Below, piece by piece: positions 1 through 64,000 of a stretch of DNA of 64,000 nucleotides (position 1 is its first letter; each line of letters opens with the position of its first letter). The notes below the pieces were generated by a model that saw only the letters and a program-made list of their open reading frames with translations, was not told the DNA's origin and searched no databases. The position numbers and the translations under genes are program-made. This stretch comes from Henriciella pelagia (GTDB lineage: Bacteria > Pseudomonadota > Alphaproteobacteria > Caulobacterales > Hyphomonadaceae), in the NCBI RefSeq assembly GCF_002088945.1, contig NZ_NCSU01000008.1:62001-126000 (forward strand). Reading direction: 5' to 3'.

Positions 1-1255
1 TGTCGCCGCCATGCTGGCGGGCAGTGTCGCGAGCGATGGAAAGGCCGAGCCCGGTGCCGGGAACGTTCTGGTTACGCGACGCGTCGAGCCGGTGGAAAGG
101 GCGGAAGGCCTCTTCGCGCTCGTCCGGGGGAATGCCTGGCCCGTCATCATCTATGACAAGCTCAGCCATGTGCGGGCCTTCGATGATATCGATCTCGACA
201 CGGTCACCAAAGCCCTGCGCATTGGAGATGAGATTGGTCACTGCGCGGCGGATGAGGCCCTCACGGGCGATAATGCTGACGGCGTCAGCCTTGCGGATGG
301 TGGCCTGGCCGCCGAGCGCAGCCACCGTGTCGGCGACCAGCGTGTCAAAGCGCATTTCCGTCGGGGCTTCGCCCTCCACCCCGCTTGCAAAGGCGAGATA
401 TTCATCCAGCATCGCTCCCATTTGGCGCAGATCCTCGCGGGCGGCGCGAATGTCGTCAGTCTCTTCCATCATGGCGAGCTGGAGCTTGAGACGGGTAAGC
501 GGCGTGCGCAAATCGTGGCTGATGCCGGCGAGCATGGTTGTGCGTTGTTCGGCAAAGGTGGTGAGGCGGGTGCGCATGTCCATCACGGCGCGGGCAGCAT
601 CGCGGATCTCCGTTGCGCCGGACGGGCGGTAATTATCCGCATCGCGGCCGCGGCCATAGGCTTTTGCGGCCTCGGTCAGCTTCAGGATGGAGCGGACCTG
701 GTTGCGCAGGAAGCCGAGCGCCAGAGCGATCAGGATGCCCGATGCGCCGATGACCCAGACGATGAAGATGTGCCCGGTGGTCGAGAAGGTCCGGTCGCGT
801 TCGGCCATGAAACGGATGACGTCCGGCCCGTCCTGGACCTGGATCTCGACCTTCTCGCCATAGCCGGAAATGTCGAACCAGAAGGGCTGGTCGAGCGAGA
901 CGTCGAGCTCCCGGGAGAAAATATCGTCGAGCGCGGAGAAAAAGAGACGTTTCTGTTCGGTCGGGATCCTGGAGTTCTCAAGCACCGTAGCATCGAGCTG
1001 CATGGAGCGGCTGGCCTCGTCGCGCAGGGCGTCGAACTGGTCGGGATACTGACGGCGCAGCTCGACCATGAACTGGATTTCCGATGAGATGGTCTGGCTG
1101 AGCTTGCGCGACGTGTGACGCCAGTGGCTGTCATAGAAGATATAGGTCACCGCCGAGAGAAGCAGGATCATCGGCAGCACGACCATCAGCACCGAGCGCG
1201 GATAAAGTCCGCGCGGCGTGATGTCCCGGAGACGGATGTGGAAACGCTTCGGCAT
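1..1255 (-). CDS. EnvZ-like sensor histidine kinase (partial, 3' end beyond window)
   Basis: Membrane sensor kinase of an OmpR/EnvZ-type two-component system, cut by the left edge (418 codons present, no stop). Translating the minus strand from the ATG at 1255 shows a membrane segment at about residues 18-38, a periplasmic loop, a second membrane segment near 165-185, a HAMP-like linker, an H-box ISHDLRTPLTR with the phospho-accepting His at residue 247, and N-box and G-box motifs (TNLISNA, DDDGPGIP, GTGLGLS). It probably phosphorylates the response regulator at 3126-3803. The SDR and AraC genes separate the two, and a hairpin at 1291-1319 suggests the kinase has its own promoter. The signal sensed is unknown. 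Confidence 0.9.
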   Translation of the reverse strand, partial: MPKRFHIRLRDITPRGLYPRSVLMVVLPMILLLSAVTYIFYDSHWRHTSRKLSQTISSEIQFMVELRRQYPDQFDALRDEASRSMQLDATVLENSRIPTEQKRLFFSALDDIFSRELDVSLDQPFWFDISGYGEKVEIQVQDGPDVIRFMAERDRTFSTTGHIFIVWVIGASGILIALALGFLRNQVRSILKLTEAAKAYGRGRDADNYRPSGATEIRDAARAVMDMRTRLTTFAEQRTTMLAGISHDLRTPLTRLKLQLAMMEETDDIRAAREDLRQMGAMLDEYLAFASGVEGEAPTEMRFDTLVADTVAALGGQATIRKADAVSIIAREGLIRRAVTNLISNAQGFGDRVEIDIIEGPHMAELVIDDDGPGIPPDEREEAFRPFHRLDASRNQNVPGTGLGLSIARDTARQHGGD

Positions 1256-1290
1256 GCGTCTGACTTAACCGGCACGCGCCCCATGCGAAA

Positions 1291-1319
1291 GCGCCTTCTG
1301 CCGGGAAGACAGAAGGCGC
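1291..1319 (-). terminator. Rho-independent terminator of the SDR gene
   Basis: A perfect 10-bp inverted repeat (GCGCCTTCTG / CAGAAGGCGC) with a 9-nt loop lies just past the stop of the minus-strand SDR gene. On the minus strand it is followed by a short T run (TTTC). It separates SDR transcription from the kinase gene that follows on the same strand. Confidence 0.65.
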
Positions 1320-1341
1320 GAACGGAAGGAAGCCTGGAAGG

Positions 1342-2118
1342 CTAGTGGTTGAAGCCGCCGGCGACTTCGATCCGTTCTCCATTGATCCATCTCGTGGCGG
1401 AGGTCAGCAGGCTGGCGACAACGCCGCCGACATCGTCTGCCTCGCCGACCCGGCCAAGCGGGGTCTGATCCGCCAGGCTATTCCTGAACTCGGGATTGTC
1501 GCGAACGAGACCGCCGCCAAAATCAGTGGCGATCGGGCCGGGCGCGACCGTGTTTGCTGTAATCCCGCGCTCGCCGAGCTCCACAGCCAGATAGCGGGTG
1601 AAGACTTCAATCGCGCCTTTCATCATCGCATAGGCCGAGAAGCCCGCATACGAAAAGCGGGTCAGGCCGGATGAGGTGTTGATGATCCGTCCGCCGTCGG
1701 CGATCAGGGGCAGCAGCGTCTGGGTGAGAAAGTAGACGCCTTTGAGATGAATATTCACGAGGTCATCAAAGTCAGCCTCGCTCGTATCGGCGATCGTCGA
1801 GCCGCCCGCCGTGCCGGCATTGTTGACGAGAAAGTCGAAATTGTCGGTGTTCCAGGTCTGCGAGAGAGCTGACTTCACGGTGTCGGCAAATCGCGGGAAT
1901 GTGGACACATCGGACGCGTCGAGCTGAAGGGCGACTGCCTTGCGGCCGAGCGCTTCAATCTCGCGAACAACCGCATCGGCTTCGTCGGCGCTGGAATGAT
2001 AGGTAATGATGAGGTCTGCGCCGGCCTTTGCGAGTGCGAGCGCCTCGCTCTTGCCTAGGCCTCTGCTGGAGCCTGTGATGAGCGCGATCGGGTGTGTGGA
2101 TTTGGTATCAAATGACAT
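1342..2118 (-). CDS. SDR family oxidoreductase
   Basis: Short-chain dehydrogenase/reductase of 258 residues, the usual length for a classical SDR. It has a Rossmann glycine motif TGSSRGLG (about residue 16), the structural NNAG motif, a catalytic Ser in NTSSG and the Y-x3-K pair (YAMMK), then the PG segment after the active site. Substrate is not predictable. The start at 2118 is divergent from the AraC-type gene at 2252 with 133 bp between them, the usual arrangement of a regulator and its target, so control by that regulator is a reasonable inference. The pair lies between a kinase and its probable response regulator, which suggests it was inserted there. Confidence 0.93.
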   Translation of the reverse strand: MSFDTKSTHPIALITGSSRGLGKSEALALAKAGADLIITYHSSADEADAVVREIEALGRKAVALQLDASDVSTFPRFADTVKSALSQTWNTDNFDFLVNNAGTAGGSTIADTSEADFDDLVNIHLKGVYFLTQTLLPLIADGGRIINTSSGLTRFSYAGFSAYAMMKGAIEVFTRYLAVELGERGITANTVAPGPIATDFGGGLVRDNPEFRNSLADQTPLGRVGEADDVGGVVASLLTSATRWINGERIEVAGGFNH

Positions 2119-2251
2119 GGGAGGGTTCCTTCACTGCGGAAGCAGGGGAGATAGGAAGACCCCACCGCGCGCTTAATGCCGGATCGTCCGGACTTCTTGC
2201 CTAATTCTCCAGACTGCTTGCGCTGATCCGCCGCCTGCCTATTTCCAGTCC

Positions 2252-3139
2252 ATGACCGATACGCTTGCCCAGACGATAGATGACTGGCTGGACCGTCATC
2301 CCGAGAACGAAGCTTCCTTCAGGACCCCACTTGAAGCGCTCCGAATCCTGCGAAGCGCCAAGCCCGTCACGCCCGGACCCGTGGTCTACAAACCGCAGAT
2401 TTGCCTGAACCTGCGCGGAGACAAGCAGCTGTTTGTCGGGGATCAGGTGTACAAGTATAATGAGGGGCAATTTCTCCTGGTGAGCGTCGACCTGCCCGTT
2501 CAGGGTCGGGTGACGCGCCTTGGAGACGCAGGGACATTCCTCGGCGTGATCCTGGATATCGACGTCGCCGCGATGATGCGGGTTGCAGAGAAGATTGATG
2601 CGAATGGGCGCGAAGACAAGAAGTGCGCCGTCGGTGTGTTCGTGGCTGATCTCGGCGTCGAAATGCGCAATGCATTCGAAAGACTGGTGGCCCTTCTCGA
2701 CAGGCCTGCAGCACTTTCGGTTCTGGCACCGGCCGTTCTCGACGAGCTTTATTACTGGCTGCTGACAGGGCCGCACGGCGCGCAGGCGCGAAGACTGTTT
2801 CGCGCCGAAAGCCATGCGCAGAAGATTGCGCGGTCGATTGCCCAAATTCGCAGCAACCCTGTCGAGCCGGTCATTGTGGAGGACCTGGCCAGCCTGTCAG
2901 GGATGAGCCTGTCCTCGTTTCACCAGCATTTCAAGTCGGTCACGTCGCTTTCGCCGCTGCAATACCAGAAGCGGCTGCGCCTGCTGATGGCGCGGGAGAT
3001 GATGTTGAGTGAAGGGCTGAACGCGTCCGACGCGGCCTTCCGGGTCGGCTATGCGAGCCCATCCCAGTTCAGCCGGGAATATTCGCGGACATTCGGTGCG
3101 TCGCCGCGCCGGGACGTTGCGAGTTTCAGTCAGGCATGA
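2252..3139 (+). CDS. AraC family transcriptional regulator
   Basis: A 295-residue regulator with an N-terminal cupin-type AraC_N effector domain (roughly residues 30-180) and a C-terminal double helix-turn-helix (about 195-290). The second helix region carries the usual family features (FRVGYASPSQFSREYSRTFG). It is divergent from the SDR gene and probably activates it. The 3' end overlaps the convergent response regulator end by 14 bp, so transcription from the two sides could interfere. No strong Shine-Dalgarno precedes the ATG at 2252, but the AraC_N domain begins soon after, so the start is credible. Confidence 0.92.
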   Translation: MTDTLAQTIDDWLDRHPENEASFRTPLEALRILRSAKPVTPGPVVYKPQICLNLRGDKQLFVGDQVYKYNEGQFLLVSVDLPVQGRVTRLGDAGTFLGVILDIDVAAMMRVAEKIDANGREDKKCAVGVFVADLGVEMRNAFERLVALLDRPAALSVLAPAVLDELYYWLLTGPHGAQARRLFRAESHAQKIARSIAQIRSNPVEPVIVEDLASLSGMSLSSFHQHFKSVTSLSPLQYQKRLRLLMAREMMLSEGLNASDAAFRVGYASPSQFSREYSRTFGASPRRDVASFSQA

Positions 3140-3803
3140 GCCGGTAGCCGATGCCGCGGACGGTCTGAATGTGGATGGGCTGTTTCGGGTCTGGCTCGAT
3201 CTTGCGGCGAAGGCGGGTGACCTGCACGTCTATTGAGCGTTCGGTACTGCCCGGCGAATTGGAGGCGAGTTCCTCGCGGCTGACAGGTTCTCCAGCCCGG
3301 AAGGCGAGCGATGAGAGAAGCTGCAATTCGGCCTCGGTAAGGCGCACGCGCTTGTCGCCTTCGAAAAGTTCGCCGCGTTTCGGATTGAAGACGAGGCCGG
3401 ACATCTCGATCTCCTCTGGCGTTTCCTCGACATGCGTGCGGCGCAGGATGGCGGCAACGCGCAGCGAAAGTTCTTCCGGCTCGAACGGCTTGGCAAGATA
3501 ATCATCGGCGCCGCGCTTGAGGCCTTCGATGCGATCCGACGTGTTGCCGCGCGCGGTGAGCAGGAGGACCGGGCTATTGACGCCCTTCCGGCGCAGGCTT
3601 TCGAGCAGGTCGAGCCCGGTCTCGCCCGGCATCATGATGTCGAGGATGGCGAGATCGAAATCGAGTGTGGTGAGCAGCTTGCGGGCGCTCGCCGCATGGG
3701 CCGCGGCCGTCACACGATAGCCCTGGCTGGTGAGATACTGCTTCAGCAGCGTCCGGATGCGGTCGTCATCATCAACAACGAGGATGTGAGGGGCTTCCTT
3801 CAT
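3126..3803 (-). CDS. petR: OmpR-family response regulator (PetR-like)
   Basis: A 225-residue response regulator. The receiver domain has an acidic cluster at residues 11-14, phospho-accepting Asp55 in LAILDIMMPG and Lys in LAKPF. The C-terminal winged helix (about 130-222) ends TVRGIGYRL, typical of OmpR/PhoB DNA-binding domains. Its start overlaps the stop of the upstream MarR gene by 4 nt (ATGA), so the two are translationally coupled. The MarR-plus-OmpR pair next to ilvE resembles the alphaproteobacterial petP-petR pair, so the symbol is assigned by organisation and family, not by alignment. The EnvZ-like kinase at 1-1255 is the likely partner. Confidence 0.93.
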   Translation of the reverse strand: MKEAPHILVVDDDDRIRTLLKQYLTSQGYRVTAAAHAASARKLLTTLDFDLAILDIMMPGETGLDLLESLRRKGVNSPVLLLTARGNTSDRIEGLKRGADDYLAKPFEPEELSLRVAAILRRTHVEETPEEIEMSGLVFNPKRGELFEGDKRVRLTEAELQLLSSLAFRAGEPVSREELASNSPGSTERSIDVQVTRLRRKIEPDPKQPIHIQTVRGIGYRLMPD

Positions 3804-4276
3804 CGGGTAAGGGCATCCAGGACGGCACGGCTTCCGGCGACGGCGATTGCGCCGGCTTCGCGATAGGCTTCGCGCAGGGAGGATCGAAGGTCGGTCACAA
3901 TCGGCGCGATCAGGTCTTCGCCTTTCCCGGTCAGGGTCAGGCGACGTCGGCGGGCATCGCGTCCACCCTGTTTCTTGTGCACGAGGTCACGCTTGTCGAG
4001 TTCGCCGAGGAGGCGGGCGAGCGTAGGGGTGGTCGCACCGGTCAGCTGGCGTAGTTCGGTCACTGTCCGGTCAGGCTGGAAGCGGATTGTCATCATCAGT
4101 TTCAGGGCCGGCATGTTGAGTCCGGTCTGCTTCTGGGCGCGACGAAGCGCCTCTGCAATTGTTCTTTCGCTTGCAAGCAACAAGGCGATACCATTATCGA
4201 GCTCTTCCTCCCTGAGAAAGAGTCGCGGATCTACCCGCCCCGTTTCGCCCGGCTTCTGGTTGACTTCGGATGCCAC
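3800..4276 (-). CDS. petP: MarR-family regulator (PetP-like)
   Basis: A 158-residue winged-helix regulator of the MarR family: a helix-turn-helix core (TVTELRQLTGATTPTLARLL, about residues 75-95), then the beta-wing with the conserved basic DARRRRLTLT segment. It ends in an ATGA overlap with the response regulator. MarR-OmpR pairs called PetP-PetR are known from Rhodobacter, and this gene matches that order. It is divergent from ilvE with 55 bp between starts, so one short region must hold both promoters. Ligand and targets are unknown. Confidence 0.88.
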   Translation of the reverse strand: MASEVNQKPGETGRVDPRLFLREEELDNGIALLLASERTIAEALRRAQKQTGLNMPALKLMMTIRFQPDRTVTELRQLTGATTPTLARLLGELDKRDLVHKKQGGRDARRRRLTLTGKGEDLIAPIVTDLRSSLREAYREAGAIAVAGSRAVLDALTR

Positions 4277-4331
4277 AGTCTGAGAATGGAGCGGTTTTCA
4301 GTACGAAGTTCAAGCAAGGACGTAGAAAATC

Positions 4332-5219
4332 ATGGCAGCTCAAGCGTATCACGACCGCGACGGCGTTATCTGGATGGATGGCGAATTCGTTGACTGGCGT
4401 GAGGCGAAAGTACATGTGCTGACGCACGGCCTGCATTATGCGTCCGCCGTGTTCGAGGGCGAACGCGCTTATGGTGGCAAGATTTTCGAGTCGCGCCGTC
4501 ACTCCGAACGCCTGCATAAATCGGCGCAGATTCTTGGATTCGATATTCCGTTCACAGTTGATGAAATCGAGGCAGCGAAGGTCGAGACACTGGCCCGGTC
4601 CGGCCTGGACAGTGCCTATGTGCGCGCGATTGCCTGGCGCGGATCGGAAATGATGGGTGTTTCGGCGCAGAACAATACGATCCACCTCGCTGTCGCGGTC
4701 TGGCACTGGGGCGACTATTTCGCCGACAAGATGAAGGGCATTGCGATGACGCATGCCAAATGGCGTCGGCCTGATCCGAAGACTGCACCCTGCGAAGCCA
4801 AGGCGGCAGGTCTCTACATGATCTGTACGCTGTCCAAGCACGCAGCTGAGCGCGAGGGATTCGCCGATGCGCTCATGCTCGACTGGCGCGGACATGTGGC
4901 AGAGGCGACCGGCGCGAATATCTTTTTCCTGCGCGATGGCGCGCTGCATACGCCAACACCGGACTGCTTCCTGAACGGGATCACGCGGCAGACGGCGATC
5001 AAGCTCGCCGAGGCCCGCCAGATAGAGATCGTCGAACGCACCATTCTGCCGGAAGAGCTGTCGACCTTCTCCGAATGCTTCATCACCGGAACGGCGGCTG
5101 AGCTGACGCCTGTGCGCTCCATCGGAGACGTGGACTACAAGCCGGGCGAAGTGACCGAAGCGCTTGTGACGGATTATTCCGACCTGGTAAATGGCAAGAT
5201 CATGATGCCAGCCAGCTGA
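4332..5219 (+). CDS. ilvE: branched-chain amino acid aminotransferase
   Basis: Fold-type IV PLP aminotransferase of 295 residues that interconverts leucine, isoleucine and valine with their 2-oxo acids using glutamate/2-oxoglutarate in the cytoplasm. The N-terminal HGLHYASAVFEGERAY segment, the PLP-binding Lys in CEAKAAGLYM (about residue 158), and the EATGANIFF and NGITRQTA motifs are all present. This is the usual length for the shorter alphaproteobacterial IlvE type. The start MAAQAYHDRDG follows a purine-rich leader (AGCAAGGACGTAGAAAATC). It is divergent from the petP-like gene. Confidence 0.95.
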   Translation: MAAQAYHDRDGVIWMDGEFVDWREAKVHVLTHGLHYASAVFEGERAYGGKIFESRRHSERLHKSAQILGFDIPFTVDEIEAAKVETLARSGLDSAYVRAIAWRGSEMMGVSAQNNTIHLAVAVWHWGDYFADKMKGIAMTHAKWRRPDPKTAPCEAKAAGLYMICTLSKHAAEREGFADALMLDWRGHVAEATGANIFFLRDGALHTPTPDCFLNGITRQTAIKLAEARQIEIVERTILPEELSTFSECFITGTAAELTPVRSIGDVDYKPGEVTEALVTDYSDLVNGKIMMPAS

Positions 5220-5346
5220 CACGTCGCGCCCCGCCAATCACAGGCGATGGCCTTCGGACATAGGCGCATCTGTGCTAGGGTGGACCCGCAACCTGACGAG
5301 GTGAACCATCGCTCTCACGATCCGGAAATCCAGAAAATCAGCCGCG

Positions 5347-5475
5347 ATGAAGCGGCTGGACCTGCTGCGCGCGATCCACGGCAAGCCGCAATCGGTGCGT
5401 GAGCGTCTTGGCCTGAAGACACGGCGCAAACGCAAGAGCCGCGGTGCCAGGCTGCTGAAGCTGCTGACGAATTAG
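5347..5475 (+). CDS. small basic protein, unknown
   Basis: A 42-codon ORF encoding a strongly basic peptide (about one third Arg+Lys, including TRRKRKSR). It ends 19 nt before a strong bidirectional terminator, which supports transcription from the left. No clear Shine-Dalgarno precedes the ATG. A better ribosome-binding site (GAGGTGA) lies before an in-frame ATC at 5308, which would add 13 codons (second residue onward ALTIRKSRKS). No function is assigned. It is the only plausible gene in the 335-bp gap between ilvE and the peroxiredoxin gene. Confidence 0.4.
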   Translation: MKRLDLLRAIHGKPQSVRERLGLKTRRKRKSRGARLLKLLTN

Positions 5476-5494
5476 GCGGGAATGGTGAGCACAA

Positions 5495-5534
5495 AAGAAA
5501 AGCCGCGCGGAGCGATCCGACGCGGCTTCTTTTA
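5495..5534. terminator. bidirectional terminator
   Basis: Stem AGCCGCG / CGCGGCT (5501-5507 with 5521-5527), preceded by an A-rich run (AAAAGAAA) and followed by TCTTTTATT, so both strands have a U tract. It serves the convergent small ORF and the peroxiredoxin gene. Confidence 0.8.
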
Positions 5535-5554
5535 TTGGCGTGAGGCCTGCTTGC

Positions 5555-6190
5555 CTACTTGTTCGGCTGAGGCGTAACACGCAGGTATGGTTTCACCGTG
5601 GTGTAACCCTTCGGGAAGAGCTTGTCGGCATCTTCATCCGAAACGCTTGGCACGATGATGACATCCTCGCCCTGCTGCCAGTTGACGGGGGTTGCGACCT
5701 TGTAGCCGTCGGTGAGCTGCATGGAGTCAATGAGGCGCAGGATTTCATTGAAGTTCCGACCGGCGCTCGGCGGGTAGATGATGGACGCCCGGATCTTCTT
5801 GTTCGGGTCAATCACATAGACCGCGCGCACCGTCACCTTGGGGTCGGCTTTCGGGTGGATCATGTTATACAGGGTCGCAATTTTCTTTTCGGTGTCAGCG
5901 ATGATCGGGAAAGAGACGCTCGCGCCCTGCGTTTCCTCAATGTCCTCGATCCACTTCTTGTGGTCCTCAACGGAGTCAACCGAGATGACGAGCGCCTTGG
6001 CACCGCGCGCGGCCAGCTCATCCTTCAGTTTGGCTGTAAAGCCGAGTTCGGTGGTGCAGACCGGGGTGAAGTCAGCCGGGTGTGAGAAGAACACAACCCA
6101 GTCATCGCCGGCCCAGTCGTGAAAGCTTATCTTGCCTTGCGTTGTTTCTGCGTCGAAATCCGGCGCGGTATCACCGAGCAAAAGGCTCAT
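5555..6190 (-). CDS. peroxiredoxin (Prx6/1-Cys type)
   Basis: Thiol peroxidase that reduces H2O2 and organic hydroperoxides in the cytoplasm. The protein of 211 residues has the peroxidatic motif HPADFTPVCTTE (Cys near residue 47) and the long C-terminal extension of the Prx6 subfamily (VNWQQGEDVII, near the C-terminal dimerisation region). The start MSLLLGDTAP at 6190 was chosen because GGAG sits 6 nt upstream; a longer frame to 6253 lacks this support. It is transcribed toward a bidirectional terminator. The divergent sixA gene starts 123 bp away. Confidence 0.93.
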   Translation of the reverse strand: MSLLLGDTAPDFDAETTQGKISFHDWAGDDWVVFFSHPADFTPVCTTELGFTAKLKDELAARGAKALVISVDSVEDHKKWIEDIEETQGASVSFPIIADTEKKIATLYNMIHPKADPKVTVRAVYVIDPNKKIRASIIYPPSAGRNFNEILRLIDSMQLTDGYKVATPVNWQQGEDVIIVPSVSDEDADKLFPKGYTTVKPYLRVTPQPNK

Positions 6191-6313
6191 GGAAATCTCC
6201 ATCAATTGCGTTATCTTGCGGCGGAAGATGGGCCGCGCCCTGTGCAGCGGCAAGCTCGAGGGGCTTATTCAGGTGTTTAATTTTACTAAGGTCCTGCGGA
6301 GCCTGACTGACGC

Positions 6314-6829
6314 ATGAAACGCCTCATACTCATGCGCCATGCGAAGACCGAACCCTGGAATGAGGGCATCAAGGATCGCGACCGGATGCTGACTGAGCGG
6401 GGGCATCAAGATGCAGAACTTGTTGCAAGCTTTCTAAGCGATACGGGCTGGCAGCCGGACCATGCGCTCGTTTCATCGGCACGGCGGACGCGGGAGACGT
6501 GGAGGCACCTTGCCAGACATGTCCCCGAATGTCGCTCAACGGTTTCGGATGACCTCTATCTCGCGGGCATTCCGGCCATGGAAGCGCTCATCAAGAAAGT
6601 CGCAGAAGACTATGGGTGCGTGATCCTCGTCGGGCACAATCCGGGCCTGCACGAACTGGCGGGATTTATCCTTTCGCAGGCAGGAAGCGAAAATCACCGC
6701 GCAGCGATGAAGCTCGCCGAGAAATTCCCGACGGGGGCAGCGGCCCTCTTCGAGAGTGAGGATGATGGACCTTATGTGCCGGTTCATTTCAGGCTGGTGG
6801 ACTTTGTCAGGCCGAAAACGCTTGCCTAG
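6314..6829 (+). CDS. sixA: SixA-type phosphohistidine phosphatase
   Basis: Histidine phosphatase superfamily protein of 171 residues. The N-terminal RHG-type motif LMRHAKTE (His at residue 8) and the second catalytic His in LVGHNPGL are present, with SSARRTRET between them as usual. SixA removes phosphate from His-containing phosphotransfer domains in the cytoplasm, but the family also acts on small phosphoesters, so the in vivo substrate is open. It is followed by a GC-rich hairpin. Confidence 0.88.
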   Translation: MKRLILMRHAKTEPWNEGIKDRDRMLTERGHQDAELVASFLSDTGWQPDHALVSSARRTRETWRHLARHVPECRSTVSDDLYLAGIPAMEALIKKVAEDYGCVILVGHNPGLHELAGFILSQAGSENHRAAMKLAEKFPTGAAALFESEDDGPYVPVHFRLVDFVRPKTLA

Positions 6830-6843
6830 CCCACAAGGTTGAA

Positions 6844-6869
6844 CCGCCCTGCCGGGCGGGGCAGGGCGG
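6844..6869 (+). terminator. probable terminator after sixA
   Basis: A perfect 10-bp stem CCGCCCTGCC / GGCAGGGCGG with a 6-nt loop, 14 nt after the sixA stop. The following bases (CTCTGTC) form only a weak U tract, so termination is likely but not certain. Confidence 0.5.
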
Positions 6870-6924
6870 CTCTGTCAGGGAAGGCCGGACCGGCGCAAGG
6901 AGTTGTCCGGCTCTTCCACTCTCC

Positions 6925-7116
6925 TTAGCTGCGGTTCGCACGCCGGCTCAGTCTGCGCCGGCGAAGGACGAGCAGGCTGGGTTTCCAGGCTGCCGTGTTG
7001 TCGTTGGCGACCTGACCGCCGGGAGCGGTCGCGATGGTCTCGACCATCGGTGCCGTGGACAGGGCCGGAGCGTGGTTGGCTGCGGCGGTGGAGCTCTGGG
7101 AGGCGAGCGGTTGCAT
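6925..7116 (-). CDS. small protein, unknown
   Basis: A 63-codon ORF whose ATG is preceded by a very good Shine-Dalgarno (GAAGGAG, 8 nt spacing), much stronger than expected by chance. The N-terminal half is rich in Ala, Ser, Thr and Pro; the C-terminal half is basic with a run of six residues of which five are Arg (VLRRRRLSRR). No membrane segment or signal peptide is evident. It lies downstream of an AT-rich leader with inverted repeats (7220-7302), so it appears to be separately regulated. No homologous family is recognised. Confidence 0.6.
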   Translation of the reverse strand: MQPLASQSSTAAANHAPALSTAPMVETIATAPGGQVANDNTAAWKPSLLVLRRRRLSRRANRS

Positions 7117-7219
7117 CTAAAATACTCCTTCGTTGCATGTTTCCGGTCTTGTTGCCGGTCTCTGGTTTTTTCGGGGCTTGGCCTATCCGCGCCGCCGATG
7201 AATTGAAGTTAGGGATGGT

Positions 7220-7302
7220 CTTATCGAAAAGCAATAAGAATTTTGTGAAAAACAATGAAATTCAATAGAATCAAGGCGATATATTTGTTGTTTTTCGATA
7301 AG
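7220..7302. promoter_or_regulatory. paired inverted repeats in AT-rich promoter region
   Basis: Two copies of CTTATCGAAAARCAAYAA face each other: 7220-7237 on the plus strand and 7285-7302 on the minus strand, 47 bp apart. The block is AT-rich against a GC-rich background and lies upstream of the small gene ending at 6925. It is probably its promoter/operator region; the binding protein is unknown. Confidence 0.45.
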
Positions 7303-7311
7303 AATGGCGAC

Positions 7312-7482
7312 TCAGCCGCTCCGGGATGCTCTTCGGCACCGTTCGGAACAGTATTTCACTTCATCCCAGACGCGGTCCCACTTCTTTCTCCAGGCAAAAG
7401 GTCGCTGGCAGACTGGGCAGGTCTTGCCCGGCAGACTGGCCTTCCGGTTCGAACCGGTGGTCTTTCTTGTGGCGCGGGACAT
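7312..7482 (-). CDS. DUF2256 zinc-ribbon-like protein
   Basis: A 56-residue protein with the DUF2256 signature: KTCPVCQRPFAWRKKW, then WDEVKYCSERCRR, giving CxxC and CxxxC pairs that could bind zinc. The start at 7482 (MSRATRK) is chosen because the family core begins about 17 residues later; the longer frame to 7572 adds unrelated sequence. Genes of this family often sit near FAD enzymes and photolyases, and here the divergent renalase-like FAD protein begins 116 bp away. The function of the family is not established. Confidence 0.88.
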   Translation of the reverse strand: MSRATRKTTGSNRKASLPGKTCPVCQRPFAWRKKWDRVWDEVKYCSERCRRASRSG

Positions 7483-7598
7483 GACGCTGGTCTTTCCGGA
7501 AAGTGCAGGACCGGTGGCTGTATTTAATTTGCTCCCCGCGCTTTGCCAGATTGGCCTATGGACTAGGTGCACATTGAGGCGGCGAAGAGGGCCCTTGC

Positions 7599-8588
7599 AT
7601 GAAGATCGCGATCATTGGCGCGGGAATTGCCGGACTGGCGGCGGCCGACGAGCTGAGCCGTGCCGGCCATGACATTGTTCTCCATGACAAGGGGCGCGGC
7701 GCGGGTGGCCGGATGTCGACCCGCCGCGCACAGACGCCCTCCGGCAAGTGCCGATGGGATCATGGGGCGCAGTATTTCACGGTGCGAAGCGAAGCGTTCC
7801 GGACGCGTCTCAAGCCGCTGATGGATGCCGGGGCGATCGCACAATGGTCACCGCGCCTCGTGACCGCAGAGACTGCGGAGGGGCGCTGGACGTTCGCCGA
7901 GCGATCCCTTGAGGATGAGATGTTTGTAGGAACGCCTTCGATGAACGCGCTCATCAAGGCCATGGCCGAGACCCACAAGGTCCATTGGTCTTCGCGTGTG
8001 ATGGCAATCGAGACCGATGGGGCTGTGAAGACGCTGGTTCTTGAGGGGGGCGGGCGCGATGGCCCGTTCGATGCGGTGGTCTGCGCCATTCCGGCGGAAC
8101 AGGCGGCGAGCCTGCTGGAGCCGGTGAGCCCTCGCCTGGCAAGTGAGGCAAGCGGCGTCCGTTCGGCCCCCTGCTGGGCCGCGATGCTGGCGTTTGAGGG
8201 GGATGTGGGCGTTGACTGGGACGGTGCCAGTGTGAGGCAGGGACCTCTCGCCTGGGTCGCCCGCGACGGCTCCAAGCCGGGGCGCGGCAACGCTGAAACC
8301 TGGGTGCTGCATGCGACGCCCGAGTGGGCGACGGCCAGTCTTGATCTGGCACCGCAGGAGGCGGCAGACCTGCTGGCGCGCGCCTTCATCGAGCTAATTG
8401 GCGCGCCCTCGCCGGTGTATTCAGCTGCCCATCGCTGGCTGCTGGCCAAGGTGGAATCAGGCGTCGGCGAAGCCTTTGGGTGGGACGCCAACGCCTCCAT
8501 TGGTGCAGTAGGGGACTGGCGAATTGCGCCGCGCGTGGAGGCGGCATGGCAAAGTGGTCACAGTCTTGGCGAATTTCTCTCTCGTTGA
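7599..8588 (+). CDS. renalase-like NAD(P)/FAD-dependent oxidoreductase
   Basis: A 329-residue flavoprotein. The N-terminal dinucleotide-binding motif GAGIAGLAAADELSRAG and the GRGAGGRMSTRR segment are diagnostic of the renalase/amine-oxidase-like group. A C-terminal flavin-binding segment (IGAVGDWRIAPRVEAAWQSG) closes the fold. No signal peptide is seen, so it is cytoplasmic. Bacterial renalases oxidise dihydro-isomers of NAD(P)H, but the substrate here is inferred only from family. It is divergent from the DUF2256 gene. Confidence 0.88.
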   Translation: MKIAIIGAGIAGLAAADELSRAGHDIVLHDKGRGAGGRMSTRRAQTPSGKCRWDHGAQYFTVRSEAFRTRLKPLMDAGAIAQWSPRLVTAETAEGRWTFAERSLEDEMFVGTPSMNALIKAMAETHKVHWSSRVMAIETDGAVKTLVLEGGGRDGPFDAVVCAIPAEQAASLLEPVSPRLASEASGVRSAPCWAAMLAFEGDVGVDWDGASVRQGPLAWVARDGSKPGRGNAETWVLHATPEWATASLDLAPQEAADLLARAFIELIGAPSPVYSAAHRWLLAKVESGVGEAFGWDANASIGAVGDWRIAPRVEAAWQSGHSLGEFLSR

Positions 8589-8635
8589 GAGCAAAAAACT
8601 TGAAATAATTATCTCTCTGGTTTCCATTCGACACT

Positions 8636-10153
8636 ATGGGGTTGGGACGTGAAGACCGGTCGAACGTCGTTCGATTGAGGCCAGGCTTTGTGCCGGAGGC
8701 TGTGCCTGAACCCGAGGTGCCGCCTGGCACAGTTCGCGAAGCGCTGTCGCAGTCAATGATCCTGCCACCTTCGCTCAGCGCCGAAAAGCTGTTTACGCCT
8801 CTTCAAGCCATGATCGCGCTCTTCCTAGTGGTGGCCCTTCTGGCGGGCGCCATTTGGCAGGCCGATCTGACGCTGACGGCCTTCTGGGTGTTTGCCTATG
8901 CGGTATTCGCCATGGTCATCTTCTGGCGGTTTATCCTCACCCTCATGGGGGTTTGGCTGCGGTTTTCGCGCAAAGCGACCCTGCCAGATGCATTGCGAGA
9001 TGACTTGCCTGTCTATTCGGTGCTGGTCGCGCTGCGCCATGAAGCCGCCATGGTCGATCAGCTTGCGCGCAACCTGTCAGCGCTCGACTGGCCCCGGCAC
9101 AAGCTCGACATCATCCTTCTGGTCGAGGCCGACGACCATGACACGAGAGAAGCAGCGCTTCGGTCTGCGCTGCCGGATGGCGCACGCGTGCTGACGGTAC
9201 CCGCAGGCGATCCGATGACCAAGCCGCGTGCGCTGAACTATGGGCTGGCCTTCGCGACGGGCGAGTTTGTCACGATCTATGATGCCGAAGACCGGCCGGA
9301 CCCGGGGCAGCTGAAAGACGCGCTGCGGGCTTTCGACCGGCATGGGCCGCAGGCGATCTGCGCGCAGGCGCCGCTGGTATCGACCAATCCGTCGGCCGGG
9401 TTCCTCGCGGCTCACTGGGCACTGGAATATGCCGTCCAGTTCGGCCTTTTCGTTCCGGCGGTCGCGAAGATCTGGCACCCGGTCATGCTGGGCGGGACGA
9501 GCAATCATTTTCGCCGCAGGGACCTGATCGCCATGGGGGCGTGGGATGCGTGGAATGTCACGGAGGATGCCGATCTTGGCCTGCGCATCGCCCGGATGGG
9601 TGGCCGGACAGCATTCATCCATAGCCCGACCCATGAGCAGGGGCCAACCCGGTTCCCGGCCTGGCTTGGCCAGCGCAGCCGCTGGATCAAGGGGTTCATG
9701 CAGACCCTGATCGTCGTGATGCGCAATCCGGTGCGGCTCATGTCCGAGCTTGGCCTCCTGCGCTGGATTACGCTCAACCTCATGCTGGGTGGAGCGCTGC
9801 TCAGCGCCCTGCTTCATGGGCCGATGACGCTGATTGTCGTGCTGGGGCTTGTCGTTCCGGAACTAAGCCCCGACCCATACAGCCTCGGCCTGTTCGGAAC
9901 GGGGTATGTCTGCGCGCTGCTTGCGGACCTGGCGGCGCCGGGGCGCTGGTCCGTTTCGCGCTTCATGGCGCTCGTGACACGGCCACTTTACTGGCCGCTC
10001 CATACGCTGGCTGCAGTCAGGGCGGTCTTCGGGCTTGCGGTCCGTCCGTCATTCTGGGCAAAGACACCGCATCAGCCTGAACCCCTGGAGCACGTGTCTG
10101 CATGGCCGCCTGGATCTTCCCTGTCCTCGCCATCCTCCTGTTCGGAGCGCTGA
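8636..10153 (+). CDS. glycosyltransferase family 2, cellulose-synthase-like
   Basis: Inner-membrane processive glycosyltransferase of 505 residues. Two membrane segments (about 60-100) precede a GT-A domain with the D,D,D,QxxRW set: VEADDHD, YDAEDRPD, TEDADLG and QRSRW. Three or more membrane segments follow. Such enzymes polymerise sugars while exporting the chain; the polymer is unknown. The N-terminal ~50 residues are cytoplasmic and proline-rich. No clear Shine-Dalgarno precedes 8636, so the start is tentative. The 3' end overlaps the next gene by 52 nt in another frame. Confidence 0.88.
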   Translation: MGLGREDRSNVVRLRPGFVPEAVPEPEVPPGTVREALSQSMILPPSLSAEKLFTPLQAMIALFLVVALLAGAIWQADLTLTAFWVFAYAVFAMVIFWRFILTLMGVWLRFSRKATLPDALRDDLPVYSVLVALRHEAAMVDQLARNLSALDWPRHKLDIILLVEADDHDTREAALRSALPDGARVLTVPAGDPMTKPRALNYGLAFATGEFVTIYDAEDRPDPGQLKDALRAFDRHGPQAICAQAPLVSTNPSAGFLAAHWALEYAVQFGLFVPAVAKIWHPVMLGGTSNHFRRRDLIAMGAWDAWNVTEDADLGLRIARMGGRTAFIHSPTHEQGPTRFPAWLGQRSRWIKGFMQTLIVVMRNPVRLMSELGLLRWITLNLMLGGALLSALLHGPMTLIVVLGLVVPELSPDPYSLGLFGTGYVCALLADLAAPGRWSVSRFMALVTRPLYWPLHTLAAVRAVFGLAVRPSFWAKTPHQPEPLEHVSAWPPGSSLSSPSSCSER

Positions 10154-10338
10154 TTGTCCTGGCAAACACCAAGCTGGGCAAGCGCGAACGCAAGGATGGC
10201 CGGCCGCACCAGCTGCCCTGGGGGCTGATCATGGTGTTCTGCGTACTCGGCATCTTCATTGCGGTTGTGCACCTGTTCAATGTGGCAGGCTTCGAGACCG
10301 GTCCGGAGCACAGTTTCTTCGGTCGTTTCGGCCGCTGA
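10102..10338 (+). CDS. small two-TM membrane protein
   Basis: A 78-residue protein with two hydrophobic segments (about residues 3-22 and 40-62) joined by a basic loop (KLGKRERKDGRPHQ). It starts inside the 3' end of the glycosyltransferase gene, so the two are likely co-transcribed and coupled, and it may be an accessory subunit of that enzyme. The family is not recognised; the evidence is hydrophobic pattern, charge distribution and the tight overlap. Confidence 0.65.
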   Translation: MAAWIFPVLAILLFGALIVLANTKLGKRERKDGRPHQLPWGLIMVFCVLGIFIAVVHLFNVAGFETGPEHSFFGRFGR

Positions 10339-10479
10339 GGCCGACTTGGTGAAAACTGGCTATACTGATGTGCCTTTTGCGCTGTGATATGACGCAAAGT
10401 TAGGCTTGGCCGCAGCGATCCCTGCGCGCTAGTGTGCTATCACAAGCCGACAAAAGCAGGCCCGGAGGAGACTGAAACA

Positions 10480-11694
10480 ATGCCTTATGACGCACCGTCC
10501 GATCTCGAAACCTTCCGTCAGGAAGTTCGTGACTGGCTCGAAGAAAATTGCCCGCAATCCATGCGCACGCCGCAACCTGAGGACGAAGTTGTCTGGGGCG
10601 GGCGCCGCGAGAAATTCAAGAATCCGGACTCAAAGGTCTGGCTTGAGCGCATGGCAGAGCGCGGCTGGACCGCGCCGCACTGGCCCAAGGAATATGGCGG
10701 CGGCGGGCTCGACCGCGAACAGGTGAAGGTGCTGAACCAGGAAATGTCGCGGATCAATGCGCGCATCCCGCTGCACTCCTTCGGCCTCTGGATGTTCGGT
10801 CCGGCGCTTCTGGAGTTTGGCAATGAAGAGCAGAAGAAACGTTTCATCCCGGACATCATCCATGGCCGCACGCGCTGGTGCCAGGGCTATTCGGAGCCGG
10901 GCGCAGGGTCTGACCTTGCCGGCCTGCAGACCAAGTGTGAGGACAAGGGGGATCATTACCTGATCAACGGCCAGAAGGTGTGGACGTCCTATGCCGACCA
11001 GGCCGACTGGATCTTCTGCCTGGTGCGCACCGACAATACGGTCAAGCATGAAGGTATCAGTTTCATCCTGTTCGACATGGCGAGCGAAGGTGTCGAGACG
11101 CGGCCGATCAAGCTGATCTCAGGCTCGTCGCCGTTCTGTGAGACCTTCTTCAATGACGTGAAAGTGCCGAAGGACCAGCTCGTTGGCGAGGTGAATGGCG
11201 GCTGGAAAATTGCCAAGCGTCTGCTGCAATTCGAACGCTCGTCCATTTCCGCCAGCGGTTTCGGTTCGGCGCGCGGCTCCGGCATGCTGGAGCTCGAGGA
11301 ATATGCCAAGATCCATGTCGGGACCGATAGCGACGGCAAGCTGCTCGATGGTGACCTGCGCGGTCGCATCGCGGACCACCAGATGTACACTAAAGCGTTC
11401 GGCCTGACGGTGCGCCGCAGCCAGGAGCAGGCGAAAGCCGGCCAGGAAGTCGGTCACACGGCCTCGATCATCAAATACGCCGCGGCGAAGATGAACCAGG
11501 ACAAGCATGAGCTGATGATTGAAGCGCTCGGCACGGAAGGCCTCGGCTGGGAAGGCGAAGGCTTTGACAAGGGGGCCAAGATGGTCACGCGTGGCTGGCT
11601 GCGCTCCAAAGGCAACTCGATTGAGGGTGGCACGAGCGAGATCAACCTCAACGTGGTCGCCAAGCGCGTGCTCGGCCTGCGCGATCACCAGTAG
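10480..11694 (+). CDS. acyl-CoA dehydrogenase (large subunit type)
   Basis: FAD-dependent acyl-CoA dehydrogenase of 404 residues acting in beta-oxidation-like catabolism. It has the flavin-binding WCQGYSEPGAGSDLAG segment, VWTSYADQADW, and a C-terminal IEGGTSEINLNVVAKRVLG motif. The ATG at 10480 is used because GGAGGAGA lies upstream; the frame extends to 10432 without such a site. A second dehydrogenase gene follows 65 bp downstream on the same strand, which suggests a heteromeric enzyme as known for several steroid and branched-substrate dehydrogenases. Confidence 0.93.
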   Translation: MPYDAPSDLETFRQEVRDWLEENCPQSMRTPQPEDEVVWGGRREKFKNPDSKVWLERMAERGWTAPHWPKEYGGGGLDREQVKVLNQEMSRINARIPLHSFGLWMFGPALLEFGNEEQKKRFIPDIIHGRTRWCQGYSEPGAGSDLAGLQTKCEDKGDHYLINGQKVWTSYADQADWIFCLVRTDNTVKHEGISFILFDMASEGVETRPIKLISGSSPFCETFFNDVKVPKDQLVGEVNGGWKIAKRLLQFERSSISASGFGSARGSGMLELEEYAKIHVGTDSDGKLLDGDLRGRIADHQMYTKAFGLTVRRSQEQAKAGQEVGHTASIIKYAAAKMNQDKHELMIEALGTEGLGWEGEGFDKGAKMVTRGWLRSKGNSIEGGTSEINLNVVAKRVLGLRDHQ

Positions 11695-11759
11695 TCGTCA
11701 ACAAGAATATGAACGGCCGCGCCTGGGTGCGCAGGCCTTGTAAAGAGTAGGAAACGAAG

Positions 11760-12896
11760 ATGAGTTTTGTCCTGACTGAAGACCAGGAGATGCTGCGGGA
11801 TACCGCCATCAATTTCACGCGTGATGAGCTGCCGGTGAAACACCTGCGCGGCCTTCGCGACAGCGGCAAGAACGGGGTCGACCCGGAAGGCCGCCAGAAG
11901 CTTGCCGAGCTTGGCTTTTTCGGAGTGCTGATCCCGGAAGAGTATGACGGTGTCGGCATGGGCATGGTCGCACTTGGCCAGGTGATGGAAGCGCAGGGCC
12001 GCACGCTGGCCTCCACGCCGCTTCTGCAGACTGCCTGCATCGGCGCATCGGCCATCCTGCTGGGCGGCTCTGAAGCCCAGAAGCAGGAATGGTTGCCAAA
12101 GATCGCGTCAGGCGAAGTCACCACCGCGCTCGCGCTCGACGAGGGCAGCCACCACAATCCGGCCGGCGTTGCGACGGAAGCCGAACGCGATGGCCAGGGC
12201 TATACGCTGAACGGTGCGAAGAAGTATGTGCAGGACGGTCATCACGCTGATGTCTTCATCGTCGTCGCACGCACGTTCGGCGAGGCTGGCGACAAGCATG
12301 GCCTGACGCTCTTCCTCGTCCCGCGCGATGCCAATGGCGTCAGCGTCCAGACACTGAACACGGTCGACAGCCATGGTGCCGCACACCTGACGCTGGAAGA
12401 CGTTCACGTGCCGGAAAGCCATGTGCTCGGCGCGCCCGACAAGGGCATGGACATTCTCGAACCCGTGCTCGACCGGGGCCGGATCGCGCTCGCCGCCGAA
12501 ATGCTCGGCTCCTCGCGCGCGGCTTTCGAGATGACGCATGAATACCTTCAGACGCGCAAGCAGTTCGGCCAGCTGATCGGCTCCTTCCAGGCCCTGCAGC
12601 ACCGCGCGGCGAAGATGTTCACCGATCTGGAGCTGACCACGTCCTGCGTTTCTGCCGCCCTTTCGGCGGTCGATGAGCAGCGTAATGACATTGCTGAACT
12701 GGCCAGCCTTGCCAAGGCAATGGCGGGTGAGACGGTGCACCTTGTCTCGAATGATACGGTGCAGCTGCACGGCGGTATTGGCATGACGGACGAGCATGAA
12801 GCCGGCTTCTACATGAAGCGGGCTCGCGTTCAGGAAGCCCTGCTCGGTTCGGCGAGCTTCCACCGCGACCGGTTTGCGCAGATCAATGGCTACTAG
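11760..12896 (+). CDS. acyl-CoA dehydrogenase (partner subunit type)
   Basis: A second acyl-CoA dehydrogenase of 378 residues. The N-terminal helical domain, a middle domain with unusual flavin-loop sequence (ALALDEGSHHN in place of the usual SEPxAGSD), and the C-terminal RKQFGQLIGSFQALQHRAA and VQLHGGIGMTDEHEAG motifs are visible. The weakened flavin loop fits the non-canonical subunit of heteromeric pairs. It follows the first gene after 65 bp with its own Shine-Dalgarno (AGGAAACGAAG). A hairpin terminator closes the operon. Confidence 0.92.
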   Translation: MSFVLTEDQEMLRDTAINFTRDELPVKHLRGLRDSGKNGVDPEGRQKLAELGFFGVLIPEEYDGVGMGMVALGQVMEAQGRTLASTPLLQTACIGASAILLGGSEAQKQEWLPKIASGEVTTALALDEGSHHNPAGVATEAERDGQGYTLNGAKKYVQDGHHADVFIVVARTFGEAGDKHGLTLFLVPRDANGVSVQTLNTVDSHGAAHLTLEDVHVPESHVLGAPDKGMDILEPVLDRGRIALAAEMLGSSRAAFEMTHEYLQTRKQFGQLIGSFQALQHRAAKMFTDLELTTSCVSAALSAVDEQRNDIAELASLAKAMAGETVHLVSNDTVQLHGGIGMTDEHEAGFYMKRARVQEALLGSASFHRDRFAQINGY

Positions 12897-12924
12897 GTAA
12901 CGGCAGCCTGTCAGAAACGGAAAA

Positions 12925-12952
12925 GGCCGGAACTTCGAGGGAAGCTCCGGCC
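12925..12952 (+). terminator. terminator after the acyl-CoA dehydrogenase pair
   Basis: Hairpin with stem GGCCGGA / TCCGGCC extended by CTTC / GAAG after one mismatch, loop GAGG. It is followed by the pyrimidine-rich CTCCTCTT. The rest of the gap to 13145 has no convincing gene and probably holds the promoter of the next gene. Confidence 0.6.
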
Positions 12953-13145
12953 ACTCCTCTTCGCTCACATAAATGGTCCGGATATGCGAGCGTCGAAGAA
13001 ACTAGAACAAGCACAACAGATGCCGCCGCATTTGGTTCCGCAATTCGGGAAAAATTCTGCATCAGCGTGAGAGGCAGGCTTCAGTGACATTGCCCCGGCG
13101 GGGGCGGGCCTTATGTTGAGCCCTGTTCGCTGATGAGGGCTTTTC

Positions 13146-14735
13146 ATGTACCGCTTCCTGCCATTGCTTCTGATCCTTGTGCTGACGGCAGTTCTGGCCG
13201 GTCTTACCAAGGTCAGCGTGTGGTACTGGATCGGGGTTGCCGTCTTCGGCGCGCTGTCCTTGCTGGGCTTGTATGACCTTCTGCAGACGCGTCATTCGCT
13301 GTGGCGCAATTACCCGATCCTGGCGCGCATCCGCTGGATTGCTGAGGAAATGCGCCCGTTTTTCCGCTCTTACATCGTCGAGAGCGACACTGAAGGCCGC
13401 CCGTTCAATCACGAACAGCGCTCCATGGTGTACCGGCGGGCGAAGAATGTCTCTTCGGTTGAGCCCTTTGGCAGCCAGCTCGAGATCGGTCGGCCGCCCT
13501 ATGAGTGGCTGTCGCACTCGATTGCCGCCAGGCACAATGAGGATGTGGATCCGCGTGTCATGGTCGGCGCGAACGGGACGGCAAAGCCTTATTCTGCGAG
13601 CGTGTTCAACATCTCTGCCATGAGCTTCGGCTCACTCGGGGCGCATGCCATCGAGGCGCTCAATCGCGGTGCGGCCAAGGGCGGCTTCTATCATGATACG
13701 GGTGAGGGCGGGGTTTCGCGCTATCACAAGGCGGGTGGCGGCGATCTCGTCTGGGAACTGGGCTCAGGCTATTTCGGATGCCGGGCCAGCGATGGTAGCT
13801 TTGATGCCGAGCGTTTCCGCGATGTGGCCGCCGATGATCAGGTCAAGATGATCGAGATCAAGCTCAGCCAGGGGGCGAAGCCCGGCCATGGCGGCGTATT
13901 GCCAGGCACGAAGGTCACCGAAGAGATTGCAGAAGCGCGCGGAATTCCGGTTGGCCAGACCTGTTTCTCGCCGCCTGCGCACACCGCCTTCTCGACGCCA
14001 GTTGGCATGATGGAATGGGTGGCGGAGCTGCGTGAGATGTCAGGCGGCAAGCCTGTTGGCATGAAGCTCTGTGTTGGCAATCGCTGGGAAGTCCTGGCGA
14101 TCTGCAAGGCGATCCTGAAGACGGGCATCAAGCCGGACTTTATTGTCGTTGATGGCGGCGAGGGCGGCACGGGCGCTGCGCCCGCCGAGTTCATGGATCA
14201 TGTTGGTGCCCCGCTACGCCAGGGACTTGTCCTTGTGCGCAATGCGCTGGTGGGATGCGGCCTCAAGGACGAGGTGCGGATTGCGGCCAGCGGCAAGCAG
14301 ATCTCCGCTTTCAACATCGCGGCCTCAATGGCGCTCGGTGCAGACTGGGTCAATACGGCTCGCGGGTTCATGTTCTCGCTGGGCTGTATCCAGTCGCTCA
14401 ACTGCCACACCAATACCTGCCCGACGGGGATCGCCACGACGGACAAGTTCCGCCAGCGCGGACTGGTCGTGCCGGACAAGGCCGAGCGGGTCGCAAACTT
14501 TCACCGCAACACCGTGAAAGCGCTGATGGAGGTGGTCGGCGCAGCCGGCTGCAGTCATCCCAATGAGCTGACGCCGCGCCACATCATGCACCGGGTGACC
14601 GAAGATATCGCGGCGCCGGGGCACCGGGCCTACCAGCTGCTGGAACCCGGCAGCCTGCTTGCTGATCCCGGCGCAACACACCTCGCGCGCGAATGGGACC
14701 TGGCACAGGCAGACAGCTTCGAGGCGGTGCGGTAG
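13146..14735 (+). CDS. FMN-binding glutamate synthase family protein
   Basis: A 529-residue protein with two N-terminal hydrophobic segments (about residues 3-20 and 25-45), then a GltB-like FMN/TIM-barrel domain. Motifs include SAMSFGSLG, GEGGVSRYHKAGGGDLVWELG, DGGEGGTGAAP, and the iron-sulfur-type Cys cluster CIQSLNCHTNTCPTGI. Stand-alone GltB-like proteins of this kind lack the glutaminase domain, and their substrate is not established; the N-terminal segments suggest membrane association. It is followed by a repeat element, not by a partner gene. Confidence 0.9.
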   Translation: MYRFLPLLLILVLTAVLAGLTKVSVWYWIGVAVFGALSLLGLYDLLQTRHSLWRNYPILARIRWIAEEMRPFFRSYIVESDTEGRPFNHEQRSMVYRRAKNVSSVEPFGSQLEIGRPPYEWLSHSIAARHNEDVDPRVMVGANGTAKPYSASVFNISAMSFGSLGAHAIEALNRGAAKGGFYHDTGEGGVSRYHKAGGGDLVWELGSGYFGCRASDGSFDAERFRDVAADDQVKMIEIKLSQGAKPGHGGVLPGTKVTEEIAEARGIPVGQTCFSPPAHTAFSTPVGMMEWVAELREMSGGKPVGMKLCVGNRWEVLAICKAILKTGIKPDFIVVDGGEGGTGAAPAEFMDHVGAPLRQGLVLVRNALVGCGLKDEVRIAASGKQISAFNIAASMALGADWVNTARGFMFSLGCIQSLNCHTNTCPTGIATTDKFRQRGLVVPDKAERVANFHRNTVKALMEVVGAAGCSHPNELTPRHIMHRVTEDIAAPGHRAYQLLEPGSLLADPGATHLAREWDLAQADSFEAVR

Positions 14736-14750
14736 GCCCCCTCCGCCTGC

Positions 14751-14850
14751 CGGCACCTCCCCCGTGAACGGGGGAGGAAGGCGATACGCTAATGGGGGGC
14801 TGTCTTCCCCCGTGTGCGGGGGAAGTGGCCGCGAAGCGGTCGAAGGAGGC
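14751..14850. repeat. GC-hairpin intergenic repeat
   Basis: Two related hairpins: CCTCCCCC GTGAAC GGGGGAGG (14756-14777) and CTTCCCCC GTGTGC GGGGGAAG (14804-14825), each with an 8-bp stem and 6-nt loop. The second is followed by GTGGCCGCGAAGCGGTCG, a small stem-loop of its own. Similar motifs recur between genes in many alphaproteobacterial genomes. It lies between convergent genes and may also stop transcription. Confidence 0.75.
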
Positions 14851-16853
14851 TAGTTCGTCGCGGCGCTATCGAAGGCAATGCCGAGGTCGCGGTAGAAGGC
14901 GATGCGGCGCTGGGCCATGGGGGAGAGGGTGATGAGAGAGCCGGCGCCGGCGAGCGGCTGTGGCTCAAGCCCCTCATGGGCGAGCACCATCATGTCATGC
15001 CAGAGCGCTGCCGGCAGGCCGCCACCCGTTACCTTGGCCATCGGGCTGTCATCATCATTGCCGACCCAGACGGCCCCCACGCGCACGGCAGAGAAACCGG
15101 CAAACCAGGCATCGCGGGAGTCCTGGCTGGTGCCGGTCTTTCCCGCAAGCTGCCAGCCCTTCATGGCTGCACGGCGGCCGGTTCCATCGGTGATGACACG
15201 CTCCATCATGGCGACCATGGTCTCTGCGTCGCGCCGGTCATAGACCCGTTTCTTGTCATATTCCGGGCGCTCATAGAGGATATCGCCGCGCGAATTGGAG
15301 ATGCGTTCGACGAGATAGGGGTCCATGCGCGTCCCGCCTGTCATGAAGACGCCATAGGCGCGGGCAAGGTCGGAAAGGGTGACTTCCTGGCTGCCGAGCG
15401 CAATGGAGGGCAGGGGCTGGAAATCACCGGACATGCCGAAATTTTTCACGAGCGAAATAATGGCTTCCTCGCTGACCTCCTGGCCGAGTTCGGCTGCGAC
15501 CGTATTGATCGAATCCTTCAGGGCTTCGGTCAGCGTCATCGGGCCTGAAAAGGTGCGCGAATAGTTTTCCGGCGACCAGCCATCAATGGTGATCGCTTCA
15601 TCGCGGCGCACATCATAGGGGGTGAGCCCCTGCTTGATGGCGGTTGCGAACACGAATGGTTTGAAGGCCGAGCCCGGCTGGCGCTTTGCCTGCGTGGCGC
15701 GGTTGAACTGGTTCTTGCTGTAGTCGACACCGCCATACATGGCGAGGATACGCCCGTCGCCGTCGAGGACGATGCCCGCCGCCTGGCTCGCTTTCAGGGC
15801 GGTGCCGTCTTCGCTCATGCGCTTGGTGAAGGCTTCGTCGATGCTGGCCTGCAGGTCTGCGTCTATGGTCAGCTGGACAATGAGATCGCCCGGCAGGGTC
15901 GGCAGGATTTCGTCGATCCGCTCTGTTGCTGCGTCGAGGGCATAGCCAAATTGCGGATCGCGTTCGGGCGGCTCGGCGAGAGAAACTTCCTGCGCCTTGG
16001 CAGCGTCAGCCTCAGCGGTGGTGATAAAACCGGCCTCGACCATTTCTCGCAGGACATAGGTCTGGCGGGCCTTGGCGTCGGTCATGTTGTTGGTCAGCGC
16101 GAGGCGGGACGGGGCCTGCGGCAGGGTGGCCAGCAGCGAGGCTTCGGCGAGGGTCAGCTCTTCCGGATTCTTGCCGAAATAGAAGCGCGACGCCGCGCCA
16201 AGGCCGTAGAAGCCCGACCCGAAATAGACCCGGTTCAGATAGAGTTCGAGGATGTCTTCCTTGCTCAGGCGTTGCTCGAGCTGGCGGGCGAGGCGGACTT
16301 CCTGCGCCTTGCGTTTTAACGTCTGCTCCGGCGTGAGGACGAGGTTCTTGATCAGCTGCTGGGTGATGGTCGATGCGCCCGACACGGTTTCACCGGAGGT
16401 GACATTGGCCCAGACAGCCCGAAGGATCGCCTGGGTGTCCGCGCCGTCATGCTCGTAGAAGCGCTTGTCCTCGGCAGCAATGAAGGCCTGCGGGACGTGG
16501 GCCGGCAGGTCTTCCAGATTGATCGCGCGGCCATAACGCGGCCCGCGGATCGCGATTGTGTCGCCTTCGGAATCGATGAACTCGATCGCCTGCTCGCGGC
16601 CCTTGGCCCAGAGCTGTTCATTTGAGGGCAGGCTCGGCATGCCGCGATAAAGGCTCTGCCAGTAGAGCCAGCCGACCAGCAGCGCGATGAGGAACAGCGA
16701 TGCAAGGACGATCAGCCCCCATTTCAGGATTGGCCGGCCTGGCAGGGTCCTCTGAAACCAGTTTTCCTTGCTGCCACGCCCATCATAGGTTGGCGGGCGG
16801 TCATTCATCGAACGGTTGGGAGACTGATCCGACAATGGTGTCCTTTCCGGCAA
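14850..16853 (-). CDS. penicillin-binding protein 1A (PBP1A family)
   Basis: Bifunctional class A peptidoglycan synthase of 667 residues at the inner membrane. A short cytoplasmic tail is followed by a membrane segment (about residues 44-66), a transglycosylase domain (EDKRFYEHDGAD with catalytic Glu, then GASTITQQL) and a transpeptidase domain with SAFK nucleophile motif, SIN and KTGTS. It polymerises and crosslinks murein. The frame runs uninterrupted and the length is slightly short for the family. The gene stands alone. The ATG at 16853 is the upstream-most start; a later Met at residue 16 is possible. Confidence 0.95.
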   Translation of the reverse strand: MPERTPLSDQSPNRSMNDRPPTYDGRGSKENWFQRTLPGRPILKWGLIVLASLFLIALLVGWLYWQSLYRGMPSLPSNEQLWAKGREQAIEFIDSEGDTIAIRGPRYGRAINLEDLPAHVPQAFIAAEDKRFYEHDGADTQAILRAVWANVTSGETVSGASTITQQLIKNLVLTPEQTLKRKAQEVRLARQLEQRLSKEDILELYLNRVYFGSGFYGLGAASRFYFGKNPEELTLAEASLLATLPQAPSRLALTNNMTDAKARQTYVLREMVEAGFITTAEADAAKAQEVSLAEPPERDPQFGYALDAATERIDEILPTLPGDLIVQLTIDADLQASIDEAFTKRMSEDGTALKASQAAGIVLDGDGRILAMYGGVDYSKNQFNRATQAKRQPGSAFKPFVFATAIKQGLTPYDVRRDEAITIDGWSPENYSRTFSGPMTLTEALKDSINTVAAELGQEVSEEAIISLVKNFGMSGDFQPLPSIALGSQEVTLSDLARAYGVFMTGGTRMDPYLVERISNSRGDILYERPEYDKKRVYDRRDAETMVAMMERVITDGTGRRAAMKGWQLAGKTGTSQDSRDAWFAGFSAVRVGAVWVGNDDDSPMAKVTGGGLPAALWHDMMVLAHEGLEPQPLAGAGSLITLSPMAQRRIAFYRDLGIAFDSAATN

Positions 16854-16956
16854 AGGGATCTCTGATTACGCAATCCGCGCGCTATCGCCCTTAAATGAGG
16901 CATCGTGAAGGCGAGATGAAGCAGGTAACGCGCACGGGGCCTGAAGTGTTGCCCTG

Positions 16957-17493
16957 CTACCGCAGTGGTGCCGGGCAGTCGGCACCGTCCGGTCGGCGGC
17001 GGCCCGGCGCGGCTTTCTCCGCGAGGATGCCGGCGAGCTTGATGCGGTCGGATATCTGCCTGGCTGAATAGGTTTTGTCGACGCAGCTGATCGGCTCTCC
17101 GGTGTCTGATGCGATCATCACGGCAAGGCCAGTATATCCGCCATACCAGTCCCAGAGATAGGCCGCGTTGTGTACGCGCAGCAGAGCCTTCGAGGCCCTG
17201 ATCGTGGCCTGCCTGCTGTCATCGCCTGAGCGCAGATGGGTGAGGTCGACAGTGACGAGCTCAACCTCGTCGACCGTATAGCCTTCAAGAGCCCGGGCGA
17301 ATTTCGGTTCGAATTCGTGGCAGGAGGCGCACCAGTCAGCCGTGAAGTTGACGATCTTGACCGGGGCTTCGGCAAGGCTCGCCTGTGGGGCGAGCAGACC
17401 TAGTATAAGGACAGCAAACAGCAGCGCGCGGCTTTTACTCCGGTCTGCGAGCCGCTTAAGAGACAGAATGCTGCGATAATTCAAGGATGTCAT
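16957..17493 (-). CDS. periplasmic thioredoxin-like protein
   Basis: A thioredoxin-fold protein of up to 178 residues. A hydrophobic export signal (LLFAVLILGLLAPQASLAEA, about residues 24-43) precedes the fold, and the active-site-like motif DWCASC gives a CxxC near residue 57. A second region has a paired Cys (ISCVD) and the tail is Pro/Arg-rich. It is probably a periplasmic thiol oxidoreductase. The ATG at 17493 overlaps the start of the divergent transporter (17492), which is odd; a later non-ATG start is possible. Confidence 0.82.
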   Translation of the reverse strand: MTSLNYRSILSLKRLADRSKSRALLFAVLILGLLAPQASLAEAPVKIVNFTADWCASCHEFEPKFARALEGYTVDEVELVTVDLTHLRSGDDSRQATIRASKALLRVHNAAYLWDWYGGYTGLAVMIASDTGEPISCVDKTYSARQISDRIKLAGILAEKAAPGRRRPDGADCPAPLR

Positions 17494-18931
17494 GCTCGAT
17501 TTTCTGAACGACCTCATCAATGGCAAGATTCTGATTGCCGTTCTCATTCCGCTCGGTCTCATCTTCACAATCTGGTCCCGGGGTGTCCAGTTCAGACTGT
17601 TCGGCTCGATGTTTTCAGTCCTCGGCCAGGGCTTCCAGCATGAGACAGACCAGCCATCCTCCTTCCAGGCGTTGGCGCTGTCCGTGGCGGGGCGTGTTGG
17701 CGGGGGGAATATTGCTGGCGTTGCTGCAGCATTGGCGCTGGGCGGGCCGGGCGCGATCTTCTGGATGTGGGTTGTCGGCCTTGTCGGCATGGCGACGAGC
17801 TATTTCGAATGCACGCTTGCCCAGCTCTACAAGCAGAAGGAGCATAATGGCGACTTTCGCGGTGGACCGGCCTATTACATCAAGCACGGCCTCGGCAAGA
17901 AGCTCGGCAAGGCCGCGCCCGTGCTGGGTTTTGTGTATTCGTTGCTGCTGCTGGTGACATTTGGTTTTGCGTTCATCTGTTTCCAGAGCTTTGCGACGAC
18001 GAGTTCCATCGATTCCGCGTTTGATACGCCGCGTCTCTGGTCGGGCATTGGCCTTGCGGTCGTCGTCAGTCTTGTCATCTTTGGCGGCGTGCGCCGGATT
18101 GCGAGCGTGGCGGAGATCATCGTGCCGGTGATGGCTGTCTTCTATGCGCTTCTCGGCCTGTTCGTTCTGGTCACCCACCTGCCGCAGATACCGGGCGCCT
18201 TTGCAACCATCGTGACGAGCGCCTTCGGCCTCAATGAGGCGGTGGCCGGCGGCATTGGCGGCGCGATCATGATGGGCGTCAATCGCGGCCTGTTCTCCAA
18301 TGAGGCGGGGCTCGGCTCAGCGCCGAATGTGGCGGCGGCCGCCTATGTCGAGCATCCGGCCCAGCAGGGCATGGTACAGTCCCTGTCTGTGTTCATTGAC
18401 ACGATCATCATGTGCACGGTGACAGCGCTGATCATCATCCTGTCGACGCAGTCCTACCTTGGTGTGGATGACGAGGTACAGGGTGTGCTGACGCAGCTTG
18501 CCCTCGCCGATCATGTCGGCGGATGGGCGGAATATTTCATCGCCTTTGCGCTGTTCCTCTTCGCCTTCTCCTCGATCATGTATTCCTATTATCTCGGCGA
18601 AAACGCCGTCGACTACTACATCCCGGACAATATGATCGCGGTGAACATCTACCGGGTGATTGTCATCGGCTTTGTCGTTCTCGGCTCGACCGTCCAGCTT
18701 GGCGATGTGCTGAGTTTCAGCGATGTCACGATGGGCCTGCTGGCGATGGTGAATTTGTTCGCTGTGGCTCTGCTCTTCCCGATTGGCCTGCGCGTCATGA
18801 GAGACTTTGACGCGCAGCGCAAAGCTGGCGTGAAAGTGCCGATGTTCGACGCGGACAAGTTCGACGATCTCGATATCGACAAGTCAGCCTGGCAGCTGAC
18901 CGAGCGGTCTCATGAGGACACGCCTGCTTAA
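17492..18931 (+). CDS. AGCS family sodium:alanine/glycine symporter
   Basis: Inner-membrane sodium-coupled amino acid transporter of 479 residues with about 10-11 hydrophobic segments. The family motifs GRVGGGNIAGVAAALALGGPGA near the N terminus and GVNRGLFSNEAGLGSAP are present. Substrates of this family are alanine, glycine or serine. AAGGA lies about 5 nt before the ATG and the N terminus matches family starts, so 17492 is well supported. Because the thioredoxin-like gene diverges from the same bases, the promoter must lie within that gene. A perfect palindromic terminator follows. Confidence 0.93.
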   Translation: MLDFLNDLINGKILIAVLIPLGLIFTIWSRGVQFRLFGSMFSVLGQGFQHETDQPSSFQALALSVAGRVGGGNIAGVAAALALGGPGAIFWMWVVGLVGMATSYFECTLAQLYKQKEHNGDFRGGPAYYIKHGLGKKLGKAAPVLGFVYSLLLLVTFGFAFICFQSFATTSSIDSAFDTPRLWSGIGLAVVVSLVIFGGVRRIASVAEIIVPVMAVFYALLGLFVLVTHLPQIPGAFATIVTSAFGLNEAVAGGIGGAIMMGVNRGLFSNEAGLGSAPNVAAAAYVEHPAQQGMVQSLSVFIDTIIMCTVTALIIILSTQSYLGVDDEVQGVLTQLALADHVGGWAEYFIAFALFLFAFSSIMYSYYLGENAVDYYIPDNMIAVNIYRVIVIGFVVLGSTVQLGDVLSFSDVTMGLLAMVNLFAVALLFPIGLRVMRDFDAQRKAGVKVPMFDADKFDDLDIDKSAWQLTERSHEDTPA

Positions 18932-18960
18932 GCAGCGCGGGCGCCAACTCGCAAAACGAA

Positions 18961-18988
18961 AAGGCCGGCTCGAATTCGAGCCGGCCTT
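18961..18988. terminator. bidirectional terminator
   Basis: A perfect 28-nt palindrome whose halves read AAGGCCGGCTCGAA and TTCGAGCCGGCCTT, with A-rich sequence before it and TTGCATTTT after. It serves the convergent transporter and the redoxin fusion gene. Confidence 0.85.
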
Positions 18989-19014
18989 TGCATTTTAACT
19001 GGCAGGGTGCCGCC

Positions 19015-21084
19015 TTATGGCTGGCCGGAGCTTCTTGCGCGTTCGCGCATTCGCTGCATGACCGCATTCATCTGGGCAAATTCTTCCTTCGACAGCGCGC
19101 CGCTCTTGTCGGTGTCGAGGGCAGGGAAAACCGGCTTGAGGCGGTCGCCCATCATGCCGCGCAGTTCGGCCAGTTCGATCTTGCCGTCGATATTGTCATC
19201 CATGGCACCGAACAGGCGATTGGCGTTCAGAGCTTCCTGATACTCGTCCTTGCGATTGTCCGAGGTTTCGTCCGCCCAGCGGAAGGAAAAGGAGGTGTAG
19301 AGCATTTCCTCATGGGATTGCTCGCCCCAGGTCACCTTTGCGTTCGGGTCCGGATTGGCGAAATTGTTTTCAGAATTGTCGTAGGTGTAACTGGCGATCA
19401 GCAGCGAGCCTGCGGGCACTTCAAGCGGCTCATCAAACTCGTATCCACGCTGCCAGTTGAAGTCATATTTCGGCAGGGAGATGAGGAGTTCCTCGCGGCC
19501 GTCCGGGAAACGGATCTTCATGTTCGAGGCATAGCCGCGATAGTGGGCATGCGGGAAGACGCGCTCAAGGATCGCATCGTGCGGCATCTCCAGATAGGCG
19601 GTCTCTACATGTCGGGCCGTGTTTGGCGGGATCTCGATCGAGGCGTCGAGGATCACGCTGGAGCGGCTGACATATTTCGGGACCTCGTCATGAAAGTAGA
19701 AGCCGATCTGCGTTACATCCGTCATCGGCTTGCCAGCCGGTGTGTAGTGCATCTGGAAGCCAATTGCGCCGCCAGCGGGCATTGGCGTGCCGATATCATC
19801 CTCGGCGATGGTGGATTCAGCGCCGACCGCATAGCCTCCCGTTGAGAACTCCCAGCGCCCGGTTGAGCCCCGGCCGTCTTCCGGCACTTCCGACATGTAG
19901 CCGGAGAGCACATGGTGGACGACTTCGCGCGCGCCGGCCTTCACCGTGGTTGCGCGGATCCATTTGTCTTCGGTCAGCGGGTTCTCGACGACCGGATAGG
20001 TGTAGTCGATGATGCCGCTCGCCGGGACGTCATAGGCCGGCAGGGTGAGGATCAGGTCCGGCTCGCCGAGCGGCCATTCGGGAATCTGAAGATTGGCCTC
20101 GGCCAGCGGATCACTCTCGCTGTCGCCGCGGGGCGCACCAGCCTCAATCCAGTGGATGAGTGTCTTGATCTCATCATTGGTGAGAGATTTGTCGTCCTTC
20201 CATTTGCCGACGTGCGGATCGGCATTCCAGGGCGGCATGCGGTCGGTGCGGATCACCTCGCGCATCATCGGGGCCCAGCCGCGCACGGTCTGATGGTCGG
20301 TCATGGCCCAGGGCGCGATACCGCCGACCGAGTGGCAGTCGGCGCACTTGTCGAGCAGGATCGGCGCGACTTCGGAGGCGTAGGAAATGTTGGCGTGCTC
20401 TTCCCTGTTGTCGCGCTCAGGGAAGTTGACGAGGCAGCCGGGGCTGAGGACAGGGCCTTCGACGGTGACGTCTTGGCCTGCGACGATCTGGTCGAGCGCT
20501 TCGGTAAGGAAGTGATTGTCGGCCTTTGCCCTTGCGCGCTCATAGGATTGGCGGTCATCGAGCGGGCCGTGATAGACGACCTTGAAGCCCTTGGCCGGGT
20601 CCAGAACAAACACTTCAGCGGTGCGCACGACGCCCAGCGACTCGCCGATGAGCTGGTTTTCATCGATCAGGACGGGCAGCGTGACGCCATATTCTTCGGC
20701 CTCCGCCTTCACGCTTTCGCGCGTGTCCTGCAGGTTCGAGTTCAGCATGAAGAACTTGATGCCCTGGGCCTCATATTGCGCGGCTATCTTCTGATAGTCC
20801 GGCACGGCGCCGCGGACGATCGGGCAGCCATTGCCGTGGGTCATGATAACCACGGCCGGGGCGTCGGCATGATAGAAGAGTTCGTGGGCCTCGCCATTCT
20901 GGTCGATCAGGGTGAAATTGTCGGCATATTCGGCGACATCGACGTCCGGCGCTTCGCCATGCTGCATGTCCATTTCATGCGCAGTCTGGCCCGATTGCGT
21001 CTCCGTGGAGCTTTGCGAGCAGGCCGTGACCAGCGCAGCGGCGGCGACTGACATTGCGAGCGTGTGGGCAGCGGTGATCTTCAT
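19015..21084 (-). CDS. lipoprotein with redoxin, cytochrome c, copper monooxygenase-like and EF-hand domains
   Basis: A 689-residue envelope protein. It begins with a lipobox signal (LVTACSQ, Cys near 22). Next comes a peroxiredoxin/thioredoxin-like domain (about 55-210) with one Cys in GNGCPIV, a single c-type heme motif CADCH near 250, then a PHM/DBH-like copper domain: HH in VVHHVL, His in QMHY, HxH in PHAHYRG and Met in EEMLY match the two copper sites. Two EF-hands (DDNIDGKIELAEL, DTDKSGALSKEEF) end the protein. Start 21084 follows GGGGAGGA. Likely a redox enzyme on the outer face of the cell; the substrate is unknown. Confidence 0.85.
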   Translation of the reverse strand: MKITAAHTLAMSVAAAALVTACSQSSTETQSGQTAHEMDMQHGEAPDVDVAEYADNFTLIDQNGEAHELFYHADAPAVVIMTHGNGCPIVRGAVPDYQKIAAQYEAQGIKFFMLNSNLQDTRESVKAEAEEYGVTLPVLIDENQLIGESLGVVRTAEVFVLDPAKGFKVVYHGPLDDRQSYERARAKADNHFLTEALDQIVAGQDVTVEGPVLSPGCLVNFPERDNREEHANISYASEVAPILLDKCADCHSVGGIAPWAMTDHQTVRGWAPMMREVIRTDRMPPWNADPHVGKWKDDKSLTNDEIKTLIHWIEAGAPRGDSESDPLAEANLQIPEWPLGEPDLILTLPAYDVPASGIIDYTYPVVENPLTEDKWIRATTVKAGAREVVHHVLSGYMSEVPEDGRGSTGRWEFSTGGYAVGAESTIAEDDIGTPMPAGGAIGFQMHYTPAGKPMTDVTQIGFYFHDEVPKYVSRSSVILDASIEIPPNTARHVETAYLEMPHDAILERVFPHAHYRGYASNMKIRFPDGREELLISLPKYDFNWQRGYEFDEPLEVPAGSLLIASYTYDNSENNFANPDPNAKVTWGEQSHEEMLYTSFSFRWADETSDNRKDEYQEALNANRLFGAMDDNIDGKIELAELRGMMGDRLKPVFPALDTDKSGALSKEEFAQMNAVMQRMRERARSSGQP

Positions 21085-21161
21085 ATGGTCCTCCCCAAGT
21101 CCCTGTTTCGCCGGCGGATTCACAATGGCTCCAGAAGGAGCGTCCGAACCGGTCGCGGGAC

Positions 21162-21183
21162 CGATAGTTGTATTCAACTATCG
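21162..21183. promoter_or_regulatory. palindromic operator-like site
   Basis: Perfect 9-bp inverted repeat CGATAGTTG - TATT - CAACTATCG, 78 bp upstream of the redoxin/monooxygenase lipoprotein start. Length and symmetry fit a dimeric TetR- or MarR-type repressor site. No U tract follows on either strand, which argues against a terminator for purB, which in any case runs away from this site. Confidence 0.5.
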
Positions 21184-21225
21184 TGGACCATTATGTCGCA
21201 GTTTGCAAGGAAAATGACGCTGGCG

Positions 21226-22521
21226 TCAGCCCTTGAAGACGCGGTCGAAGATCAGGTCGACACGCTTGAAATGGTAGTCGAGATCGAACAGGGCTTCGAG
21301 CTGTTCGTCGGTCAGCTTCGCGGTCACTTCGCTGTCCGCTTTCAGGTGGTCGAGGAAGGGGCCTTCGCCGGCCCAGGTCTTCATCGCGTTGCGCTGGACG
21401 AGGCGGTAGGAGTCCTCGCGGCTGACACCGGCTTCGACGAGGGCGAGGAGCACGCGCTGGGAGTTATGCAGCCCGCCAAGGCGCATCATGTTGTCCATCA
21501 TCCGGTCCGGATAGATGAGCAGGTTTTCGACGACGCCCGCCAAACGGTGGAGGGCAAAATCAAGGTGAATCGTGGCGTCCGGGCCAATGCCGCGCTCGAC
21601 CGAGGAGTGGGAGATATCGCGCTCATGCCAGAGGGCCACGTTCTCAAGCGCTGGCGTCACAGCCGAGCGGACGAGGCGCGCGAGGCCGGTGAGGTTTTCG
21701 GTCAGCACCGGGTTGCGCTTGTGCGGCATGGCGGATGAGCCCTTCTGGCCCTTGGAGAAGAACTCCTCGGCTTCTAGGACTTCGGTGCGCTGCAGGTGGC
21801 GCACTTCAGTGGCGAGACGTTCGATCGACGAGGCGACGACGCCGAGGACTGCGAAGAACATGGCGTGGCGGTCGCGCGGAATGACCTGCGTGGACACAGG
21901 CTCTGGCTCGAAACCGAGCTTCTCGGCGACATACTCTTCTACGCGTGGATCGATATTGGCGAAGGTGCCGACCGCGCCGGAGATCGCGCAGGTGGCGACT
22001 TCCTTGCGGGCGGCGACGAGGCGGTCGCGGCCGCGCGCGAACTCGGCATAGAAGGTGGCGAGCGTCACGCCGAAGGTGGTCGGCTCGGCATGGATGCCGT
22101 GGCTGCGGCCGATCTTGGGCGTGTATTTGTGTTCTTCGGCGCGCGTCTTCAGGGCGCCAAGAACGCGGTCCATGCCGACGAGCAGGAGGTCTGCGGCGCG
22201 CACCAGTTGCACGTTGAGGCAGGTGTCGAGCACGTCCGAACTGGTCATCCCCTTGTGCAGGAAGCGTGCGGGCTCTCCGACATGTTCGGCGACATTGGTG
22301 AGGAAGGCGATGACGTCATGCTTCACCTCGGCCTCGATCTCGTCGATGCGGGCGACATCGAAGCTTGCCTTCTCGCGCACGGCGGCGGAAGTGCCTGCCG
22401 GGATCTGGCCGAGCTCTTCCATTGCTTCGGCGGCCAGCGTCTCGATTTCCAGCCAGATGCCGTATTTGCTTTCAGGCGACCAGATGGCGGTCATCTCGGG
22501 GCGGGCATAGCGTGGAATCAT
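21226..22521 (-). CDS. purB: adenylosuccinate lyase
   Basis: Cytoplasmic lyase of 431 residues catalysing two steps of purine synthesis (SAICAR to AICAR and adenylosuccinate to AMP). The family signature [11 protein letters not shown] (about residue 264) is complete, along with TSSDVLDT and [12 protein letters not shown], which hold catalytic residues. The start [10 protein letters not shown] at 22521 follows GGAGATG; the longer frame to 22572 is not needed. The length is typical for the family. The 3' side faces the operator-like palindrome of the next gene. Confidence 0.96.
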
Positions 22522-22587
22522 GGGGCATCTCCGTTGTTGCGGGCGTTCTACGCCGCGCGGCGGAGGGTGCAAGCCCTAGAGTCGCCT

Positions 22588-22959
22588 TCAGGTGTGCGGC
22601 TTCTTCTCCGACCATTGCAGGAGCGCATCGAGAGACGGGCAGAGCGACTGCCCCCAATCGGTGAGGTGGTACTCAACGCGTGGCGGGACTTCGGGAAACA
22701 CGGTGCGTTGCACGATGCCGTCCTTTTCCATCTGCCTCAGCTGCTGCGTCAGCATCTTCTGCGATATGTCCGGAATGGCGCGCTCAAGCTCTGAAAACCT
22801 GAGCGTCTGACCGCCAAACAGGTTGAACAGGATGGTGAGTTTCCACTTTCCCTCCAGCATCCGGATAATTTCTTCGACCCCGGCCGCTGCGGATTCTGCA
22901 GTGTATTCACGTTTCTCACCTGGAGGTGCGTTCCCCACTTTCTGGTCGGTTCTTGTCAT
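22588..22959 (-). CDS. HxlR family transcriptional regulator
   Basis: A 123-residue winged-helix regulator with the HxlR pattern: GKWKLTILFNLFGGQTLRFSELERAIPDISQKML (about residues 39-72), then LRQMEKDGIVQR and the wing PPRVEYHLTDWGQSL. The start MTRTDQK at 22959 is chosen because upstream frame residues are low in family character. It is divergent from the NTF2-SDR operon with 67 bp between starts, so it most likely controls that operon and itself. Confidence 0.9.
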   Translation of the reverse strand: MTRTDQKVGNAPPGEKREYTAESAAAGVEEIIRMLEGKWKLTILFNLFGGQTLRFSELERAIPDISQKMLTQQLRQMEKDGIVQRTVFPEVPPRVEYHLTDWGQSLCPSLDALLQWSEKKPHT

Positions 22960-23026
22960 CGATTTGGTGCCGTTCGATCTGAAGTCGCAGGACAGAATGC
23001 CCTGCGGGGCCAATAGGAGCAATGCA

Positions 23027-23347
23027 ATGACCTTGTCGAAACCAATCGCGGCCTTCTTCCAACTCTCAAAGCGGGCCAGCCAGGATGAGCTGAAGCATGT
23101 CTTTTCAGACACGGCGCACATCATTGATGAGCAGAAGGACCATGTCGGCTTTCCAGATATCGCCACCTGGTGGCGCGAGACGAATGAGAAGACGCCGTTC
23201 GAGTCCGTGCCGATGAAATCGCGGACCGAGAATGATCTCATCATCGTCACCGCCGAAGTGTCGGGCAGCTTTCCGGGAAGTCCAGTCATGCTCGATCATC
23301 GCTTCCGCGTGAAGGATGACAAGGTCGTGGAGCTCGAGATCAAATGA
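23027..23347 (+). CDS. SnoaL/NTF2-like protein
   Basis: A 106-residue small protein with the NTF2-like pattern ([20 protein letters not shown], then [19 protein letters not shown]). Such proteins are polyketide-cyclase-like or carry out small isomerase/hydrolase reactions; the ligand is unknown. AGGAG lies 9 nt before the ATG at 23027. It overlaps the next SDR gene by 4 nt (ATGA), so the two proteins are made together, and it is divergent from the HxlR regulator. Confidence 0.8.
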
Positions 23348-24129
23348 GCGGGGGCTGGCTGAAGCTTGAGGGCATGCGGGCCGTTGTGACGGGCGGCACC
23401 AAGGGCGCCGGCGCGGCAGTCGTCCGGACGCTGGTTGATGCGGGCGCGAAGGTCGTGGTCGCCTCGCGCCGGCAGCCCAATGAACCCGTCGACGGCGCGA
23501 CGTATATGCAGGCTGACCTTTCAGACGAGACCGGCCCGACCGATTTTGCGCGGCGGGCCGAAGAGCGCCTCGGCGGCATCGATATTCTTGCAAACATCGT
23601 CGGTGGGTCGAGCGCGCCTGCCGGTGGCTTTGCCGTGCTCGGTGACGACATCTGGCAGCAAGAGATCGACCTTAACCTGATGTCGGCAGTGCGTCTCGAC
23701 CGGGCCGTCGTGCCGGGAATGATAAGGCAGGGTAGCGGCGTGATCGTGCATGTCACGTCGATCCAGAGCCGGATGCCCCTGCCGGAGTCGACGACCGCCT
23801 ATGCGGCAGCCAAGGCGGCGCTGTCGACCTATAGCAAGGCGTTGTCCAAGGAGGTCGCGCCGAAGGGCGTGCGGGTTGTGCGCGTGTCGCCGGGCTGGAT
23901 CGAGACCGAGGCATCAATCGCGCTGGCCGAGCGGCTGGCTGAGAAGGCGGGAACGGACCTTGAGGGCGGCAAGCAGATGATCATGGACGGGCTGGGCGGT
24001 ATCCCGCTTGGGCGGCCTGCAAAGCCTCAGGAAGTGGCCGACCTGGTCGCATTCCTGGCGTCACCCCGTGCAGGAGCGATCACCGGCGCTGAGTATGTCA
24101 TCGATGGCGGAACCGTGCCTGTGGCCTAG
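23344..24129 (+). CDS. SDR family oxidoreductase
   Basis: A 261-residue classical SDR with TGGTKGAG cofactor motif (about residue 15), a variant structural motif NIVGGSS, catalytic Ser in HVTSIQS and Y-x3-K in YAAAK. The C-terminal [12 protein letters not shown] is typical. It is translationally coupled to the NTF2-like gene, and the HxlR regulator is divergent, so the operon may respond to an electrophilic or aromatic compound. That is inference; the substrate is not visible. Confidence 0.92.
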
Positions 24130-24131
24130 GT

Positions 24132-25082
24132 TCAGACTTCTTCCGCGAGCACGCGGGGGAGTTTGAAGGTGACGGTCTCGGTGGCCGTGGTGAAGGGCGT
24201 GACGGTGATGTCGAAGCGCGCCCGGCAGGCGGCGATGAGGCCCTGGACAAGGTCTTCGGGCGCTGACGCGCCTGCCGTGAGGCCAAGCGTCTCGACGCCG
24301 TCGAACCAGTCCCAGTTCACGTCCGACGCGCTGGCGACGAGCTTGCTGTCTTTCGCGCCGGCGCGTTTGGCGACTTCGACGAGCCGTTTGGAATTGGAGG
24401 AGGTTTCGGCACCGATGGTGAGAAAGAGATCGCAGCCCGTTGCCATGGCTTTCACCGCTTCCTGCCGGTTGGTGGTGGCATAGCAGATGTCTTCCTTGTG
24501 CGGCGTGGAGATGCCCGGAAAGCGCTGTTGCAGGATGGCGACGATATCGGCCGTATCATCGACCGAGAGCGTCGTCTGAGTGACAAAGGCGATATTGGCC
24601 GGGTCCTGTGGCTGGAAGGCGTAGGCGTCCTCGTCAGTCTCGATGAGGGAGATGGCGCCGTCTGGAAGCTGGCCCATCGTGCCGATGACTTCGGGGTGGC
24701 CCGCATGTCCGATGAGGACGATTTCGCGGCCAGCCCTGTAATGGCGTTCCGCCTCGACATGAACCTTGGAGACAAGCGGGCAGGTTGCGTCGACATAGAT
24801 CATGTTGCGACGGTCGGCTTCGGCGGGGACGGCTTTCGGCACGCCATGCGCGGAAAAGACGACGGGGCGGTCAGTCGGGCATTCATCCAGTTCTTCGACG
24901 AAGACGGCGCCGAGGCCTTCAAGACGTTGGACCACATGCTGGTTGTGGACGATCTCGTGGCGGACATAGACGGGTGCGCCCCACTTTGTGAGCGCCTCCT
25001 CGACGATCTGGATCGCACGGTCCACACCGGCGCAGAAGCCGCGCGGGGCTGCAAGGCGTATCTCAAGTGACCGCTTTGTCAT
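24132..25082 (-). CDS. ispH: 4-hydroxy-3-methylbut-2-enyl diphosphate reductase
   Basis: Last enzyme of the MEP isoprenoid pathway, a [4Fe-4S] reductase of 316 residues. The three cluster cysteines are in RGFCAGV (Cys17), ATCPLVSK and ICYATTNRQ, and the VGAETSSNS-like segment [12 protein letters not shown] and the AHGV motif are present. Start 25082 ([15 protein letters not shown]) follows GAGGAATGG. The convergent SDR gene stops 2 bp away. The lipoprotein gene downstream of 25200 is divergent. Confidence 0.96.
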
Positions 25083-25199
25083 CCATTCCTCCTCAGGTAC
25101 AAGCAGATGAGGCGTTGCGCCATTTGCTGGTGCCCGGTAACACTGCACACCTTACATGGACGGCCTGAAGCCTCAGGCCAAGAGCACAAGGCATTTGGT

Positions 25200-25757
25200 A
25201 TGCGCGTATTTGCTGTTCTGGCAGCCGGACTCTTCATCGCATCGTGTGGCAGCAACCCGTTGAGCCGTGCGCTCGACACGCGCCAGAATGCCGGCCCATG
25301 CCCGCCAGTGTCCGCCCTTTACGAGGCTTCCCGCATCGTTGAGGTGGTGGGCGACGAGCCCGTCTTTACCAATATCGCCTATACCGGAGAGATCACAGGC
25401 GTCGAGCTGATTTGCCGCTATGTCGATGACCGGCCGCTGCGCGCCGAGGTCGAGATCGATTTCGCATTTGGCAAAGGCCCGAAGGCCGATTCGAACCGCC
25501 ACAGCTATACCTATTGGGTGGCGGTGACGCGCCGCAGTTCCAAAGTGCTTGCCAAAGAGTATTTCACGGTCGACGCGACCTATGATTCCCGAGGCATTGA
25601 TGGGCGCAAGGAAATCATCCAGGACATCGTCATACCGCGCGCCGATGACACGATCTCGGGCGCGAACTTCGAAGTCGTGGTCGGCTTTGACCTCACCGAT
25701 GACCAACTTGCCTTCAACCGCGAAGGCCGCCGCTTCCGTCTCGACGCCGGCAGCTAA
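25200..25757 (+). CDS. lipoprotein, unknown
   Basis: A 185-residue lipoprotein: a signal MRVFAVLAAGLFIASC with lipobox Cys at residue 16, then a mixed domain with few charged repeats (AEVEIDFAFGKGP, KEYFTVDATYDSRG). The start at 25200 is chosen because the signal begins there; the frame extends upstream to 25107 without signal character. It sits 23 bp before argS, so the two may share a transcript. No function is assigned. Confidence 0.78.
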   Translation: MRVFAVLAAGLFIASCGSNPLSRALDTRQNAGPCPPVSALYEASRIVEVVGDEPVFTNIAYTGEITGVELICRYVDDRPLRAEVEIDFAFGKGPKADSNRHSYTYWVAVTRRSSKVLAKEYFTVDATYDSRGIDGRKEIIQDIVIPRADDTISGANFEVVVGFDLTDDQLAFNREGRRFRLDAGS

Positions 25758-25780
25758 GACCAGACATTCAAGGGGCTGCC

Positions 25781-27544
25781 ATGAGCGATCTCGTCACGCA
25801 ACTGTCGGCGGCGTGTGCTGCCGCTTTTGAAGCCGAAGGGTTTGAGGCCCGCTGGGGCGCTGTGCGCCGGTCGGACCGGCCGGAACTGGCCGATTTCCAG
25901 TGCAATGGATGCATGGGCGCGGCCAAGTCACAGGGGCTGGTGCCGCGCGATCTGGCCGCGAAAATTGCGCAGCGGATTTCAGGGCAGGGACCAATCGAAC
26001 GGGTCGATGTTGCCGGACCGGGATTCCTGAACATCCGCGTTTCAAGCGAGGCCTTGTCTGAAGCGACCGAAGCCATTCGCAGCGATGCCAAGGCTGGCGG
26101 CGGCACGCTGGATACAACGGAAAAGGTCGTGTTCGACTTTGGCGGGCCGAATGTAGCCAAGCCGATGCATGTCGGTCATCTGCGCTCTGCGGTGATCGGC
26201 GATACGCTGTGCCGTCTGTTCCGGTTCCTTGGCGATGATGTCACGGGCGACGCGCATCTTGGGGACTGGGGCCTGCAGATGGGCCACCTCATCACGGAGC
26301 TTTTCGCCGAGCAGCCGGACCTTGTCTATTTCGATCCGGACTTCAAGGGGCCGTATCCTGAGGTGCCGCCGGTTACCATTGAGGATCTTGGACGCCTCTA
26401 TCCGCAGGCCTCCGCCAAGGCGAAAGCAGACCCCGCACGCAATGAGGCCAGCCAGCTGGCTGTGGCCGAGATGCAGGCAGGGCATCCTGGCTACCGGGCG
26501 CTGCTCCGGCATTTCATCAATGTGTCCGTCGATGCGCTGAAAGTCGATTACGCTTTCCTCGGGGTAGAGTTCGACCTCTGGAAGGGGGAGAGCGACGTCG
26601 ACGGGCTGATCCCCGACATGGTGGAGATGTTGAAGGAGAAGGGCCTCGCCAAACTGGATGACGGAGCCTGGATCATCGATGTCGCGCGCGAAGACGACAA
26701 GAAGGAGATGCCGCCCTTCATGGTCATCAATTCGCGCGGCGGCACCGGTTATCACGCGACCGACCTTGCGACGATTGTTGACCGAATGGACACGCTGAAG
26801 CCCGACCGCATGCTTTATGTGGTCGACCAGAGGCAGGCGCTGCACTTTGAACAGGTATTCCGCGCCGCCGACATGGCAGGGCTGATCGGCGAAGACAGGC
26901 TGGAGCACATCGGCTTTGGCACGGTGAATGGGACCGATGGCAAACCGTTCAAGACGCGCGAGGGCGGCGTGCTGAGGCTCGCCGACCTCAATGCGATGGC
27001 GCTGGCCGAGGCCGAGAAGAAGATCGGCGAAAATGGTCTTTCCGATGAAATCGGCGAGGACGAGCGCGCAAGGATCGCCGCGCTTGTGGCGCGGGCGGCG
27101 CTGCGCTTTGCCGACCTGCAGAATGTCCGCACGACCAATTACGTCTTCGATCTTGAGCGCTTTACCAGCTTTGAGGGCAAGACGGGGCCGTATCTCCTCT
27201 ATGCGGCTGTGCGGATCAAGTCGCTGCTGCGGCGCGCGAAAGAGGCAGGGCACGAGCCGGGCGAAGTAAGGATCGAAAGCGATACGGAGCGAGCGCTGGT
27301 GCTCGCCATGGACGGGTTTGCGAACGCGCTCGCCCAGAGCCATGCCAAACGCCAGCCGCACATTCTCTGTGAGCATGTCTACTCGCTCGCCCAGGCGTTC
27401 AGCGCGCTCTATGCAGCGCACCCGATTGCCAATGAGAGCGATGCGGGCTTGCGTGGCTCAAGGCTCGCGCTGTGTGAAGCGGTCCTCAAGCAGCTTGAAG
27501 CAGGGCTCGGCATTCTCGGCATCGAAGCGCCGGAGCGAATGTAA
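25781..27544 (+). CDS. argS: arginyl-tRNA synthetase
   Basis: Class I synthetase of 587 residues charging tRNA-Arg in the cytoplasm. The HIGH-box equivalent is HVGH in KPMHVGHLRSA, preceded by an N-terminal tRNA-binding domain (about 1-115). The KMSKS region is replaced by DGKPFKTREGG, which is common in ArgS. The C-terminal anticodon-binding domain includes YLLYAAVRIKSLLR. Length is normal. It follows the small lipoprotein gene. Confidence 0.97.
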   Translation: MSDLVTQLSAACAAAFEAEGFEARWGAVRRSDRPELADFQCNGCMGAAKSQGLVPRDLAAKIAQRISGQGPIERVDVAGPGFLNIRVSSEALSEATEAIRSDAKAGGGTLDTTEKVVFDFGGPNVAKPMHVGHLRSAVIGDTLCRLFRFLGDDVTGDAHLGDWGLQMGHLITELFAEQPDLVYFDPDFKGPYPEVPPVTIEDLGRLYPQASAKAKADPARNEASQLAVAEMQAGHPGYRALLRHFINVSVDALKVDYAFLGVEFDLWKGESDVDGLIPDMVEMLKEKGLAKLDDGAWIIDVAREDDKKEMPPFMVINSRGGTGYHATDLATIVDRMDTLKPDRMLYVVDQRQALHFEQVFRAADMAGLIGEDRLEHIGFGTVNGTDGKPFKTREGGVLRLADLNAMALAEAEKKIGENGLSDEIGEDERARIAALVARAALRFADLQNVRTTNYVFDLERFTSFEGKTGPYLLYAAVRIKSLLRRAKEAGHEPGEVRIESDTERALVLAMDGFANALAQSHAKRQPHILCEHVYSLAQAFSALYAAHPIANESDAGLRGSRLALCEAVLKQLEAGLGILGIEAPERM

Positions 27545-27568
27545 ATTTGATTCAGTGCCATATCGATG

Positions 27569-27683
27569 CGTCTCGCTCGATGAGCGTCAGCTCATCTGAG
27601 CGTCCATCTCCTACGGCCTCTGCGTGGTCCAACTGATCTGTCCGGAGATGGGCCCTCAGACCGCGGCGCGGTCGAGGGTGACG
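27569..27683. repeat. dispersed ~115-bp palindromic repeat, copy 1
   Basis: Begins CGTCTCGCTCGATGAGC and ends GTCGAGGGTGACG. Inside, CCATCTCC and GGAGATGG face each other, so the unit can fold into a long stem. A related copy lies at 43844-43962. The rest of the 323-bp gap between argS and 27868 contains no convincing gene, only the likely promoter of the next gene. Confidence 0.75.
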
Positions 27684-27867
27684 CAGCCTTGTGTGACTAC
27701 GGGCATCGCGAAGGTTAACGAAATCTCTCAAAATTTTTACCCGGCCCTAACGTGCCTTAAGGATTGGGGCTGAAAAATGAACGCCAGAGGGGCCTCTCGG
27801 TAACCTTCGGGCAAGAGCGGGCTCGTATCCTGAAGTCTCAGAGGCATGAGACGAGGAGGCTGACCCG

Positions 27868-28293
27868 ATGCTGAACGACCTGATTTCCACCACGGCAAAG
27901 ACCACCGGTCTGGACGAGGCATCTGCCCGCCAGGCGCTGGGTGTTCTATTCAACACGGCAGAGCGCCAGGGTGCACCGCTGATCGAGAAGGTCTTCTCCC
28001 GCATGCCAGGGGCCCGCACCCTTTCAGCCACGACCGGCGCGCAGACCGGCGCTGCCACCGGTACAATCGCCCGACTTATCGAACAGACGCCAGGCGGGCG
28101 CCAGCACGTCTCGCTGGCCATGTTTTCGAAGCTTCACGAAATAGGCCTTGGTCACAAGCAGATCGGCCAGCTCATGGGCTGCGTCGGCAGCTATATGGAG
28201 AGTACATACGATATTCGCGGCATCGGCCATCTTGGCGATCTCGTCGTGGCCGACCCGGCCGCAGCAGAAGAGCGCAAGGCCGCCGTCGCCTGA
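27868..28293 (+). CDS. conserved-looking helical protein, unknown
   Basis: A 141-residue protein with no signal peptide. The N-terminal part (LDEASARQALGVLFNTAERQ, about residues 15-34) resembles helical repeat segments of small DUF937/DUF2780-type proteins, with a Gly-rich middle (TTGAQTGAATGTIARL). The remainder is helical with SYMESTYDIRGIGHLGDLV. GACGAGGAGGC lies before the ATG. A strong terminator follows, so it is a single-gene unit. The family assignment is a weak resemblance only. Confidence 0.65.
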   Translation: MLNDLISTTAKTTGLDEASARQALGVLFNTAERQGAPLIEKVFSRMPGARTLSATTGAQTGAATGTIARLIEQTPGGRQHVSLAMFSKLHEIGLGHKQIGQLMGCVGSYMESTYDIRGIGHLGDLVVADPAAAEERKAAVA

Positions 28294-28324
28294 GGCCCGC
28301 TTTCACCATCACGTCCTCTGGATC

Positions 28325-28354
28325 GGCCTGCCCGCGCGGCAGGCCTTTTCTTTT
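28325..28354 (+). terminator. Rho-independent terminator
   Basis: Stem GGCCTGCC / GGCAGGCC with 5-nt loop, followed by TTTTCTTTT. It ends the 27868-28293 transcript, 27 bp before the next gene. Confidence 0.85.
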
Positions 28355-28380
28355 GCACCGGGAACGCCTAGCAAACCGCA

Positions 28381-28713
28381 ATGAGCACGCCAGCCGACAT
28401 CAAACTCCATTCCTCGCTCCAGGTCTCACAGGAAGGCAAGGCAAGCGCCGAACTTTCCAGCGGTGCGGAAACCGCCCTGTCGGGCTTGATCCTCACAGCC
28501 ATGAAACAGGTCGCAAGCGACGTGGCGGGGCAAATGTCCGCCTCGACGGTTTCAGTGAGTCTGGACTTTACGGGCGAGGATTTTCGGGGCGGTGCAGTGG
28601 ATGTCGAGTGCACGGTCGATCGCCAGACCCGGACGCTGATCTTCATGCATGCCTATGTCTCAACGGCGGGCCGACACCTCCTCAAGGCGACAGCGATCTT
28701 CAGACTGTCTTAA
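28381..28713 (+). CDS. hotdog-fold-like protein, possible thioesterase
   Basis: A 110-residue protein. The C-terminal half (DFTGEDFRGGAVDVECTV, then RTLIFMHAYVSTAGRHLLKATAIFRLS) has the strand pattern of PaaI/acyl-CoA thioesterase hotdog domains. The usual catalytic N-terminal segment is not evident, so activity is uncertain. No clear Shine-Dalgarno precedes the ATG, which comes soon after the upstream terminator. The next gene begins 200 bp downstream. It could be a non-catalytic binding protein. Confidence 0.55.
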   Translation: MSTPADIKLHSSLQVSQEGKASAELSSGAETALSGLILTAMKQVASDVAGQMSASTVSVSLDFTGEDFRGGAVDVECTVDRQTRTLIFMHAYVSTAGRHLLKATAIFRLS

Positions 28714-28913
28714 GCTCACCAATTTACATAAAATTGGAAATTACGGGCGTTCGCGTCTGTCCGGAGACGTCAGTGAAATCACTCGCTGCTGCCGCGTGAC
28801 AGCGCTTTACACTCGACCGGTGCAGGTGCAGAGTCCTCCTGAATTGATTTTCGCCAATCAGGCATGAGACTTTGAAAGCGGGATCAGCAAAAGAGCTGGC
28901 GTAGGGAGAGACG

Positions 28914-29660
28914 ATGCGTACCATCATGATTGGTGCCCTGGCGACATGCCTGCTCCCGGCGGGATGCGCCACAGATGGAACGGGCGGTGAGTTCGGCGCC
29001 GTTCTTGGAGAAGTGCTCGGCTCCTATCCGCAATCGGGCACCTCTGGAGAGCTCTCACAATTCGAAATTGATGCAGGCCTGCGCCAGGCGCTTGAAATCG
29101 GCACCGAGCGGGTTGCCGCGCAGATTGGTGTCGTGGACGGCTACTGGGCCGACCCGAACATCCGCATCCCGCTGCCGGGCAGGCTGGGCGACGTGCAGCG
29201 TGAGCTTGCCAAGGTTGGCCTGTCTGCGCCGCTTGATGACCTCCAGCTTCGCATGAACAGGGCAGCCGAGAGCGCTGTCCCGGCCGGCAAGACGATTGTC
29301 ATTGACGCGGTGAAGTCCATCACGATCGAGGATGCTGTCGGGCTGCTGCGCGGCGGTGACACGGCGGCGACCGATTTCCTGCGCGGGCGCACGGAATCCT
29401 CTTTGCGCCAGCTGTTCACACCTTATGTCGAGAATGCGCTGACAAGTTCGGGAGCCTATCAGGCGCTCGATTCGGCGACATCCAGCGTTCCGATGCTGGC
29501 GGTTGCGGCGACCGACTACAAGTCCTCGCTCACCACGCATGCGGTCAATCTCGGCCTTGATGGCATGTTTGACTATCTTGCCGTCGAGGAGAAGAAGATC
29601 CGGAACAACCCAGTTGCCCGCACGACGGAGCTGCTCAGAAAGGTCTTCGGGTCCGTCTGA
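28914..29660 (+). CDS. DUF4197 lipoprotein
   Basis: A 248-residue lipoprotein (signal ending LLPAGCATDG, Cys near residue 19) with the DUF4197 pattern: ALEIGTERVAAQIGVVDGYWADPNIRIPLPG, then DLQLRMNRAAESAVPAGK and SITIEDAVGLLRGGDTAATDFLRG. The family is widespread but its function is not established. Its stop overlaps the start of the alpha/beta hydrolase gene by one base (TGATG), suggesting co-translation. Confidence 0.85.
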   Translation: MRTIMIGALATCLLPAGCATDGTGGEFGAVLGEVLGSYPQSGTSGELSQFEIDAGLRQALEIGTERVAAQIGVVDGYWADPNIRIPLPGRLGDVQRELAKVGLSAPLDDLQLRMNRAAESAVPAGKTIVIDAVKSITIEDAVGLLRGGDTAATDFLRGRTESSLRQLFTPYVENALTSSGAYQALDSATSSVPMLAVAATDYKSSLTTHAVNLGLDGMFDYLAVEEKKIRNNPVARTTELLRKVFGSV

Positions 29661-30628
29661 TGCGCCGCTTCTTCTCAGACCTGCCCGATGGCGAAATGCA
29701 GGCCATCGATTTCGGAAATCCAGCCCTGGAGATGGCCGCGCTGTGGCTGCATGCGACGGGCTTCAATGCGATGACGTATCAATCGCTGCTGGCGCCGCTT
29801 GGCCTGCGCACCAAGGTAACGGCGCTGGACCTGCGCGGGCATGGGCGCACCAGGCTGCCAGCCATTCCAGCGAAGATGAAGTCGTGGCACCGCTACCGCG
29901 ACGATGTCATCGCGTGGCTTGAAAAGAATGCGACGCGGCCTGTCGTGCTCGGCGGACACTCCATGGGCGGATGCGTCGCCGTTCTGGTGGCTGGCAAGCG
30001 ACCGGACCTCGTCAAGGGCCTCGTCCTGGTCGATCCGGTGATCCTGTCACGGCGCTTCTATTTCGTTGCGCACCTGATGCCCTTCCTGCGGCCGGTCCTG
30101 AGTGGCGGAAACGCAATGGCGCGGCAGGCCCGAAAGCGGCGCGCAGAGTTTGCGAGCCAGGAAGCGATCCGGCAGGCCTATCATGGCAAGGGCGCCTTCA
30201 AATCCTGGCGCGCGCCTTTCCTCGATGACTACATCATGGATGGCTTTCGCCGCATCGATGACAATCCGCAGGACAGTGAAGATCAGGTCTGGCGCCTCAA
30301 TTGCGAGCCGAAATGGGAAGCTGCCACCTTCAATGGCCAGCGCAACCAGCCCTGGGGCGCCTTGCGCAAGATCCGCAAGAAAAAGATCCCGATTGTCGTG
30401 CTGCGGCCTGAACACAAGCCGGTCCTGTCAGAGAGGGTGACCGATCTCATGGTTCGCAAGAACCCCGACCTGGTCCTCAAGGAGCGGCCGAACACCAGCC
30501 ATTTCCACCCGATGGAAGCGCCTTATGAGGTTCGCGATGAGCTGTCGCTTGCGATTGCGCGTCTGATCGAAGGCTTTTCCGCCGGCGATGAAGGGCCGAT
30601 GCGGCGCAGCCTGCACGGGACAGGTTAG
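29660..30628 (+). CDS. alpha/beta hydrolase
   Basis: A 322-residue alpha/beta-fold hydrolase. The nucleophile elbow GHSMGG (Ser near residue 98), the oxyanion segment HATGFNA, and the late His in TSHFHPMEAP are visible. No signal peptide. The overlap with the DUF4197 gene suggests an operon. It converges on the thioesterase gene with the ends overlapping 4 bp. Substrate not predictable; esterase or lipase-like activity is likely. Confidence 0.9.
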   Translation: MRRFFSDLPDGEMQAIDFGNPALEMAALWLHATGFNAMTYQSLLAPLGLRTKVTALDLRGHGRTRLPAIPAKMKSWHRYRDDVIAWLEKNATRPVVLGGHSMGGCVAVLVAGKRPDLVKGLVLVDPVILSRRFYFVAHLMPFLRPVLSGGNAMARQARKRRAEFASQEAIRQAYHGKGAFKSWRAPFLDDYIMDGFRRIDDNPQDSEDQVWRLNCEPKWEAATFNGQRNQPWGALRKIRKKKIPIVVLRPEHKPVLSERVTDLMVRKNPDLVLKERPNTSHFHPMEAPYEVRDELSLAIARLIEGFSAGDEGPMRRSLHGTG

Positions 30629-31548
30629 AGGTAGAGACCACCAGGCGCTATGGTGGCGAGTTCGTCCATCAAGGCGGCCGGTGTCGGGATGACTTTCCGT
30701 TTTTTCAGATCGAAGGTGACAGCGACGGCTTCGGCGGTCATCCATGGCTTTCCGGTGTCTGGATCGAGCATCCAGTGGATGAGGGAATGGACCTTTTCCT
30801 CCACGCGGCCGAGCGATGAGCGAACTTCGAACAGGTCACCGGCCTTGGGCCAGCGGCGATAGATGATGCGGTTTTCCAGCACGGCGCCGCCCATTTCCTG
30901 ACCAGGCACCGAGCTTGCGACACGGCTGCGCCAGTCATGCAGGAGGTTCGGCACGGAGTCTGAAATCCGGCCGATGAACATGTGGGGATTCATGCGACCG
31001 AACACATCGCAATCGGCGGGCGGGACCATGCCGAGGCCGATGACCTTTGCGCCGCGCTCGCTGGCAATCTCGCGTGAGATCTCGTCCGTCGGCGACGGGG
31101 CGACTGAGAGGTCCAGCCCGCGAGGGGCGGTGGCGGCAGGCGGTTCGCCGTGCAGAGCTTCAAGCGCGGCGCGCGTCCGCGCGTTCCATGGAAAGGGTTT
31201 CAGGCTGGTCGCGTCGACGTGCAGCAACCGTGTGCGGAAAGCAGCGGCAACCGAGCCATCGCCGTGGCGCATTTCCTGGTATACTGTCGTGCTGGTTTCA
31301 TCGACGTCGAGCGTGCAGCCGACCATGTTGAGCGGGCGGCCGGGATGGGCTTCCCTGATGAAGCGGATATGCTGTTCGGCAGGGACCAGCGTGGACGGCG
31401 AGCTGGGTTTGAAGGCGTGTGAGAGATGGCAGGCACCGGCGAGGTGTCCGAGACCCTCGAACGCTTTCTGGATGTAGACCCGCACATTCATGTGGCCCAT
31501 CTCGTCGCAATCCCAGGTGTTGGCGATGCCTTTCCAGAGATCGATCAC
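30625..31548 (-). CDS. acyl-CoA thioesterase-like protein (double hotdog)
   Basis: A 307-residue protein made of two hotdog domains: the first (NTWDCDEMGHMNVRVYIQKAFEG) and the second (PPADCDVFGRMNPHMFIGRISDS) each contain the D-x(2-3)-GHMN-like motif of 4HBT-type thioesterases. The start is GTG at 31548 with GGAGGCTATATC before it; it overlaps the stop of the upstream gene (GTGA), so the upper frame to 31698 is not used. It belongs to an operon with the Zur-like gene and a small periplasmic protein. Confidence 0.85.
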   Translation of the reverse strand: MIDLWKGIANTWDCDEMGHMNVRVYIQKAFEGLGHLAGACHLSHAFKPSSPSTLVPAEQHIRFIREAHPGRPLNMVGCTLDVDETSTTVYQEMRHGDGSVAAAFRTRLLHVDATSLKPFPWNARTRAALEALHGEPPAATAPRGLDLSVAPSPTDEISREIASERGAKVIGLGMVPPADCDVFGRMNPHMFIGRISDSVPNLLHDWRSRVASSVPGQEMGGAVLENRIIYRRWPKAGDLFEVRSSLGRVEEKVHSLIHWMLDPDTGKPWMTAEAVAVTFDLKKRKVIPTPAALMDELATIAPGGLYL

Positions 31549-31964
31549 GATATAGCCTCCACGGTGCTGCAAGCAGCAGGGGTGATACCCGGCGAAGTAG
31601 GGGTGAGCAAGGCATAGGTGCCTGTGCCTGCCGCGAGGTAATCGATCCGCAACGTCTCGCGATCGAGCGTGTAGACCATGGGCAGGCCTTGCAGGCATTT
31701 GTCGGCGTTCACGATGATGATTTCGATGGCGTCATAGGGCGCATCGAGTTCGGGGCCGATATGGCCGCCAGTGCACAGGCCTGGATAGGACACGAAAAAG
31801 TCCTTGCCGCGCGGCGTCAATACGATGGGGTAGGGCGCATAGCCATCCTCGAAGACGCAGCCGGACCACGCACCAGCCGCGGCCGCCGTCTGAAAGTCTT
31901 CATCGCTGGCATGGGCGATGGACGAGGACGCAAACGCCGCGATGGCGGCAATCGTCCATCTCAC
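31545..31964 (-). CDS. periplasmic protein, unknown
   Basis: A 139-residue protein with a signal peptide (RWTIAAIAAFASSSIAHA) and several Cys (WSGCVFED, GLCTGGH, NADKCLQG, AACSTV) that could form disulfides. The GTG at 31964 is preferred over the ATG at 31982 because it overlaps the Fur-family stop (GTGA) and starts directly at the signal. The next gene also begins with a GTGA overlap, so three genes are coupled. Zinc-related function is only a guess from the neighbour. Confidence 0.7.
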   Translation of the reverse strand: MRWTIAAIAAFASSSIAHASDEDFQTAAAAGAWSGCVFEDGYAPYPIVLTPRGKDFFVSYPGLCTGGHIGPELDAPYDAIEIIIVNADKCLQGLPMVYTLDRETLRIDYLAAGTGTYALLTPTSPGITPAACSTVEAIS

Positions 31965-32446
31965 GCGGTGCAGGCCCGGCAAGTGCCGCGCACTTCGATG
32001 ACGGCGTGGCGCAGCCTGAAGCCAGCGGCGCTGGTTTCGGCCTGCAGGGCATCAGTTGTGGCAGTGGCATGCAACTCTTCGGCGCCGCCGCATGTATCGC
32101 AGATCAGGAAGACGGCCGAGTGCTTGTGGCTCGCATGGCCGCAGGCGACATAGGCGTTGAGGCTTTCGATCTTGTGGGCGAGGCCGACATCCTGAAGGAA
32201 GTCGAGCGCGCGATAGACCGTTGGCGGCTTGGCAGAGCCTTCGCCATCGAGATTGGCGAGCAGATCATAGGCCTTGGAGGGTTCGGCGCTTTCGAGCAGG
32301 AGGCGCAGGACCTTGCGGCGGATCTTGGTCAGCTTCTGGCCCTTGCGCTCGGCAAGCGTCTCTGCCTCTGAAAGGAAGGCGTCCACATCCTGCGGGCTGC
32401 AGGGCGTGTTGGCGTGGATGTGATCGTGCGTCTCTGCGTGGGCCAT
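31961..32446 (-). CDS. zur: Fur family regulator, Zur-like
   Basis: A 161-residue metalloregulator with an N-terminal winged helix (TKIRRKVLRLLLESAEPSKAYDLLANL; PPTVYRALDFLQDVGLAHKI) and C-terminal CDTC and CRAC pairs that form a structural zinc site. The His-rich N terminus (MAHAETHDHIHAN) and the LNAYVACGHASHKHSA region fit zinc sensing better than iron sensing. It leads a GTGA-coupled operon. The Zur rather than Fur assignment is a judgement from sequence features. Confidence 0.82.
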   Translation of the reverse strand: MAHAETHDHIHANTPCSPQDVDAFLSEAETLAERKGQKLTKIRRKVLRLLLESAEPSKAYDLLANLDGEGSAKPPTVYRALDFLQDVGLAHKIESLNAYVACGHASHKHSAVFLICDTCGGAEELHATATTDALQAETSAAGFRLRHAVIEVRGTCRACTA

Positions 32447-32500
32447 ACGCTCAATGTCGGACGTTTCGCCGGGAATTACCAGTGCTTCCGGGCTGAAGGT

Positions 32501-33682
32501 CTATACACCCAGCTGCCGCGCGGCGAGGTCCCGCATGATTTCTTCCGAGCCGCCGCCGATCGCCATGACGCGGACTTCGCGGTAGATGCGCTCGACGCGG
32601 TGGCCCCGGATGAAGCCGGCCCCGCCGAGGATCTGCATCGCCTCGCGGGCGCAGAATTCCATCGTCTCGGTCGCCTGCACCTTGAGCATGGCAAGCTCGG
32701 CGACAGGCGCTTCACCATTCTGGACGCGCCAGGTGAGCTGGTCGAGCATGGCTGTCGTGGCCCAGACGCGCTGGCACATGGACGAGATCTTGTGGCGGAT
32801 GACCTGATGGTCTGCGAGGCGCTTGCCAAAGGTTTCGCGCTGCTGCGCCCAGCTGGCGGCTTCTTCAATGCAGACGCGGGCATAGGCGGTGGCCTGCGCG
32901 GCCATGCCGAGCCGTTCGCCGTTGAAATTTGCCATGATGCCGTAAAAGCCCTTGTCGACTTCGCCGATCAGGTTTTCCGGCGGGACGAAGACATCGTCGA
33001 AATGGATGGTGGCGGTATCAGACGCCCACCAGCCCATCTTGGGCAGGGAGGTGCGCGAGACGCCTTCAGCTTCGAGGTCGATGAGCATGAGAGAAATGCC
33101 GCCCATGCCTTCGCCGCCCGTGCGCACAGCCGTCGTCAGCCATTTCGAGGTGCAGCCGCCTGTGATGTAGGTCTTCGAGCCGTGGACGACCCAGCCATTG
33201 CCGGAGCGTTTCGCGCTCGTCTTCAGCTGGGCGACGTCAGAGCCGCCGCCCGGCTCCGTGATGCCGAGACTGATCTGTTTCTTCCCGGAGAGGACTTGCG
33301 GGGCGATTTCGCGTTTCATCTCTTCAGTCCCGAGTGCCATGACGGGCGGCAGGCCGATGCCGTGAATCATCAGGGCGGATGAGACGCCGCCAGCCCCCAT
33401 GCGGGCAAGTTCTTCAGAGGTAACCGTGCCGTGGAAACGGTCAAACTCGGTGCCCGCGCCGCCATACTCTTCCGGATAGCCCATGCCGATCAGGCCGGCT
33501 TCCGCCGCTTTCGGATAGACGTCGCGGGGAATGACGCCGTCGGCTTCCCATGTCTCGATGTTTGGAACCAGTTCCTTATCGATGAAGGCGCGCACCGAGC
33601 GGCGCCACATGGAATGTGTGTCATCCATCCAGGGGGCAGGGGGACGCAGGCTGTCGAAAGTGATGTCTCGTGTCTTGCTCAT
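32501..33682 (-). CDS. acyl-CoA dehydrogenase
   Basis: A 393-residue FAD-dependent dehydrogenase with canonical motifs: ISLGITEPGGGSDVAQLKT, WVVHGSKTYITGG, and the C-terminal QILGGAGFIRGHRVERIYREVR. The flavin loop TEPGGGSD is the standard form, in contrast to the second gene of the pair at 11760. Start ATG at 33682 is preceded by an in-frame GTG (33685). It lies upstream of the Zur operon but ends 55 bp before it. Substrate unknown. Confidence 0.93.
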   Translation of the reverse strand: MSKTRDITFDSLRPPAPWMDDTHSMWRRSVRAFIDKELVPNIETWEADGVIPRDVYPKAAEAGLIGMGYPEEYGGAGTEFDRFHGTVTSEELARMGAGGVSSALMIHGIGLPPVMALGTEEMKREIAPQVLSGKKQISLGITEPGGGSDVAQLKTSAKRSGNGWVVHGSKTYITGGCTSKWLTTAVRTGGEGMGGISLMLIDLEAEGVSRTSLPKMGWWASDTATIHFDDVFVPPENLIGEVDKGFYGIMANFNGERLGMAAQATAYARVCIEEAASWAQQRETFGKRLADHQVIRHKISSMCQRVWATTAMLDQLTWRVQNGEAPVAELAMLKVQATETMEFCAREAMQILGGAGFIRGHRVERIYREVRVMAIGGGSEEIMRDLAARQLGV

Positions 33683-33737
33683 CACGCGATGGTGACGCGG
33701 GCGCGAGCGAAATCAATTGATGACGTCGGGGCAAAGA

Positions 33738-33768
33738 AAAAGCCCGCCGCACGAGGCGGCGGGCTTTT
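33738..33768. terminator. terminator after the TonB-dependent receptor gene
   Basis: Strong stem AAAAGCCCGCCGC / GCGGCGGGCTTTT with a 5-nt loop ACGAG. On the minus strand it is followed by a T-rich run (TTTCTTTG), so it stops the receptor gene; the A/T arms make it largely symmetrical. Confidence 0.88.
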
Positions 33769-33790
33769 GGGGTGCTGGATCCGCAGCGGA

Positions 33791-36700
33791 TCAGTAGCGC
33801 AGACGCAATCCGACCGTGTAGGTGCGGCCGAGCGGATTGCCGACAAACGGATTATAGGAGAGTTCGAGGCGAGCCGGTGCCGGCTCCTCATCGGTGATGT
33901 TCTCGATACCGCCGGTCAGCTGCACTTCGGCAAATTCGACGGGGAGCGTCCAGGAGCCGTGCAGGTCATGCTGGATGTAGTCCGAAGCCGCGACACCGAA
34001 ATTGGTGGTGCCCGTGCCGGCAGCGGTCGGTCCGCGATTGTCTTCCACACCGCTCAGATAGTCGAGCGTGTAGCGCAGGTTGATATTGTCCAGCGCATAG
34101 TTGGCAATCAGGTTGCCTTTCAGCTCTGAAATCGGGGCTGCACTGCGATCAAGGTTGGCATAGCCCACCGCGTCGAAGGCCGGTGCGAATACGGTGCCGC
34201 TCAGCGAGAATTCGCGAACATCGTATTCGAGCGTGTAGGTGCCGTTGACACCAACCGTCGCAAGACCTGGGCCTGCATCGAAGTCATAGCTTGCCGCAAA
34301 GTCGATGCCGGATGTCTTCACCCCCGGACCATTGACGTTGTCGGCACGCACGCGCTGGATGTCGTTCCCGACGGTGACGCCCTGGATACACTGATTGTCG
34401 GCAAATGTGATCCGGTCAACGAGCGGATGCGAACAGTTGACCGGCAACGTGCCGGAGGTCTGACCATTGGCGACAGCACTCGCAACGGCCTGGACGGGCG
34501 TCAGTGTGAGCTCGTCCTCGAAGTCATAGCTCCAATAGTCGACCGACACGGACAGGCCGGCATTATCGTAAATTGCGCCAACATTATAAGTGAAGGCGGT
34601 CTCCGGGCTGAGGCCTGGATTGCCGAACGTATCGACCGATTTGAAGTTGTTCCCGGCTGCCGCAATGCCAACCAGGCCGGTAGTGAGGCGGCCTTCGCGG
34701 ACCACGCCCGGGCCGGGGCCGCGGAAAGTGGTGCCGGCCGAGCCACGCACGGTGAGCCATTCGGTCGGCGTGTAGCGGAGGGAAACTTTCGGATTGGTCG
34801 TCGAACCGATTGAACCACCGTAATCTTCGTATCGAACGGCGACGGTGGCTTCGAGATCATCGATGATCGGAAGGAAAACTTCGCCGAAGAGCGCGTAAAC
34901 GCTCTGTGACAAGCGGCTCTCGCGCGTCTGTCCAAGGAAGATCCAAGGTCCGAGCGGAAGGGGGCAGTCAACCTCTCCCTCGACCGGGCACGGGTTTACG
35001 TCAGCGTTCGACAGGTTGTTCAGCGGATCGCTGAAGAACTCATTGTGGCGATACTGGGCACCTACGGCATAAGCGAGGTTGCCGCCATTCAGCAGGATGC
35101 CAGATTCGCCTGACAGGACGGCGTCCAGAATGAGCGTTTCCTCGCTCTGGTCGGTGCCGTTCGGTTCGAACATGTAATCGAGCACTTCGCGGGAGTTCTC
35201 GTTGCCGGGTACATAGCCTGGATTGTCGATACCGAGGGCTGGATTGGCCGCATGGCCGTTCAGGAACGGGTTAAAGTAATAGCAGTCACCAACGCCAGCC
35301 GTTCCGGTCGCGCGGTCACAATTTTCGCCGCCGAAGCCTTCGAGGGAATCCTGCAAACGCTGACCGACCACATCCGGCGTGTAGAAGGTGCGATCCGATT
35401 CGAAGTAGGTTGCGGCGGTGTCGAGGGTCAGATTGTCAGTAATATCCCATGCGAAGCCACCTGAAACACGAAAGGCTTCGTCAATCGACTGGCCGACCTG
35501 GCCGCCTTTGCCGCCATAAAGCTCTTCATTGCCGCCAAAGCCGATGGGGCGGAAGAAAAGTATGGATGCATAGCTTCCGAACAGGTTGGCGAAACTGCCT
35601 GGCGTGCCCGGATCGGCTGCACCGCCTGCCAGGCCGGACTGGTTGATAAAAGCCTGGTAACCGGGATTGGTGTCGGGCACGAAAAAGGCCTGTGCACTTC
35701 CCGGTCCAAGCGGCCCCTGGGTTGGTGGGAAGCTGGGAGAATACCGGTTGTTGGTCTGATCCGTCTTCGCATAGAGGGCTTCAGCGTGAATACGGAAACT
35801 GGGTGACAGGTCCGCATCTGCCTGCGCGTAGACCTGGGTGCGGGTCTGGTCTTCAACCAGATTGTCGAACGGGACATAGTTGAAACGACAGATCGGGAAG
35901 CCCGAGAGCGTCCCGCCTGTACCGCCAATAGCGTCGCATGCACCGATCGCTGAACCGTCGACGGCAAGGCCCAGCGAGGTGCCGGCGGCGCCCTGCGAGA
36001 TCGGGCCGAGTTTTGGAATATAAGTGCCTGGATTGCCTAGCACCGACCACTGGGCCGGGTTGACGTCAAACGGACGGATGACGAAGTCACGCTCGGTGGT
36101 CGAGAGCTCGGACCGGACCTGCTGGCCGATGCCGATCATCACGTTCCCATTGTCGAAGTTCTTGCCGAAGAGGGCGCTGTATTCATAGTCGCCGTCAGAA
36201 CCGTCTATGGCGGTGAAGTCGCCCTTGAGCTCGATGCCGTCAAAGCCGGATTTGGTGATGAAGTTGGCCACGCCGGAAATGGCGTCTGATCCGTAGGTCG
36301 CTGCCGCACCATCTTTCAGAACTTCGATCCGCTCAAGCGCGAAGAGAGGGATGAGGTTGGTATTGGCAAAGCCATCGCCTGGCGAGTTGATGGTGCGGCG
36401 CCCGTTCATCAGCACCAGGTTGCGCGAGGCGCCGAGGTTTCTAAGGTTGATCGATCCTGTGCCCTGTGCGCCTTGAGCGTCACCGCTGAACTGGTTGGAG
36501 TCCCCAAGGACAGAGCCGACGGATGGAAGCGATTTGATGAATTCGAGCGGCGAGCTGATGCCGGAGGCGTCAAGCTCGGCAGAGTCGAAAACGTCCACCG
36601 GAAGCGCTGCATCTTCCGGCGTGCCTGCAATGAATGAGCCGGTGACCGTGACTTTTGTCTGACGCAGTTCCGCGCTGTCTTCGCCTGCCGGTGTTTCCAC

Positions 36701-36808
36701 GCTGATCGGAGTGTTGTCTTCCTGCGCCTTCGCCGTTGCGACGAAAGTCGTCCCCAATGCGACCGCAAGCGCCGACCGCGCACAGGTGTAGAGTAATTTG
36801 CCAGTCAA
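33791..36808 (-). CDS. TonB-dependent outer-membrane receptor
   Basis: A 1005-residue outer-membrane receptor. A signal peptide (ALAVALGTTFVATAKAQ) precedes a plug domain with VTVTGS and PVDVFDSAELD (about 50-180), including the RNLGASRNLVLMNGRR and ERIEVLKDGAAATYGSDAISGVANFIT segments. The barrel follows and ends in the aromatic terminal motif YTVGLRLRY. Receptors of this size in related bacteria import peptides, oligosaccharides or other large ligands using TonB energy; the substrate is not visible. The leader region at 36809-37121 is AT-rich. Confidence 0.93.
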   Translation of the reverse strand: MTGKLLYTCARSALAVALGTTFVATAKAQEDNTPISVETPAGEDSAELRQTKVTVTGSFIAGTPEDAALPVDVFDSAELDASGISSPLEFIKSLPSVGSVLGDSNQFSGDAQGAQGTGSINLRNLGASRNLVLMNGRRTINSPGDGFANTNLIPLFALERIEVLKDGAAATYGSDAISGVANFITKSGFDGIELKGDFTAIDGSDGDYEYSALFGKNFDNGNVMIGIGQQVRSELSTTERDFVIRPFDVNPAQWSVLGNPGTYIPKLGPISQGAAGTSLGLAVDGSAIGACDAIGGTGGTLSGFPICRFNYVPFDNLVEDQTRTQVYAQADADLSPSFRIHAEALYAKTDQTNNRYSPSFPPTQGPLGPGSAQAFFVPDTNPGYQAFINQSGLAGGAADPGTPGSFANLFGSYASILFFRPIGFGGNEELYGGKGGQVGQSIDEAFRVSGGFAWDITDNLTLDTAATYFESDRTFYTPDVVGQRLQDSLEGFGGENCDRATGTAGVGDCYYFNPFLNGHAANPALGIDNPGYVPGNENSREVLDYMFEPNGTDQSEETLILDAVLSGESGILLNGGNLAYAVGAQYRHNEFFSDPLNNLSNADVNPCPVEGEVDCPLPLGPWIFLGQTRESRLSQSVYALFGEVFLPIIDDLEATVAVRYEDYGGSIGSTTNPKVSLRYTPTEWLTVRGSAGTTFRGPGPGVVREGRLTTGLVGIAAAGNNFKSVDTFGNPGLSPETAFTYNVGAIYDNAGLSVSVDYWSYDFEDELTLTPVQAVASAVANGQTSGTLPVNCSHPLVDRITFADNQCIQGVTVGNDIQRVRADNVNGPGVKTSGIDFAASYDFDAGPGLATVGVNGTYTLEYDVREFSLSGTVFAPAFDAVGYANLDRSAAPISELKGNLIANYALDNINLRYTLDYLSGVEDNRGPTAAGTGTTNFGVAASDYIQHDLHGSWTLPVEFAEVQLTGGIENITDEEPAPARLELSYNPFVGNPLGRTYTVGLRLRY

Positions 36809-37121
36809 TGAATCCTCCCATGGTGAAGCTGGTAAGTCAGGTTCTCTTTGCGGAACCTTGACTTGCGCATGCTCGGAAATTGTAAGGCGGTCAAGCTACT
36901 TTAATATAGTTTGCATGCTCCAAATATGAACCGGTTTAAGGGCTGATTGGGGTTTTTCGAGATATAAATTCTAAAAATGCGAAATTTGCGGCAATAAAAT
37001 TGCGTCAACGCAGACTGTTTTTGGGTCAAAGCGTCCGGTGTTGCATTAAAATGACATCGCCTCACAAATGCATTTTCATGCTGTGGTTCCAATCTGTGCC
37101 GCATCATCCCATATCGCCTGC
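36809..37121. other. AT-rich intergenic region, divergent promoters
   Basis: No gene is seen in this 313-bp gap between the divergent receptor and rhomboid genes. AT-rich stretches around 36900-37070 contrast with the GC-rich surroundings and probably carry the promoters. No clear palindromic operator was found. Confidence 0.5.
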
Positions 37122-37811
37122 ATGCGAATTGATGAGCAGGAACAGGTCATCCCTCCTCCGCGTGAGCCGGTCTTCAACGGCTTCCCCCTTATTGTATTGC
37201 TGCTGTCGGGCGCGATCATTGCCGTGTCCCTGGCCGACCTGATGGGAGGAGGGGGGATTCGCGACTATCTCTGGAATCTCTGTGTCGTCGCTTACGATCC
37301 CGACACCACCTATGTCGGCAGGCCGCTGGGCGATGTCGGTCCGCTTTTCCTGCACGTTTTTCTTCATGGCAGCGTGTTTCACCTGTTCATGAACATGGCG
37401 ATGATGGTGGCTTTCGGGCCAGCCATCGCGAAGGCTTTCGGCGAGGATGTGAGGGGCGCGGCGGCCTTCATCGTCTTTTTCTTTGCCTGTGCCGGTGCGG
37501 GTGCGCTGGCCGAGATCGGCTGGGCCATGCTGCAGCAGGATCCCATCTTTGCGCTCGGCGCATCGTCTTCCCTGTCAGGCTTCTTCGCTGCAGCCGGATG
37601 GATGATGGGCGGTCTGCGCGGCGCGTTGCGCCTGTCGCTCCCCTGGCTGGTCATCAATCTGGTGATTGCGGTGGCCGGGCCGGACCTCGTGCAAAGCCTG
37701 CTGGGCATGCGCCTTGCCTGGGCCGCTCATATTGGCGGGCTCGTTGCCGGGTTCGTGCTGTTTCCCGTCATGATCAAGATCATGCGTCCCGGCATCCGCC
37801 TGCTGGACTAG
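37122..37811 (+). CDS. rhomboid family intramembrane serine protease
   Basis: A 229-residue membrane protein with about six hydrophobic segments. Catalytic Ser is in ALGASSSLSGFF and catalytic His in WAAHIGGLVAG, with the HLFMNM segment near the first core helix. Such proteases cut transmembrane substrates. The ATG at 37122 (MRIDEQE) is used; the upstream ATG at 37068 would add 18 residues without family character. It converges on the NrtR-like gene with a 4-bp overlap of ends. Confidence 0.9.
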   Translation: MRIDEQEQVIPPPREPVFNGFPLIVLLLSGAIIAVSLADLMGGGGIRDYLWNLCVVAYDPDTTYVGRPLGDVGPLFLHVFLHGSVFHLFMNMAMMVAFGPAIAKAFGEDVRGAAAFIVFFFACAGAGALAEIGWAMLQQDPIFALGASSSLSGFFAAAGWMMGGLRGALRLSLPWLVINLVIAVAGPDLVQSLLGMRLAWAAHIGGLVAGFVLFPVMIKIMRPGIRLLD

Positions 37812-38758
37812 TTGCCCTGCCTGACCGCCGGGGTGGCGATCCCGAGCGCTGCGCTGCGGCGGAATTTTTCGCGCTTGAAGCGGAACAGTTCAGCGGGCCG
37901 TCCGCCGGTTTCCGACATCATCTCGCCCGTGCCTTCGACCATGCCCATCCGGTCAAGCGCGCGCCGGAAATTCTGCTTGTGCAGCGGCAGGCCGAGAATG
38001 CCTTCGCTCACCGTCTGCAGGGCCGAAAGCGTGAAGCGCTCGGGCATGAGTTCGAAGACGACCGGGCGATAGCGGATCTTGCCGCGAAGGCGTCCCATGG
38101 CAGTGGCAAGGATACGGCGGTGGTCAGACGCCATCGGTTCGCCAAGTTTTACATCGGGTATGGGCAGGCCTGCATCGCGCGCGCATTCGGTCACGAGGCC
38201 GGCCTCGTAAAGCAGCTCATAGCGTTCGAGAACCCGGTCATCGATCCAGTCCTGACCGCCAAGACCAAAGGCGAGATTGGCGCGCGCCTGGCGAGTATCG
38301 CTGCCGGCGGCCCAGGTGCGCAGGCGCGGTGCGATTTCGGCATCGATGAGGGCCGGCCGGCCGCCGCGATGGTCTTCCCATGGGAAATGGCTGTACCAGC
38401 CGCGCCATTTTGCTTCGAGGACTTCCGGCAGGCGCTGCTGGTCCGGTGTCAGGCCGAGATAGCCGACCGAGACGACACGGGCGTTGGACGGCACATCAAT
38501 GAGGGTGGCTTCCGGCGTTTCGCGGTCGCGGTCGCCAAATGTGTAGAGCTGTTCGACATAACCCAGGTCGAACCCTGTCTGTTCGCGGACCCAGCCGCGC
38601 AGGGCAAGTTCGAAGGTGCGGTGGCGTTCCGGGTCGAAGGCACCGAAGGGCAGGGCGCGCAGATCGCCCTGTCGGCTGGTGACAAGCACGCTGGGCGTGC
38701 CGCCATCGGTCGCAACGATCACGACGGACAGGCCGATGATCAGGGCGGTCTTGCTCAC
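37808..38758 (-). CDS. Nudix-domain regulator, NrtR-like
   Basis: A 316-residue protein with an N-terminal Nudix-like domain (about 1-150) and a C-terminal winged helix (RYRPVVFELMPERFTLSALQ, then KQNFRRALDRMGMVEGTG), the arrangement of NrtR regulators of NAD metabolism. The canonical Nudix box (GX5EX7REUXEEXGU) is not obvious, which suggests a sensor rather than an enzyme. It overlaps the HD-domain gene by 4 nt (ATGA), so both are coupled. The target operon is not in the window. Confidence 0.82.
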   Translation of the reverse strand: MSKTALIIGLSVVIVATDGGTPSVLVTSRQGDLRALPFGAFDPERHRTFELALRGWVREQTGFDLGYVEQLYTFGDRDRETPEATLIDVPSNARVVSVGYLGLTPDQQRLPEVLEAKWRGWYSHFPWEDHRGGRPALIDAEIAPRLRTWAAGSDTRQARANLAFGLGGQDWIDDRVLERYELLYEAGLVTECARDAGLPIPDVKLGEPMASDHRRILATAMGRLRGKIRYRPVVFELMPERFTLSALQTVSEGILGLPLHKQNFRRALDRMGMVEGTGEMMSETGGRPAELFRFKREKFRRSAALGIATPAVRQGN

Positions 38759-39381
38759 CGGCGGTTTTCCTTCTCGGCAAGCAGGGTTTCGTGCCGGTCG
38801 ATAAAGGTCTTTTGCGCGAGCGTCGGGGCCTGCGGGTCAAGCTCCAGCCGGATAGAGCGGGGCGGGGAGCCGAAGAAACGGTCGGCTTCAGCGGTTCCGA
38901 ACCCTGCCAGCTGGGTCGCTTCATACCAGGCGCAGATATGGTCGGCGCGTTTGATCAGGCGTTTCAGGCTGGCGGGCATACGGGCTGGGAGGCCGAAGCG
39001 GATATGGATGGCCTCTGACAGGCGGTTTTCGATCTCCTTGTAGCCATCGCCGAGCACGGCCTTGAATGGCGAAATCATGTCGCCGATGACGTATTCTGCG
39101 GCGTCATGGTGCAGCGCCATCAACCGTTCGCCGGGGCGTAGCCCAGGCTCCAGCAGGCCGCAGATCGATTCCACGACCACACTGTGCTGGGCGACCGAAA
39201 AAGCGTGGTCTCCAATGGTCTGGCCATTCCACCGTGCAACGCGGGCAAGACCGTGCGCAATGTCATCCACCTCAATGTCCACGGGGGACGGATCCATCAG
39301 GTCAAGGCGGCGTCCCGACAGCATTCTCTGCCAGACGCGGGCCGGGACTTTTTTTGGAACGGGGACGGGACGTGAACTCAT
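38755..39381 (-). CDS. HD-domain phosphohydrolase, YfbR-like
   Basis: A 208-residue HD-family protein. The metal-binding set includes H in AFSVAQHSVVV, the HD pair in LHHDAAEYVIGD, and a late Asp in KRADHICAWYEA. It resembles 5'-deoxynucleotidases of the YfbR group, which dephosphorylate nucleoside monophosphates. The ATGA overlap with the NrtR-like gene suggests a nucleotide or NAD link. Start at 39381 follows no strong Shine-Dalgarno. Confidence 0.85.
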   Translation of the reverse strand: MSSRPVPVPKKVPARVWQRMLSGRRLDLMDPSPVDIEVDDIAHGLARVARWNGQTIGDHAFSVAQHSVVVESICGLLEPGLRPGERLMALHHDAAEYVIGDMISPFKAVLGDGYKEIENRLSEAIHIRFGLPARMPASLKRLIKRADHICAWYEATQLAGFGTAEADRFFGSPPRSIRLELDPQAPTLAQKTFIDRHETLLAEKENRR

Positions 39382-39533
39382 GGGGGCACTGTTTAATCAT
39401 CTGGAAAGCGGGGTAAAGAAAAGCCCTCATTTTGCTTACCAATTGCGGCAGTTAAGCCGCGATCTGATCAGGTCTCGTTAAGGCCTGCGGGTCATAGTCG
39501 GCTCAACGAAACAAAGATAAGCCCCGAGGCGTG

Positions 39534-39689
39534 ATGACGATGGTGGAATTGGTGATGAGCGTAGCAAACAATACAGCTACAGCGTGGTGGGTCCTGGCTG
39601 GCGCGGCCTTGATCATTACGGTTGAGGCCGCCCGTTCCAGCAAGCACATCCTGTGGGGTGACATCGGCGAAGACGACCACGACGACTAG
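39534..39689 (+). CDS. small single-pass membrane protein
   Basis: A 51-codon ORF with one clear hydrophobic segment (AWWVLAGAALIITVEAA, about residues 17-33) and an acidic tail (WGDIGEDDHDD). GAGG lies 5 nt before the ATG at 39534; another ATG at 39540 is in frame. It sits in the 313-bp gap between the HD gene and the FabH-like gene, and stops 5 bp before the convergent FabH-like stop. No family recognised. Topology (N-in or N-out) is not decided. Confidence 0.55.
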   Translation: MTMVELVMSVANNTATAWWVLAGAALIITVEAARSSKHILWGDIGEDDHDD

Positions 39690-39694
39690 TCGCG

Positions 39695-40813
39695 TCAGCC
39701 GACCTTTTCGACAAAGACCGTCCCGGCAGAATAGCCTGCTCCAAAGGAGCAGATGAGGCCCTTGTCGCCGGGTCTGAAGTCGCTGGAATGCTTGTGGAAA
39801 GCGATGATCGAGCCGGCCGATGATGTATTGGCGTACTCGTCGAGGACGGTCGGGCTCTCATCGTCCGAGGCTTCGTGGCCGAGCACCTTGGTCGAAATCA
39901 GCCGGTTCATGTTGGCATTGGCCTGATGCAGCCAGAGGCGGCGGAGCTGTTCGGGCTTGAGGTCGAGGCGATCAAGCTCCGACAGGATCATCTCCGACAC
40001 CATCGGCACCACTTCCTTGAACACTTTTCGGCCTTCCTGGACGAAAAGCTTGTCCGGCTGACCAATGCCAGACGGGTCGGCGCGGTTGAGGAAGCCGAAA
40101 TTGTTGCGGATATTGTTCGAGAATTTCGTCTTGAGATGCGTGCCGAGGATTTTCCAGTGGGTTTTCGGCGCGATGGAGACGTCCTCGACAAGCACGGCTG
40201 TGGCAACATCGCCGAAGATGAAATGGCTGTCGCGATCAGTCCAGTTGAGGTGACCGGAGGTGATTTCCGGATTTACCATCAGCACTGATTTCGCATTGCC
40301 CGCGCGGATGAAATCGGCCGCTGTCTGGATGCCGAACGTGGCCGATGAGCAGGCGACATTCATGTCAAAGGAAAAGCCATCAATGCCGAGCGCCTCCTGC
40401 ACTTCGATCGCCATCGCCGGGTAGGCGCGCTGCATGTTGGAGGCGGCGCAGATGACGGCGTCGACATCCTTCGGGTCACGGCCTGCCGTCTCCAGCGCCT
40501 GACGGGCCGCCTTTACGGCGATCTCGGCGAGGATGGAGATTTCCTCATTTGACCGCTCGGGGATGACCGGGCGCATCAAGGCCGGGTCAATCACGCCTGT
40601 CTTTTCAACGACATAGCGCGATTTGATGCCAGACGCCTTCTCGATGAATTCGGTCGAGGAGTGCGTCTTGGCCTCGACATCGCCAGCCGTGATGGCAGCT
40701 TCGTTTTCCCGGTTCCAACGGTCGGCCCAGGCATTGTAGCTCTCGACCAGTTCAGCATTCGTGACGGAATAGGGCGGCGTCCACAGGCCGGTTGCCGAAA
40801 TGACGGGTGTCAT
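39695..40813 (-). CDS. beta-ketoacyl-ACP synthase III-like protein
   Basis: A 372-residue FabH-like condensing enzyme. Catalytic Cys in NVACSSATFG (about residue 155), His in LHQANANMN and Asn in EYANTSSAGS form the FabH triad. It is longer than classic FabH (about 317) and resembles the 373-residue type that elongates octanoyl-CoA to beta-ketodecanoyl-ACP in Pseudomonas, bypassing FabH. That substrate is an inference from length and family. Cytoplasmic, fatty acid synthesis. Confidence 0.87.
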   Translation of the reverse strand: MTPVISATGLWTPPYSVTNAELVESYNAWADRWNRENEAAITAGDVEAKTHSSTEFIEKASGIKSRYVVEKTGVIDPALMRPVIPERSNEEISILAEIAVKAARQALETAGRDPKDVDAVICAASNMQRAYPAMAIEVQEALGIDGFSFDMNVACSSATFGIQTAADFIRAGNAKSVLMVNPEITSGHLNWTDRDSHFIFGDVATAVLVEDVSIAPKTHWKILGTHLKTKFSNNIRNNFGFLNRADPSGIGQPDKLFVQEGRKVFKEVVPMVSEMILSELDRLDLKPEQLRRLWLHQANANMNRLISTKVLGHEASDDESPTVLDEYANTSSAGSIIAFHKHSSDFRPGDKGLICSFGAGYSAGTVFVEKVG

Positions 40814-40923
40814 GAGGTTTCAAATTCTCCCATTGTCCGGCTCGTGGCAGCGACCGGAGTATCATGTGGGCCAGACTAGACCCAAGCGGGCGGCAACGTC
40901 GAGGCCGGCCCTGCGCAAACGTG

Positions 40924-41136
40924 TCAGTCGGCCTTGTCCTTCCAGTCTTCCTCGCGGCGTTTTTCCTCTCGCCAGTCATCCTCTGCCTGTTCTGCGGCAG
41001 CAACGCAGTCGAGGCGGGCGCGCTGGTCGACAATCTCGTCGCAGGCCCCCTCATCGCTGACATATGGGCGTTCCCAGCTGGCGCATCCGGCAAGGGCGAT
41101 AAGGCCGGTCAGGGCGGCGATGGCACTGGTTTTCAT
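40924..41136 (-). CDS. small lipoprotein, unknown
   Basis: A 70-residue lipoprotein: signal MKTSAIAALTGLIALAGC (Cys at residue 18), then a short charged domain with two Cys (GACDEI, RLDCVA) and a strongly charged tail (WREEKRREEDWKDKAD). Start at 41136 overlaps the tag stop by 4 nt (ATGA), so it is co-translated. No function is assigned. Confidence 0.72.
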   Translation of the reverse strand: MKTSAIAALTGLIALAGCASWERPYVSDEGACDEIVDQRARLDCVAAAEQAEDDWREEKRREEDWKDKAD

Positions 41137-41735
41137 GAATAAAGCTCCTGTATTTCCCGGTGGCGAGGGCACCGCGTCTCATGGTCGTTGACCATACCGA
41201 CAGCCTGCATGAAGGCATAGACAATTACCGGGCCGCAGAACTTGAATCCCTTCTTCTTGAGGGCTTTCGACATGTCTTCTGACAAAGGCGTCCTGGCCTG
41301 TACCTGGCTGATGTCGGTGAGCTGGTTGACGATGGGCTTGCCGCCGGTGAACGCCCACAGCCAGTCGGAGAAGTTTTCGCCGGCGTCCATCATGTCGAGA
41401 TAGACCTGCGCATTGCCGATCGTGGCCTGGATCTTCTTGGGGCTGCGGATGATGCCCGGATTCTGCAGGGCTTTTTCAATGCGGGTGGCATCCCAGCGGG
41501 CAATGCTTTCCGGCTCGAAGAGGTCAAACTCCTCGCGGATGGTGTCACGTTTCCTGAGGATGGTGATCCAGGACAGGCCTGCCTGCATGCCGTCCAGTTG
41601 CAGCTTTTCCCAGAGAGCGCGCGGGTCGTATTCGGGCACGCCCCATTCCTCGTCATGATAAGCGCGGTAAAGCACATCATCTGCCGGGGCCCATCGGCAG
41701 GCCAGCGTTTCGTCAGGCGAGAGATTCATTCCCAT
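41133..41735 (-). CDS. tag: DNA-3-methyladenine glycosylase I
   Basis: A 200-residue base-excision repair enzyme that removes 3-methyladenine from DNA. The CRWA segment near the N terminus, EEWGVPEYDPRALWEKLQLDGMQAGLSW, and the zinc-ligand region VNDHETRC are typical. Start is at 41735 or the in-frame ATG at 41729. It overlaps the end of the ygfZ-like gene by about 20 nt and the small lipoprotein start by 4 nt, so the three genes form one operon. Confidence 0.93.
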   Translation of the reverse strand: MGMNLSPDETLACRWAPADDVLYRAYHDEEWGVPEYDPRALWEKLQLDGMQAGLSWITILRKRDTIREEFDLFEPESIARWDATRIEKALQNPGIIRSPKKIQATIGNAQVYLDMMDAGENFSDWLWAFTGGKPIVNQLTDISQVQARTPLSEDMSKALKKKGFKFCGPVIVYAFMQAVGMVNDHETRCPRHREIQELYS

Positions 41736-42546
41736 CGGTCAAGCTTGCCGCCATTTCATTGGAAAGCCAATCGGGCGTTTCGAGTTCGGCCGGTTTTCCC
41801 GCGGCTGACAGGGTTTCGCCGTCCTCCAGCGCCCTGGCGAGGCGGTCTGTGCGAAGGCGCGCGAGGGCGTGCGTGGCGCTCGCGCTGGTAACTTCGCCGA
41901 CGGCGTTTCCAGCTGTAACCTCTTGTGCGGGCGTGATATTTTCCGCGTGGAGGACATAGGTGCGCTTGCGGATCTTGCCGCGGCGATGGGTGCGGCTGAC
42001 GACTTCCTGGCCGACAAAGCAGCCCTTCTTGAGGTCGACGCCGCCCATGCGGTCCATATTGATCTCCCATGGGAAGACGTCTGCGCCCTGGAAGTCGCTG
42101 CCCCACTCAGCAATGCCGGCGGGGATGCGGATCGCGTCCCATTCCTCGGGCGTAAGTTCCGGGGCGGAACCTGTCGCAACCACGCCGCGACCGGGCAGGT
42201 CAGCCGAGCGTGGGTCTGCCGGGAAATCGTCGCCAATCGCTGCTGCGAGCCTGCCGTTGACAGCGATCTCGACCTTGGCGCGCAGGCGGAACATCATCAG
42301 GCGTTTGGAGAGGTCGCCGGCAGCATTGGTAGCGACATCGAGTTCAGCGCCGGTTTCTGTGCGATGGGCGATGAAGTCCGCGATCACTTTGCCCTGCGGG
42401 GTAAGCAGGGCGCCGTAGCGGGCTTCTCCGGCCTGCCAGTTCTGGGTGTTGTTGGTGACCAGCCGCTCCAGCAGGGCGAGCGTATCAGGGCCGTCGAGGA
42501 CGAGGATGGAGCGGTTCGGGACAATGCGTGTTTCCATAGGAGGCAT
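41713..42546 (-). CDS. ygfZ: folate-binding protein YgfZ/IBA57-like
   Basis: A 277-residue GcvT-like protein that helps assemble or repair iron-sulfur clusters using tetrahydrofolate. The diagnostic KGCFVGQEVVSR motif (about residue 172) is intact. Length is close to normal. The start is either ATG 42546 or ATG 42537; I keep the longer. It overlaps tag downstream, so DNA repair and iron-sulfur maintenance genes share a transcript. Cytoplasmic. Confidence 0.92.
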   Translation of the reverse strand: MPPMETRIVPNRSILVLDGPDTLALLERLVTNNTQNWQAGEARYGALLTPQGKVIADFIAHRTETGAELDVATNAAGDLSKRLMMFRLRAKVEIAVNGRLAAAIGDDFPADPRSADLPGRGVVATGSAPELTPEEWDAIRIPAGIAEWGSDFQGADVFPWEINMDRMGGVDLKKGCFVGQEVVSRTHRRGKIRKRTYVLHAENITPAQEVTAGNAVGEVTSASATHALARLRTDRLARALEDGETLSAAGKPAELETPDWLSNEMAASLTDGNESLA

Positions 42547-42650
42547 TTAGGATATCCGCCGGGATACGCCAGAAATTTCCGTAACTGTGAGCAGTTTTCA
42601 GGCAGGCCGAAACCGGGCCGATCATGGGCCGATGGCTGGCCGATTCCCGT

Positions 42651-43196
42651 CTATTTGGCGCTGCGGCCGTTTTTGTCGAGCGCAGCGAGGATGGCTGCGC
42701 CGAGCGCGCTCTTGATCATGCCGCCGACAATGAACGGGACGACGCCGGACAGGAAGGCGGCTTCGGGGCCGATGATTGTCGCGAGCCAGGCCCAGCCCAT
42801 GGCCAGTATGAGGAGGTGCAATGTGATGAAGGCGCCAAAGCGGGAGACGTGGCTCTTTGCGATCGTGCGGGTGGCGACACCGGCAAGGAAGCCGGCAATC
42901 GGGAAGGAAAAGAGGAAGCCCGCGGTCGGGCCGACAAAGGCGGCCGCGCCATTCCCGTTTGCAAGCACAGGCAAGCCTAGAGCCGCAAGGCCGAGCCAGG
43001 AGACGATCGCAGCGAGACCCATGCGCGGACCGGCGATGGCACCAACCAGGAGGACGGCGAGCGTCTGCAGGGTGATAGGGACCGGCACCATCGGGACGGC
43101 TGCATAGGACGAGGCCGTCAGCAGCGCGACGCCAGCGATCAGAATGGCGGTCTTGCGAAGGAGCTGGATGCGGCCGGTCATGATGGAGGCTTGCAT
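42651..43196 (-). CDS. bioY: BioY biotin transporter S component
   Basis: A 181-residue integral membrane protein with about five to six hydrophobic segments and the BioY pattern (PMVPVPITLQTLAVLLVGAI, then VLANGNGAAAFVGPTAGFLFSFP). BioY binds biotin with or without an energy-coupling module; no ecfA/T genes are nearby. Start ATG 43196 or 43181 are both possible; neither has a clear Shine-Dalgarno. A search of the upstream 170 bp by eye found no BioR-type TTATnnATAA box. Confidence 0.9.
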   Translation of the reverse strand: MQASIMTGRIQLLRKTAILIAGVALLTASSYAAVPMVPVPITLQTLAVLLVGAIAGPRMGLAAIVSWLGLAALGLPVLANGNGAAAFVGPTAGFLFSFPIAGFLAGVATRTIAKSHVSRFGAFITLHLLILAMGWAWLATIIGPEAAFLSGVVPFIVGGMIKSALGAAILAALDKNGRSAK

Positions 43197-43371
43197 ATGC
43201 GGGAGGCTCTTGTGTTCTGGTTGGTCTGCGAGCGCTGTGCGGGGTCCAGCAGGCCGGGTCAAGCCCGGAGCGAATTTGCCGTCTGGCTTGCAGGCGCATG
43301 CGATGCAGGCTTAGCTCGCGCAGGTTGCGCTGGTGCCGATTCGGGTCTGCGCTGCGAGGCTGGAGGATAGG

Positions 43372-43818
43372 ATGAAACGGGTTCTGATCGCCGCATTGCC
43401 GCTGGCCGCTGTCTCGCTCGCATCCTGTATGACCACCAAATCCTATTCTGCCTGCAAGCAGGATGTGGAGCGGCTGAAGACAGCGATTTCGAACACGGCG
43501 GCGTTCCTCGACAGTGTGGAGCCTGAACTGCAGGCGGCAGAGGCCGCGGCGCGAGTGTGCGACACGCGGCTGGGCACGTGTGAGGCATCGGCGTGGGTGA
43601 TGCGCCTTGAGATCCTGCGCGCCGATGCGGACAGCGAACGGGCCTACTTCACGCGGGCCAATGAGACCTGGCGGCCGGAAGCCTGCCTCGACTACACCTC
43701 GACCTATCGGCTGAACCCGCCACCGCCTGAACGCTACCGCGCCTATTATGAGAGTTATGACAAGGTGACAGCGCGGACCGATGAGCTGATCGCGGAATTG
43801 GAGGCGTTTGGGGGGTAG
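43372..43818 (+). CDS. lipoprotein, unknown
   Basis: A 148-residue lipoprotein: signal MKRVLIAALPLAAVSLASC (Cys at residue 19), a helical region (KQDVERLKTAISNTAAFLDSVEPELQAAEAAARVC) likely to be coiled coil, two paired Cys, and a Tyr/Pro-rich part (LNPPPPERYRAYYESY). GGAGGATAGG directly precedes the ATG at 43372. It is followed by repeat copy 2. No function known. Confidence 0.8.
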   Translation: MKRVLIAALPLAAVSLASCMTTKSYSACKQDVERLKTAISNTAAFLDSVEPELQAAEAAARVCDTRLGTCEASAWVMRLEILRADADSERAYFTRANETWRPEACLDYTSTYRLNPPPPERYRAYYESYDKVTARTDELIAELEAFGG

Positions 43819-43843
43819 CGACGGACGCCGCCTGCTTTTGACG

Positions 43844-43962
43844 CGTCACTCTCGATGAGCCGACAGGGTCATCTGAGAGCCCATCTCCTGCCGCTCCAGC
43901 GGGTGCCTTCCTTGATAATGGGAGATGGGCCCTCTGACGGGCTGCGCCCGTCGAGGGTGACG
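43844..43962. repeat. dispersed ~115-bp palindromic repeat, copy 2
   Basis: Begins CGTCACTCTCGATGAGC and ends GTCGAGGGTGACG, matching copy 1 (27569-27683) at both ends and in the middle (CCATCTCC ... GGAGATGGGCCCTC). The two arms are complementary, so the unit can form a long stem. It lies between a lipoprotein gene and dihydroorotase. Confidence 0.75.
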
Positions 43963-44042
43963 ATAAACTTCGCCGTTTCACTTGATCAGTTGAATGTCAT
44001 GCCATTCGTGACATTCCGCACCAAGCGGCGCATAACGCCCCC

Positions 44043-45386
44043 ATGACCCAGACCTATGACCTTATCCTGAAGAATGGCACGGTGGTTTCGCCGGGCGGTG
44101 AAGAGCTTGTCGATGTTGCCGTGCGCGGCGAGAAGATTGTCGCCATCGGCAAATTCGAGGCGTCGCAGGCTGGCGAAGTTTATGACGCGACCGGGCTTCA
44201 TATCCTGCCGGGGGTGATCGACAGCCAGGTCCATTTCCGTGAGCCGGGGCTGGAGCACAAGGCCGACCTTGAGACCGAAGCGCGCTCTGCGGCGCTGGGC
44301 GGCGTGACGGCGGTGTTCGAGATGCCGAACACCAACCCGTCCACGACGACGCCGGAAATGCTGACCGACAAGCTTGCCCGCGCGAAGGGCCGGATGGATG
44401 TCGACCATGCCTTCTATGCCGGCGCGACGAATGAGAACCCGCACCTGCTCGCCGAGATGGAGCAGATGCAGGGCTGCTGCGGTGTGAAGGTCTTCATGGG
44501 CGCATCGACGGGTGACCTGCTGGTGAAGGATGACGAAGGCGTTGAGGCCGTGCTGCGCGCGATCAAGCGGCGGGCGGCGTTCCACTCGGAGGACGAGTAC
44601 AGACTGGAAGAGCGGCGTTCTCTTGCGGTTGAAGGCGACTGGCACAGCCATATTGTGGTGCGCGATGTCGAGGCGGCGGTCAGCTCGACCAGGCGGCTGC
44701 TGAAGATTGCCCGCAAGACCGGCAAGCGCATCCATGTGCTGCATATCTCGACGGCGGAAGAGATGGAGCTCTTGCGCGATGCGAAGGATGTCGCGTCGGT
44801 CGAGGTGCTGCCGAACCATCTGACGCTGGCTGCGCCCGATTGCTATGACCGGCTCAAGGGCTTTGCCCAGCAGAACCCGCCGGTGCGCGAGCAGCGCCAT
44901 CAGGATGCGCTTTGGCGCGCTTTGAATGCCGGGATCGTGGATGTCGTCGCGACCGACCATGCGCCGCATACGCGCGAGGAAAAGGAGCGGCCTTATCCAG
45001 CGTCTCCGTCTGGTATGCCGGGTGTGCAGACCTTCGTGCCGGTGATGCTGACGCATGTGAACAATGGCAAGTTGAGCCTTCGCCGCTTTGTCGAGCTGAC
45101 GAGTGCCGGGCCGCAGCGCGTCTTCGGCATCGCGACCAAGGGCCGGATTGCCGAGGGCTATGATGCCGACTTCACCATCGTTGACATGAAGCACAAGCAG
45201 ACCATCACGCATGAATGGGCCAAGGCCAAATGTGGCTGGACGCCCTATGACGGCTTCGAGGCGCAAGGCTGGCCTGTGGCGACCATCATCCGCGGGCGCT
45301 TCGTGATGCGCGACGGCGAGATCACGCGACAAGGCGGCGGCAAGCCGGTGCGGTTCAATGAGACGCTGGAGCCGGCTGAGATTTGA
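44043..45386 (+). CDS. pyrC: dihydroorotase
   Basis: A 447-residue amidohydrolase converting carbamoyl aspartate to dihydroorotate in pyrimidine synthesis. The metal motif VIDSQVHFREPG, the Lys in GVKVFMGASTGD, the His in HVLHIST and the Asp in VATDHAPH are all present. The class I type length is normal. An allantoinase role is an alternative because the families are close. It overlaps the next gene (TTGA). Confidence 0.92.
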   Translation: MTQTYDLILKNGTVVSPGGEELVDVAVRGEKIVAIGKFEASQAGEVYDATGLHILPGVIDSQVHFREPGLEHKADLETEARSAALGGVTAVFEMPNTNPSTTTPEMLTDKLARAKGRMDVDHAFYAGATNENPHLLAEMEQMQGCCGVKVFMGASTGDLLVKDDEGVEAVLRAIKRRAAFHSEDEYRLEERRSLAVEGDWHSHIVVRDVEAAVSSTRRLLKIARKTGKRIHVLHISTAEEMELLRDAKDVASVEVLPNHLTLAAPDCYDRLKGFAQQNPPVREQRHQDALWRALNAGIVDVVATDHAPHTREEKERPYPASPSGMPGVQTFVPVMLTHVNNGKLSLRRFVELTSAGPQRVFGIATKGRIAEGYDADFTIVDMKHKQTITHEWAKAKCGWTPYDGFEAQGWPVATIIRGRFVMRDGEITRQGGGKPVRFNETLEPAEI

Positions 45387-45970
45387 GCGTTCCTGCGGAG
45401 CTGATCGAGGGCCTGAAGGCCCGCTATGGCGAGCCGCAGCGGCATTATCATACCTGGGATCACATCACCGCGCTGAAGCGACATTATGACAGCCTGTCGG
45501 ATGCCTGGTCGCGGCCCGAGCCGGTGCTCTGGGCGCTCTACTGGCACGATGCGATCTACGATCCGACACGCGGGGACAATGAGGAACTGAGCGCTCAGCT
45601 GCTGGAGGAGCAGGGGCGCGGGCATATCAGTGATGATGATCTAACTTTCGCGGCGAAAATCATCCGGGCGACGGCGAAGCATGAAGTGCCGGATGGTCTA
45701 AGCGCGAGCGATGCACATGACCTTGCCCTGTTTCTCGACATCGACCTGTCGATCCTGGGTGCGCCGACAGCTGTGTTTGACCGGTACGAGACCGATGTGC
45801 GCAGGGAGTATGGGTTCGTGCCCGACGAGGCGTTCCGAGCCGGGCGGGCGCGCATTCTGAAGGGCTTTGCCGAGCGCCAGGAACTTTACTTCACGGATGC
45901 GGGCCGAGGCCTCTGGGACGCGCGCGCCCGATCCAACCTCCAACGTTCACTAGACCGGTTGGCGGACTGA
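45383..45970 (+). CDS. HD-domain metal-dependent phosphohydrolase
   Basis: A 195-residue protein with HD-family motifs: YHTWDHITALK, LYWHDAIYDP and ATAKHEV, a metal-binding set seen in predicted phosphohydrolases of this group. The proposed start is TTG at 45383, overlapping the dihydroorotase stop (TTGA), so it is coupled to pyrC; no better ATG exists upstream. Substrate unknown, possibly a nucleotide. Confidence 0.82.
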   Translation: MSVPAELIEGLKARYGEPQRHYHTWDHITALKRHYDSLSDAWSRPEPVLWALYWHDAIYDPTRGDNEELSAQLLEEQGRGHISDDDLTFAAKIIRATAKHEVPDGLSASDAHDLALFLDIDLSILGAPTAVFDRYETDVRREYGFVPDEAFRAGRARILKGFAERQELYFTDAGRGLWDARARSNLQRSLDRLAD

Positions 45971-46078
45971 CGCCGCGCCGTCCTGTATTCACCGGCATGT
46001 GGCGGATGATGCAAAAGAGCGGCAAAGCTTGATCGCAAGGGTGACCACTTTGGGTCGATATTCGGGGGCAGGTGCGTG

Positions 46079-46600
46079 ATGAGTCTCAGTGACATAGGTG
46101 CAGTTGCGAACCTCCTCTCAGCGATCGCGGTCCTCGCCACGCTGATATATCTCGCAATTCAGGTGGAGCAGTCGAACCGGCTGGCCCGCTCCCAGTCTCG
46201 CCAACGGATGATCGAGCAGACCCAGCAGGAGCTCTATCAGTGGATTGATAATCCCGACCTGCGTGAGGCTTTCCTGAGCTCGAAAGTGCCGTCCGCCGAG
46301 ACGCAGTCGAAGATGCACTTTTTCCTCATATCGGCGATGCGGCAGCGGGAATGGGAGTGGTTCCAGTACAAGGACGGCATCATCAACAAGCAGGTCTACG
46401 AAGCCTATCATGGCGTGATCGCGCTCCATCTTGGTATTCCGAGAACCCGGAAGTGGTGGCAAACCGTCGGGCGGATGGGGTTCAACCCTATATTTGTGTC
46501 CGAAGTGGATGCGTTTCTGGAACGCCAGCCACTGACCGAGAAATATTATGAAGATATCCGGCGCTTTGACTCACTGGTTCTGGAATCCGGGCCTGTGTGA
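46079..46600 (+). CDS. family B membrane-anchored helical protein 1
   Basis: First of six family B copies, 173 residues. An N-terminal hydrophobic segment (LLSAIAVLATLIYLAIQV, about residues 12-29) is followed by a helical domain with QREWEWFQYKDGIINKQVYEAYHG and a C-terminal aromatic stretch (RKWWQTV). It matches copy B5 (52735) most closely: both have the same spacing of R-E-[WY]-E-W-[FL]-Q-Y and I-x-K. Probably faces the cytoplasm after the single segment. A GTG at 46076 is in frame but ATG 46079 is used. It stands alone, 109 bp before B2. Confidence 0.72.
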   Translation: MSLSDIGAVANLLSAIAVLATLIYLAIQVEQSNRLARSQSRQRMIEQTQQELYQWIDNPDLREAFLSSKVPSAETQSKMHFFLISAMRQREWEWFQYKDGIINKQVYEAYHGVIALHLGIPRTRKWWQTVGRMGFNPIFVSEVDAFLERQPLTEKYYEDIRRFDSLVLESGPV

Positions 46601-46709
46601 GTCGGTTTTTGATCGCCGGCCGGTGCGCCCAATACGTGTTCCGAACTCGGTCAATTTCGGAAAATTCTAGGCAAATCAGCAATTCCCGTTAATCTCGCCC
46701 GTCAGGGGG

Positions 46710-47324
46710 ATGAGCATGGTGGACACGGGTGAAGTCGAAACGGCGCAACAGGAAGAGTCAGTCGTTCGCGGCAGGCATCTCGACCGGCTCAATCGCTGGT
46801 TGACACTGGCGGCCAATCTTGGCGTGCTGCTGGGACTGATCGTGCTGATCATCGAGGTGCGCCAGAATGCGTCGCTGACGCATGCCGCCATGGACCAACA
46901 GAAGAATAACTTCCTTGCCGAGATCGAACTCAATATCGCCAAGCCTGAGATGTCGGCCATCTGGGTCAAGGCGATCCGCACGCCCGAAGCGCTGAGCGAT
47001 ACCGAGGTCCAGGCCGCAGGCAGCATCCTGGTGTCGGTCATGCTGCAATGGGACCAGATGTTCATGATGCGCGACGCCGGGCTGATCTCCGACGCCCGGG
47101 TGCGCCAGCACATCAGCAACACGGCGCCCTTCTATTTCGGATCACGTTTCGCCAAGCACTGGTGGGCGATGCAGGCCGCAGGCTGGGAAGGCACGGCCAT
47201 GCAGAGGGATGCCACCCCCATCGTGGACGCGGTCGATGAGAATTTCCTCTCCGCGTATATGGACCGGCTCAAGATTCCTGCCGCCTCGCCCGCGATCGCC
47301 GGCCTGGTTGAGCCCGTCCAATGA
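46710..47324 (+). CDS. family B membrane-anchored helical protein 2
   Basis: Longest family B member, 204 residues, with an extra ~30-residue charged N terminus before the hydrophobic segment (LTLAANLGVLLGLIVLIIEV, about 31-50) and the EVRQNASL stretch that follows it in many copies. The C-terminal part keeps the FAKHWWAMQAAGW pattern. Its stop overlaps the start of B3 by 4 nt (ATGA), so it leads a coupled run B2-B3-A1. Start ATG 46710 follows a G-rich stretch. Confidence 0.72.
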   Translation: MSMVDTGEVETAQQEESVVRGRHLDRLNRWLTLAANLGVLLGLIVLIIEVRQNASLTHAAMDQQKNNFLAEIELNIAKPEMSAIWVKAIRTPEALSDTEVQAAGSILVSVMLQWDQMFMMRDAGLISDARVRQHISNTAPFYFGSRFAKHWWAMQAAGWEGTAMQRDATPIVDAVDENFLSAYMDRLKIPAASPAIAGLVEPVQ

Positions 47325-47836
47325 CGCTCAATGACGCCTACCTCCTGTCGCAGATCGTGGCCGTGGTGCTCGTCGCGCCGAGCATTCTCTACCTGGCCCT
47401 GCAGGTGCGCCAGAACACCCAGCAGCTGCGGGCAACGGCGCGGTTCCAATGGGTCGAAGCGTCGGGGCAATTCAATGCGCTGACGGCCGGGAGCGTCCAG
47501 GTTGCGTCCATGTTCCGGAAAGGCTGGGACAATCCCGACCAGTTGGACGATGACGAGCGCATGCAGTTCCTCATCCACCTTGGCCACTTCCTGCAGGTCT
47601 ATTCGACCATGTATGAGCTGCATCAGGAGAAGCTGTTGCCCGAAACGCAATGGTACAACTGCCGCAAGGACATGATTTCCGTGATGAATTCGCCAGGCGG
47701 GCTCTGGGTCTGGGAGGCGTTCGGCAGGAAAGGGCTCCATCCGGAGTTTGTCACCTTCATGGAGGGACTGAGAAAGGCTGAAGACGGAAGCTTCGATCTC
47801 ACAGCGGACGGCATGAAAAGGGAGGCGGTTACATGA
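47321..47836 (+). CDS. family B membrane-anchored helical protein 3
   Basis: A 171-residue family B copy. The hydrophobic segment (YLLSQIVAVVLVAPSILYLALQV, about residues 5-27) is followed by RQNTQQLRATARF. The C-terminal domain has the family pattern of an E-x-W stretch (PETQWYNCRKDMI) and a late aromatic segment. It is coupled by ATGA overlaps to both B2 and A1, so the three are probably made in equal amounts and may form one complex. Confidence 0.72.
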   Translation: MTLNDAYLLSQIVAVVLVAPSILYLALQVRQNTQQLRATARFQWVEASGQFNALTAGSVQVASMFRKGWDNPDQLDDDERMQFLIHLGHFLQVYSTMYELHQEKLLPETQWYNCRKDMISVMNSPGGLWVWEAFGRKGLHPEFVTFMEGLRKAEDGSFDLTADGMKREAVT

Positions 47837-48585
47837 TCCTGCGGCGCCTCACCAAACACGTCAAAGAGCAGAACTGGTTTGCGGTCGCGCTGGACTTTCT
47901 GATCGTGGTCGTGGGTGTGTTCCTTGGTTTGCAGGTCAGCAACTGGAATGAGGATCAATCGCTGCAGGCGCGCTCGGATCAGTCGATCGTGGAACTGCGC
48001 AGGGAGTTTGCGGATATTGACGCAGCAGCCTCAGAGCTTTCCCAGTTCTACCGAGAGATCGTTGAGGACCTTGAAGTTCTCGTAGTGGCCCTAGAGCGAG
48101 GAGAAGTGTCGCCTGACACGTCAGACGACATCATAAACGCCTTGGCCTACGGAGAGGTGTTTGGCGATCCGCCGCCTCCTTCCGGCACGTTTCGAGATCT
48201 CAACAGCTCGGGCAATCTTGCCTTGATCGACAACCAGAAACTGCGTTTGCGTCTGATCGAGTATGACCAGAGCCTTGAAAACATCGTCGCGTCCGACGCC
48301 AACATCAATGCGATGCTGGCTCAATATAATGTCGCTTTCAGGCGGCACGTCACCTTCAGCGCCGCGCACGCAATACCTGATGGTGAGGACTTCAGTTTTC
48401 AGGACGTCAGCTTGCCCCTGGTAACATCTTTCGATTTCGAGGCGATGCGGACAGATCCTGATTTCAGCGTCGCAGCGCAGCAGCATTTGAGACTTCAGAT
48501 CGGCAGGTACATCAATATCCGGATCAGCCAAAGCAAGATACGGCAGATACGAGACATCCTTGATGCAGATGATCATGCAGACTGA
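47833..48585 (+). CDS. family A DUF6090-like membrane protein 1
   Basis: First of six family A copies, 250 residues. The N terminus MILRRLTKHVKEQNWFAVALDFLIVV is the most divergent anchor of the set; the membrane segment (about 17-36) ends in GLQVSNWNEDQ. A likely coiled-coil region (about 40-80) is followed by the shared core FRDLNSSGNLALI near residue 118. Unlike most other copies it has no Cys. N-terminal basic residues predict the C-terminal domain in the periplasm. Coupled by ATGA to B3. Confidence 0.75.
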   Translation: MILRRLTKHVKEQNWFAVALDFLIVVVGVFLGLQVSNWNEDQSLQARSDQSIVELRREFADIDAAASELSQFYREIVEDLEVLVVALERGEVSPDTSDDIINALAYGEVFGDPPPPSGTFRDLNSSGNLALIDNQKLRLRLIEYDQSLENIVASDANINAMLAQYNVAFRRHVTFSAAHAIPDGEDFSFQDVSLPLVTSFDFEAMRTDPDFSVAAQQHLRLQIGRYINIRISQSKIRQIRDILDADDHAD

Positions 48586-48636
48586 GCGCCGGGTCAGCCT
48601 GATGCACCCAATGAAATCCACTGAAAGGCAGCATGG

Positions 48637-49128
48637 ATGACCCTCGAACAGACATACTTCCTGGCGGGGATCATCTCATCCATTGCGGTGATTGCGTCGT
48701 TGATCTTTGTCGGATTCCAGCTGAGGCATTCAGCGAACCAGCAGCGTATCGCAACGGCGGTCGGCTATTACGACATTTTCCGCGACCATATGAAAATCCT
48801 GAGCGAGGCGGGCATGGTGGACCTTTTTCTGCGGGGCCTCGAACAGGGGGCTGATGAATTCGAGCCGGCAGAAAAAACGCGACTCAACGTGTTCTACACC
48901 ATGGTCACGCGCGGCTATCAGGTGATGTACTACCAGGCCCGGAAGAAAGTCTTTGAGGAAGATTTCTGGCAACATTCCCAGAACCATTTCCGAGACCATC
49001 TCGCCTCGAGATACTACCAGTCCTTCTGGACGGCGCGACGCCACCATTTTCCGCACGATTTTCGGAAGCTTGTCGATGGGCTGATCGAGGCCGGACCGAC
49101 AGCGCCGCTGCTGGAGATGGAGACATGA
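48637..49128 (+). CDS. family B membrane-anchored helical protein 4
   Basis: A 163-residue family B copy: hydrophobic segment FLAGIISSIAVIASLIFVGFQ (about residues 8-28), then a helical domain with VMYYQARKKVFEEDFWQHS and the late aromatic YYQSFWTARRHHFPHDF. It starts 51 bp after A1, the largest gap inside the array, so a new transcript could begin here. Its stop overlaps the GNAT gene by 4 nt (ATGA). ATG at 48637 is chosen because the family core follows immediately. Confidence 0.72.
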   Translation: MTLEQTYFLAGIISSIAVIASLIFVGFQLRHSANQQRIATAVGYYDIFRDHMKILSEAGMVDLFLRGLEQGADEFEPAEKTRLNVFYTMVTRGYQVMYYQARKKVFEEDFWQHSQNHFRDHLASRYYQSFWTARRHHFPHDFRKLVDGLIEAGPTAPLLEMET

Positions 49129-49706
49129 CGACCGGTGAGACGGATCCAGACCGCCCGGTCCAGCCGGCTGGCAGGGGATTGAGCGCTTCGGTAACCATCC
49201 GCGAGGCCGCGTCAGCCGCAGACTATGCCGGTTTCGGCGCGCTCATCTCCGAATATGTCGGCTGGTGCCGGGAGCGCTATGCGGCGCAGGAGTGGCTGGT
49301 CGACATGGCGTTCAGTCACCAGTCGCTCGACCGGGAGCTCGAAGCGCTCAGCACCACCTATGGCCCGCCCAATGGGCGCACGCTGATCGCGCTGGATGGC
49401 GCGGAAATTGTCGGAGGCGTCGCCTATCGGGTGCGCTCTCCCGATACGTGCGAGATGAAGCGGATGTATGTCGCCCGCGCGGCTGGCAAGAAGGGCATCG
49501 GACGGGCGCTCTGCGCGGCACTGCTTGACCTGGCCGCGGCGAATAGCTTTCGCCGTATGGTGCTCGACACCACGCGCGACATGACAGAGGCAATCGGTCT
49601 CTACCGGTCGTTCGGCTTCGCAGATTGCGAGGCTTATATCGATTATCCGGACCGCATGAAGCCGATGATGGTGTTCATGCAAAAGCCCCTGGGGTCGGCC
49701 CGATGA
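49125..49706 (+). CDS. GNAT family N-acetyltransferase
   Basis: A 193-residue acetyltransferase with the acetyl-CoA motif KRMYVARAAGKKGIGRALCAALL (about 122-144; R/K-x-x-G-x-G type) and the C-terminal YRSFGFADCEAYI. It is the only non-A, non-B gene in the array, embedded by ATGA overlaps between B4 and A2. Because it is translationally coupled, it is likely to act on the same pathway, for example by modifying a partner protein or small molecule; that is inference. Confidence 0.87.
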   Translation: MTTGETDPDRPVQPAGRGLSASVTIREAASAADYAGFGALISEYVGWCRERYAAQEWLVDMAFSHQSLDRELEALSTTYGPPNGRTLIALDGAEIVGGVAYRVRSPDTCEMKRMYVARAAGKKGIGRALCAALLDLAAANSFRRMVLDTTRDMTEAIGLYRSFGFADCEAYIDYPDRMKPMMVFMQKPLGSAR

Positions 49707-50494
49707 TCCTCCGCCGTCTCGCCACCTCCATCCGCAAACAGGACTGGTTCACTGTCTTCATCGAGACACTGATCGTCGTGCTCGGCGTGTTCCTTGGCCT
49801 GCAGGTCAACAACTGGAATGAGGCGCGCAAGGACCGGGTGGAGGCGGAGACCTCGCGTGAGCGACTGATTGCCGAACTCCAAGCTGATCTCGATGCATTC
49901 GCGGTTCGCCGGCAATGGTACGAGGAAGTCCAGGAAGCCGCCCTGCGCGTGGATGAAGCGCTGCGCTCCGATCCGCCCGAAACGATTGATGAGACGTGGG
50001 GATTTGTTCTCGACAGCTGGATTGCGGGCGGCGAATGGCCGTTCGAGCCATCGGCGCAGATTTACAGTGAACTTCAGAATTCTGGTGATCTCGACCTCAT
50101 TGCCAGCGGATCGATGCAGCGCCGACTGCGCGACTATTATGAAGACTCGGTCAACGAGATTGAAACGCTGATGATATTCCAATCAGGCTATCGCGATCTG
50201 TCGCGCCAATTGATCGAAGGGCGCGTCGGCATGCTCATGATTGACTGTCTCTCCTCGGCACCCAGTCCCGAACCCAGCCAGCCAAGCGCAAACCCTGATA
50301 CATTCTATGAAAACTGTCCGCCGCCAGAAGATATCGCTCTTCTTTTGCGCTCAGCCAAAAGTCTCCGGGAGTCGGAGACGCTCCGATTGCAGCTGAATTT
50401 CCAGCTGAGCAAACTTGCGTGGCTGCCGACATTTCTTGATTACCTTGATCGACAGGCAGCATCGCTCGTCTCCGACCTGGAGACAGAACAATGA
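49703..50494 (+). CDS. family A DUF6090-like membrane protein 2
   Basis: A 263-residue family A copy. MILRRLATSIRKQDWFTVF starts the conserved basic-aromatic anchor, and the membrane segment ends GLQVNNWNEARK. The core IYSELQNSGDLDLI is near residue 120. The C-terminal domain has two Cys (DCLSSAP and ENCPPPE), possibly a disulfide in the periplasm. The start is ATG 49703 overlapping the GNAT stop. It leads a run of four consecutive family A genes, all with ATGA joints. Confidence 0.78.
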   Translation: MILRRLATSIRKQDWFTVFIETLIVVLGVFLGLQVNNWNEARKDRVEAETSRERLIAELQADLDAFAVRRQWYEEVQEAALRVDEALRSDPPETIDETWGFVLDSWIAGGEWPFEPSAQIYSELQNSGDLDLIASGSMQRRLRDYYEDSVNEIETLMIFQSGYRDLSRQLIEGRVGMLMIDCLSSAPSPEPSQPSANPDTFYENCPPPEDIALLLRSAKSLRESETLRLQLNFQLSKLAWLPTFLDYLDRQAASLVSDLETEQ

Positions 50495-51222
50495 TTCTCC
50501 GCCGCCTCACTACCGCGCTACGCAAGCAGGACTGGTTCACCGTCGTTATCGAAACACTCATCGTGGTGTTCGGCGTCTTCATTGCCCTCCAGGTCAATAA
50601 CTGGAATGCGGGGCGTCTTGAGCGAGTGGATACTCAGAACGTGCTGGAGCGGCTGGAGCGCGATTTCGAACTGCAACTCTCGCTCACCAATCGCAGCATT
50701 GGACAGCAGGTCTTGTTGCTCGAGGCGACCAGCCGGCTCATCACTTCCATTCACACAGGTGAGTTCGATGAGCAGACGCTCTTCGAGGACGTCGCTTTCG
50801 TGGACACGATTTCGACCTTGCCCGGACCATCGGCGGCGTTTCAGGAACTCGTGGCCACGGGTCGATTACACCTGATCCGGAATGAGGATTTGCGGGACAA
50901 GCTCTATGAGTATGACAGTTCGATTATGTTCGGGCGCGAAATTTTTGGCGGCAGTTTCACGGCGCCCGTGGACGAACTGGCCCGTGTTCTGTTCAGGGCA
51001 AAAAAGCTGGTCGCGTCAGGCATCCCGTCGGAGACCTTTTCTCAGGTCGGCGCCGTCGAATCTGTTGATCGTGCGGTAATTCTGGAAGACCCGGAAGTTC
51101 TCGCCGCATTGCAGAACGCATACCTGATCCAGGACAATTATCATCTCATCCTGGTCCGGTGCCGCAACCAGATTGAAGCCATATTGGAGCTCCTGAGACA
51201 GGAACGGGAGCGCGCTTCATGA
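50491..51222 (+). CDS. family A DUF6090-like membrane protein 3
   Basis: A 243-residue copy with MILRRLTTALRKQDWFTVV at the anchor, membrane segment ending ALQVNNWNAGR, a charged coiled-coil-like stretch (about 45-75), and the core FQELVATGRLHLI near residue 117. It has one Cys late (VRCRN). DNA encoding the anchor is very close to that of A4. Coupled by ATGA on both sides. Ectodomain identity to its neighbours looks low. Confidence 0.77.
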   Translation: MILRRLTTALRKQDWFTVVIETLIVVFGVFIALQVNNWNAGRLERVDTQNVLERLERDFELQLSLTNRSIGQQVLLLEATSRLITSIHTGEFDEQTLFEDVAFVDTISTLPGPSAAFQELVATGRLHLIRNEDLRDKLYEYDSSIMFGREIFGGSFTAPVDELARVLFRAKKLVASGIPSETFSQVGAVESVDRAVILEDPEVLAALQNAYLIQDNYHLILVRCRNQIEAILELLRQERERAS

Positions 51223-51989
51223 TCCTCCGCCGTCTCACTACCGCGCTGCGCAAGCAGGACTGGGTGACTGTCGCCATCGAGACGCTGATTGTTGTGATGG
51301 GTGTCTTCATTGGTCTGCAGGTCAATAACTGGAACGACACGCGCATGGATCGGTCCGTGGAGCGCGCGACCCTGATCCGGCTGTACGAAGATATCGAGGA
51401 AAGCATCGCAGGCCAGCGCCGCGACATTGGATTTCTCGAGCAGCAGCTGGCCGACCAGGCTGTGGTTTTGAAGGCGCTGGATGATTGCGCCGTTGCGCCG
51501 AAAGATAGCATGACAGTGCAACGCGGTATTGCCACACTTGGCTGGCTGAACCCGCCACGGCTTTATCGACGCACGATCGATGAATTGATTTCATCTGGCC
51601 GCACGGACATGATCGAGAACAGCGAAATTGTGGACGCGCTCGCGCGCATTGTTTCGATCGTCGAATGGCGGGAAGCGTGGTTTTCGTCAACGATCGATAC
51701 ATTGGAGCATCACAGTCAGTTCGTTGAAAGCAAAACGCGATACGACATGACTCGAACGATCAGCAATCCGTTCGTTCCCAATCACAGAGGGGGCGTTGAT
51801 TACGATATTGACGTGCTCTGCGCCGATGCCAGCGTCGCGAACGCTGTTTCCTCAATCAGCTATCGGACGGCTGAGCGCCTTGAAGCCTATCGGCCTATTT
51901 TGGATGCCTATACGGCTTTTCTTCCGCTTCTAGCAACAGAGCTGAAAGACCGGTGGCGTATCGATATCGTCTCGGACGTAGCGCCATGA
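51219..51989 (+). CDS. family A DUF6090-like membrane protein 4
   Basis: A 256-residue copy. Anchor MILRRLTTALRKQDWVTVA (Val in place of Phe), membrane segment ending GLQVNNWNDTR, core IDELISSGRTDMI near residue 119. Two Cys (DDCAVAP, LCADAS) suggest a disulfide. The remainder is rich in aromatic and charged residues (IVEWREAWFSS). Coupled by ATGA to A3 and A5. Confidence 0.77.
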   Translation: MILRRLTTALRKQDWVTVAIETLIVVMGVFIGLQVNNWNDTRMDRSVERATLIRLYEDIEESIAGQRRDIGFLEQQLADQAVVLKALDDCAVAPKDSMTVQRGIATLGWLNPPRLYRRTIDELISSGRTDMIENSEIVDALARIVSIVEWREAWFSSTIDTLEHHSQFVESKTRYDMTRTISNPFVPNHRGGVDYDIDVLCADASVANAVSSISYRTAERLEAYRPILDAYTAFLPLLATELKDRWRIDIVSDVAP

Positions 51990-52738
51990 TCCTCCGACGC
52001 CTCGCCACTTCCATCCGCAAGCAGGACTGGTTCACCGTCGCCACCGAGACGCTGATTGTCGTGTTTGGTGTCTTCATCGGTCTGGAGGTCAATAACTGGA
52101 ACCAGGCGCGAGCCGACGGGGTAGCCTATGACGAGGCCCTCATTCGCTTCGACGCAGAGATCGACAGGAACGTTGCCGAGCTCGAGCGCGTCATTGCTGA
52201 CCTCGCCATAGACCTTCCTCGTGCCGAGGCGGCGATTGAGACTCTTCAGGCCTGTAGCGATACCGAGGGCGCGAAGGCGCTGATCGATGAAGCGCTGTCG
52301 TCGGCGCGCGGAACAGCGAGCATACGGCTGCGACGCGCCTCTCTTGATGCTCTGACAAGCGACCCGGTCCTGCTGTCGCAGCAGACCAGCGAGGAGCGCC
52401 AGCGCTTTTCGGATCTCGCCTTCATGTTCGACCTTTACGAGGTCGAGGCGAGCTGGGCGGAGTTTCACCCGCTCGACATTCCCATTGAGAACGTGCCCGT
52501 GCTCGGTATCGGCACGCCGCTGCCGCCGCGCGAGACCGAATATGCAGGGCGAATTTATCAATGGAACAAGAGCTATCCGCTGGTCCTTTCAGCGCCGCTC
52601 ACCGAGGCCTGCAAGCAGGGTGAGCTGATCAAGGCCCTGTTCTCGTGGCATCGCTGGCAGAACAATCTGACTCCGCTTTCAGTGGGCGTGCTGGAAGAGC
52701 TCGATGCGACGAAAACATTGCTGGAGGAGAGATCATGA
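51986..52738 (+). CDS. family A DUF6090-like membrane protein 5
   Basis: A 250-residue copy. Anchor MILRRLATSIRKQDWFTVA matches A2, and the membrane segment ends GLEVNNWNQAR, with Glu where other copies have Gln. The core is degenerate (DALTSDPVLLS) and lacks the S/T-G pair, so this copy may have diverged in function. Cys in QACSDTE and EACKQGE fit a disulfide. Start 51986 overlaps A4; its stop overlaps B5, whose Shine-Dalgarno (GGAGGAGA) lies in the end of this gene. Confidence 0.75.
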   Translation: MILRRLATSIRKQDWFTVATETLIVVFGVFIGLEVNNWNQARADGVAYDEALIRFDAEIDRNVAELERVIADLAIDLPRAEAAIETLQACSDTEGAKALIDEALSSARGTASIRLRRASLDALTSDPVLLSQQTSEERQRFSDLAFMFDLYEVEASWAEFHPLDIPIENVPVLGIGTPLPPRETEYAGRIYQWNKSYPLVLSAPLTEACKQGELIKALFSWHRWQNNLTPLSVGVLEELDATKTLLEERS

Positions 52739-53223
52739 CCCTCGAACAAGCCGCCCTTATTGCGCAGATTGTCGGTGTGGTAGTCGTCGCCGCGACCCTC
52801 ATCTATCTTGCCATGCAGGTGCATCAGGGCGCGCAACAGATGCGCTCCGAAGGCCGGCAGGCGCAGCTCACCTATGACCAGACCGGCGTCTACAAATTCG
52901 TCGATTTTCCGGAGCTGGGCCGCATCTTCTCGCAGGCCGAAACGCCGAGTTTCGAGGAAAAGACCAAGCTTTTCTTCTGGATGATCGGGCAGATGCGGGC
53001 GCGAGAATATGAGTGGCTGCAATATCAGAATGGCGCCATCACGAAGGAGTCATGGGAGACGTATCAGGGCGTCATCTATTTCGTTCTTGGTACGCCGCGC
53101 GGCCGGGCGCTCTGGCAGCTTTGCCGGGGCTATTTCAACACCGGCTTCGCCGACATGGTGGATGGGATGGTACGCGACGTGCCCCCCATCGATCTATGGG
53201 ATCAATTGCAGGCTGTGGAGTGA
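52735..53223 (+). CDS. family B membrane-anchored helical protein 5
   Basis: A 162-residue copy with hydrophobic segment LIAQIVGVVVVAATLIYLAMQV (about residues 7-28) and MRAREYEWLQYQNGAITKESWETYQGVI, clearly paralogous to B1 although B1 lies at the far end of the array. The late part (GRALWQLCRGYFNTGFADMVDG) matches the family pattern. It is coupled to A5 by ATGA and A6 starts 4 bp after its stop. Confidence 0.74.
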   Translation: MTLEQAALIAQIVGVVVVAATLIYLAMQVHQGAQQMRSEGRQAQLTYDQTGVYKFVDFPELGRIFSQAETPSFEEKTKLFFWMIGQMRAREYEWLQYQNGAITKESWETYQGVIYFVLGTPRGRALWQLCRGYFNTGFADMVDGMVRDVPPIDLWDQLQAVE

Positions 53224-53227
53224 CCGG

Positions 53228-54010
53228 ATGATCCTTCGAAGCCTCGCCACTGCGCTGCGCAAGCAGGACTGGTTCACAGTTGTGATCGAAACGCTGATTG
53301 TCGTGTTCGGTGTTTTTCTCGGCATTCAGCTGGGCAACTGGAATGAGGCCCGCGAAACGCAGGAGCGGGCAAAGGATTTCAGCGAGCGGCTGATCGCCGA
53401 TCTTCGCTATGAGGCATGGGCCTATGATTACCTGATCGAATACAACAAGGATGTTCGCTCGGCAGCGCGAGCCGCACTCGATTCCATTTCCGGCGCCGCC
53501 CCGCTGTCCGACGAGCAGTTCGTGATCAATGCCTACAGGGCCACACAGTACAAATACAATGATCGCGGGCGCGCGACTTATGATGAGCTGATTTCGACAG
53601 GTGAGATTGGTCTGATCGAGGATGACACGCTTCGAACCACGGCGATTACGTTGTTCACGACCACGTTGCTGGATGTCATCGCCGAAGAGGGCCGCAACGC
53701 ACCGATCCGGGAAATCTTCAGGCGCAAGGTGCCGGCCAAGGTGCAGGCAGCGGTTCTGCGCGAGTGTGGCGACAGGTTTGTGCCGACAGGCGATGTTGAC
53801 GCGATCCGCGGGTCGCTCGCCTATGATTGCACCCTGTCAGTTCCGGAAGCTGATATCGCCGCTGCGGCGACTCTGTTACGCAGCGATGAGGGCCTTGTCG
53901 AAGCGCTGCAAATCCGATTTGCAGACCTCGAAACGGCGATCACCGACCTTGAACACGTCAATGCAGAGATGGTGGCCGACCTGCGCGATATCGCAGATCG
54001 CGAAGATTAG
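53228..54010 (+). CDS. family A DUF6090-like membrane protein 6
   Basis: A 260-residue copy. Anchor MILRSLATALRKQDWFTVV, membrane segment ending GIQLGNWNEAR, core YDELISTGEIGLI near residue 119. Two Cys (RECGDRF, YDCTLSV) again suggest a disulfide. The final region is helical and acidic. It starts 4 nt after the B5 stop, the only A start in the downstream run without an ATGA overlap. A gap of 86 bp follows before B6. Confidence 0.77.
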   Translation: MILRSLATALRKQDWFTVVIETLIVVFGVFLGIQLGNWNEARETQERAKDFSERLIADLRYEAWAYDYLIEYNKDVRSAARAALDSISGAAPLSDEQFVINAYRATQYKYNDRGRATYDELISTGEIGLIEDDTLRTTAITLFTTTLLDVIAEEGRNAPIREIFRRKVPAKVQAAVLRECGDRFVPTGDVDAIRGSLAYDCTLSVPEADIAAAATLLRSDEGLVEALQIRFADLETAITDLEHVNAEMVADLRDIADRED

Positions 54011-54096
54011 GCGGCTTGCAGCGATTGTGCTGATTTCAAATTTATTCGTCTTGGCGTAAAATTGCCAACGCGCAGGCGTGCGCCGGAGCTCAGACA

Positions 54097-54624
54097 ATGT
54101 CGCTGAACGAGGTCTATCTGGTCTCGCAGATTGTTGCAGCAGCGGCGGTTATTCCGTCCCTGATCGCGCTGATCATTTCCGTCCGCCAGAATACCCGCGC
54201 GCAGAAAACCGCTTCGGTCCAGTCGATCACGTCGGCGATTGCCGCGATCAATATTCCCGGCAGTGAGTCCCCGGCGCTCGGCGATGCCCTGCAGGTTGCC
54301 ACACGTGACTGGGAAGAAGCCAGCCGGGACCAACGCATCCTCGCCCACTATTTCCTGTTCAGTTTCTTCAAGCTTTGCGAGCAGGCCTGGTACCAGCATG
54401 AATCGGGTGCGCTGGATGAAAGCCAGTGGGCCGGATGGGAAAATTCGATCCTGCGCTTCTATCACAGTCCCGGCGTGAAGGAGGGGTGGTGGCCGCACCG
54501 GCGCGGCGCCTATTCGCCAGCCTTCCAGGAATTTCTTGCCCTGAGCACGCCGCCATCCTCGCTCGGCCTGTTCACCATGTTTGGGGAGCGCGAAGAGGCG
54601 TCCCCGCTGCAGGCGGTCTCCTGA
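54097..54624 (+). CDS. family B membrane-anchored helical protein 6
   Basis: A 175-residue copy closing the array. The hydrophobic segment (VSQIVAAAAVIPSLIALIISV, about residues 9-29) is followed by RQNTRAQKTASV, close to B3. The helical domain carries FKLCEQAWYQHESGALDESQWAGWENSI, the family E-Q-x(n)-G-x-L-x(3)-W pattern. It is separated from A6 by 86 bp and from the peptidase gene by 94 bp, so it could be transcribed with either. Confidence 0.72.
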   Translation: MSLNEVYLVSQIVAAAAVIPSLIALIISVRQNTRAQKTASVQSITSAIAAINIPGSESPALGDALQVATRDWEEASRDQRILAHYFLFSFFKLCEQAWYQHESGALDESQWAGWENSILRFYHSPGVKEGWWPHRRGAYSPAFQEFLALSTPPSSLGLFTMFGEREEASPLQAVS

Positions 54625-54718
54625 GGGCTGGCGGCCGGTCGCCCGAATTTAAAGGCTGACAAGCCGGTCACAATCGCTAGGGTCCCTGCAATACAGACCC
54701 GAAAAGAGAGGATAAAGG

Positions 54719-56131
54719 ATGATCAGGAAGCTGCTGCTCGCCACGACGCTCTGTTGCTGCGCGACTGCGCCCGGCATGACCGCGCAGGAGCGCGCCCCGC
54801 ATGAGCTTGAAGCGCGCGAAATCTATTCGGACATTGTCTCGATCCGCTCGGCGCGCGGGCAGGAGAAGATGCCCGAAATGGTCGACTATCTCGTCGCTGT
54901 CCTCAAGGAGGCCGGCTTCGAGGAGGATGATTTCGAGATCACCGATTACGACAATAAGGGAGAGGCGACGCAGGGCCTGATCGTCTGGTACCGCGCGGAA
55001 AATCCAAGTGAGGACCCGATCGTCCTTCTTGCCCACATGGATGTGGTCGATGCGCTGGCCGAGGACTGGGTGCGCCCGCCCTTCGAGCTGATCGAGGAAG
55101 AAGGCTATTTCTTCGGGCGCGGCACGGCTGACAACAAGTATGGCGTCACGCAGCTCGTCTCCACCTTCATCCGTCTCAAGGAAGAGGGATTTGAGCCGAC
55201 GCGCGACCTTGTCATGGTGCTGTCGGGCGATGAAGAGACCGGCATGGTCTCGACGCGCGGCCAGGCGAAATATGTCGATGAGGTCGTGAAGCCGGCCTTC
55301 GTGCTGAACGCTGATGCTGGCGGTCTTGCGCTCGGCGATGATGGTGAACCGCTCTATTATGGTGTGCAGGGCGCAGAGAAGACCTATGCGACCTTCGAGC
55401 TGACGGTGACCAATCCGGGCGGGCATTCATCGACGCCGCGCAAGGACAATGCGATCTATGAACTTGCCGATGCGCTGAAGGCGATCCAGGCCTATGAATT
55501 CCCGGTAATGTCGAGCGAGCTGACGCGGGCCTCCCTGCGCTCGAGTGGGCGACAGCGGCTCGACGGCCTCGGCAAGGCGATGCGGGATTTTGCCGATGAC
55601 CCGACTGATGAGGATGCGATTGCGGTGCTGCGCGCCAATCCGGCGACAGTCGGCACAATCGGAACGACCTGCGTTGCGACCATGCTGCGCGGCGGCCATG
55701 CCGAAAACGCGCTGCCACAGTCGGCAACGGCGACCGTGAACTGCCGCATCTTCCCGGGTGTCGGCATCGAGGCGACAGAAGAAACGCTGAAACAGGTGGT
55801 CGCGAATGAGGATGTGAAATTCAAGCTGATCTCCGATCTCGTCGAAAGCCCGGAATCAGTGCTGCGCGAGGATGTGATGGCGGCGCTAGAGACCGCTCTT
55901 GCGGCCCGCGGGGCTGATGTGCCGATCCTGCCGCACATGTCATCAGGTGGCACGGACGGCATGCACTACCGCAATCTCGGCTATGACACGGTCGGCATTT
56001 CGGGCGCTGCCGCAAAGCAGAACGACACGTTTGCCCACGGACTGAATGAGCGTCTGCCGGTGAAGAGCTTCTATGACGGGCTCGATCATTTCTATATCGT
56101 GATCAAGGAGCTTGCCTCGCCGGAGGCCTGA
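54719..56131 (+). CDS. M20 family metallopeptidase, exported
   Basis: A 470-residue zinc peptidase of the M20/M25/M40 type. A signal region (LLLATTLCCCATAPGMTAQ) precedes the catalytic domain with LLAHMDVVDA, GTADNKYG, SGDEETG and an inserted dimerisation region (GGHSSTPRKDN), then the C-terminal His in FAHGLNERLPV. It probably hydrolyses peptides or acylated amino acids in the periplasm. GAGAGGATAAAGG precedes the ATG. Not part of the array upstream. Confidence 0.92.
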   Translation: MIRKLLLATTLCCCATAPGMTAQERAPHELEAREIYSDIVSIRSARGQEKMPEMVDYLVAVLKEAGFEEDDFEITDYDNKGEATQGLIVWYRAENPSEDPIVLLAHMDVVDALAEDWVRPPFELIEEEGYFFGRGTADNKYGVTQLVSTFIRLKEEGFEPTRDLVMVLSGDEETGMVSTRGQAKYVDEVVKPAFVLNADAGGLALGDDGEPLYYGVQGAEKTYATFELTVTNPGGHSSTPRKDNAIYELADALKAIQAYEFPVMSSELTRASLRSSGRQRLDGLGKAMRDFADDPTDEDAIAVLRANPATVGTIGTTCVATMLRGGHAENALPQSATATVNCRIFPGVGIEATEETLKQVVANEDVKFKLISDLVESPESVLREDVMAALETALAARGADVPILPHMSSGGTDGMHYRNLGYDTVGISGAAAKQNDTFAHGLNERLPVKSFYDGLDHFYIVIKELASPEA

Positions 56132-56234
56132 TCCTGGCGAGCAGGCAGGTGCTTGCCGAGCCAGGCAGCGATACCATTCGGTGTCCGGCTTTGGGTGCCT
56201 GCCTGTTCCTGTGTCGCTTGGGACGGGTCCCGGC

Positions 56235-56621
56235 CTAGATTGCGGACGCTTGTGCTCGGGGTGCGGCGACGCAATTGACGTCGGACAGCCTGTACTTCTC
56301 CCCCGTCTCGCGGCGGACCACGAAGCAGTGGCGGCCATCGGTGACGATATCGAAGGGTATCGGAATGGACGGGCTGCTGGTTTCCAGCGGTCCGAGACTG
56401 GGCGGCAGGACGGTCAGGCTGGTTTCTTCTGTGAGGTCACCGGCACCGAGGCGGATGTCATTGCGGCCCATAGCTTCGGCGAGCACGGATTTCACCCGCG
56501 ACAGGGTTGTGTCATCCGAACGGGTCAGCGTGGCCGGTTCGCTGGTCTGCGCGGTTGTGCAGGCCGTTACCAGGTTCAGCGTCGCGATCGCGGAGAGGAT
56601 GAGCTTGATCGGGTTCTTCAT
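56235..56621 (-). CDS. lipoprotein, unknown
   Basis: A 128-residue lipoprotein (signal ending LNLVTACTTAQ, Cys near residue 21). The rest is a small mixed domain with two further Cys (HCFVV and VNCVA) and a Pro-rich middle (VLPPSLGPLETSSPSIPIP). Its start overlaps the S41 protease stop by 4 nt (ATGA), so the two are coupled and may work together. The 103-bp gap to the convergent peptidase gene has no terminator I can identify. Confidence 0.75.
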   Translation of the reverse strand: MKNPIKLILSAIATLNLVTACTTAQTSEPATLTRSDDTTLSRVKSVLAEAMGRNDIRLGAGDLTEETSLTVLPPSLGPLETSSPSIPIPFDIVTDGRHCFVVRRETGEKYRLSDVNCVAAPRAQASAI

Positions 56622-58306
56622 TGTGAGCGGCCACGGTAATCGCCCGGCATGGAAAGGTCCATATTATTCTCGAGTACGTCCGGTTCCGGCAGTTCGAGCC
56701 GTGCGCCGAGCGTCTCATCGGGCGCTGAGGCCGTGCCCTTCTCGCCGGATGGGTCAGCGCTCGCGCCCGGAGGCAGCGCGGGGCAGGTGCCATCGCTACG
56801 ATATTGCAGCGCGGCGGCGAGGAGCGCTTCGCTGGTGTCGCCGAGCTGGTTCTGGAAGTCATCCCTGACGACACACCCCGGGGTTTCGACACCGAAGGCG
56901 AAAGATGAATTCGCCGGGACGAAGCCGTCGGCAAAGTCACCGAAGTTCTTGTCGTTCACGCCCTGGAACTGGATCGTGTAATAGGTCTGGCCGCAATTGT
57001 CCTGTGGGTAGAAGCCATATGGCTTGCCGCAGGTGATGTCGCCGATGAGGACCACTTCGACATCGATGCCGCGCAGGCCATTGATCACCGCCTCGCTCGC
57101 GCTGCATGTGCTGCCGGTGGAGAGAATGTAGACGCGGCCAAGATCCAGCGTCGGCAAGCTGGCGCCATTGGTGAGGCTGAAGCCGAGACCGGTGCGGTAA
57201 AAGGGAATGGGGCTATTCACCTCCCCTGTGACCGGGTTGATATTGCCAGCAGCCGCATTGAAGCGCAGCAATTCGAAGGTGCGATTACTGGTGCGGGAAT
57301 TGCCGGCGATCATGTAGGAGAGCTGGCTGGCCACGGCGAGAAGGCCGCCGCCATTGTAGCGCAGGTCGAGAACGAGGTCGGTGACGCCAGCCGTCGCAAG
57401 GGTCTGCATCGCATCGGCAATCTGCTTTTCCGACGAGAACGGGCTGAATGTGTTGAAGACGATATAGCCGACATCCCCTGTCGCGGTTGGAATGACCGAA
57501 GTGCGGATGACGGGCTGGCGCGATATATTGGCGGCAGACAGGGTGACCGTCCGCGTCGCCGAGGTGCCCGGGTCGGACACGGTAAAGGTGTGACTCTCGC
57601 CGACCGTGTCCGGAAAGAGGGCCGCATTGATCTGGTTGACCGCAGCTTGCGAGGCGGCATTGACGATGTCGATGCCGTCCACACTCAGAAGCCTGGTGCC
57701 GCGAATGAGGTTCTGCTGGCCGGAGACGATCTCGGCTGCCGGCGAGCCGGGCTCGACATAGCGGATGCGGACATCACGCGGCGGTGTGGCGGCGAGGATG
57801 GCATAGCTCGCGCCATAGGCTGGCGATGGCGCAGAGTTGCGCGCCGCAAGATAGTCCTCGGTGGGTTCACTGAAATGGAAATCGTCCTTGGCCTCGCCTG
57901 ATGCGGTGACGGCGCTGGTCTTGAGATCGTCGAAATAGGGGACGCGGGCGGTGTAATTGTCCGGGTCTAGATCGGGCACTTCAGTCCGCCACAGATAGGT
58001 CTCGTCGGTCCATGAGCGCAGCCAGAGAAGCTCTTCCAGCAGCGAGCCTGCCTCATCGGGAAATGGATTACCCTCAATGTCGACGCCGGTTCGCGGGGTC
58101 TCGCACTGATCCTTGAAGAGGCTTGCATCCTCATACACGCCCGGCGTGTAGGTCGGACCTGAACCGCCGGATGGCGGGGGTGAAGGGGGAGGGGGTGGAG
58201 CGGGCGGTGCGCTGCTTCCGCCACCGCCACCTCCGCCGCCCCCGCAGGCGGCAAGGCCGAAAAGAATGGCTGACGCCAGAATGGCGGACGGACGGTTCAT
58301 CGGCAT
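56618..58306 (-). CDS. S41 family peptidase, lipoprotein with poly-Gly/Pro linker
   Basis: A 562-residue protease. Signal ends at LAAC, followed by a run of Gly residues and a Pro/Ser-rich linker (about residues 20-50). A domain of about 100 residues precedes a PDZ domain (IRYVEPGSPAAEIVSGQQNL) and the S41 catalytic domain (LVLDLRYNGGG; STCSASEAVINGL with the likely nucleophile Ser; GKPYG). Such enzymes act on periplasmic or envelope proteins. The start 58306 (MPMN) or 58300 are both possible. Coupled to the lipoprotein at 56235. Confidence 0.88.
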   Translation of the reverse strand: MPMNRPSAILASAILFGLAACGGGGGGGGGSSAPPAPPPPPSPPPSGGSGPTYTPGVYEDASLFKDQCETPRTGVDIEGNPFPDEAGSLLEELLWLRSWTDETYLWRTEVPDLDPDNYTARVPYFDDLKTSAVTASGEAKDDFHFSEPTEDYLAARNSAPSPAYGASYAILAATPPRDVRIRYVEPGSPAAEIVSGQQNLIRGTRLLSVDGIDIVNAASQAAVNQINAALFPDTVGESHTFTVSDPGTSATRTVTLSAANISRQPVIRTSVIPTATGDVGYIVFNTFSPFSSEKQIADAMQTLATAGVTDLVLDLRYNGGGLLAVASQLSYMIAGNSRTSNRTFELLRFNAAAGNINPVTGEVNSPIPFYRTGLGFSLTNGASLPTLDLGRVYILSTGSTCSASEAVINGLRGIDVEVVLIGDITCGKPYGFYPQDNCGQTYYTIQFQGVNDKNFGDFADGFVPANSSFAFGVETPGCVVRDDFQNQLGDTSEALLAAALQYRSDGTCPALPPGASADPSGEKGTASAPDETLGARLELPEPDVLENNMDLSMPGDYRGRSQ

Positions 58307-58420
58307 GTATGTATTTCCCTGACGCTCCAGGTTGAAACAGGAGCCACAGAGGCGCGCAGAGCGCAAGCCGGAGCGACACGCGGTGAGCAGGGCCGGGGAG
58401 AGGGAGGGCAGGCAGAAGCC

Positions 58421-59089
58421 TCAGCTACGCTTGGCGCATTGGCGAAGCTTGTCGAGATTCAGCACTCTGATGAAACGATAGCCGAGCTCGATAATACCCT
58501 GCTCTTCAAGCTTCTTGAGTGTCTGGTTCACGGTCACCTTGGAGATTCCGAGGATGACGGAGAAGTCAGACTGCGTGAAGGGAAGGGAGGTTTCCGGTTT
58601 CCGGCCTCGCGACAGAATAACCAGCATCTTCGCGATACGCTGCGCGGAGGGGAGCCGGCGCGCATCATCATAGACTTCGAGGAGCAGGGCGTTCTTGCTG
58701 CTGGTCACCTGGAAACAGGCTTTCAGGATTTCGGGGAATTCCTCGACGATTTTGCGGAACTGTTCGAAGTGAACGGCCATGATGACGGTTGGGCCAATCG
58801 CCTGGGCAGAGAGTTTGCGCGGCTGACACTCATAATAGACGAACTCCCCATAGTGGTGCCCCTGGCCAAGCTCTACCATCTGGAGAAACCCGTCCGCTTC
58901 GGTGAGCGTGCCGAACGCGACGGCGCCGGATTCCACCCAGTTCATATGTTCTGTGGTTTCGCCTTGTACGTGAATTATGTCCCCGTCCTTGTAATTGCGG
59001 GAGGTCGCCGCCTCCTTCAACGCGGCAGCCGCGTCTGCGTGCAGCAGGTCAAACAGGGCGGGAATGCTGAAGTCGAAGATTCGGGACAC
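58421..59089 (-). CDS. Crp/Fnr family transcriptional regulator
   Basis: A 222-residue regulator with an N-terminal cNMP-binding-like barrel (GDIIHVQGETTEHMNWVESG, about residues 35-55) and a C-terminal winged helix (TQSDFSVILGISKVTVNQTLKKLEEQGII). The FNR-type N-terminal Cys cluster is absent, so oxygen sensing through iron-sulfur is unlikely. The upstream 216 bp is AT-rich and separates it from the divergent small gene at 59306. Confidence 0.88.
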   Translation of the reverse strand: MSRIFDFSIPALFDLLHADAAAALKEAATSRNYKDGDIIHVQGETTEHMNWVESGAVAFGTLTEADGFLQMVELGQGHHYGEFVYYECQPRKLSAQAIGPTVIMAVHFEQFRKIVEEFPEILKACFQVTSSKNALLLEVYDDARRLPSAQRIAKMLVILSRGRKPETSLPFTQSDFSVILGISKVTVNQTLKKLEEQGIIELGYRFIRVLNLDKLRQCAKRS

Positions 59090-59305
59090 GATGCTGGAAT
59101 GTTTAAATAATTAGTCTTCGGAATCATAGCGCGAATGTATAATTTAGCAGTAGATAAAATAAATGCGCGTCTGATTTCCAGCTGCAACCGGCAGCGGGAG
59201 GCGTCGGAACGGTTAATCAGCGGGAATCGGAGCTCAGGCTGATTCATCGTGAGGAGATGGACCGTTCCGGATGCTGGTACGATCTGAACCGCATGAAAGG
59301 GAGTT

Positions 59306-59548
59306 ATGGAGCAACAATTAAAGGCCAGAACCGAGTTGCAGAGCATTGCGGTCGACCTTTACAAGTCTTCGACCAATCGCAAGCTATCCTCGGTCGAGAT
59401 GACCGCCGTTCCACGAAAGGGCGAAATCGTCTGGATCGAAAGCCGGCGCGTCGCAATGATGGTTGAAGACGTGATCTGGAATGCCGAGAACAATTCCGTG
59501 CAGGTCTATCTCGCGCCGGACAGAAACCGGCTCGACCGTTCGGACTGA
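59306..59548 (+). CDS. small protein, unknown
   Basis: An 80-residue protein with no signal or membrane segment. It has a basic start (LKARTELQSIAVDLYKSS), then WIESRRVAMMVEDVIWNAE and an acidic-basic tail. GGGAG lies 5 nt before the ATG. It is divergent from the Crp/Fnr gene and followed after 46 bp by the channel gene, so it may be in the channel operon. No family is recognised. Confidence 0.65.
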   Translation: MEQQLKARTELQSIAVDLYKSSTNRKLSSVEMTAVPRKGEIVWIESRRVAMMVEDVIWNAENNSVQVYLAPDRNRLDRSD

Positions 59549-59570
59549 CGGCTAATCCATTGATCTTGAA

Positions 59571-59590
59571 AGGGTGTCGTGGGACACCCT
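59571..59590 (+). promoter_or_regulatory. hairpin just upstream of the channel start
   Basis: Perfect 8-bp stem AGGGTGTC / GACACCCT with loop GTGG, ending 4 nt before the ATG at 59595. It occupies the place where a Shine-Dalgarno would be and no other ribosome site is seen, so it may control translation; no U tract follows. Confidence 0.45.
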
Positions 59591-59594
59591 CGCC

Positions 59595-60377
59595 ATGAGT
59601 GATCGCGCGGGCCTGAATCGCCAGCTGTTCTGGCTGTATGAGGGGACGGGGAAAGGCCCGTTCGTCTTCCGCTGGGCTCTGCTGATCTTCGATATCCTCA
59701 CCATCGGATATTTTCTGTGGGCGCCCTTCGACCAGCGTGAACGGTCTCATTATGCCGTCGATTACGTCATCGGCATCGTTATCCTGTTCGACCTTGTGGC
59801 GCGATTTTACATCGCCCGTCACAAGCACCGCTTCTTCCTGAAGTGGATCAACTGGGCTGACCTTGTTGTTGTGGTCACCATGTTCGCACCGCTGCTGGTC
59901 TCCAACTTTGCCTTCCTGCGTATCCTGCGGGCGGTGCGGGCCGTGCGTGCCTTCACCTTCATCCGCCGCGTGAAAGGCATCACGCCGTATTTCCAGCGCT
60001 ATGAACGCATCATCGACAAGGTCACCAACCTCGTCGTCTTCGTGTTCATCATGGCGGCGATTGTCTATGCCACGCAAGTCGGCCGCAATGATGACATTCG
60101 CACCTATCTGGACTCCCTCTATTTCGCGATCTCCAGCCTGACGACGACAGGTTATGGCGATATCATCATGGACAACCAGCTTGGCCGCCTGCTGGCCATC
60201 ATGATCATGGTGCTGGGCCTGTCGCTGTTCCTGCAGCTCTTGCGTGCCCTGATCGAGCCGGATCAAAAGGTGGATTGCGAGTGCGAAACATGCGGACTGG
60301 TGCGGCATGACCGGGACGCCATTCACTGCAAGCATTGCGGTTCGCCGATCAAGATCAAGACCGAAGGCCTTACATGA
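59595..60377 (+). CDS. voltage-gated-type potassium channel with zinc-ribbon-like tail
   Basis: A 260-residue ion channel with about six hydrophobic segments; the fourth is rich in Arg (AVRAVRAFTFIRRVKG), voltage-sensor-like, and the pore has the selectivity filter TTTGYGD. The C terminus carries two CxxC pairs (CECETCG, HCKHCG) that could bind zinc, perhaps as a cytoplasmic control element. A GTG at 59574 is in frame; ATG 59595 is preferred. It overlaps the next gene by 4 nt (ATGA). Confidence 0.88.
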   Translation: MSDRAGLNRQLFWLYEGTGKGPFVFRWALLIFDILTIGYFLWAPFDQRERSHYAVDYVIGIVILFDLVARFYIARHKHRFFLKWINWADLVVVVTMFAPLLVSNFAFLRILRAVRAVRAFTFIRRVKGITPYFQRYERIIDKVTNLVVFVFIMAAIVYATQVGRNDDIRTYLDSLYFAISSLTTTGYGDIIMDNQLGRLLAIMIMVLGLSLFLQLLRALIEPDQKVDCECETCGLVRHDRDAIHCKHCGSPIKIKTEGLT

Positions 60378-62239
60378 GTTCAGACATTCCGTTTCGCGAC
60401 ATTCCCTACCTGCCGCAGAAGCTAGACGTTACCTATCGCGATGACGGTTCCATCCTGCTGCGCAACGGCCATCCGCTTCGGCCCTACCCGCCGCACATGC
60501 TCGCGCCTGTCGTTTATTGGGCCGCCGCCCGCCCGGACCAGGTCTTCCTCGCCCAGCGGGACCCGGATGATCCGTCGAAGCCGGGCTGGAAGACGCTGAC
60601 TTATAGGGAGGCGCTGCGGAAGATCCGCGCGCTGGCGCAGGGCTTCCTTGATGCCGGTGCCGGACAGGACAGGCCGGTGATGATCCTGTCGCGGAATGCG
60701 ATCGAGAACGCGCTCGTCATGTATGCTGCCATGTGGGCGGGCAGCCCGGTCGTGCCCGTAACGCCGGCCTATGCGACGCTGAGCCAGGATTTCGCACGCC
60801 TCAATTATATCGACGCGCTGACCGAGCCCGCCTTTATCTATGTCGAGGATGGCGAGGAATATCAGCGCGGGCTTGATGGCATGAACGTCGGTGACCGGCT
60901 CGTTCTCTACCGCAAGAATGCGCCGAGCGGTGTGAATGCGAAGTCGCTCGATGAATTTGCAGCCGAGCCAACAAGCTTTGTCGACCTTGCCTATGACCGG
61001 ATCAGCAGTGAGAGCATTGCCAAATACATGCTGACCTCAGGCTCCACGGGTGAGCCAAAAGCGGTGATCAACACGCATGGGAATATCGCCTCCATGGTGA
61101 AGAAGATCCGCTCGGTCTGGGATGTGGAGAAGCTGGAGGCCATGGCCGGTGGGCCGCAGGTGATGATCAGCTTCCTGCCGTGGAGCCACACCTATGGGGC
61201 CAATTCCATCCTGCATTCGATGCTGGACTGGGGCGGCACGCTCTACATTGACTGGGGCGCGCCGACGCCCGCGCGGCTGCCCGAGATGTTGCGTAACCTG
61301 AAGGAGGTGGCGCCAACACAACATACCACCGTGCCGGCGGCCTGGGCGGCCATTGCAACAGAGCTGGAACAGGACAGGACGCTCGCGGAAAAATTCTTCT
61401 CGCGCATCATGGTCATGGCCTATGGCGGCGCGGCGCTCGGCCAGGACATCTATGAGCGTATCCAGAAGGTCGCCGTCGAGGTGACGGGCGAGCGGATCAG
61501 CCTGTCGGCTGGCTATGGCGCGACCGAGACATCGCCCACCATCTCCAATGTTCATTGGCCAAGTGACACGATGGGCCTTCTCGGTCTTCCCTTGCCGGGC
61601 GCCGAGATGAAGATGGTGCCCGTGGGTGAGAAGATGGAACTGCGTGTGCGCGGGCCGGGGATCACGCAGGGTTATCTGAAGAACCCTGAAAAGACGGCCG
61701 AAGTGTTTGATGATGAAGGCTATTACTGTCTCGGTGACGCGGTGAAGTTCAAGAACCCGGACGACCCGAATGAAGGCCTCGCTTTTGATGGCCGGATCGC
61801 CGAGGAGTTCAAGCTTTCCAACGGCACATGGGTGTCCGCAGGGACAGTGCGCGTGAAGGCAGTCGAGGCGGTGGATGGTGCGCTGTCGGATGTCGTGGTG
61901 TGCGGGCTCAACCGCGAGGAGATTGCGCTGCTCGGCTTTCTCAATGAGAGCTGGTGCCGCCGCAAGACCGGGCGGAATGTGCCGCTGGAAGAACTTGCAA
62001 CCGATGAGCAGGTGAGGACCGCGGTGAAGGACGGCCTGCTCGACTATAATCGCAAGCATCCGAATGCGGCGGCGCGCGTGGCGCGTATCCTGTTGCAGAA
62101 GGACATGCCGAAAGCCGATGCCGGTGAAATCACCGAGAAGGGCTATATCAATCAGGGCAAGGTGCAGGCGCTACGGGCAGGCGACGTCGAGCGGCTGTTC
62201 GCGAAACAGCCTGACGCCGAGATTATCGAGATCAAATAG
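60374..62239 (+). CDS. feruloyl-CoA synthase-like AMP-binding enzyme
   Basis: A 621-residue acyl-adenylate-forming enzyme. The nucleotide motif TSGSTGEPKAV, the YGATETSPT motif, and the CoA-ligase hinge region (FDGRIAEEFKLSNGTWV) are visible. N-terminal similarity is to feruloyl-CoA synthases, which activate hydroxycinnamates with ATP and CoA; the exact acid is not proven. Its start overlaps the channel stop. The ThDP enzyme follows 39 bp downstream. Confidence 0.88.
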   Translation: MSSDIPFRDIPYLPQKLDVTYRDDGSILLRNGHPLRPYPPHMLAPVVYWAAARPDQVFLAQRDPDDPSKPGWKTLTYREALRKIRALAQGFLDAGAGQDRPVMILSRNAIENALVMYAAMWAGSPVVPVTPAYATLSQDFARLNYIDALTEPAFIYVEDGEEYQRGLDGMNVGDRLVLYRKNAPSGVNAKSLDEFAAEPTSFVDLAYDRISSESIAKYMLTSGSTGEPKAVINTHGNIASMVKKIRSVWDVEKLEAMAGGPQVMISFLPWSHTYGANSILHSMLDWGGTLYIDWGAPTPARLPEMLRNLKEVAPTQHTTVPAAWAAIATELEQDRTLAEKFFSRIMVMAYGGAALGQDIYERIQKVAVEVTGERISLSAGYGATETSPTISNVHWPSDTMGLLGLPLPGAEMKMVPVGEKMELRVRGPGITQGYLKNPEKTAEVFDDEGYYCLGDAVKFKNPDDPNEGLAFDGRIAEEFKLSNGTWVSAGTVRVKAVEAVDGALSDVVVCGLNREEIALLGFLNESWCRRKTGRNVPLEELATDEQVRTAVKDGLLDYNRKHPNAAARVARILLQKDMPKADAGEITEKGYINQGKVQALRAGDVERLFAKQPDAEIIEIK

Positions 62240-62278
62240 GGCGGCGCTATGCCGTCTGTACAGGGAGCAAATTCTGAC

Positions 62279-63847
62279 ATGGCTGACACCGAGACAACGA
62301 CCATGACTGGCGCTGACGCGCTCGTTTCAACACTGGCCGACAATGGGGTGACGGCGTGTTTCGCCAATCCGGGCACGTCGGAAATGCACCTTGTCACCGC
62401 GCTCGACCGGGAGACGCGGATCAAGTCTGTGCTCTGCCTGTTTGAAGGTGTCGCGACCGGTGCTGCCGATGGCTATGCGCGGATTGCCGGGACGCCGGCG
62501 ATGACACTGCTGCACCTCGGTGCGGGTTACCTCAATGGCGGCGCGAACATCCATAATGCCAAGCGTGCGCACACGCCGATGATCAATGTGATCGGCGATC
62601 ATGCCGTGCCGCACCGCCGCTATGATGCGCCGCTCAATTCCGACATTATGGGCCTGGCCGGACCGAATTCGATCTGGATCAAGTCGGCTGACAGCGTTGA
62701 GGTAACGGGCAAGCTCGCAGCCGAAGCCTATGCGGCGAGCTTCGGGCCTGAGCCGGGGCCGGTTTCGCTCATCCTGCCCGCTGACTCTGCCTGGACTGAG
62801 GGCGGAAAGAAGGGCGGCAAGACGAGTGTGCCGGCACTGCGCCAGACGCCGAAGGCCGCGATTGATGCGGCTGTTGAGGCGGTTGGCAAGGCAAAGTCGC
62901 CGCTTATCCTGATCAATGGGACGGCGCTGACGGAAGCGGGCCTTGCGCAGGCTGCACGCCTCAAGGCGGCGGGTATTCGCGTCATGACCGACACGTTCTA
63001 CTGGAAGATGCGGCGCGGGGCGGGCGTGTTCACGCCGGACCGGATGCAGTATTTTGCCGAAGGCGCTATGGCAGACCTTGAGGGCGCTGACCTGATGCTC
63101 GTTGCGGGCACCTCGCTGCCAGCGGCGTTCTTCGCCTATCCCGGCAAGCCGAGCCTGCTCGTGCCGGAGGGTTGCGAGACGCTGAACCTGGGCGGGCATG
63201 ACACCGATAGCGCGACCACGCTGGAAATTCTTGCTGATGCGCTCGGCGCGAAGGAGGCGGCCGCGCCAGCTGCGCTGAAAAAGCCGGACGCGCCGAAGGG
63301 TGAACTCAATGCGGCCAGCGTCGGGGCAAGTGTTGCGCGGCACATGCCGGAGAATGCCATTGTCTCCGATGATGGCGTGTCGAACAGCCTGCCAGTCTTC
63401 CTGTCGACGCAGGGGGCCGAGCCGCATGACTGGATGATGCTGACGGGCGGGGCGATCGGGCAGGGCCTGCCGCTGGCGCTCGGCGCGTCGGTGGCGGCTC
63501 CGGACCGGAAAGTGATCGCGCTGTCGGGTGATGGCGCGGGCATGTACACCAATCAGGCGCTGTGGAGCATGGTTCGCGAAGGCTGCGACGTGACGACCAT
63601 CGTGTTCGTCAATCACACCTATCGTATCCTGAATATCGAGCTTCATCGCACAGGCGCTGGCAATCCGGGGCCGACGGCGAAGGACATGCTGGCGATTGGC
63701 GAACCGGACATCGACTGGGTGAGCCTGGCGCAGAGCATGGGCGTGCCAGCCACGGCTGCGACGACGGCTGAAGAGTTTGATGCGGCGTTTGAAGAGGCGA
63801 TGAAGCAGAAGGGACCGAGGCTGATCGCAGCGCTTGTGCCGGGGTGA
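62279..63847 (+). CDS. ThDP-dependent acetolactate synthase-like enzyme
   Basis: A 522-residue enzyme of the acetolactate synthase/benzoylformate decarboxylase group. The ThDP-activating Glu in LFEGVATGAADGYAR, the GDGAGMYTNQALW cofactor motif (G-D-G...N-Q), and the usual three-domain order are present. No regulatory subunit is nearby, so a catabolic decarboxylase or lyase is as likely as branched-chain synthesis. Start is 62279 or 62249; GGGAG precedes the former at a long spacing. A terminator follows. Confidence 0.9.
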   Translation: MADTETTTMTGADALVSTLADNGVTACFANPGTSEMHLVTALDRETRIKSVLCLFEGVATGAADGYARIAGTPAMTLLHLGAGYLNGGANIHNAKRAHTPMINVIGDHAVPHRRYDAPLNSDIMGLAGPNSIWIKSADSVEVTGKLAAEAYAASFGPEPGPVSLILPADSAWTEGGKKGGKTSVPALRQTPKAAIDAAVEAVGKAKSPLILINGTALTEAGLAQAARLKAAGIRVMTDTFYWKMRRGAGVFTPDRMQYFAEGAMADLEGADLMLVAGTSLPAAFFAYPGKPSLLVPEGCETLNLGGHDTDSATTLEILADALGAKEAAAPAALKKPDAPKGELNAASVGASVARHMPENAIVSDDGVSNSLPVFLSTQGAEPHDWMMLTGGAIGQGLPLALGASVAAPDRKVIALSGDGAGMYTNQALWSMVREGCDVTTIVFVNHTYRILNIELHRTGAGNPGPTAKDMLAIGEPDIDWVSLAQSMGVPATAATTAEEFDAAFEEAMKQKGPRLIAALVPG

Positions 63848-63866
63848 TCGGTGGGGATCAGCAAAA

Positions 63867-63890
63867 AGGGCCGCGATTGCTCGCGGCCCT
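63867..63890 (+). terminator. terminator after the ThDP enzyme gene
   Basis: Stem AGGGCCGCG / CGCGGCCCT with loop ATTGCT and an A run before it. After it is CTGCC without a T run, so it may work better on the minus strand, where the A run becomes a U tract for the gene entering from the right edge. Confidence 0.6.
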
Positions 63891-63938
63891 CTGCCGTAGG
63901 CTCGGGGGAGCCCGGACTAACCGTCCCTGGTTAAGCTG

Positions 63939-64000
63939 TCAGTCGACGAATTCCCAGCGGTCGCCGCCGACATTACAGGCGGTGGCAGGTTCGCTGACGC
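63939..64000 (-). CDS. C-terminal end of an unknown protein (partial)
   Basis: An open minus-strand frame enters from the right edge and ends TACNVGGDRWEFVD before a TGA at 63941-63939. The sequence is compatible with a real coding end, and a hairpin with a minus-strand U tract lies 49 bp downstream. Too short to identify; the rest lies outside the window. Confidence 0.45.
   Translation of the reverse strand, partial: VSEPATACNVGGDRWEFVD

Follow-up and report, generated by a model that had tools for sequence, protein, structure and literature searches.

The T7SS immunity strings, such as those of esaG and tipC, are among the closest described systems to the locus presented here. These strings are tandem runs of non-identical genes that vary in number between strains and are made up of conserved and variable blocks (PMC9484751). 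They also follow a toxin gene and evolve in place by recombination between paralogues, and TipC is a membrane-bound, outward-facing protein with 15 copies in one strain (PMC9484751). The rAID arrays are a second relevant example, as they gather acquired, divergent genes that are set apart from the attacking effector, a description that also suits this locus.

The locus lies in the window, the 64,000-nucleotide stretch of Henriciella pelagia DNA that was analysed. Like the T7SS strings, it is a tandem set of non-identical genes with a shared block, here the first 41 codons. It differs in that Pfam scans recognised no toxin at its head (the scanned flanking proteins are an amidohydrolase, a 195-residue protein and an M20 peptidase) and in that its units are about 15 to 40% identical and have matching units in other genomes. 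The rAID arrays are named for a recombinase, whereas here two families dominate and the scanned flanks give no recombinase match. Literature searches for DUF6090 and DUF6082, two domain families discussed below, found no paper naming either, and broader searches listed nothing on such arrays.

A tandem array of two membrane-protein families

The array runs in the order B-B-B-A-B-GNAT-A-A-A-A-B-A-B, with all 13 genes on the forward strand, as the earlier note had described it in coordinates, strand and order. The contents also stand (six A genes, six B genes and one GNAT gene), but the run is not isolated, as same-strand genes flank it. The features are as follows.

46079..46600, +, B1: family B; one membrane segment at the N-terminus and a helical domain predicted to face inward; 88% to Henriciella G029, 40% to B5
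46710..47324, +, B2: family B, extended at the N-terminus, with an uncertain start (46710, 46716 or later); matches Hyphomonas atlantica at 82% over 161 residues
47321..47836, +, B3: family B; overlaps both B2 and A1 by ATGA; 46% to Robiginitomaculum MAG L130
47833..48585, +, A1: family A; best relatives 33-37% (among fetched loci)
48637..49128, +, B4: family B; 82-87% to genomes of two genera
49125..49706, +, GNAT acetyltransferase: PF00583, E 2e-16
49703..50494, +, A2: family A; recent exchange with Hyphomonas; body 92% in amino acids to G047
50491..51222, +, A3: family A, by the A profile; structure predicted
51219..51989, +, A4: family A; recent exchange with a Ponticaulis-like genome; body 94% in amino acids to G081
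51986..52738, +, A5: family A; 90% in amino acids to Henriciella G029
52735..53223, +, B5: family B, of a strongly conserved type and with a predicted structure; body 98% in amino acids to G036 (Hyphomonas)
53228..54010, +, A6: family A; PF19578 at 22.6 bits; 74-77% to Henriciella genomes
54097..54624, +, B6: family B; 63-72% to Hyphomonas G047 and G062
54719..56131, +, M20 metallopeptidase: NF006596, PRK09133; signal peptide by eye

The genes are tightly packed. Eight of the 12 junctions are exact 4-base ATGA overlaps (B2/B3, B3/A1, B4/GNAT, GNAT/A2, A2/A3, A3/A4, A4/A5 and A5/B5), B5 and A6 are separated by 4 bases, and the remaining gaps are 109 bases (B1/B2), 51 (A1/B4) and 86 (A6/B6). Across 41 fetched loci, 4-base overlaps occur at 131 of 171 unit junctions. 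The M20 gene begins 94 bases downstream of B6, and the amidohydrolase and the 195-residue protein, the latter without a Pfam match, are encoded 5' of the array on the same strand. The right flank also has an S41-like gene, named by eye. No structured RNA was found at Rfam cut-offs in 43500-57500, and promoter and terminator scans of the locus gave results at chance level.

One profile made from the six A proteins and another from the six B proteins each found six matches at E <= 0.01 in the whole 3.44 Mb assembly, all within the array. Duplication during assembly is excluded as the source of these copies, since identity to the first member is only 20-29% for A and 15-38% for B; array neighbours overall are about 15-40% identical. 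The description of A as DUF6090-like holds as detectable homology, carried by the leader and membrane segment, but falls below the curated cut-off of PF19578. This cut-off is 23.5 bits, and the best window protein, A6, reaches 22.6 bits (E 1.1e-4 over residues 22-144), while none of the other five reaches E 0.001; a search of the own genome gave 23 bits, also below the cut-off. At E <= 0.001, 23 of 65 A proteins match PF19578, the best at 2.9e-11. Three B proteins weakly match DUF6082 (PF19560; E 0.017-0.08), the best with only 15.2 bits (E 0.017) against a cut-off of 26.7, and none of 16 aligned B proteins matches at E 0.01. In the libraries searched, function is assigned to neither A nor B. 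A common origin of the two families is not supported, as hhalign aligns them in the membrane segment only, with a probability of 0.5% and E 0.13.

Predicted architecture and linkage of the A and B proteins

The membrane segment of A contains an acidic residue. At position 21, all 365 distinct A proteins retained have E or D (205 E, 160 D), a set drawn from 386 by requiring a tryptophan near residue 15, so the presence of that tryptophan in all 365 is true by selection. The patterns by which the A loci were found covered about residues 10-18 and 30-38, hence excluding residue 21. A profile search of whole genomes gave 11 distant A proteins, all of them acidic at this position, which is thus kept across classes. 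Among 165 distinct family units longer than 200 residues in profile-found loci, 160 have E or D at 21; the other five also lack the tryptophan at 15 and, by eye, all have E six residues after a tryptophan, the same spacing as in the others.

A is predicted to cross the inner membrane once, with the N-terminus on the inside and, in the periplasm, a variable four-helix bundle whose cysteines are mostly paired. The model of A3 (pLDDT 93.4) has a single helix from residue 15 to 89, followed by the four-helix bundle, and a second hydrophobic segment is absent in 360 of 365 proteins. Two further properties agree with this topology: the count of lysine and arginine, which is greater ahead of the segment than behind it in 261 of 365 proteins, equal in 88 and greater behind it in 16, and the cysteines of the body, whose number is even in 353 of 365 (none in 101, two in 228, four in 24, with odd numbers in 12). 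In topology and fold, A resembles the sensor domains of NarQ (Z 9.1) and MCP2201 (Z 8.9). The A proteins may then bind ligands through their bundles and modulate a signalling partner common to all of them, much as the sensor domain of a chemoreceptor or of NarQ would if stripped of its output domain. We regard this as distinctly improbable, as helical bundles can reach such Z scores without kinship, through common arrangement alone, and A has neither an output domain nor, in nearly all cases, the second hydrophobic segment. Four-helix bundles are common, so the A fold says little.

The charge bias of B is opposite to that of A, with lysine and arginine more numerous after the segment in 45 of 57 proteins, before it in 8 and equal in 4. 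B is a single-pass protein whose domain, judging from this bias, most likely faces the cytoplasm. At residue 30, the inner end of the segment, 54 of 57 proteins have R, K or H. A fold search with the B5 model gave nothing below E 2.3.

The earlier note suggested a membrane system made of variable subunits; in such a machine A and B would be alternative subunits, and the array would supply interchangeable parts. The coupling that this calls for is present within Hyphomonadaceae, where 39 of 105 genomes have both families, 12 only A, 10 only B and 44 neither (Fisher p 2e-9, uncorrected for kinship), and where at least 44 of 55 close B genes (E <= 1e-28, a cut-off chosen once the list had been seen) lie within 5 kb of an A gene. 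More distant B relatives are seldom near A (at least 4 of 50, among the A matches listed); since the A list holds only listed matches, the linkage is a lower bound. B is absent from 26 of 33 loci that hold at least two A genes in organisms not named Henriciella, Hyphomonas, Ponticaulis or Hyphomonadaceae, some of these loci being cut by contig ends. Arrays of A genes are found repeatedly in both alpha- and gammaproteobacteria, one genome having as many as 19 A matches, and solitary A genes exist without B in the fetched stretch. We consider the machine unlikely, given these A genes without a nearby B and the B relatives without A, although the linkage of A with close B genes, the tight packing of the units, the opposite predicted topologies, the acid in the A segment, the basic residue 30 of B, and an A gene next to a B gene in G476, which belongs to another family of the order, all fit it.

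Movement of units between genomes

The unit statistics come from the 41 loci, most of them chosen from the 105 family genomes because A or B matched strongly there; this sample favours A-rich arrays and counts only units in fetched loci. The idea that the array grew by local expansion is refuted for the loci examined, as none of 167 A units and none of 46 B units has a relative of 60% identity or more in its own genome's fetched loci. Same-type pairs of A units, counted among the 154 of 167 that start with MI and exceed 200 residues, number 0 of 469 when both units share a genome, 109 of 3,993 when they come from two genomes in one genus and 72 of 7,319 between genera; at the between-genus rate, 4.6 would be expected within genomes. 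For these loci local duplication is rejected by the low identity within arrays, the absence of same-type pairs within genomes and the unit matches across genera: 54 of 167 A units have a cross-genus relative at 60% identity or more, and 20 at 80% or more. The order of units is scrambled. When a unit matches, the next unit also matches in only 12 of 281 cases between genera and 46 of 319 within a genus, a count in which a matching unit that is last in its array was also scored as not kept. Low in-array identity, the lack of same-type pairs and the shuffled order make the array, in the loci examined, a non-redundant repertoire of whole genes.

Two of these genes, A2 and A4, have moved between genera recently, judging by their synonymous sites. 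The body of A2 matches G047 at 91% in nucleotides, with four-fold sites at 0.76 against 0.41 and 0.48 in purB and argS from the same two genomes, and the DNA match spans 49692-50506, its ends coinciding with the unit borders. For the body of A4 and G081 the nucleotide match is 89%, and four-fold sites stand at 0.75 against 0.42 and 0.41. The excess over purB and argS is significant for both (Fisher 8e-9 and 3e-9, from rounded fractions), though the best cross-genus matches were chosen out of many comparisons. B5 is closer to Hyphomonas than to Henriciella G010 and G029, to which its body is 86% identical, and its dN/dS to the three closest Hyphomonas is 0.02. The remaining units could be older transfers or the result of vertical descent. 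Median dN/dS is 0.20 for A bodies and 0.10 for B (pairs with bodies at least 70% identical and dS of 0.05-1.2), so the units are maintained genes; at the scale of the whole gene, A bodies are under purifying, not diversifying, selection. Most units are intact, with one internal stop among the A matches listed.

Possible roles of the array

It is quite possible, though we would stop short of calling it probable, that the array is a repertoire of different units whose outward-facing A proteins recognise varied outside agents and act via a shared segment. In the loci examined, mutually different whole-gene units sit in one chromosomal slot and are gained, lost and reordered by transfer between bacteria, not by local duplication. 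The short N-terminal helix and membrane segment of A are near-invariant and carry the membrane acid, which makes it probable that all A proteins dock through them onto one shared membrane partner, for which B would be one candidate. Most likely every bundle would have its own outside agent, be it a toxin acting in the periplasm, part of a phage or some other ligand, which it would either block or report through the shared segment. Having one unit of each kind would give wider cover. The job of the array is perhaps defence. Should the repertoire reading be true, strains that differ by one unit would be a direct route to what the units recognise, and the invariant membrane acid would offer a single-site handle on the shared mechanism.

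Several results weigh against a recognition repertoire: the purifying selection on A bodies, the A genes and multi-A loci without B, the commonplace fold, the presence of other genes in or beside the arrays, and the lack of any ligand, toxin or phage link in the searches run. A PADLOC scan of 10 proteins (A1, A2, A3, A6, B2, B3, B4, B5, GNAT and M20) gave one hit at E 0.043 and 11.5 bits, nothing beyond chance, and neither did a PHROGs scan of two of the six A and four of the six B proteins. Searches of phage and plasmid collections returned no relative of A3, and for B5 one weak plasmid hit (27%, E 1e-3). Viral contigs gave 25 (A) and 42 (B) alignment pattern matches, none of which was confirmed. 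Carriage by phages or plasmids is not borne out by these searches.

Alternatively, each A protein may neutralise one periplasm-acting competitor toxin, the array being a collection of acquired immunity genes without their toxins. Units that are non-redundant, can be transferred and have a domain predicted to face outward fit this, and the T7SS strings offer a precedent in variable-number runs of non-identical immunity genes that include the membrane-bound TipC (PMC9484751). We judge it rather unlikely all the same, because the near-invariant membrane segment exceeds the needs of an anchor, positive selection is absent at whole-gene scale, and no toxin gene was recognised by Pfam scans in the array or the three flanking proteins. 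In these Pfam scans none of the array and flank proteins matched a recombinase. As to toxins, the surroundings of solitary A genes were viewed by eye only.

A more specific form of the repertoire reading, which we hold to be improbable as a whole, would make the A proteins interchangeable outward receptors that share inward B adaptors, with an acidic residue in the invariant docking segment of A and a basic residue of B at the same membrane face. Bacteria would extend the range of such receptors by taking up whole genes of other species and adding them to one operon. The layout is comparable to that of immune receptors with common signalling adaptors.

The slot may also be a hot spot that gathers weakly beneficial or neutral genes, the common leader then reflecting only how units integrate. 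The first 41 codons of A units are unusually alike at synonymous sites (154 units in one analysis, 151 in another), and M20, GNAT, SnoaL-like, TPR and other genes lie in or beside arrays, as in a general hot spot. We find this very unlikely, since the units are mostly intact and under purifying selection, the membrane acid is retained across classes, and the leaders that follow matching units resemble each other at background level (0.737 vs 0.739; 116 cases). For the same reason we do not claim the leader as the exchange site: exchange by crossover within it was put to two tests, and leaders downstream of cross-genus matching units showed at most a faint gradient (19 pairs) besides the background-level likeness. 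The M20 gene is a recurrent neighbour: 15 of the 17 closest copies within the family, this copy included, lie near an A or B gene. A role as an obligate partner of the arrays is not supported. A relative of the GNAT gene lies inside one other array, that of Henriciella mobilis (L068/L112).

A non-redundant repertoire in an apparently old chromosomal slot

The 13 genes of the array lie on the forward strand at window positions 46079-54624, in the order B-B-B-A-B-GNAT-A-A-A-A-B-A-B as first described, and exact 4-base ATGA overlaps occur at 8 of the 12 junctions. Profile searches of the 3.44-Mb assembly (16 contigs, estimated complete) found six A and six B genes, all of them inside the array. 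An earlier note had explained this layout by local expansion of the two families, which is wrong for the loci examined: across 41 fetched loci, none of 167 A units and none of 46 B units has a body relative of at least 60% identity in its own genome. Relatives at that level are found elsewhere in the genus for 81 A and 40 B units and in another genus for 54 A and 34 B units (genus labels: g1, Henriciella; g4, Hyphomonas; g7, Ponticaulis and UBA1849), while 41 A units and 2 B units lack any relative in these loci even at 40%. Same-type A pairs follow suit, with 0 of 469 within genomes, 72 of 7,319 between genera, and 109 of 3,993 within a genus, the last figure being too high because closely related species, such as those of genomes G008 and G009, have near-identical arrays. 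In the window, A proteins share 20-29% identity with the first A member and B proteins 15-38% with the first B member; yet A2 reaches 92% identity with a unit of Hyphomonas, A4 93% with one of UBA1849, A5 90% with one of another Henriciella, and B5 97% with one of Hyphomonas atlantica. For the loci examined, the array is instead a traded and non-redundant set of membrane proteins. They belong to two families whose predicted orientations are opposite, and one family has an invariant acid within the membrane; the function of the set is inferred.

In Henriciella, the array occupies a slot bordered on one side by an amidohydrolase gene, usually with a 195-residue gene, and on the other by an S41-like peptidase and a K-channel-like gene (both named by eye). 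On its right, the slot in this genus commonly ends at the former of these two:

56618-58366, minus strand, secreted S41/PDZ-like peptidase gene, identified by eye, in which a stretch of glycines lies close to the start

Slot contents vary among species, for example with one B and eight A genes followed by the M20 peptidase gene in G007, M20 followed by three A genes in G004, and two B genes followed by M20 in G010. The slot appears to be old, its contents changing. The amidohydrolase gene (44043-45386) is 85% identical in DNA to its copy in the Hyphomonas-group genome G064, other genes of that locus being 63-71% identical; exchange of this gene as well, or an unusual constraint on it, is possible. 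In three Henriciella genomes (loci L049, L051, and L053), a sulfotransferase-like gene of about 217 residues, named by eye, sits at the array start, upstream of the B genes.

Transfer of whole units and selection on them

The body of A2 is 91% identical in DNA to its counterpart in Hyphomonas genome G047, and 0.76 identical at 4-fold sites, against 0.72 and 0.70 (4-fold sites, 0.41 and 0.48) for purB and argS of the same genome pair. For A4 and the Ponticaulis-like G081, the values are 0.89 and 0.75, against 0.72 and 0.64 (4-fold sites, 0.42 and 0.41). Fisher tests against the core genes, computed from rounded fractions, gave 8e-9 for A2 and 3e-9 for A4. B5 is 97-98% identical to units of three Hyphomonas but 86% to those of Henriciella G010 and G029, the reverse of the pattern in purB. 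Synonymous divergence of A3, A6, B1, and B4 is at the core-gene level, so that vertical descent and old transfer are indistinguishable for these four. The A2 match spans 49692-50506, which are the unit borders; the A4 match begins at the A4 start and extends through the next leader. Where a unit has a match, the one after it matches as well in 12 of 281 cases between genera and in 46 of 319 within a genus, and the arrays of Hyphomonas G047 and G062 have a common run of units, one of which has moved to another place.

Median dN/dS, from pairs restricted to similar bodies, was 0.12 for A leaders (143 pairs), 0.20 for A bodies (114 pairs), and 0.10 for B (100 pairs), compared with 0.03-0.08 for purB and argS (8 comparisons). 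Evolution is more rapid in A bodies than in core genes, and dN/dS of similar-body pairs revealed no whole-gene positive selection in the former. Judged from these ratios, A and B units are maintained as working genes.

The A leader, its first 41 codons, is conserved at synonymous sites too. Its 4-fold identity is 0.58 within an array, 0.56 within a genus, and 0.52 between genera; the body gives 0.36, 0.36, and 0.35, as codon use would predict. A comparison of alpha- with gammaproteobacterial units shows a smaller excess (0.41-0.46 versus 0.30-0.35). Nucleotide-level constraint on the leader is possible. A role for this block as the site of unit exchange was not supported in the fetched loci. 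Position for position, its third bases (e.g., in 49703-49825) are more conserved than codon use accounts for, across genera and partly across classes.

Predicted architecture of the two families

In the A3 model (65 aligned sequences, pLDDT 93.4), a short N-terminal helix precedes a single helix at 15-89, which begins as a membrane segment, and a four-helix bundle follows. A Foldseek search with this model returned no match below E 0.04, and the best hits of a VIA search were designed helical bundles (Z 11.9). Among 365 distinct A proteins, residue 21, within the hydrophobic segment that begins at 16, is E in 205 and D in 160, G28 is invariant, and Q13 is kept in 363. The acid is also kept in 11 of 11 distant A proteins found by profile search in nine genomes that belong to further families and classes. 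Stator proteins or immune receptors with membrane acids may offer comparisons. Body cysteines number 0 in 101, 2 in 228, 4 in 24, and an odd count in 12 of the 365; these mostly even counts fit disulphides and a periplasmic location. The count of lysine plus arginine is higher ahead of the segment in 261, the same on both sides in 88, and higher past it in 16, a bias that agrees with a periplasmic domain.

A variant with another leader, starting MRFFRR or MRFVRR, occurs in loci L043, L052, L065, and L066; it is without the NWN motif, retaining the W and an acidic residue six positions after it. A distant A protein at L205 (G336:C1, about 848900-849800) differs at its N-terminus, carries a GEIVLIVFGILFALQIANWNQ segment, and keeps the acid; it is presumably near the Bacteroidota DUF6090 proteins.

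The B5 model is all-helical with middling confidence (pLDDT 79.8, 16 sequences). The charge balance of B is opposite to that of A (lysine plus arginine higher past the segment in 45 of 57, ahead of it in 8, equal in 4), and 55 of 57 have 0 or 1 body cysteines; the B domain is likely inward-facing. A basic residue (R, H, or K) occupies position 30 in 54 of 57. A salt bridge between it and residue 21 of A is only proposed, since the positive-inside rule would likewise place such a residue there, at the inner end of the segment.

Linkage, neighbours, and known systems

Among 105 genomes of the family, A occurs in 51, B in 49, and both in 39. Of the close B genes (E <= 1e-28), at least 44 of 55 lie within 5 kb of A among the A matches listed; of the more distant ones, at least 4 of 50 do, on the same basis. 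Of 398 genomes sampled across the phylum, 14 have A, 9 have B, and 7 have both, five of the seven being Hyphomonadaceae. The two genes are 74 bases apart on one strand in G476, from another family of the order, and about 11 kb apart in G419. From organisms outside the family by name, 41 loci were taken; B is present in 7 of the 33 with two or more A genes, including Wenzhouxiangella and a Lysobacterales MAG, and in none of the 8 single-A loci.

The nearest described arrangement is the T7SS immunity gene string, although we claim no membership; such strings include those of TipC, a membrane-bound protein that faces outward and reaches 15 copies in one strain, and differ from the present array in having a toxin at the head and in evolving through in-place paralogue recombination (PMC9484751). 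The rAID arrays are acquired and located apart from the effector, but have a recombinase, as the name says (PMC12247911); membership is again not claimed.

The M20 peptidase gene (54719-56131, plus strand) adjoins A or B in 15 of its 17 closest copies (at least 74% identity, the window copy counted), the exceptions, G005 and G013, being genomes without either family. At least 3 of the next 18 copies (64-71%) lie by A or B among the matches listed, which leave out the A positions of G020, G061, and G067. Array-linked copies of four Hyphomonas (G036, G047, G049, and G062) are, at 78-79%, closer to the window gene than are the orthologues in other Hyphomonas (69-71%), suggesting that M20 travelled with arrays. 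The GNAT gene recurs in one other array, that of Henriciella mobilis. Genes of SnoaL-like, TPR, cytochrome c'-like, and DUF418 types also lie within or beside arrays, according to a Pfam scan of one member of each type in which the cytochrome c' match fell just below the cut-off. A membrane protein with the conserved start ELRRRN recurs within or next to A arrays belonging to several orders (L050, L062, L126, L130, L141, L143, and L144), with TPR repeats in L130, the one copy scanned.
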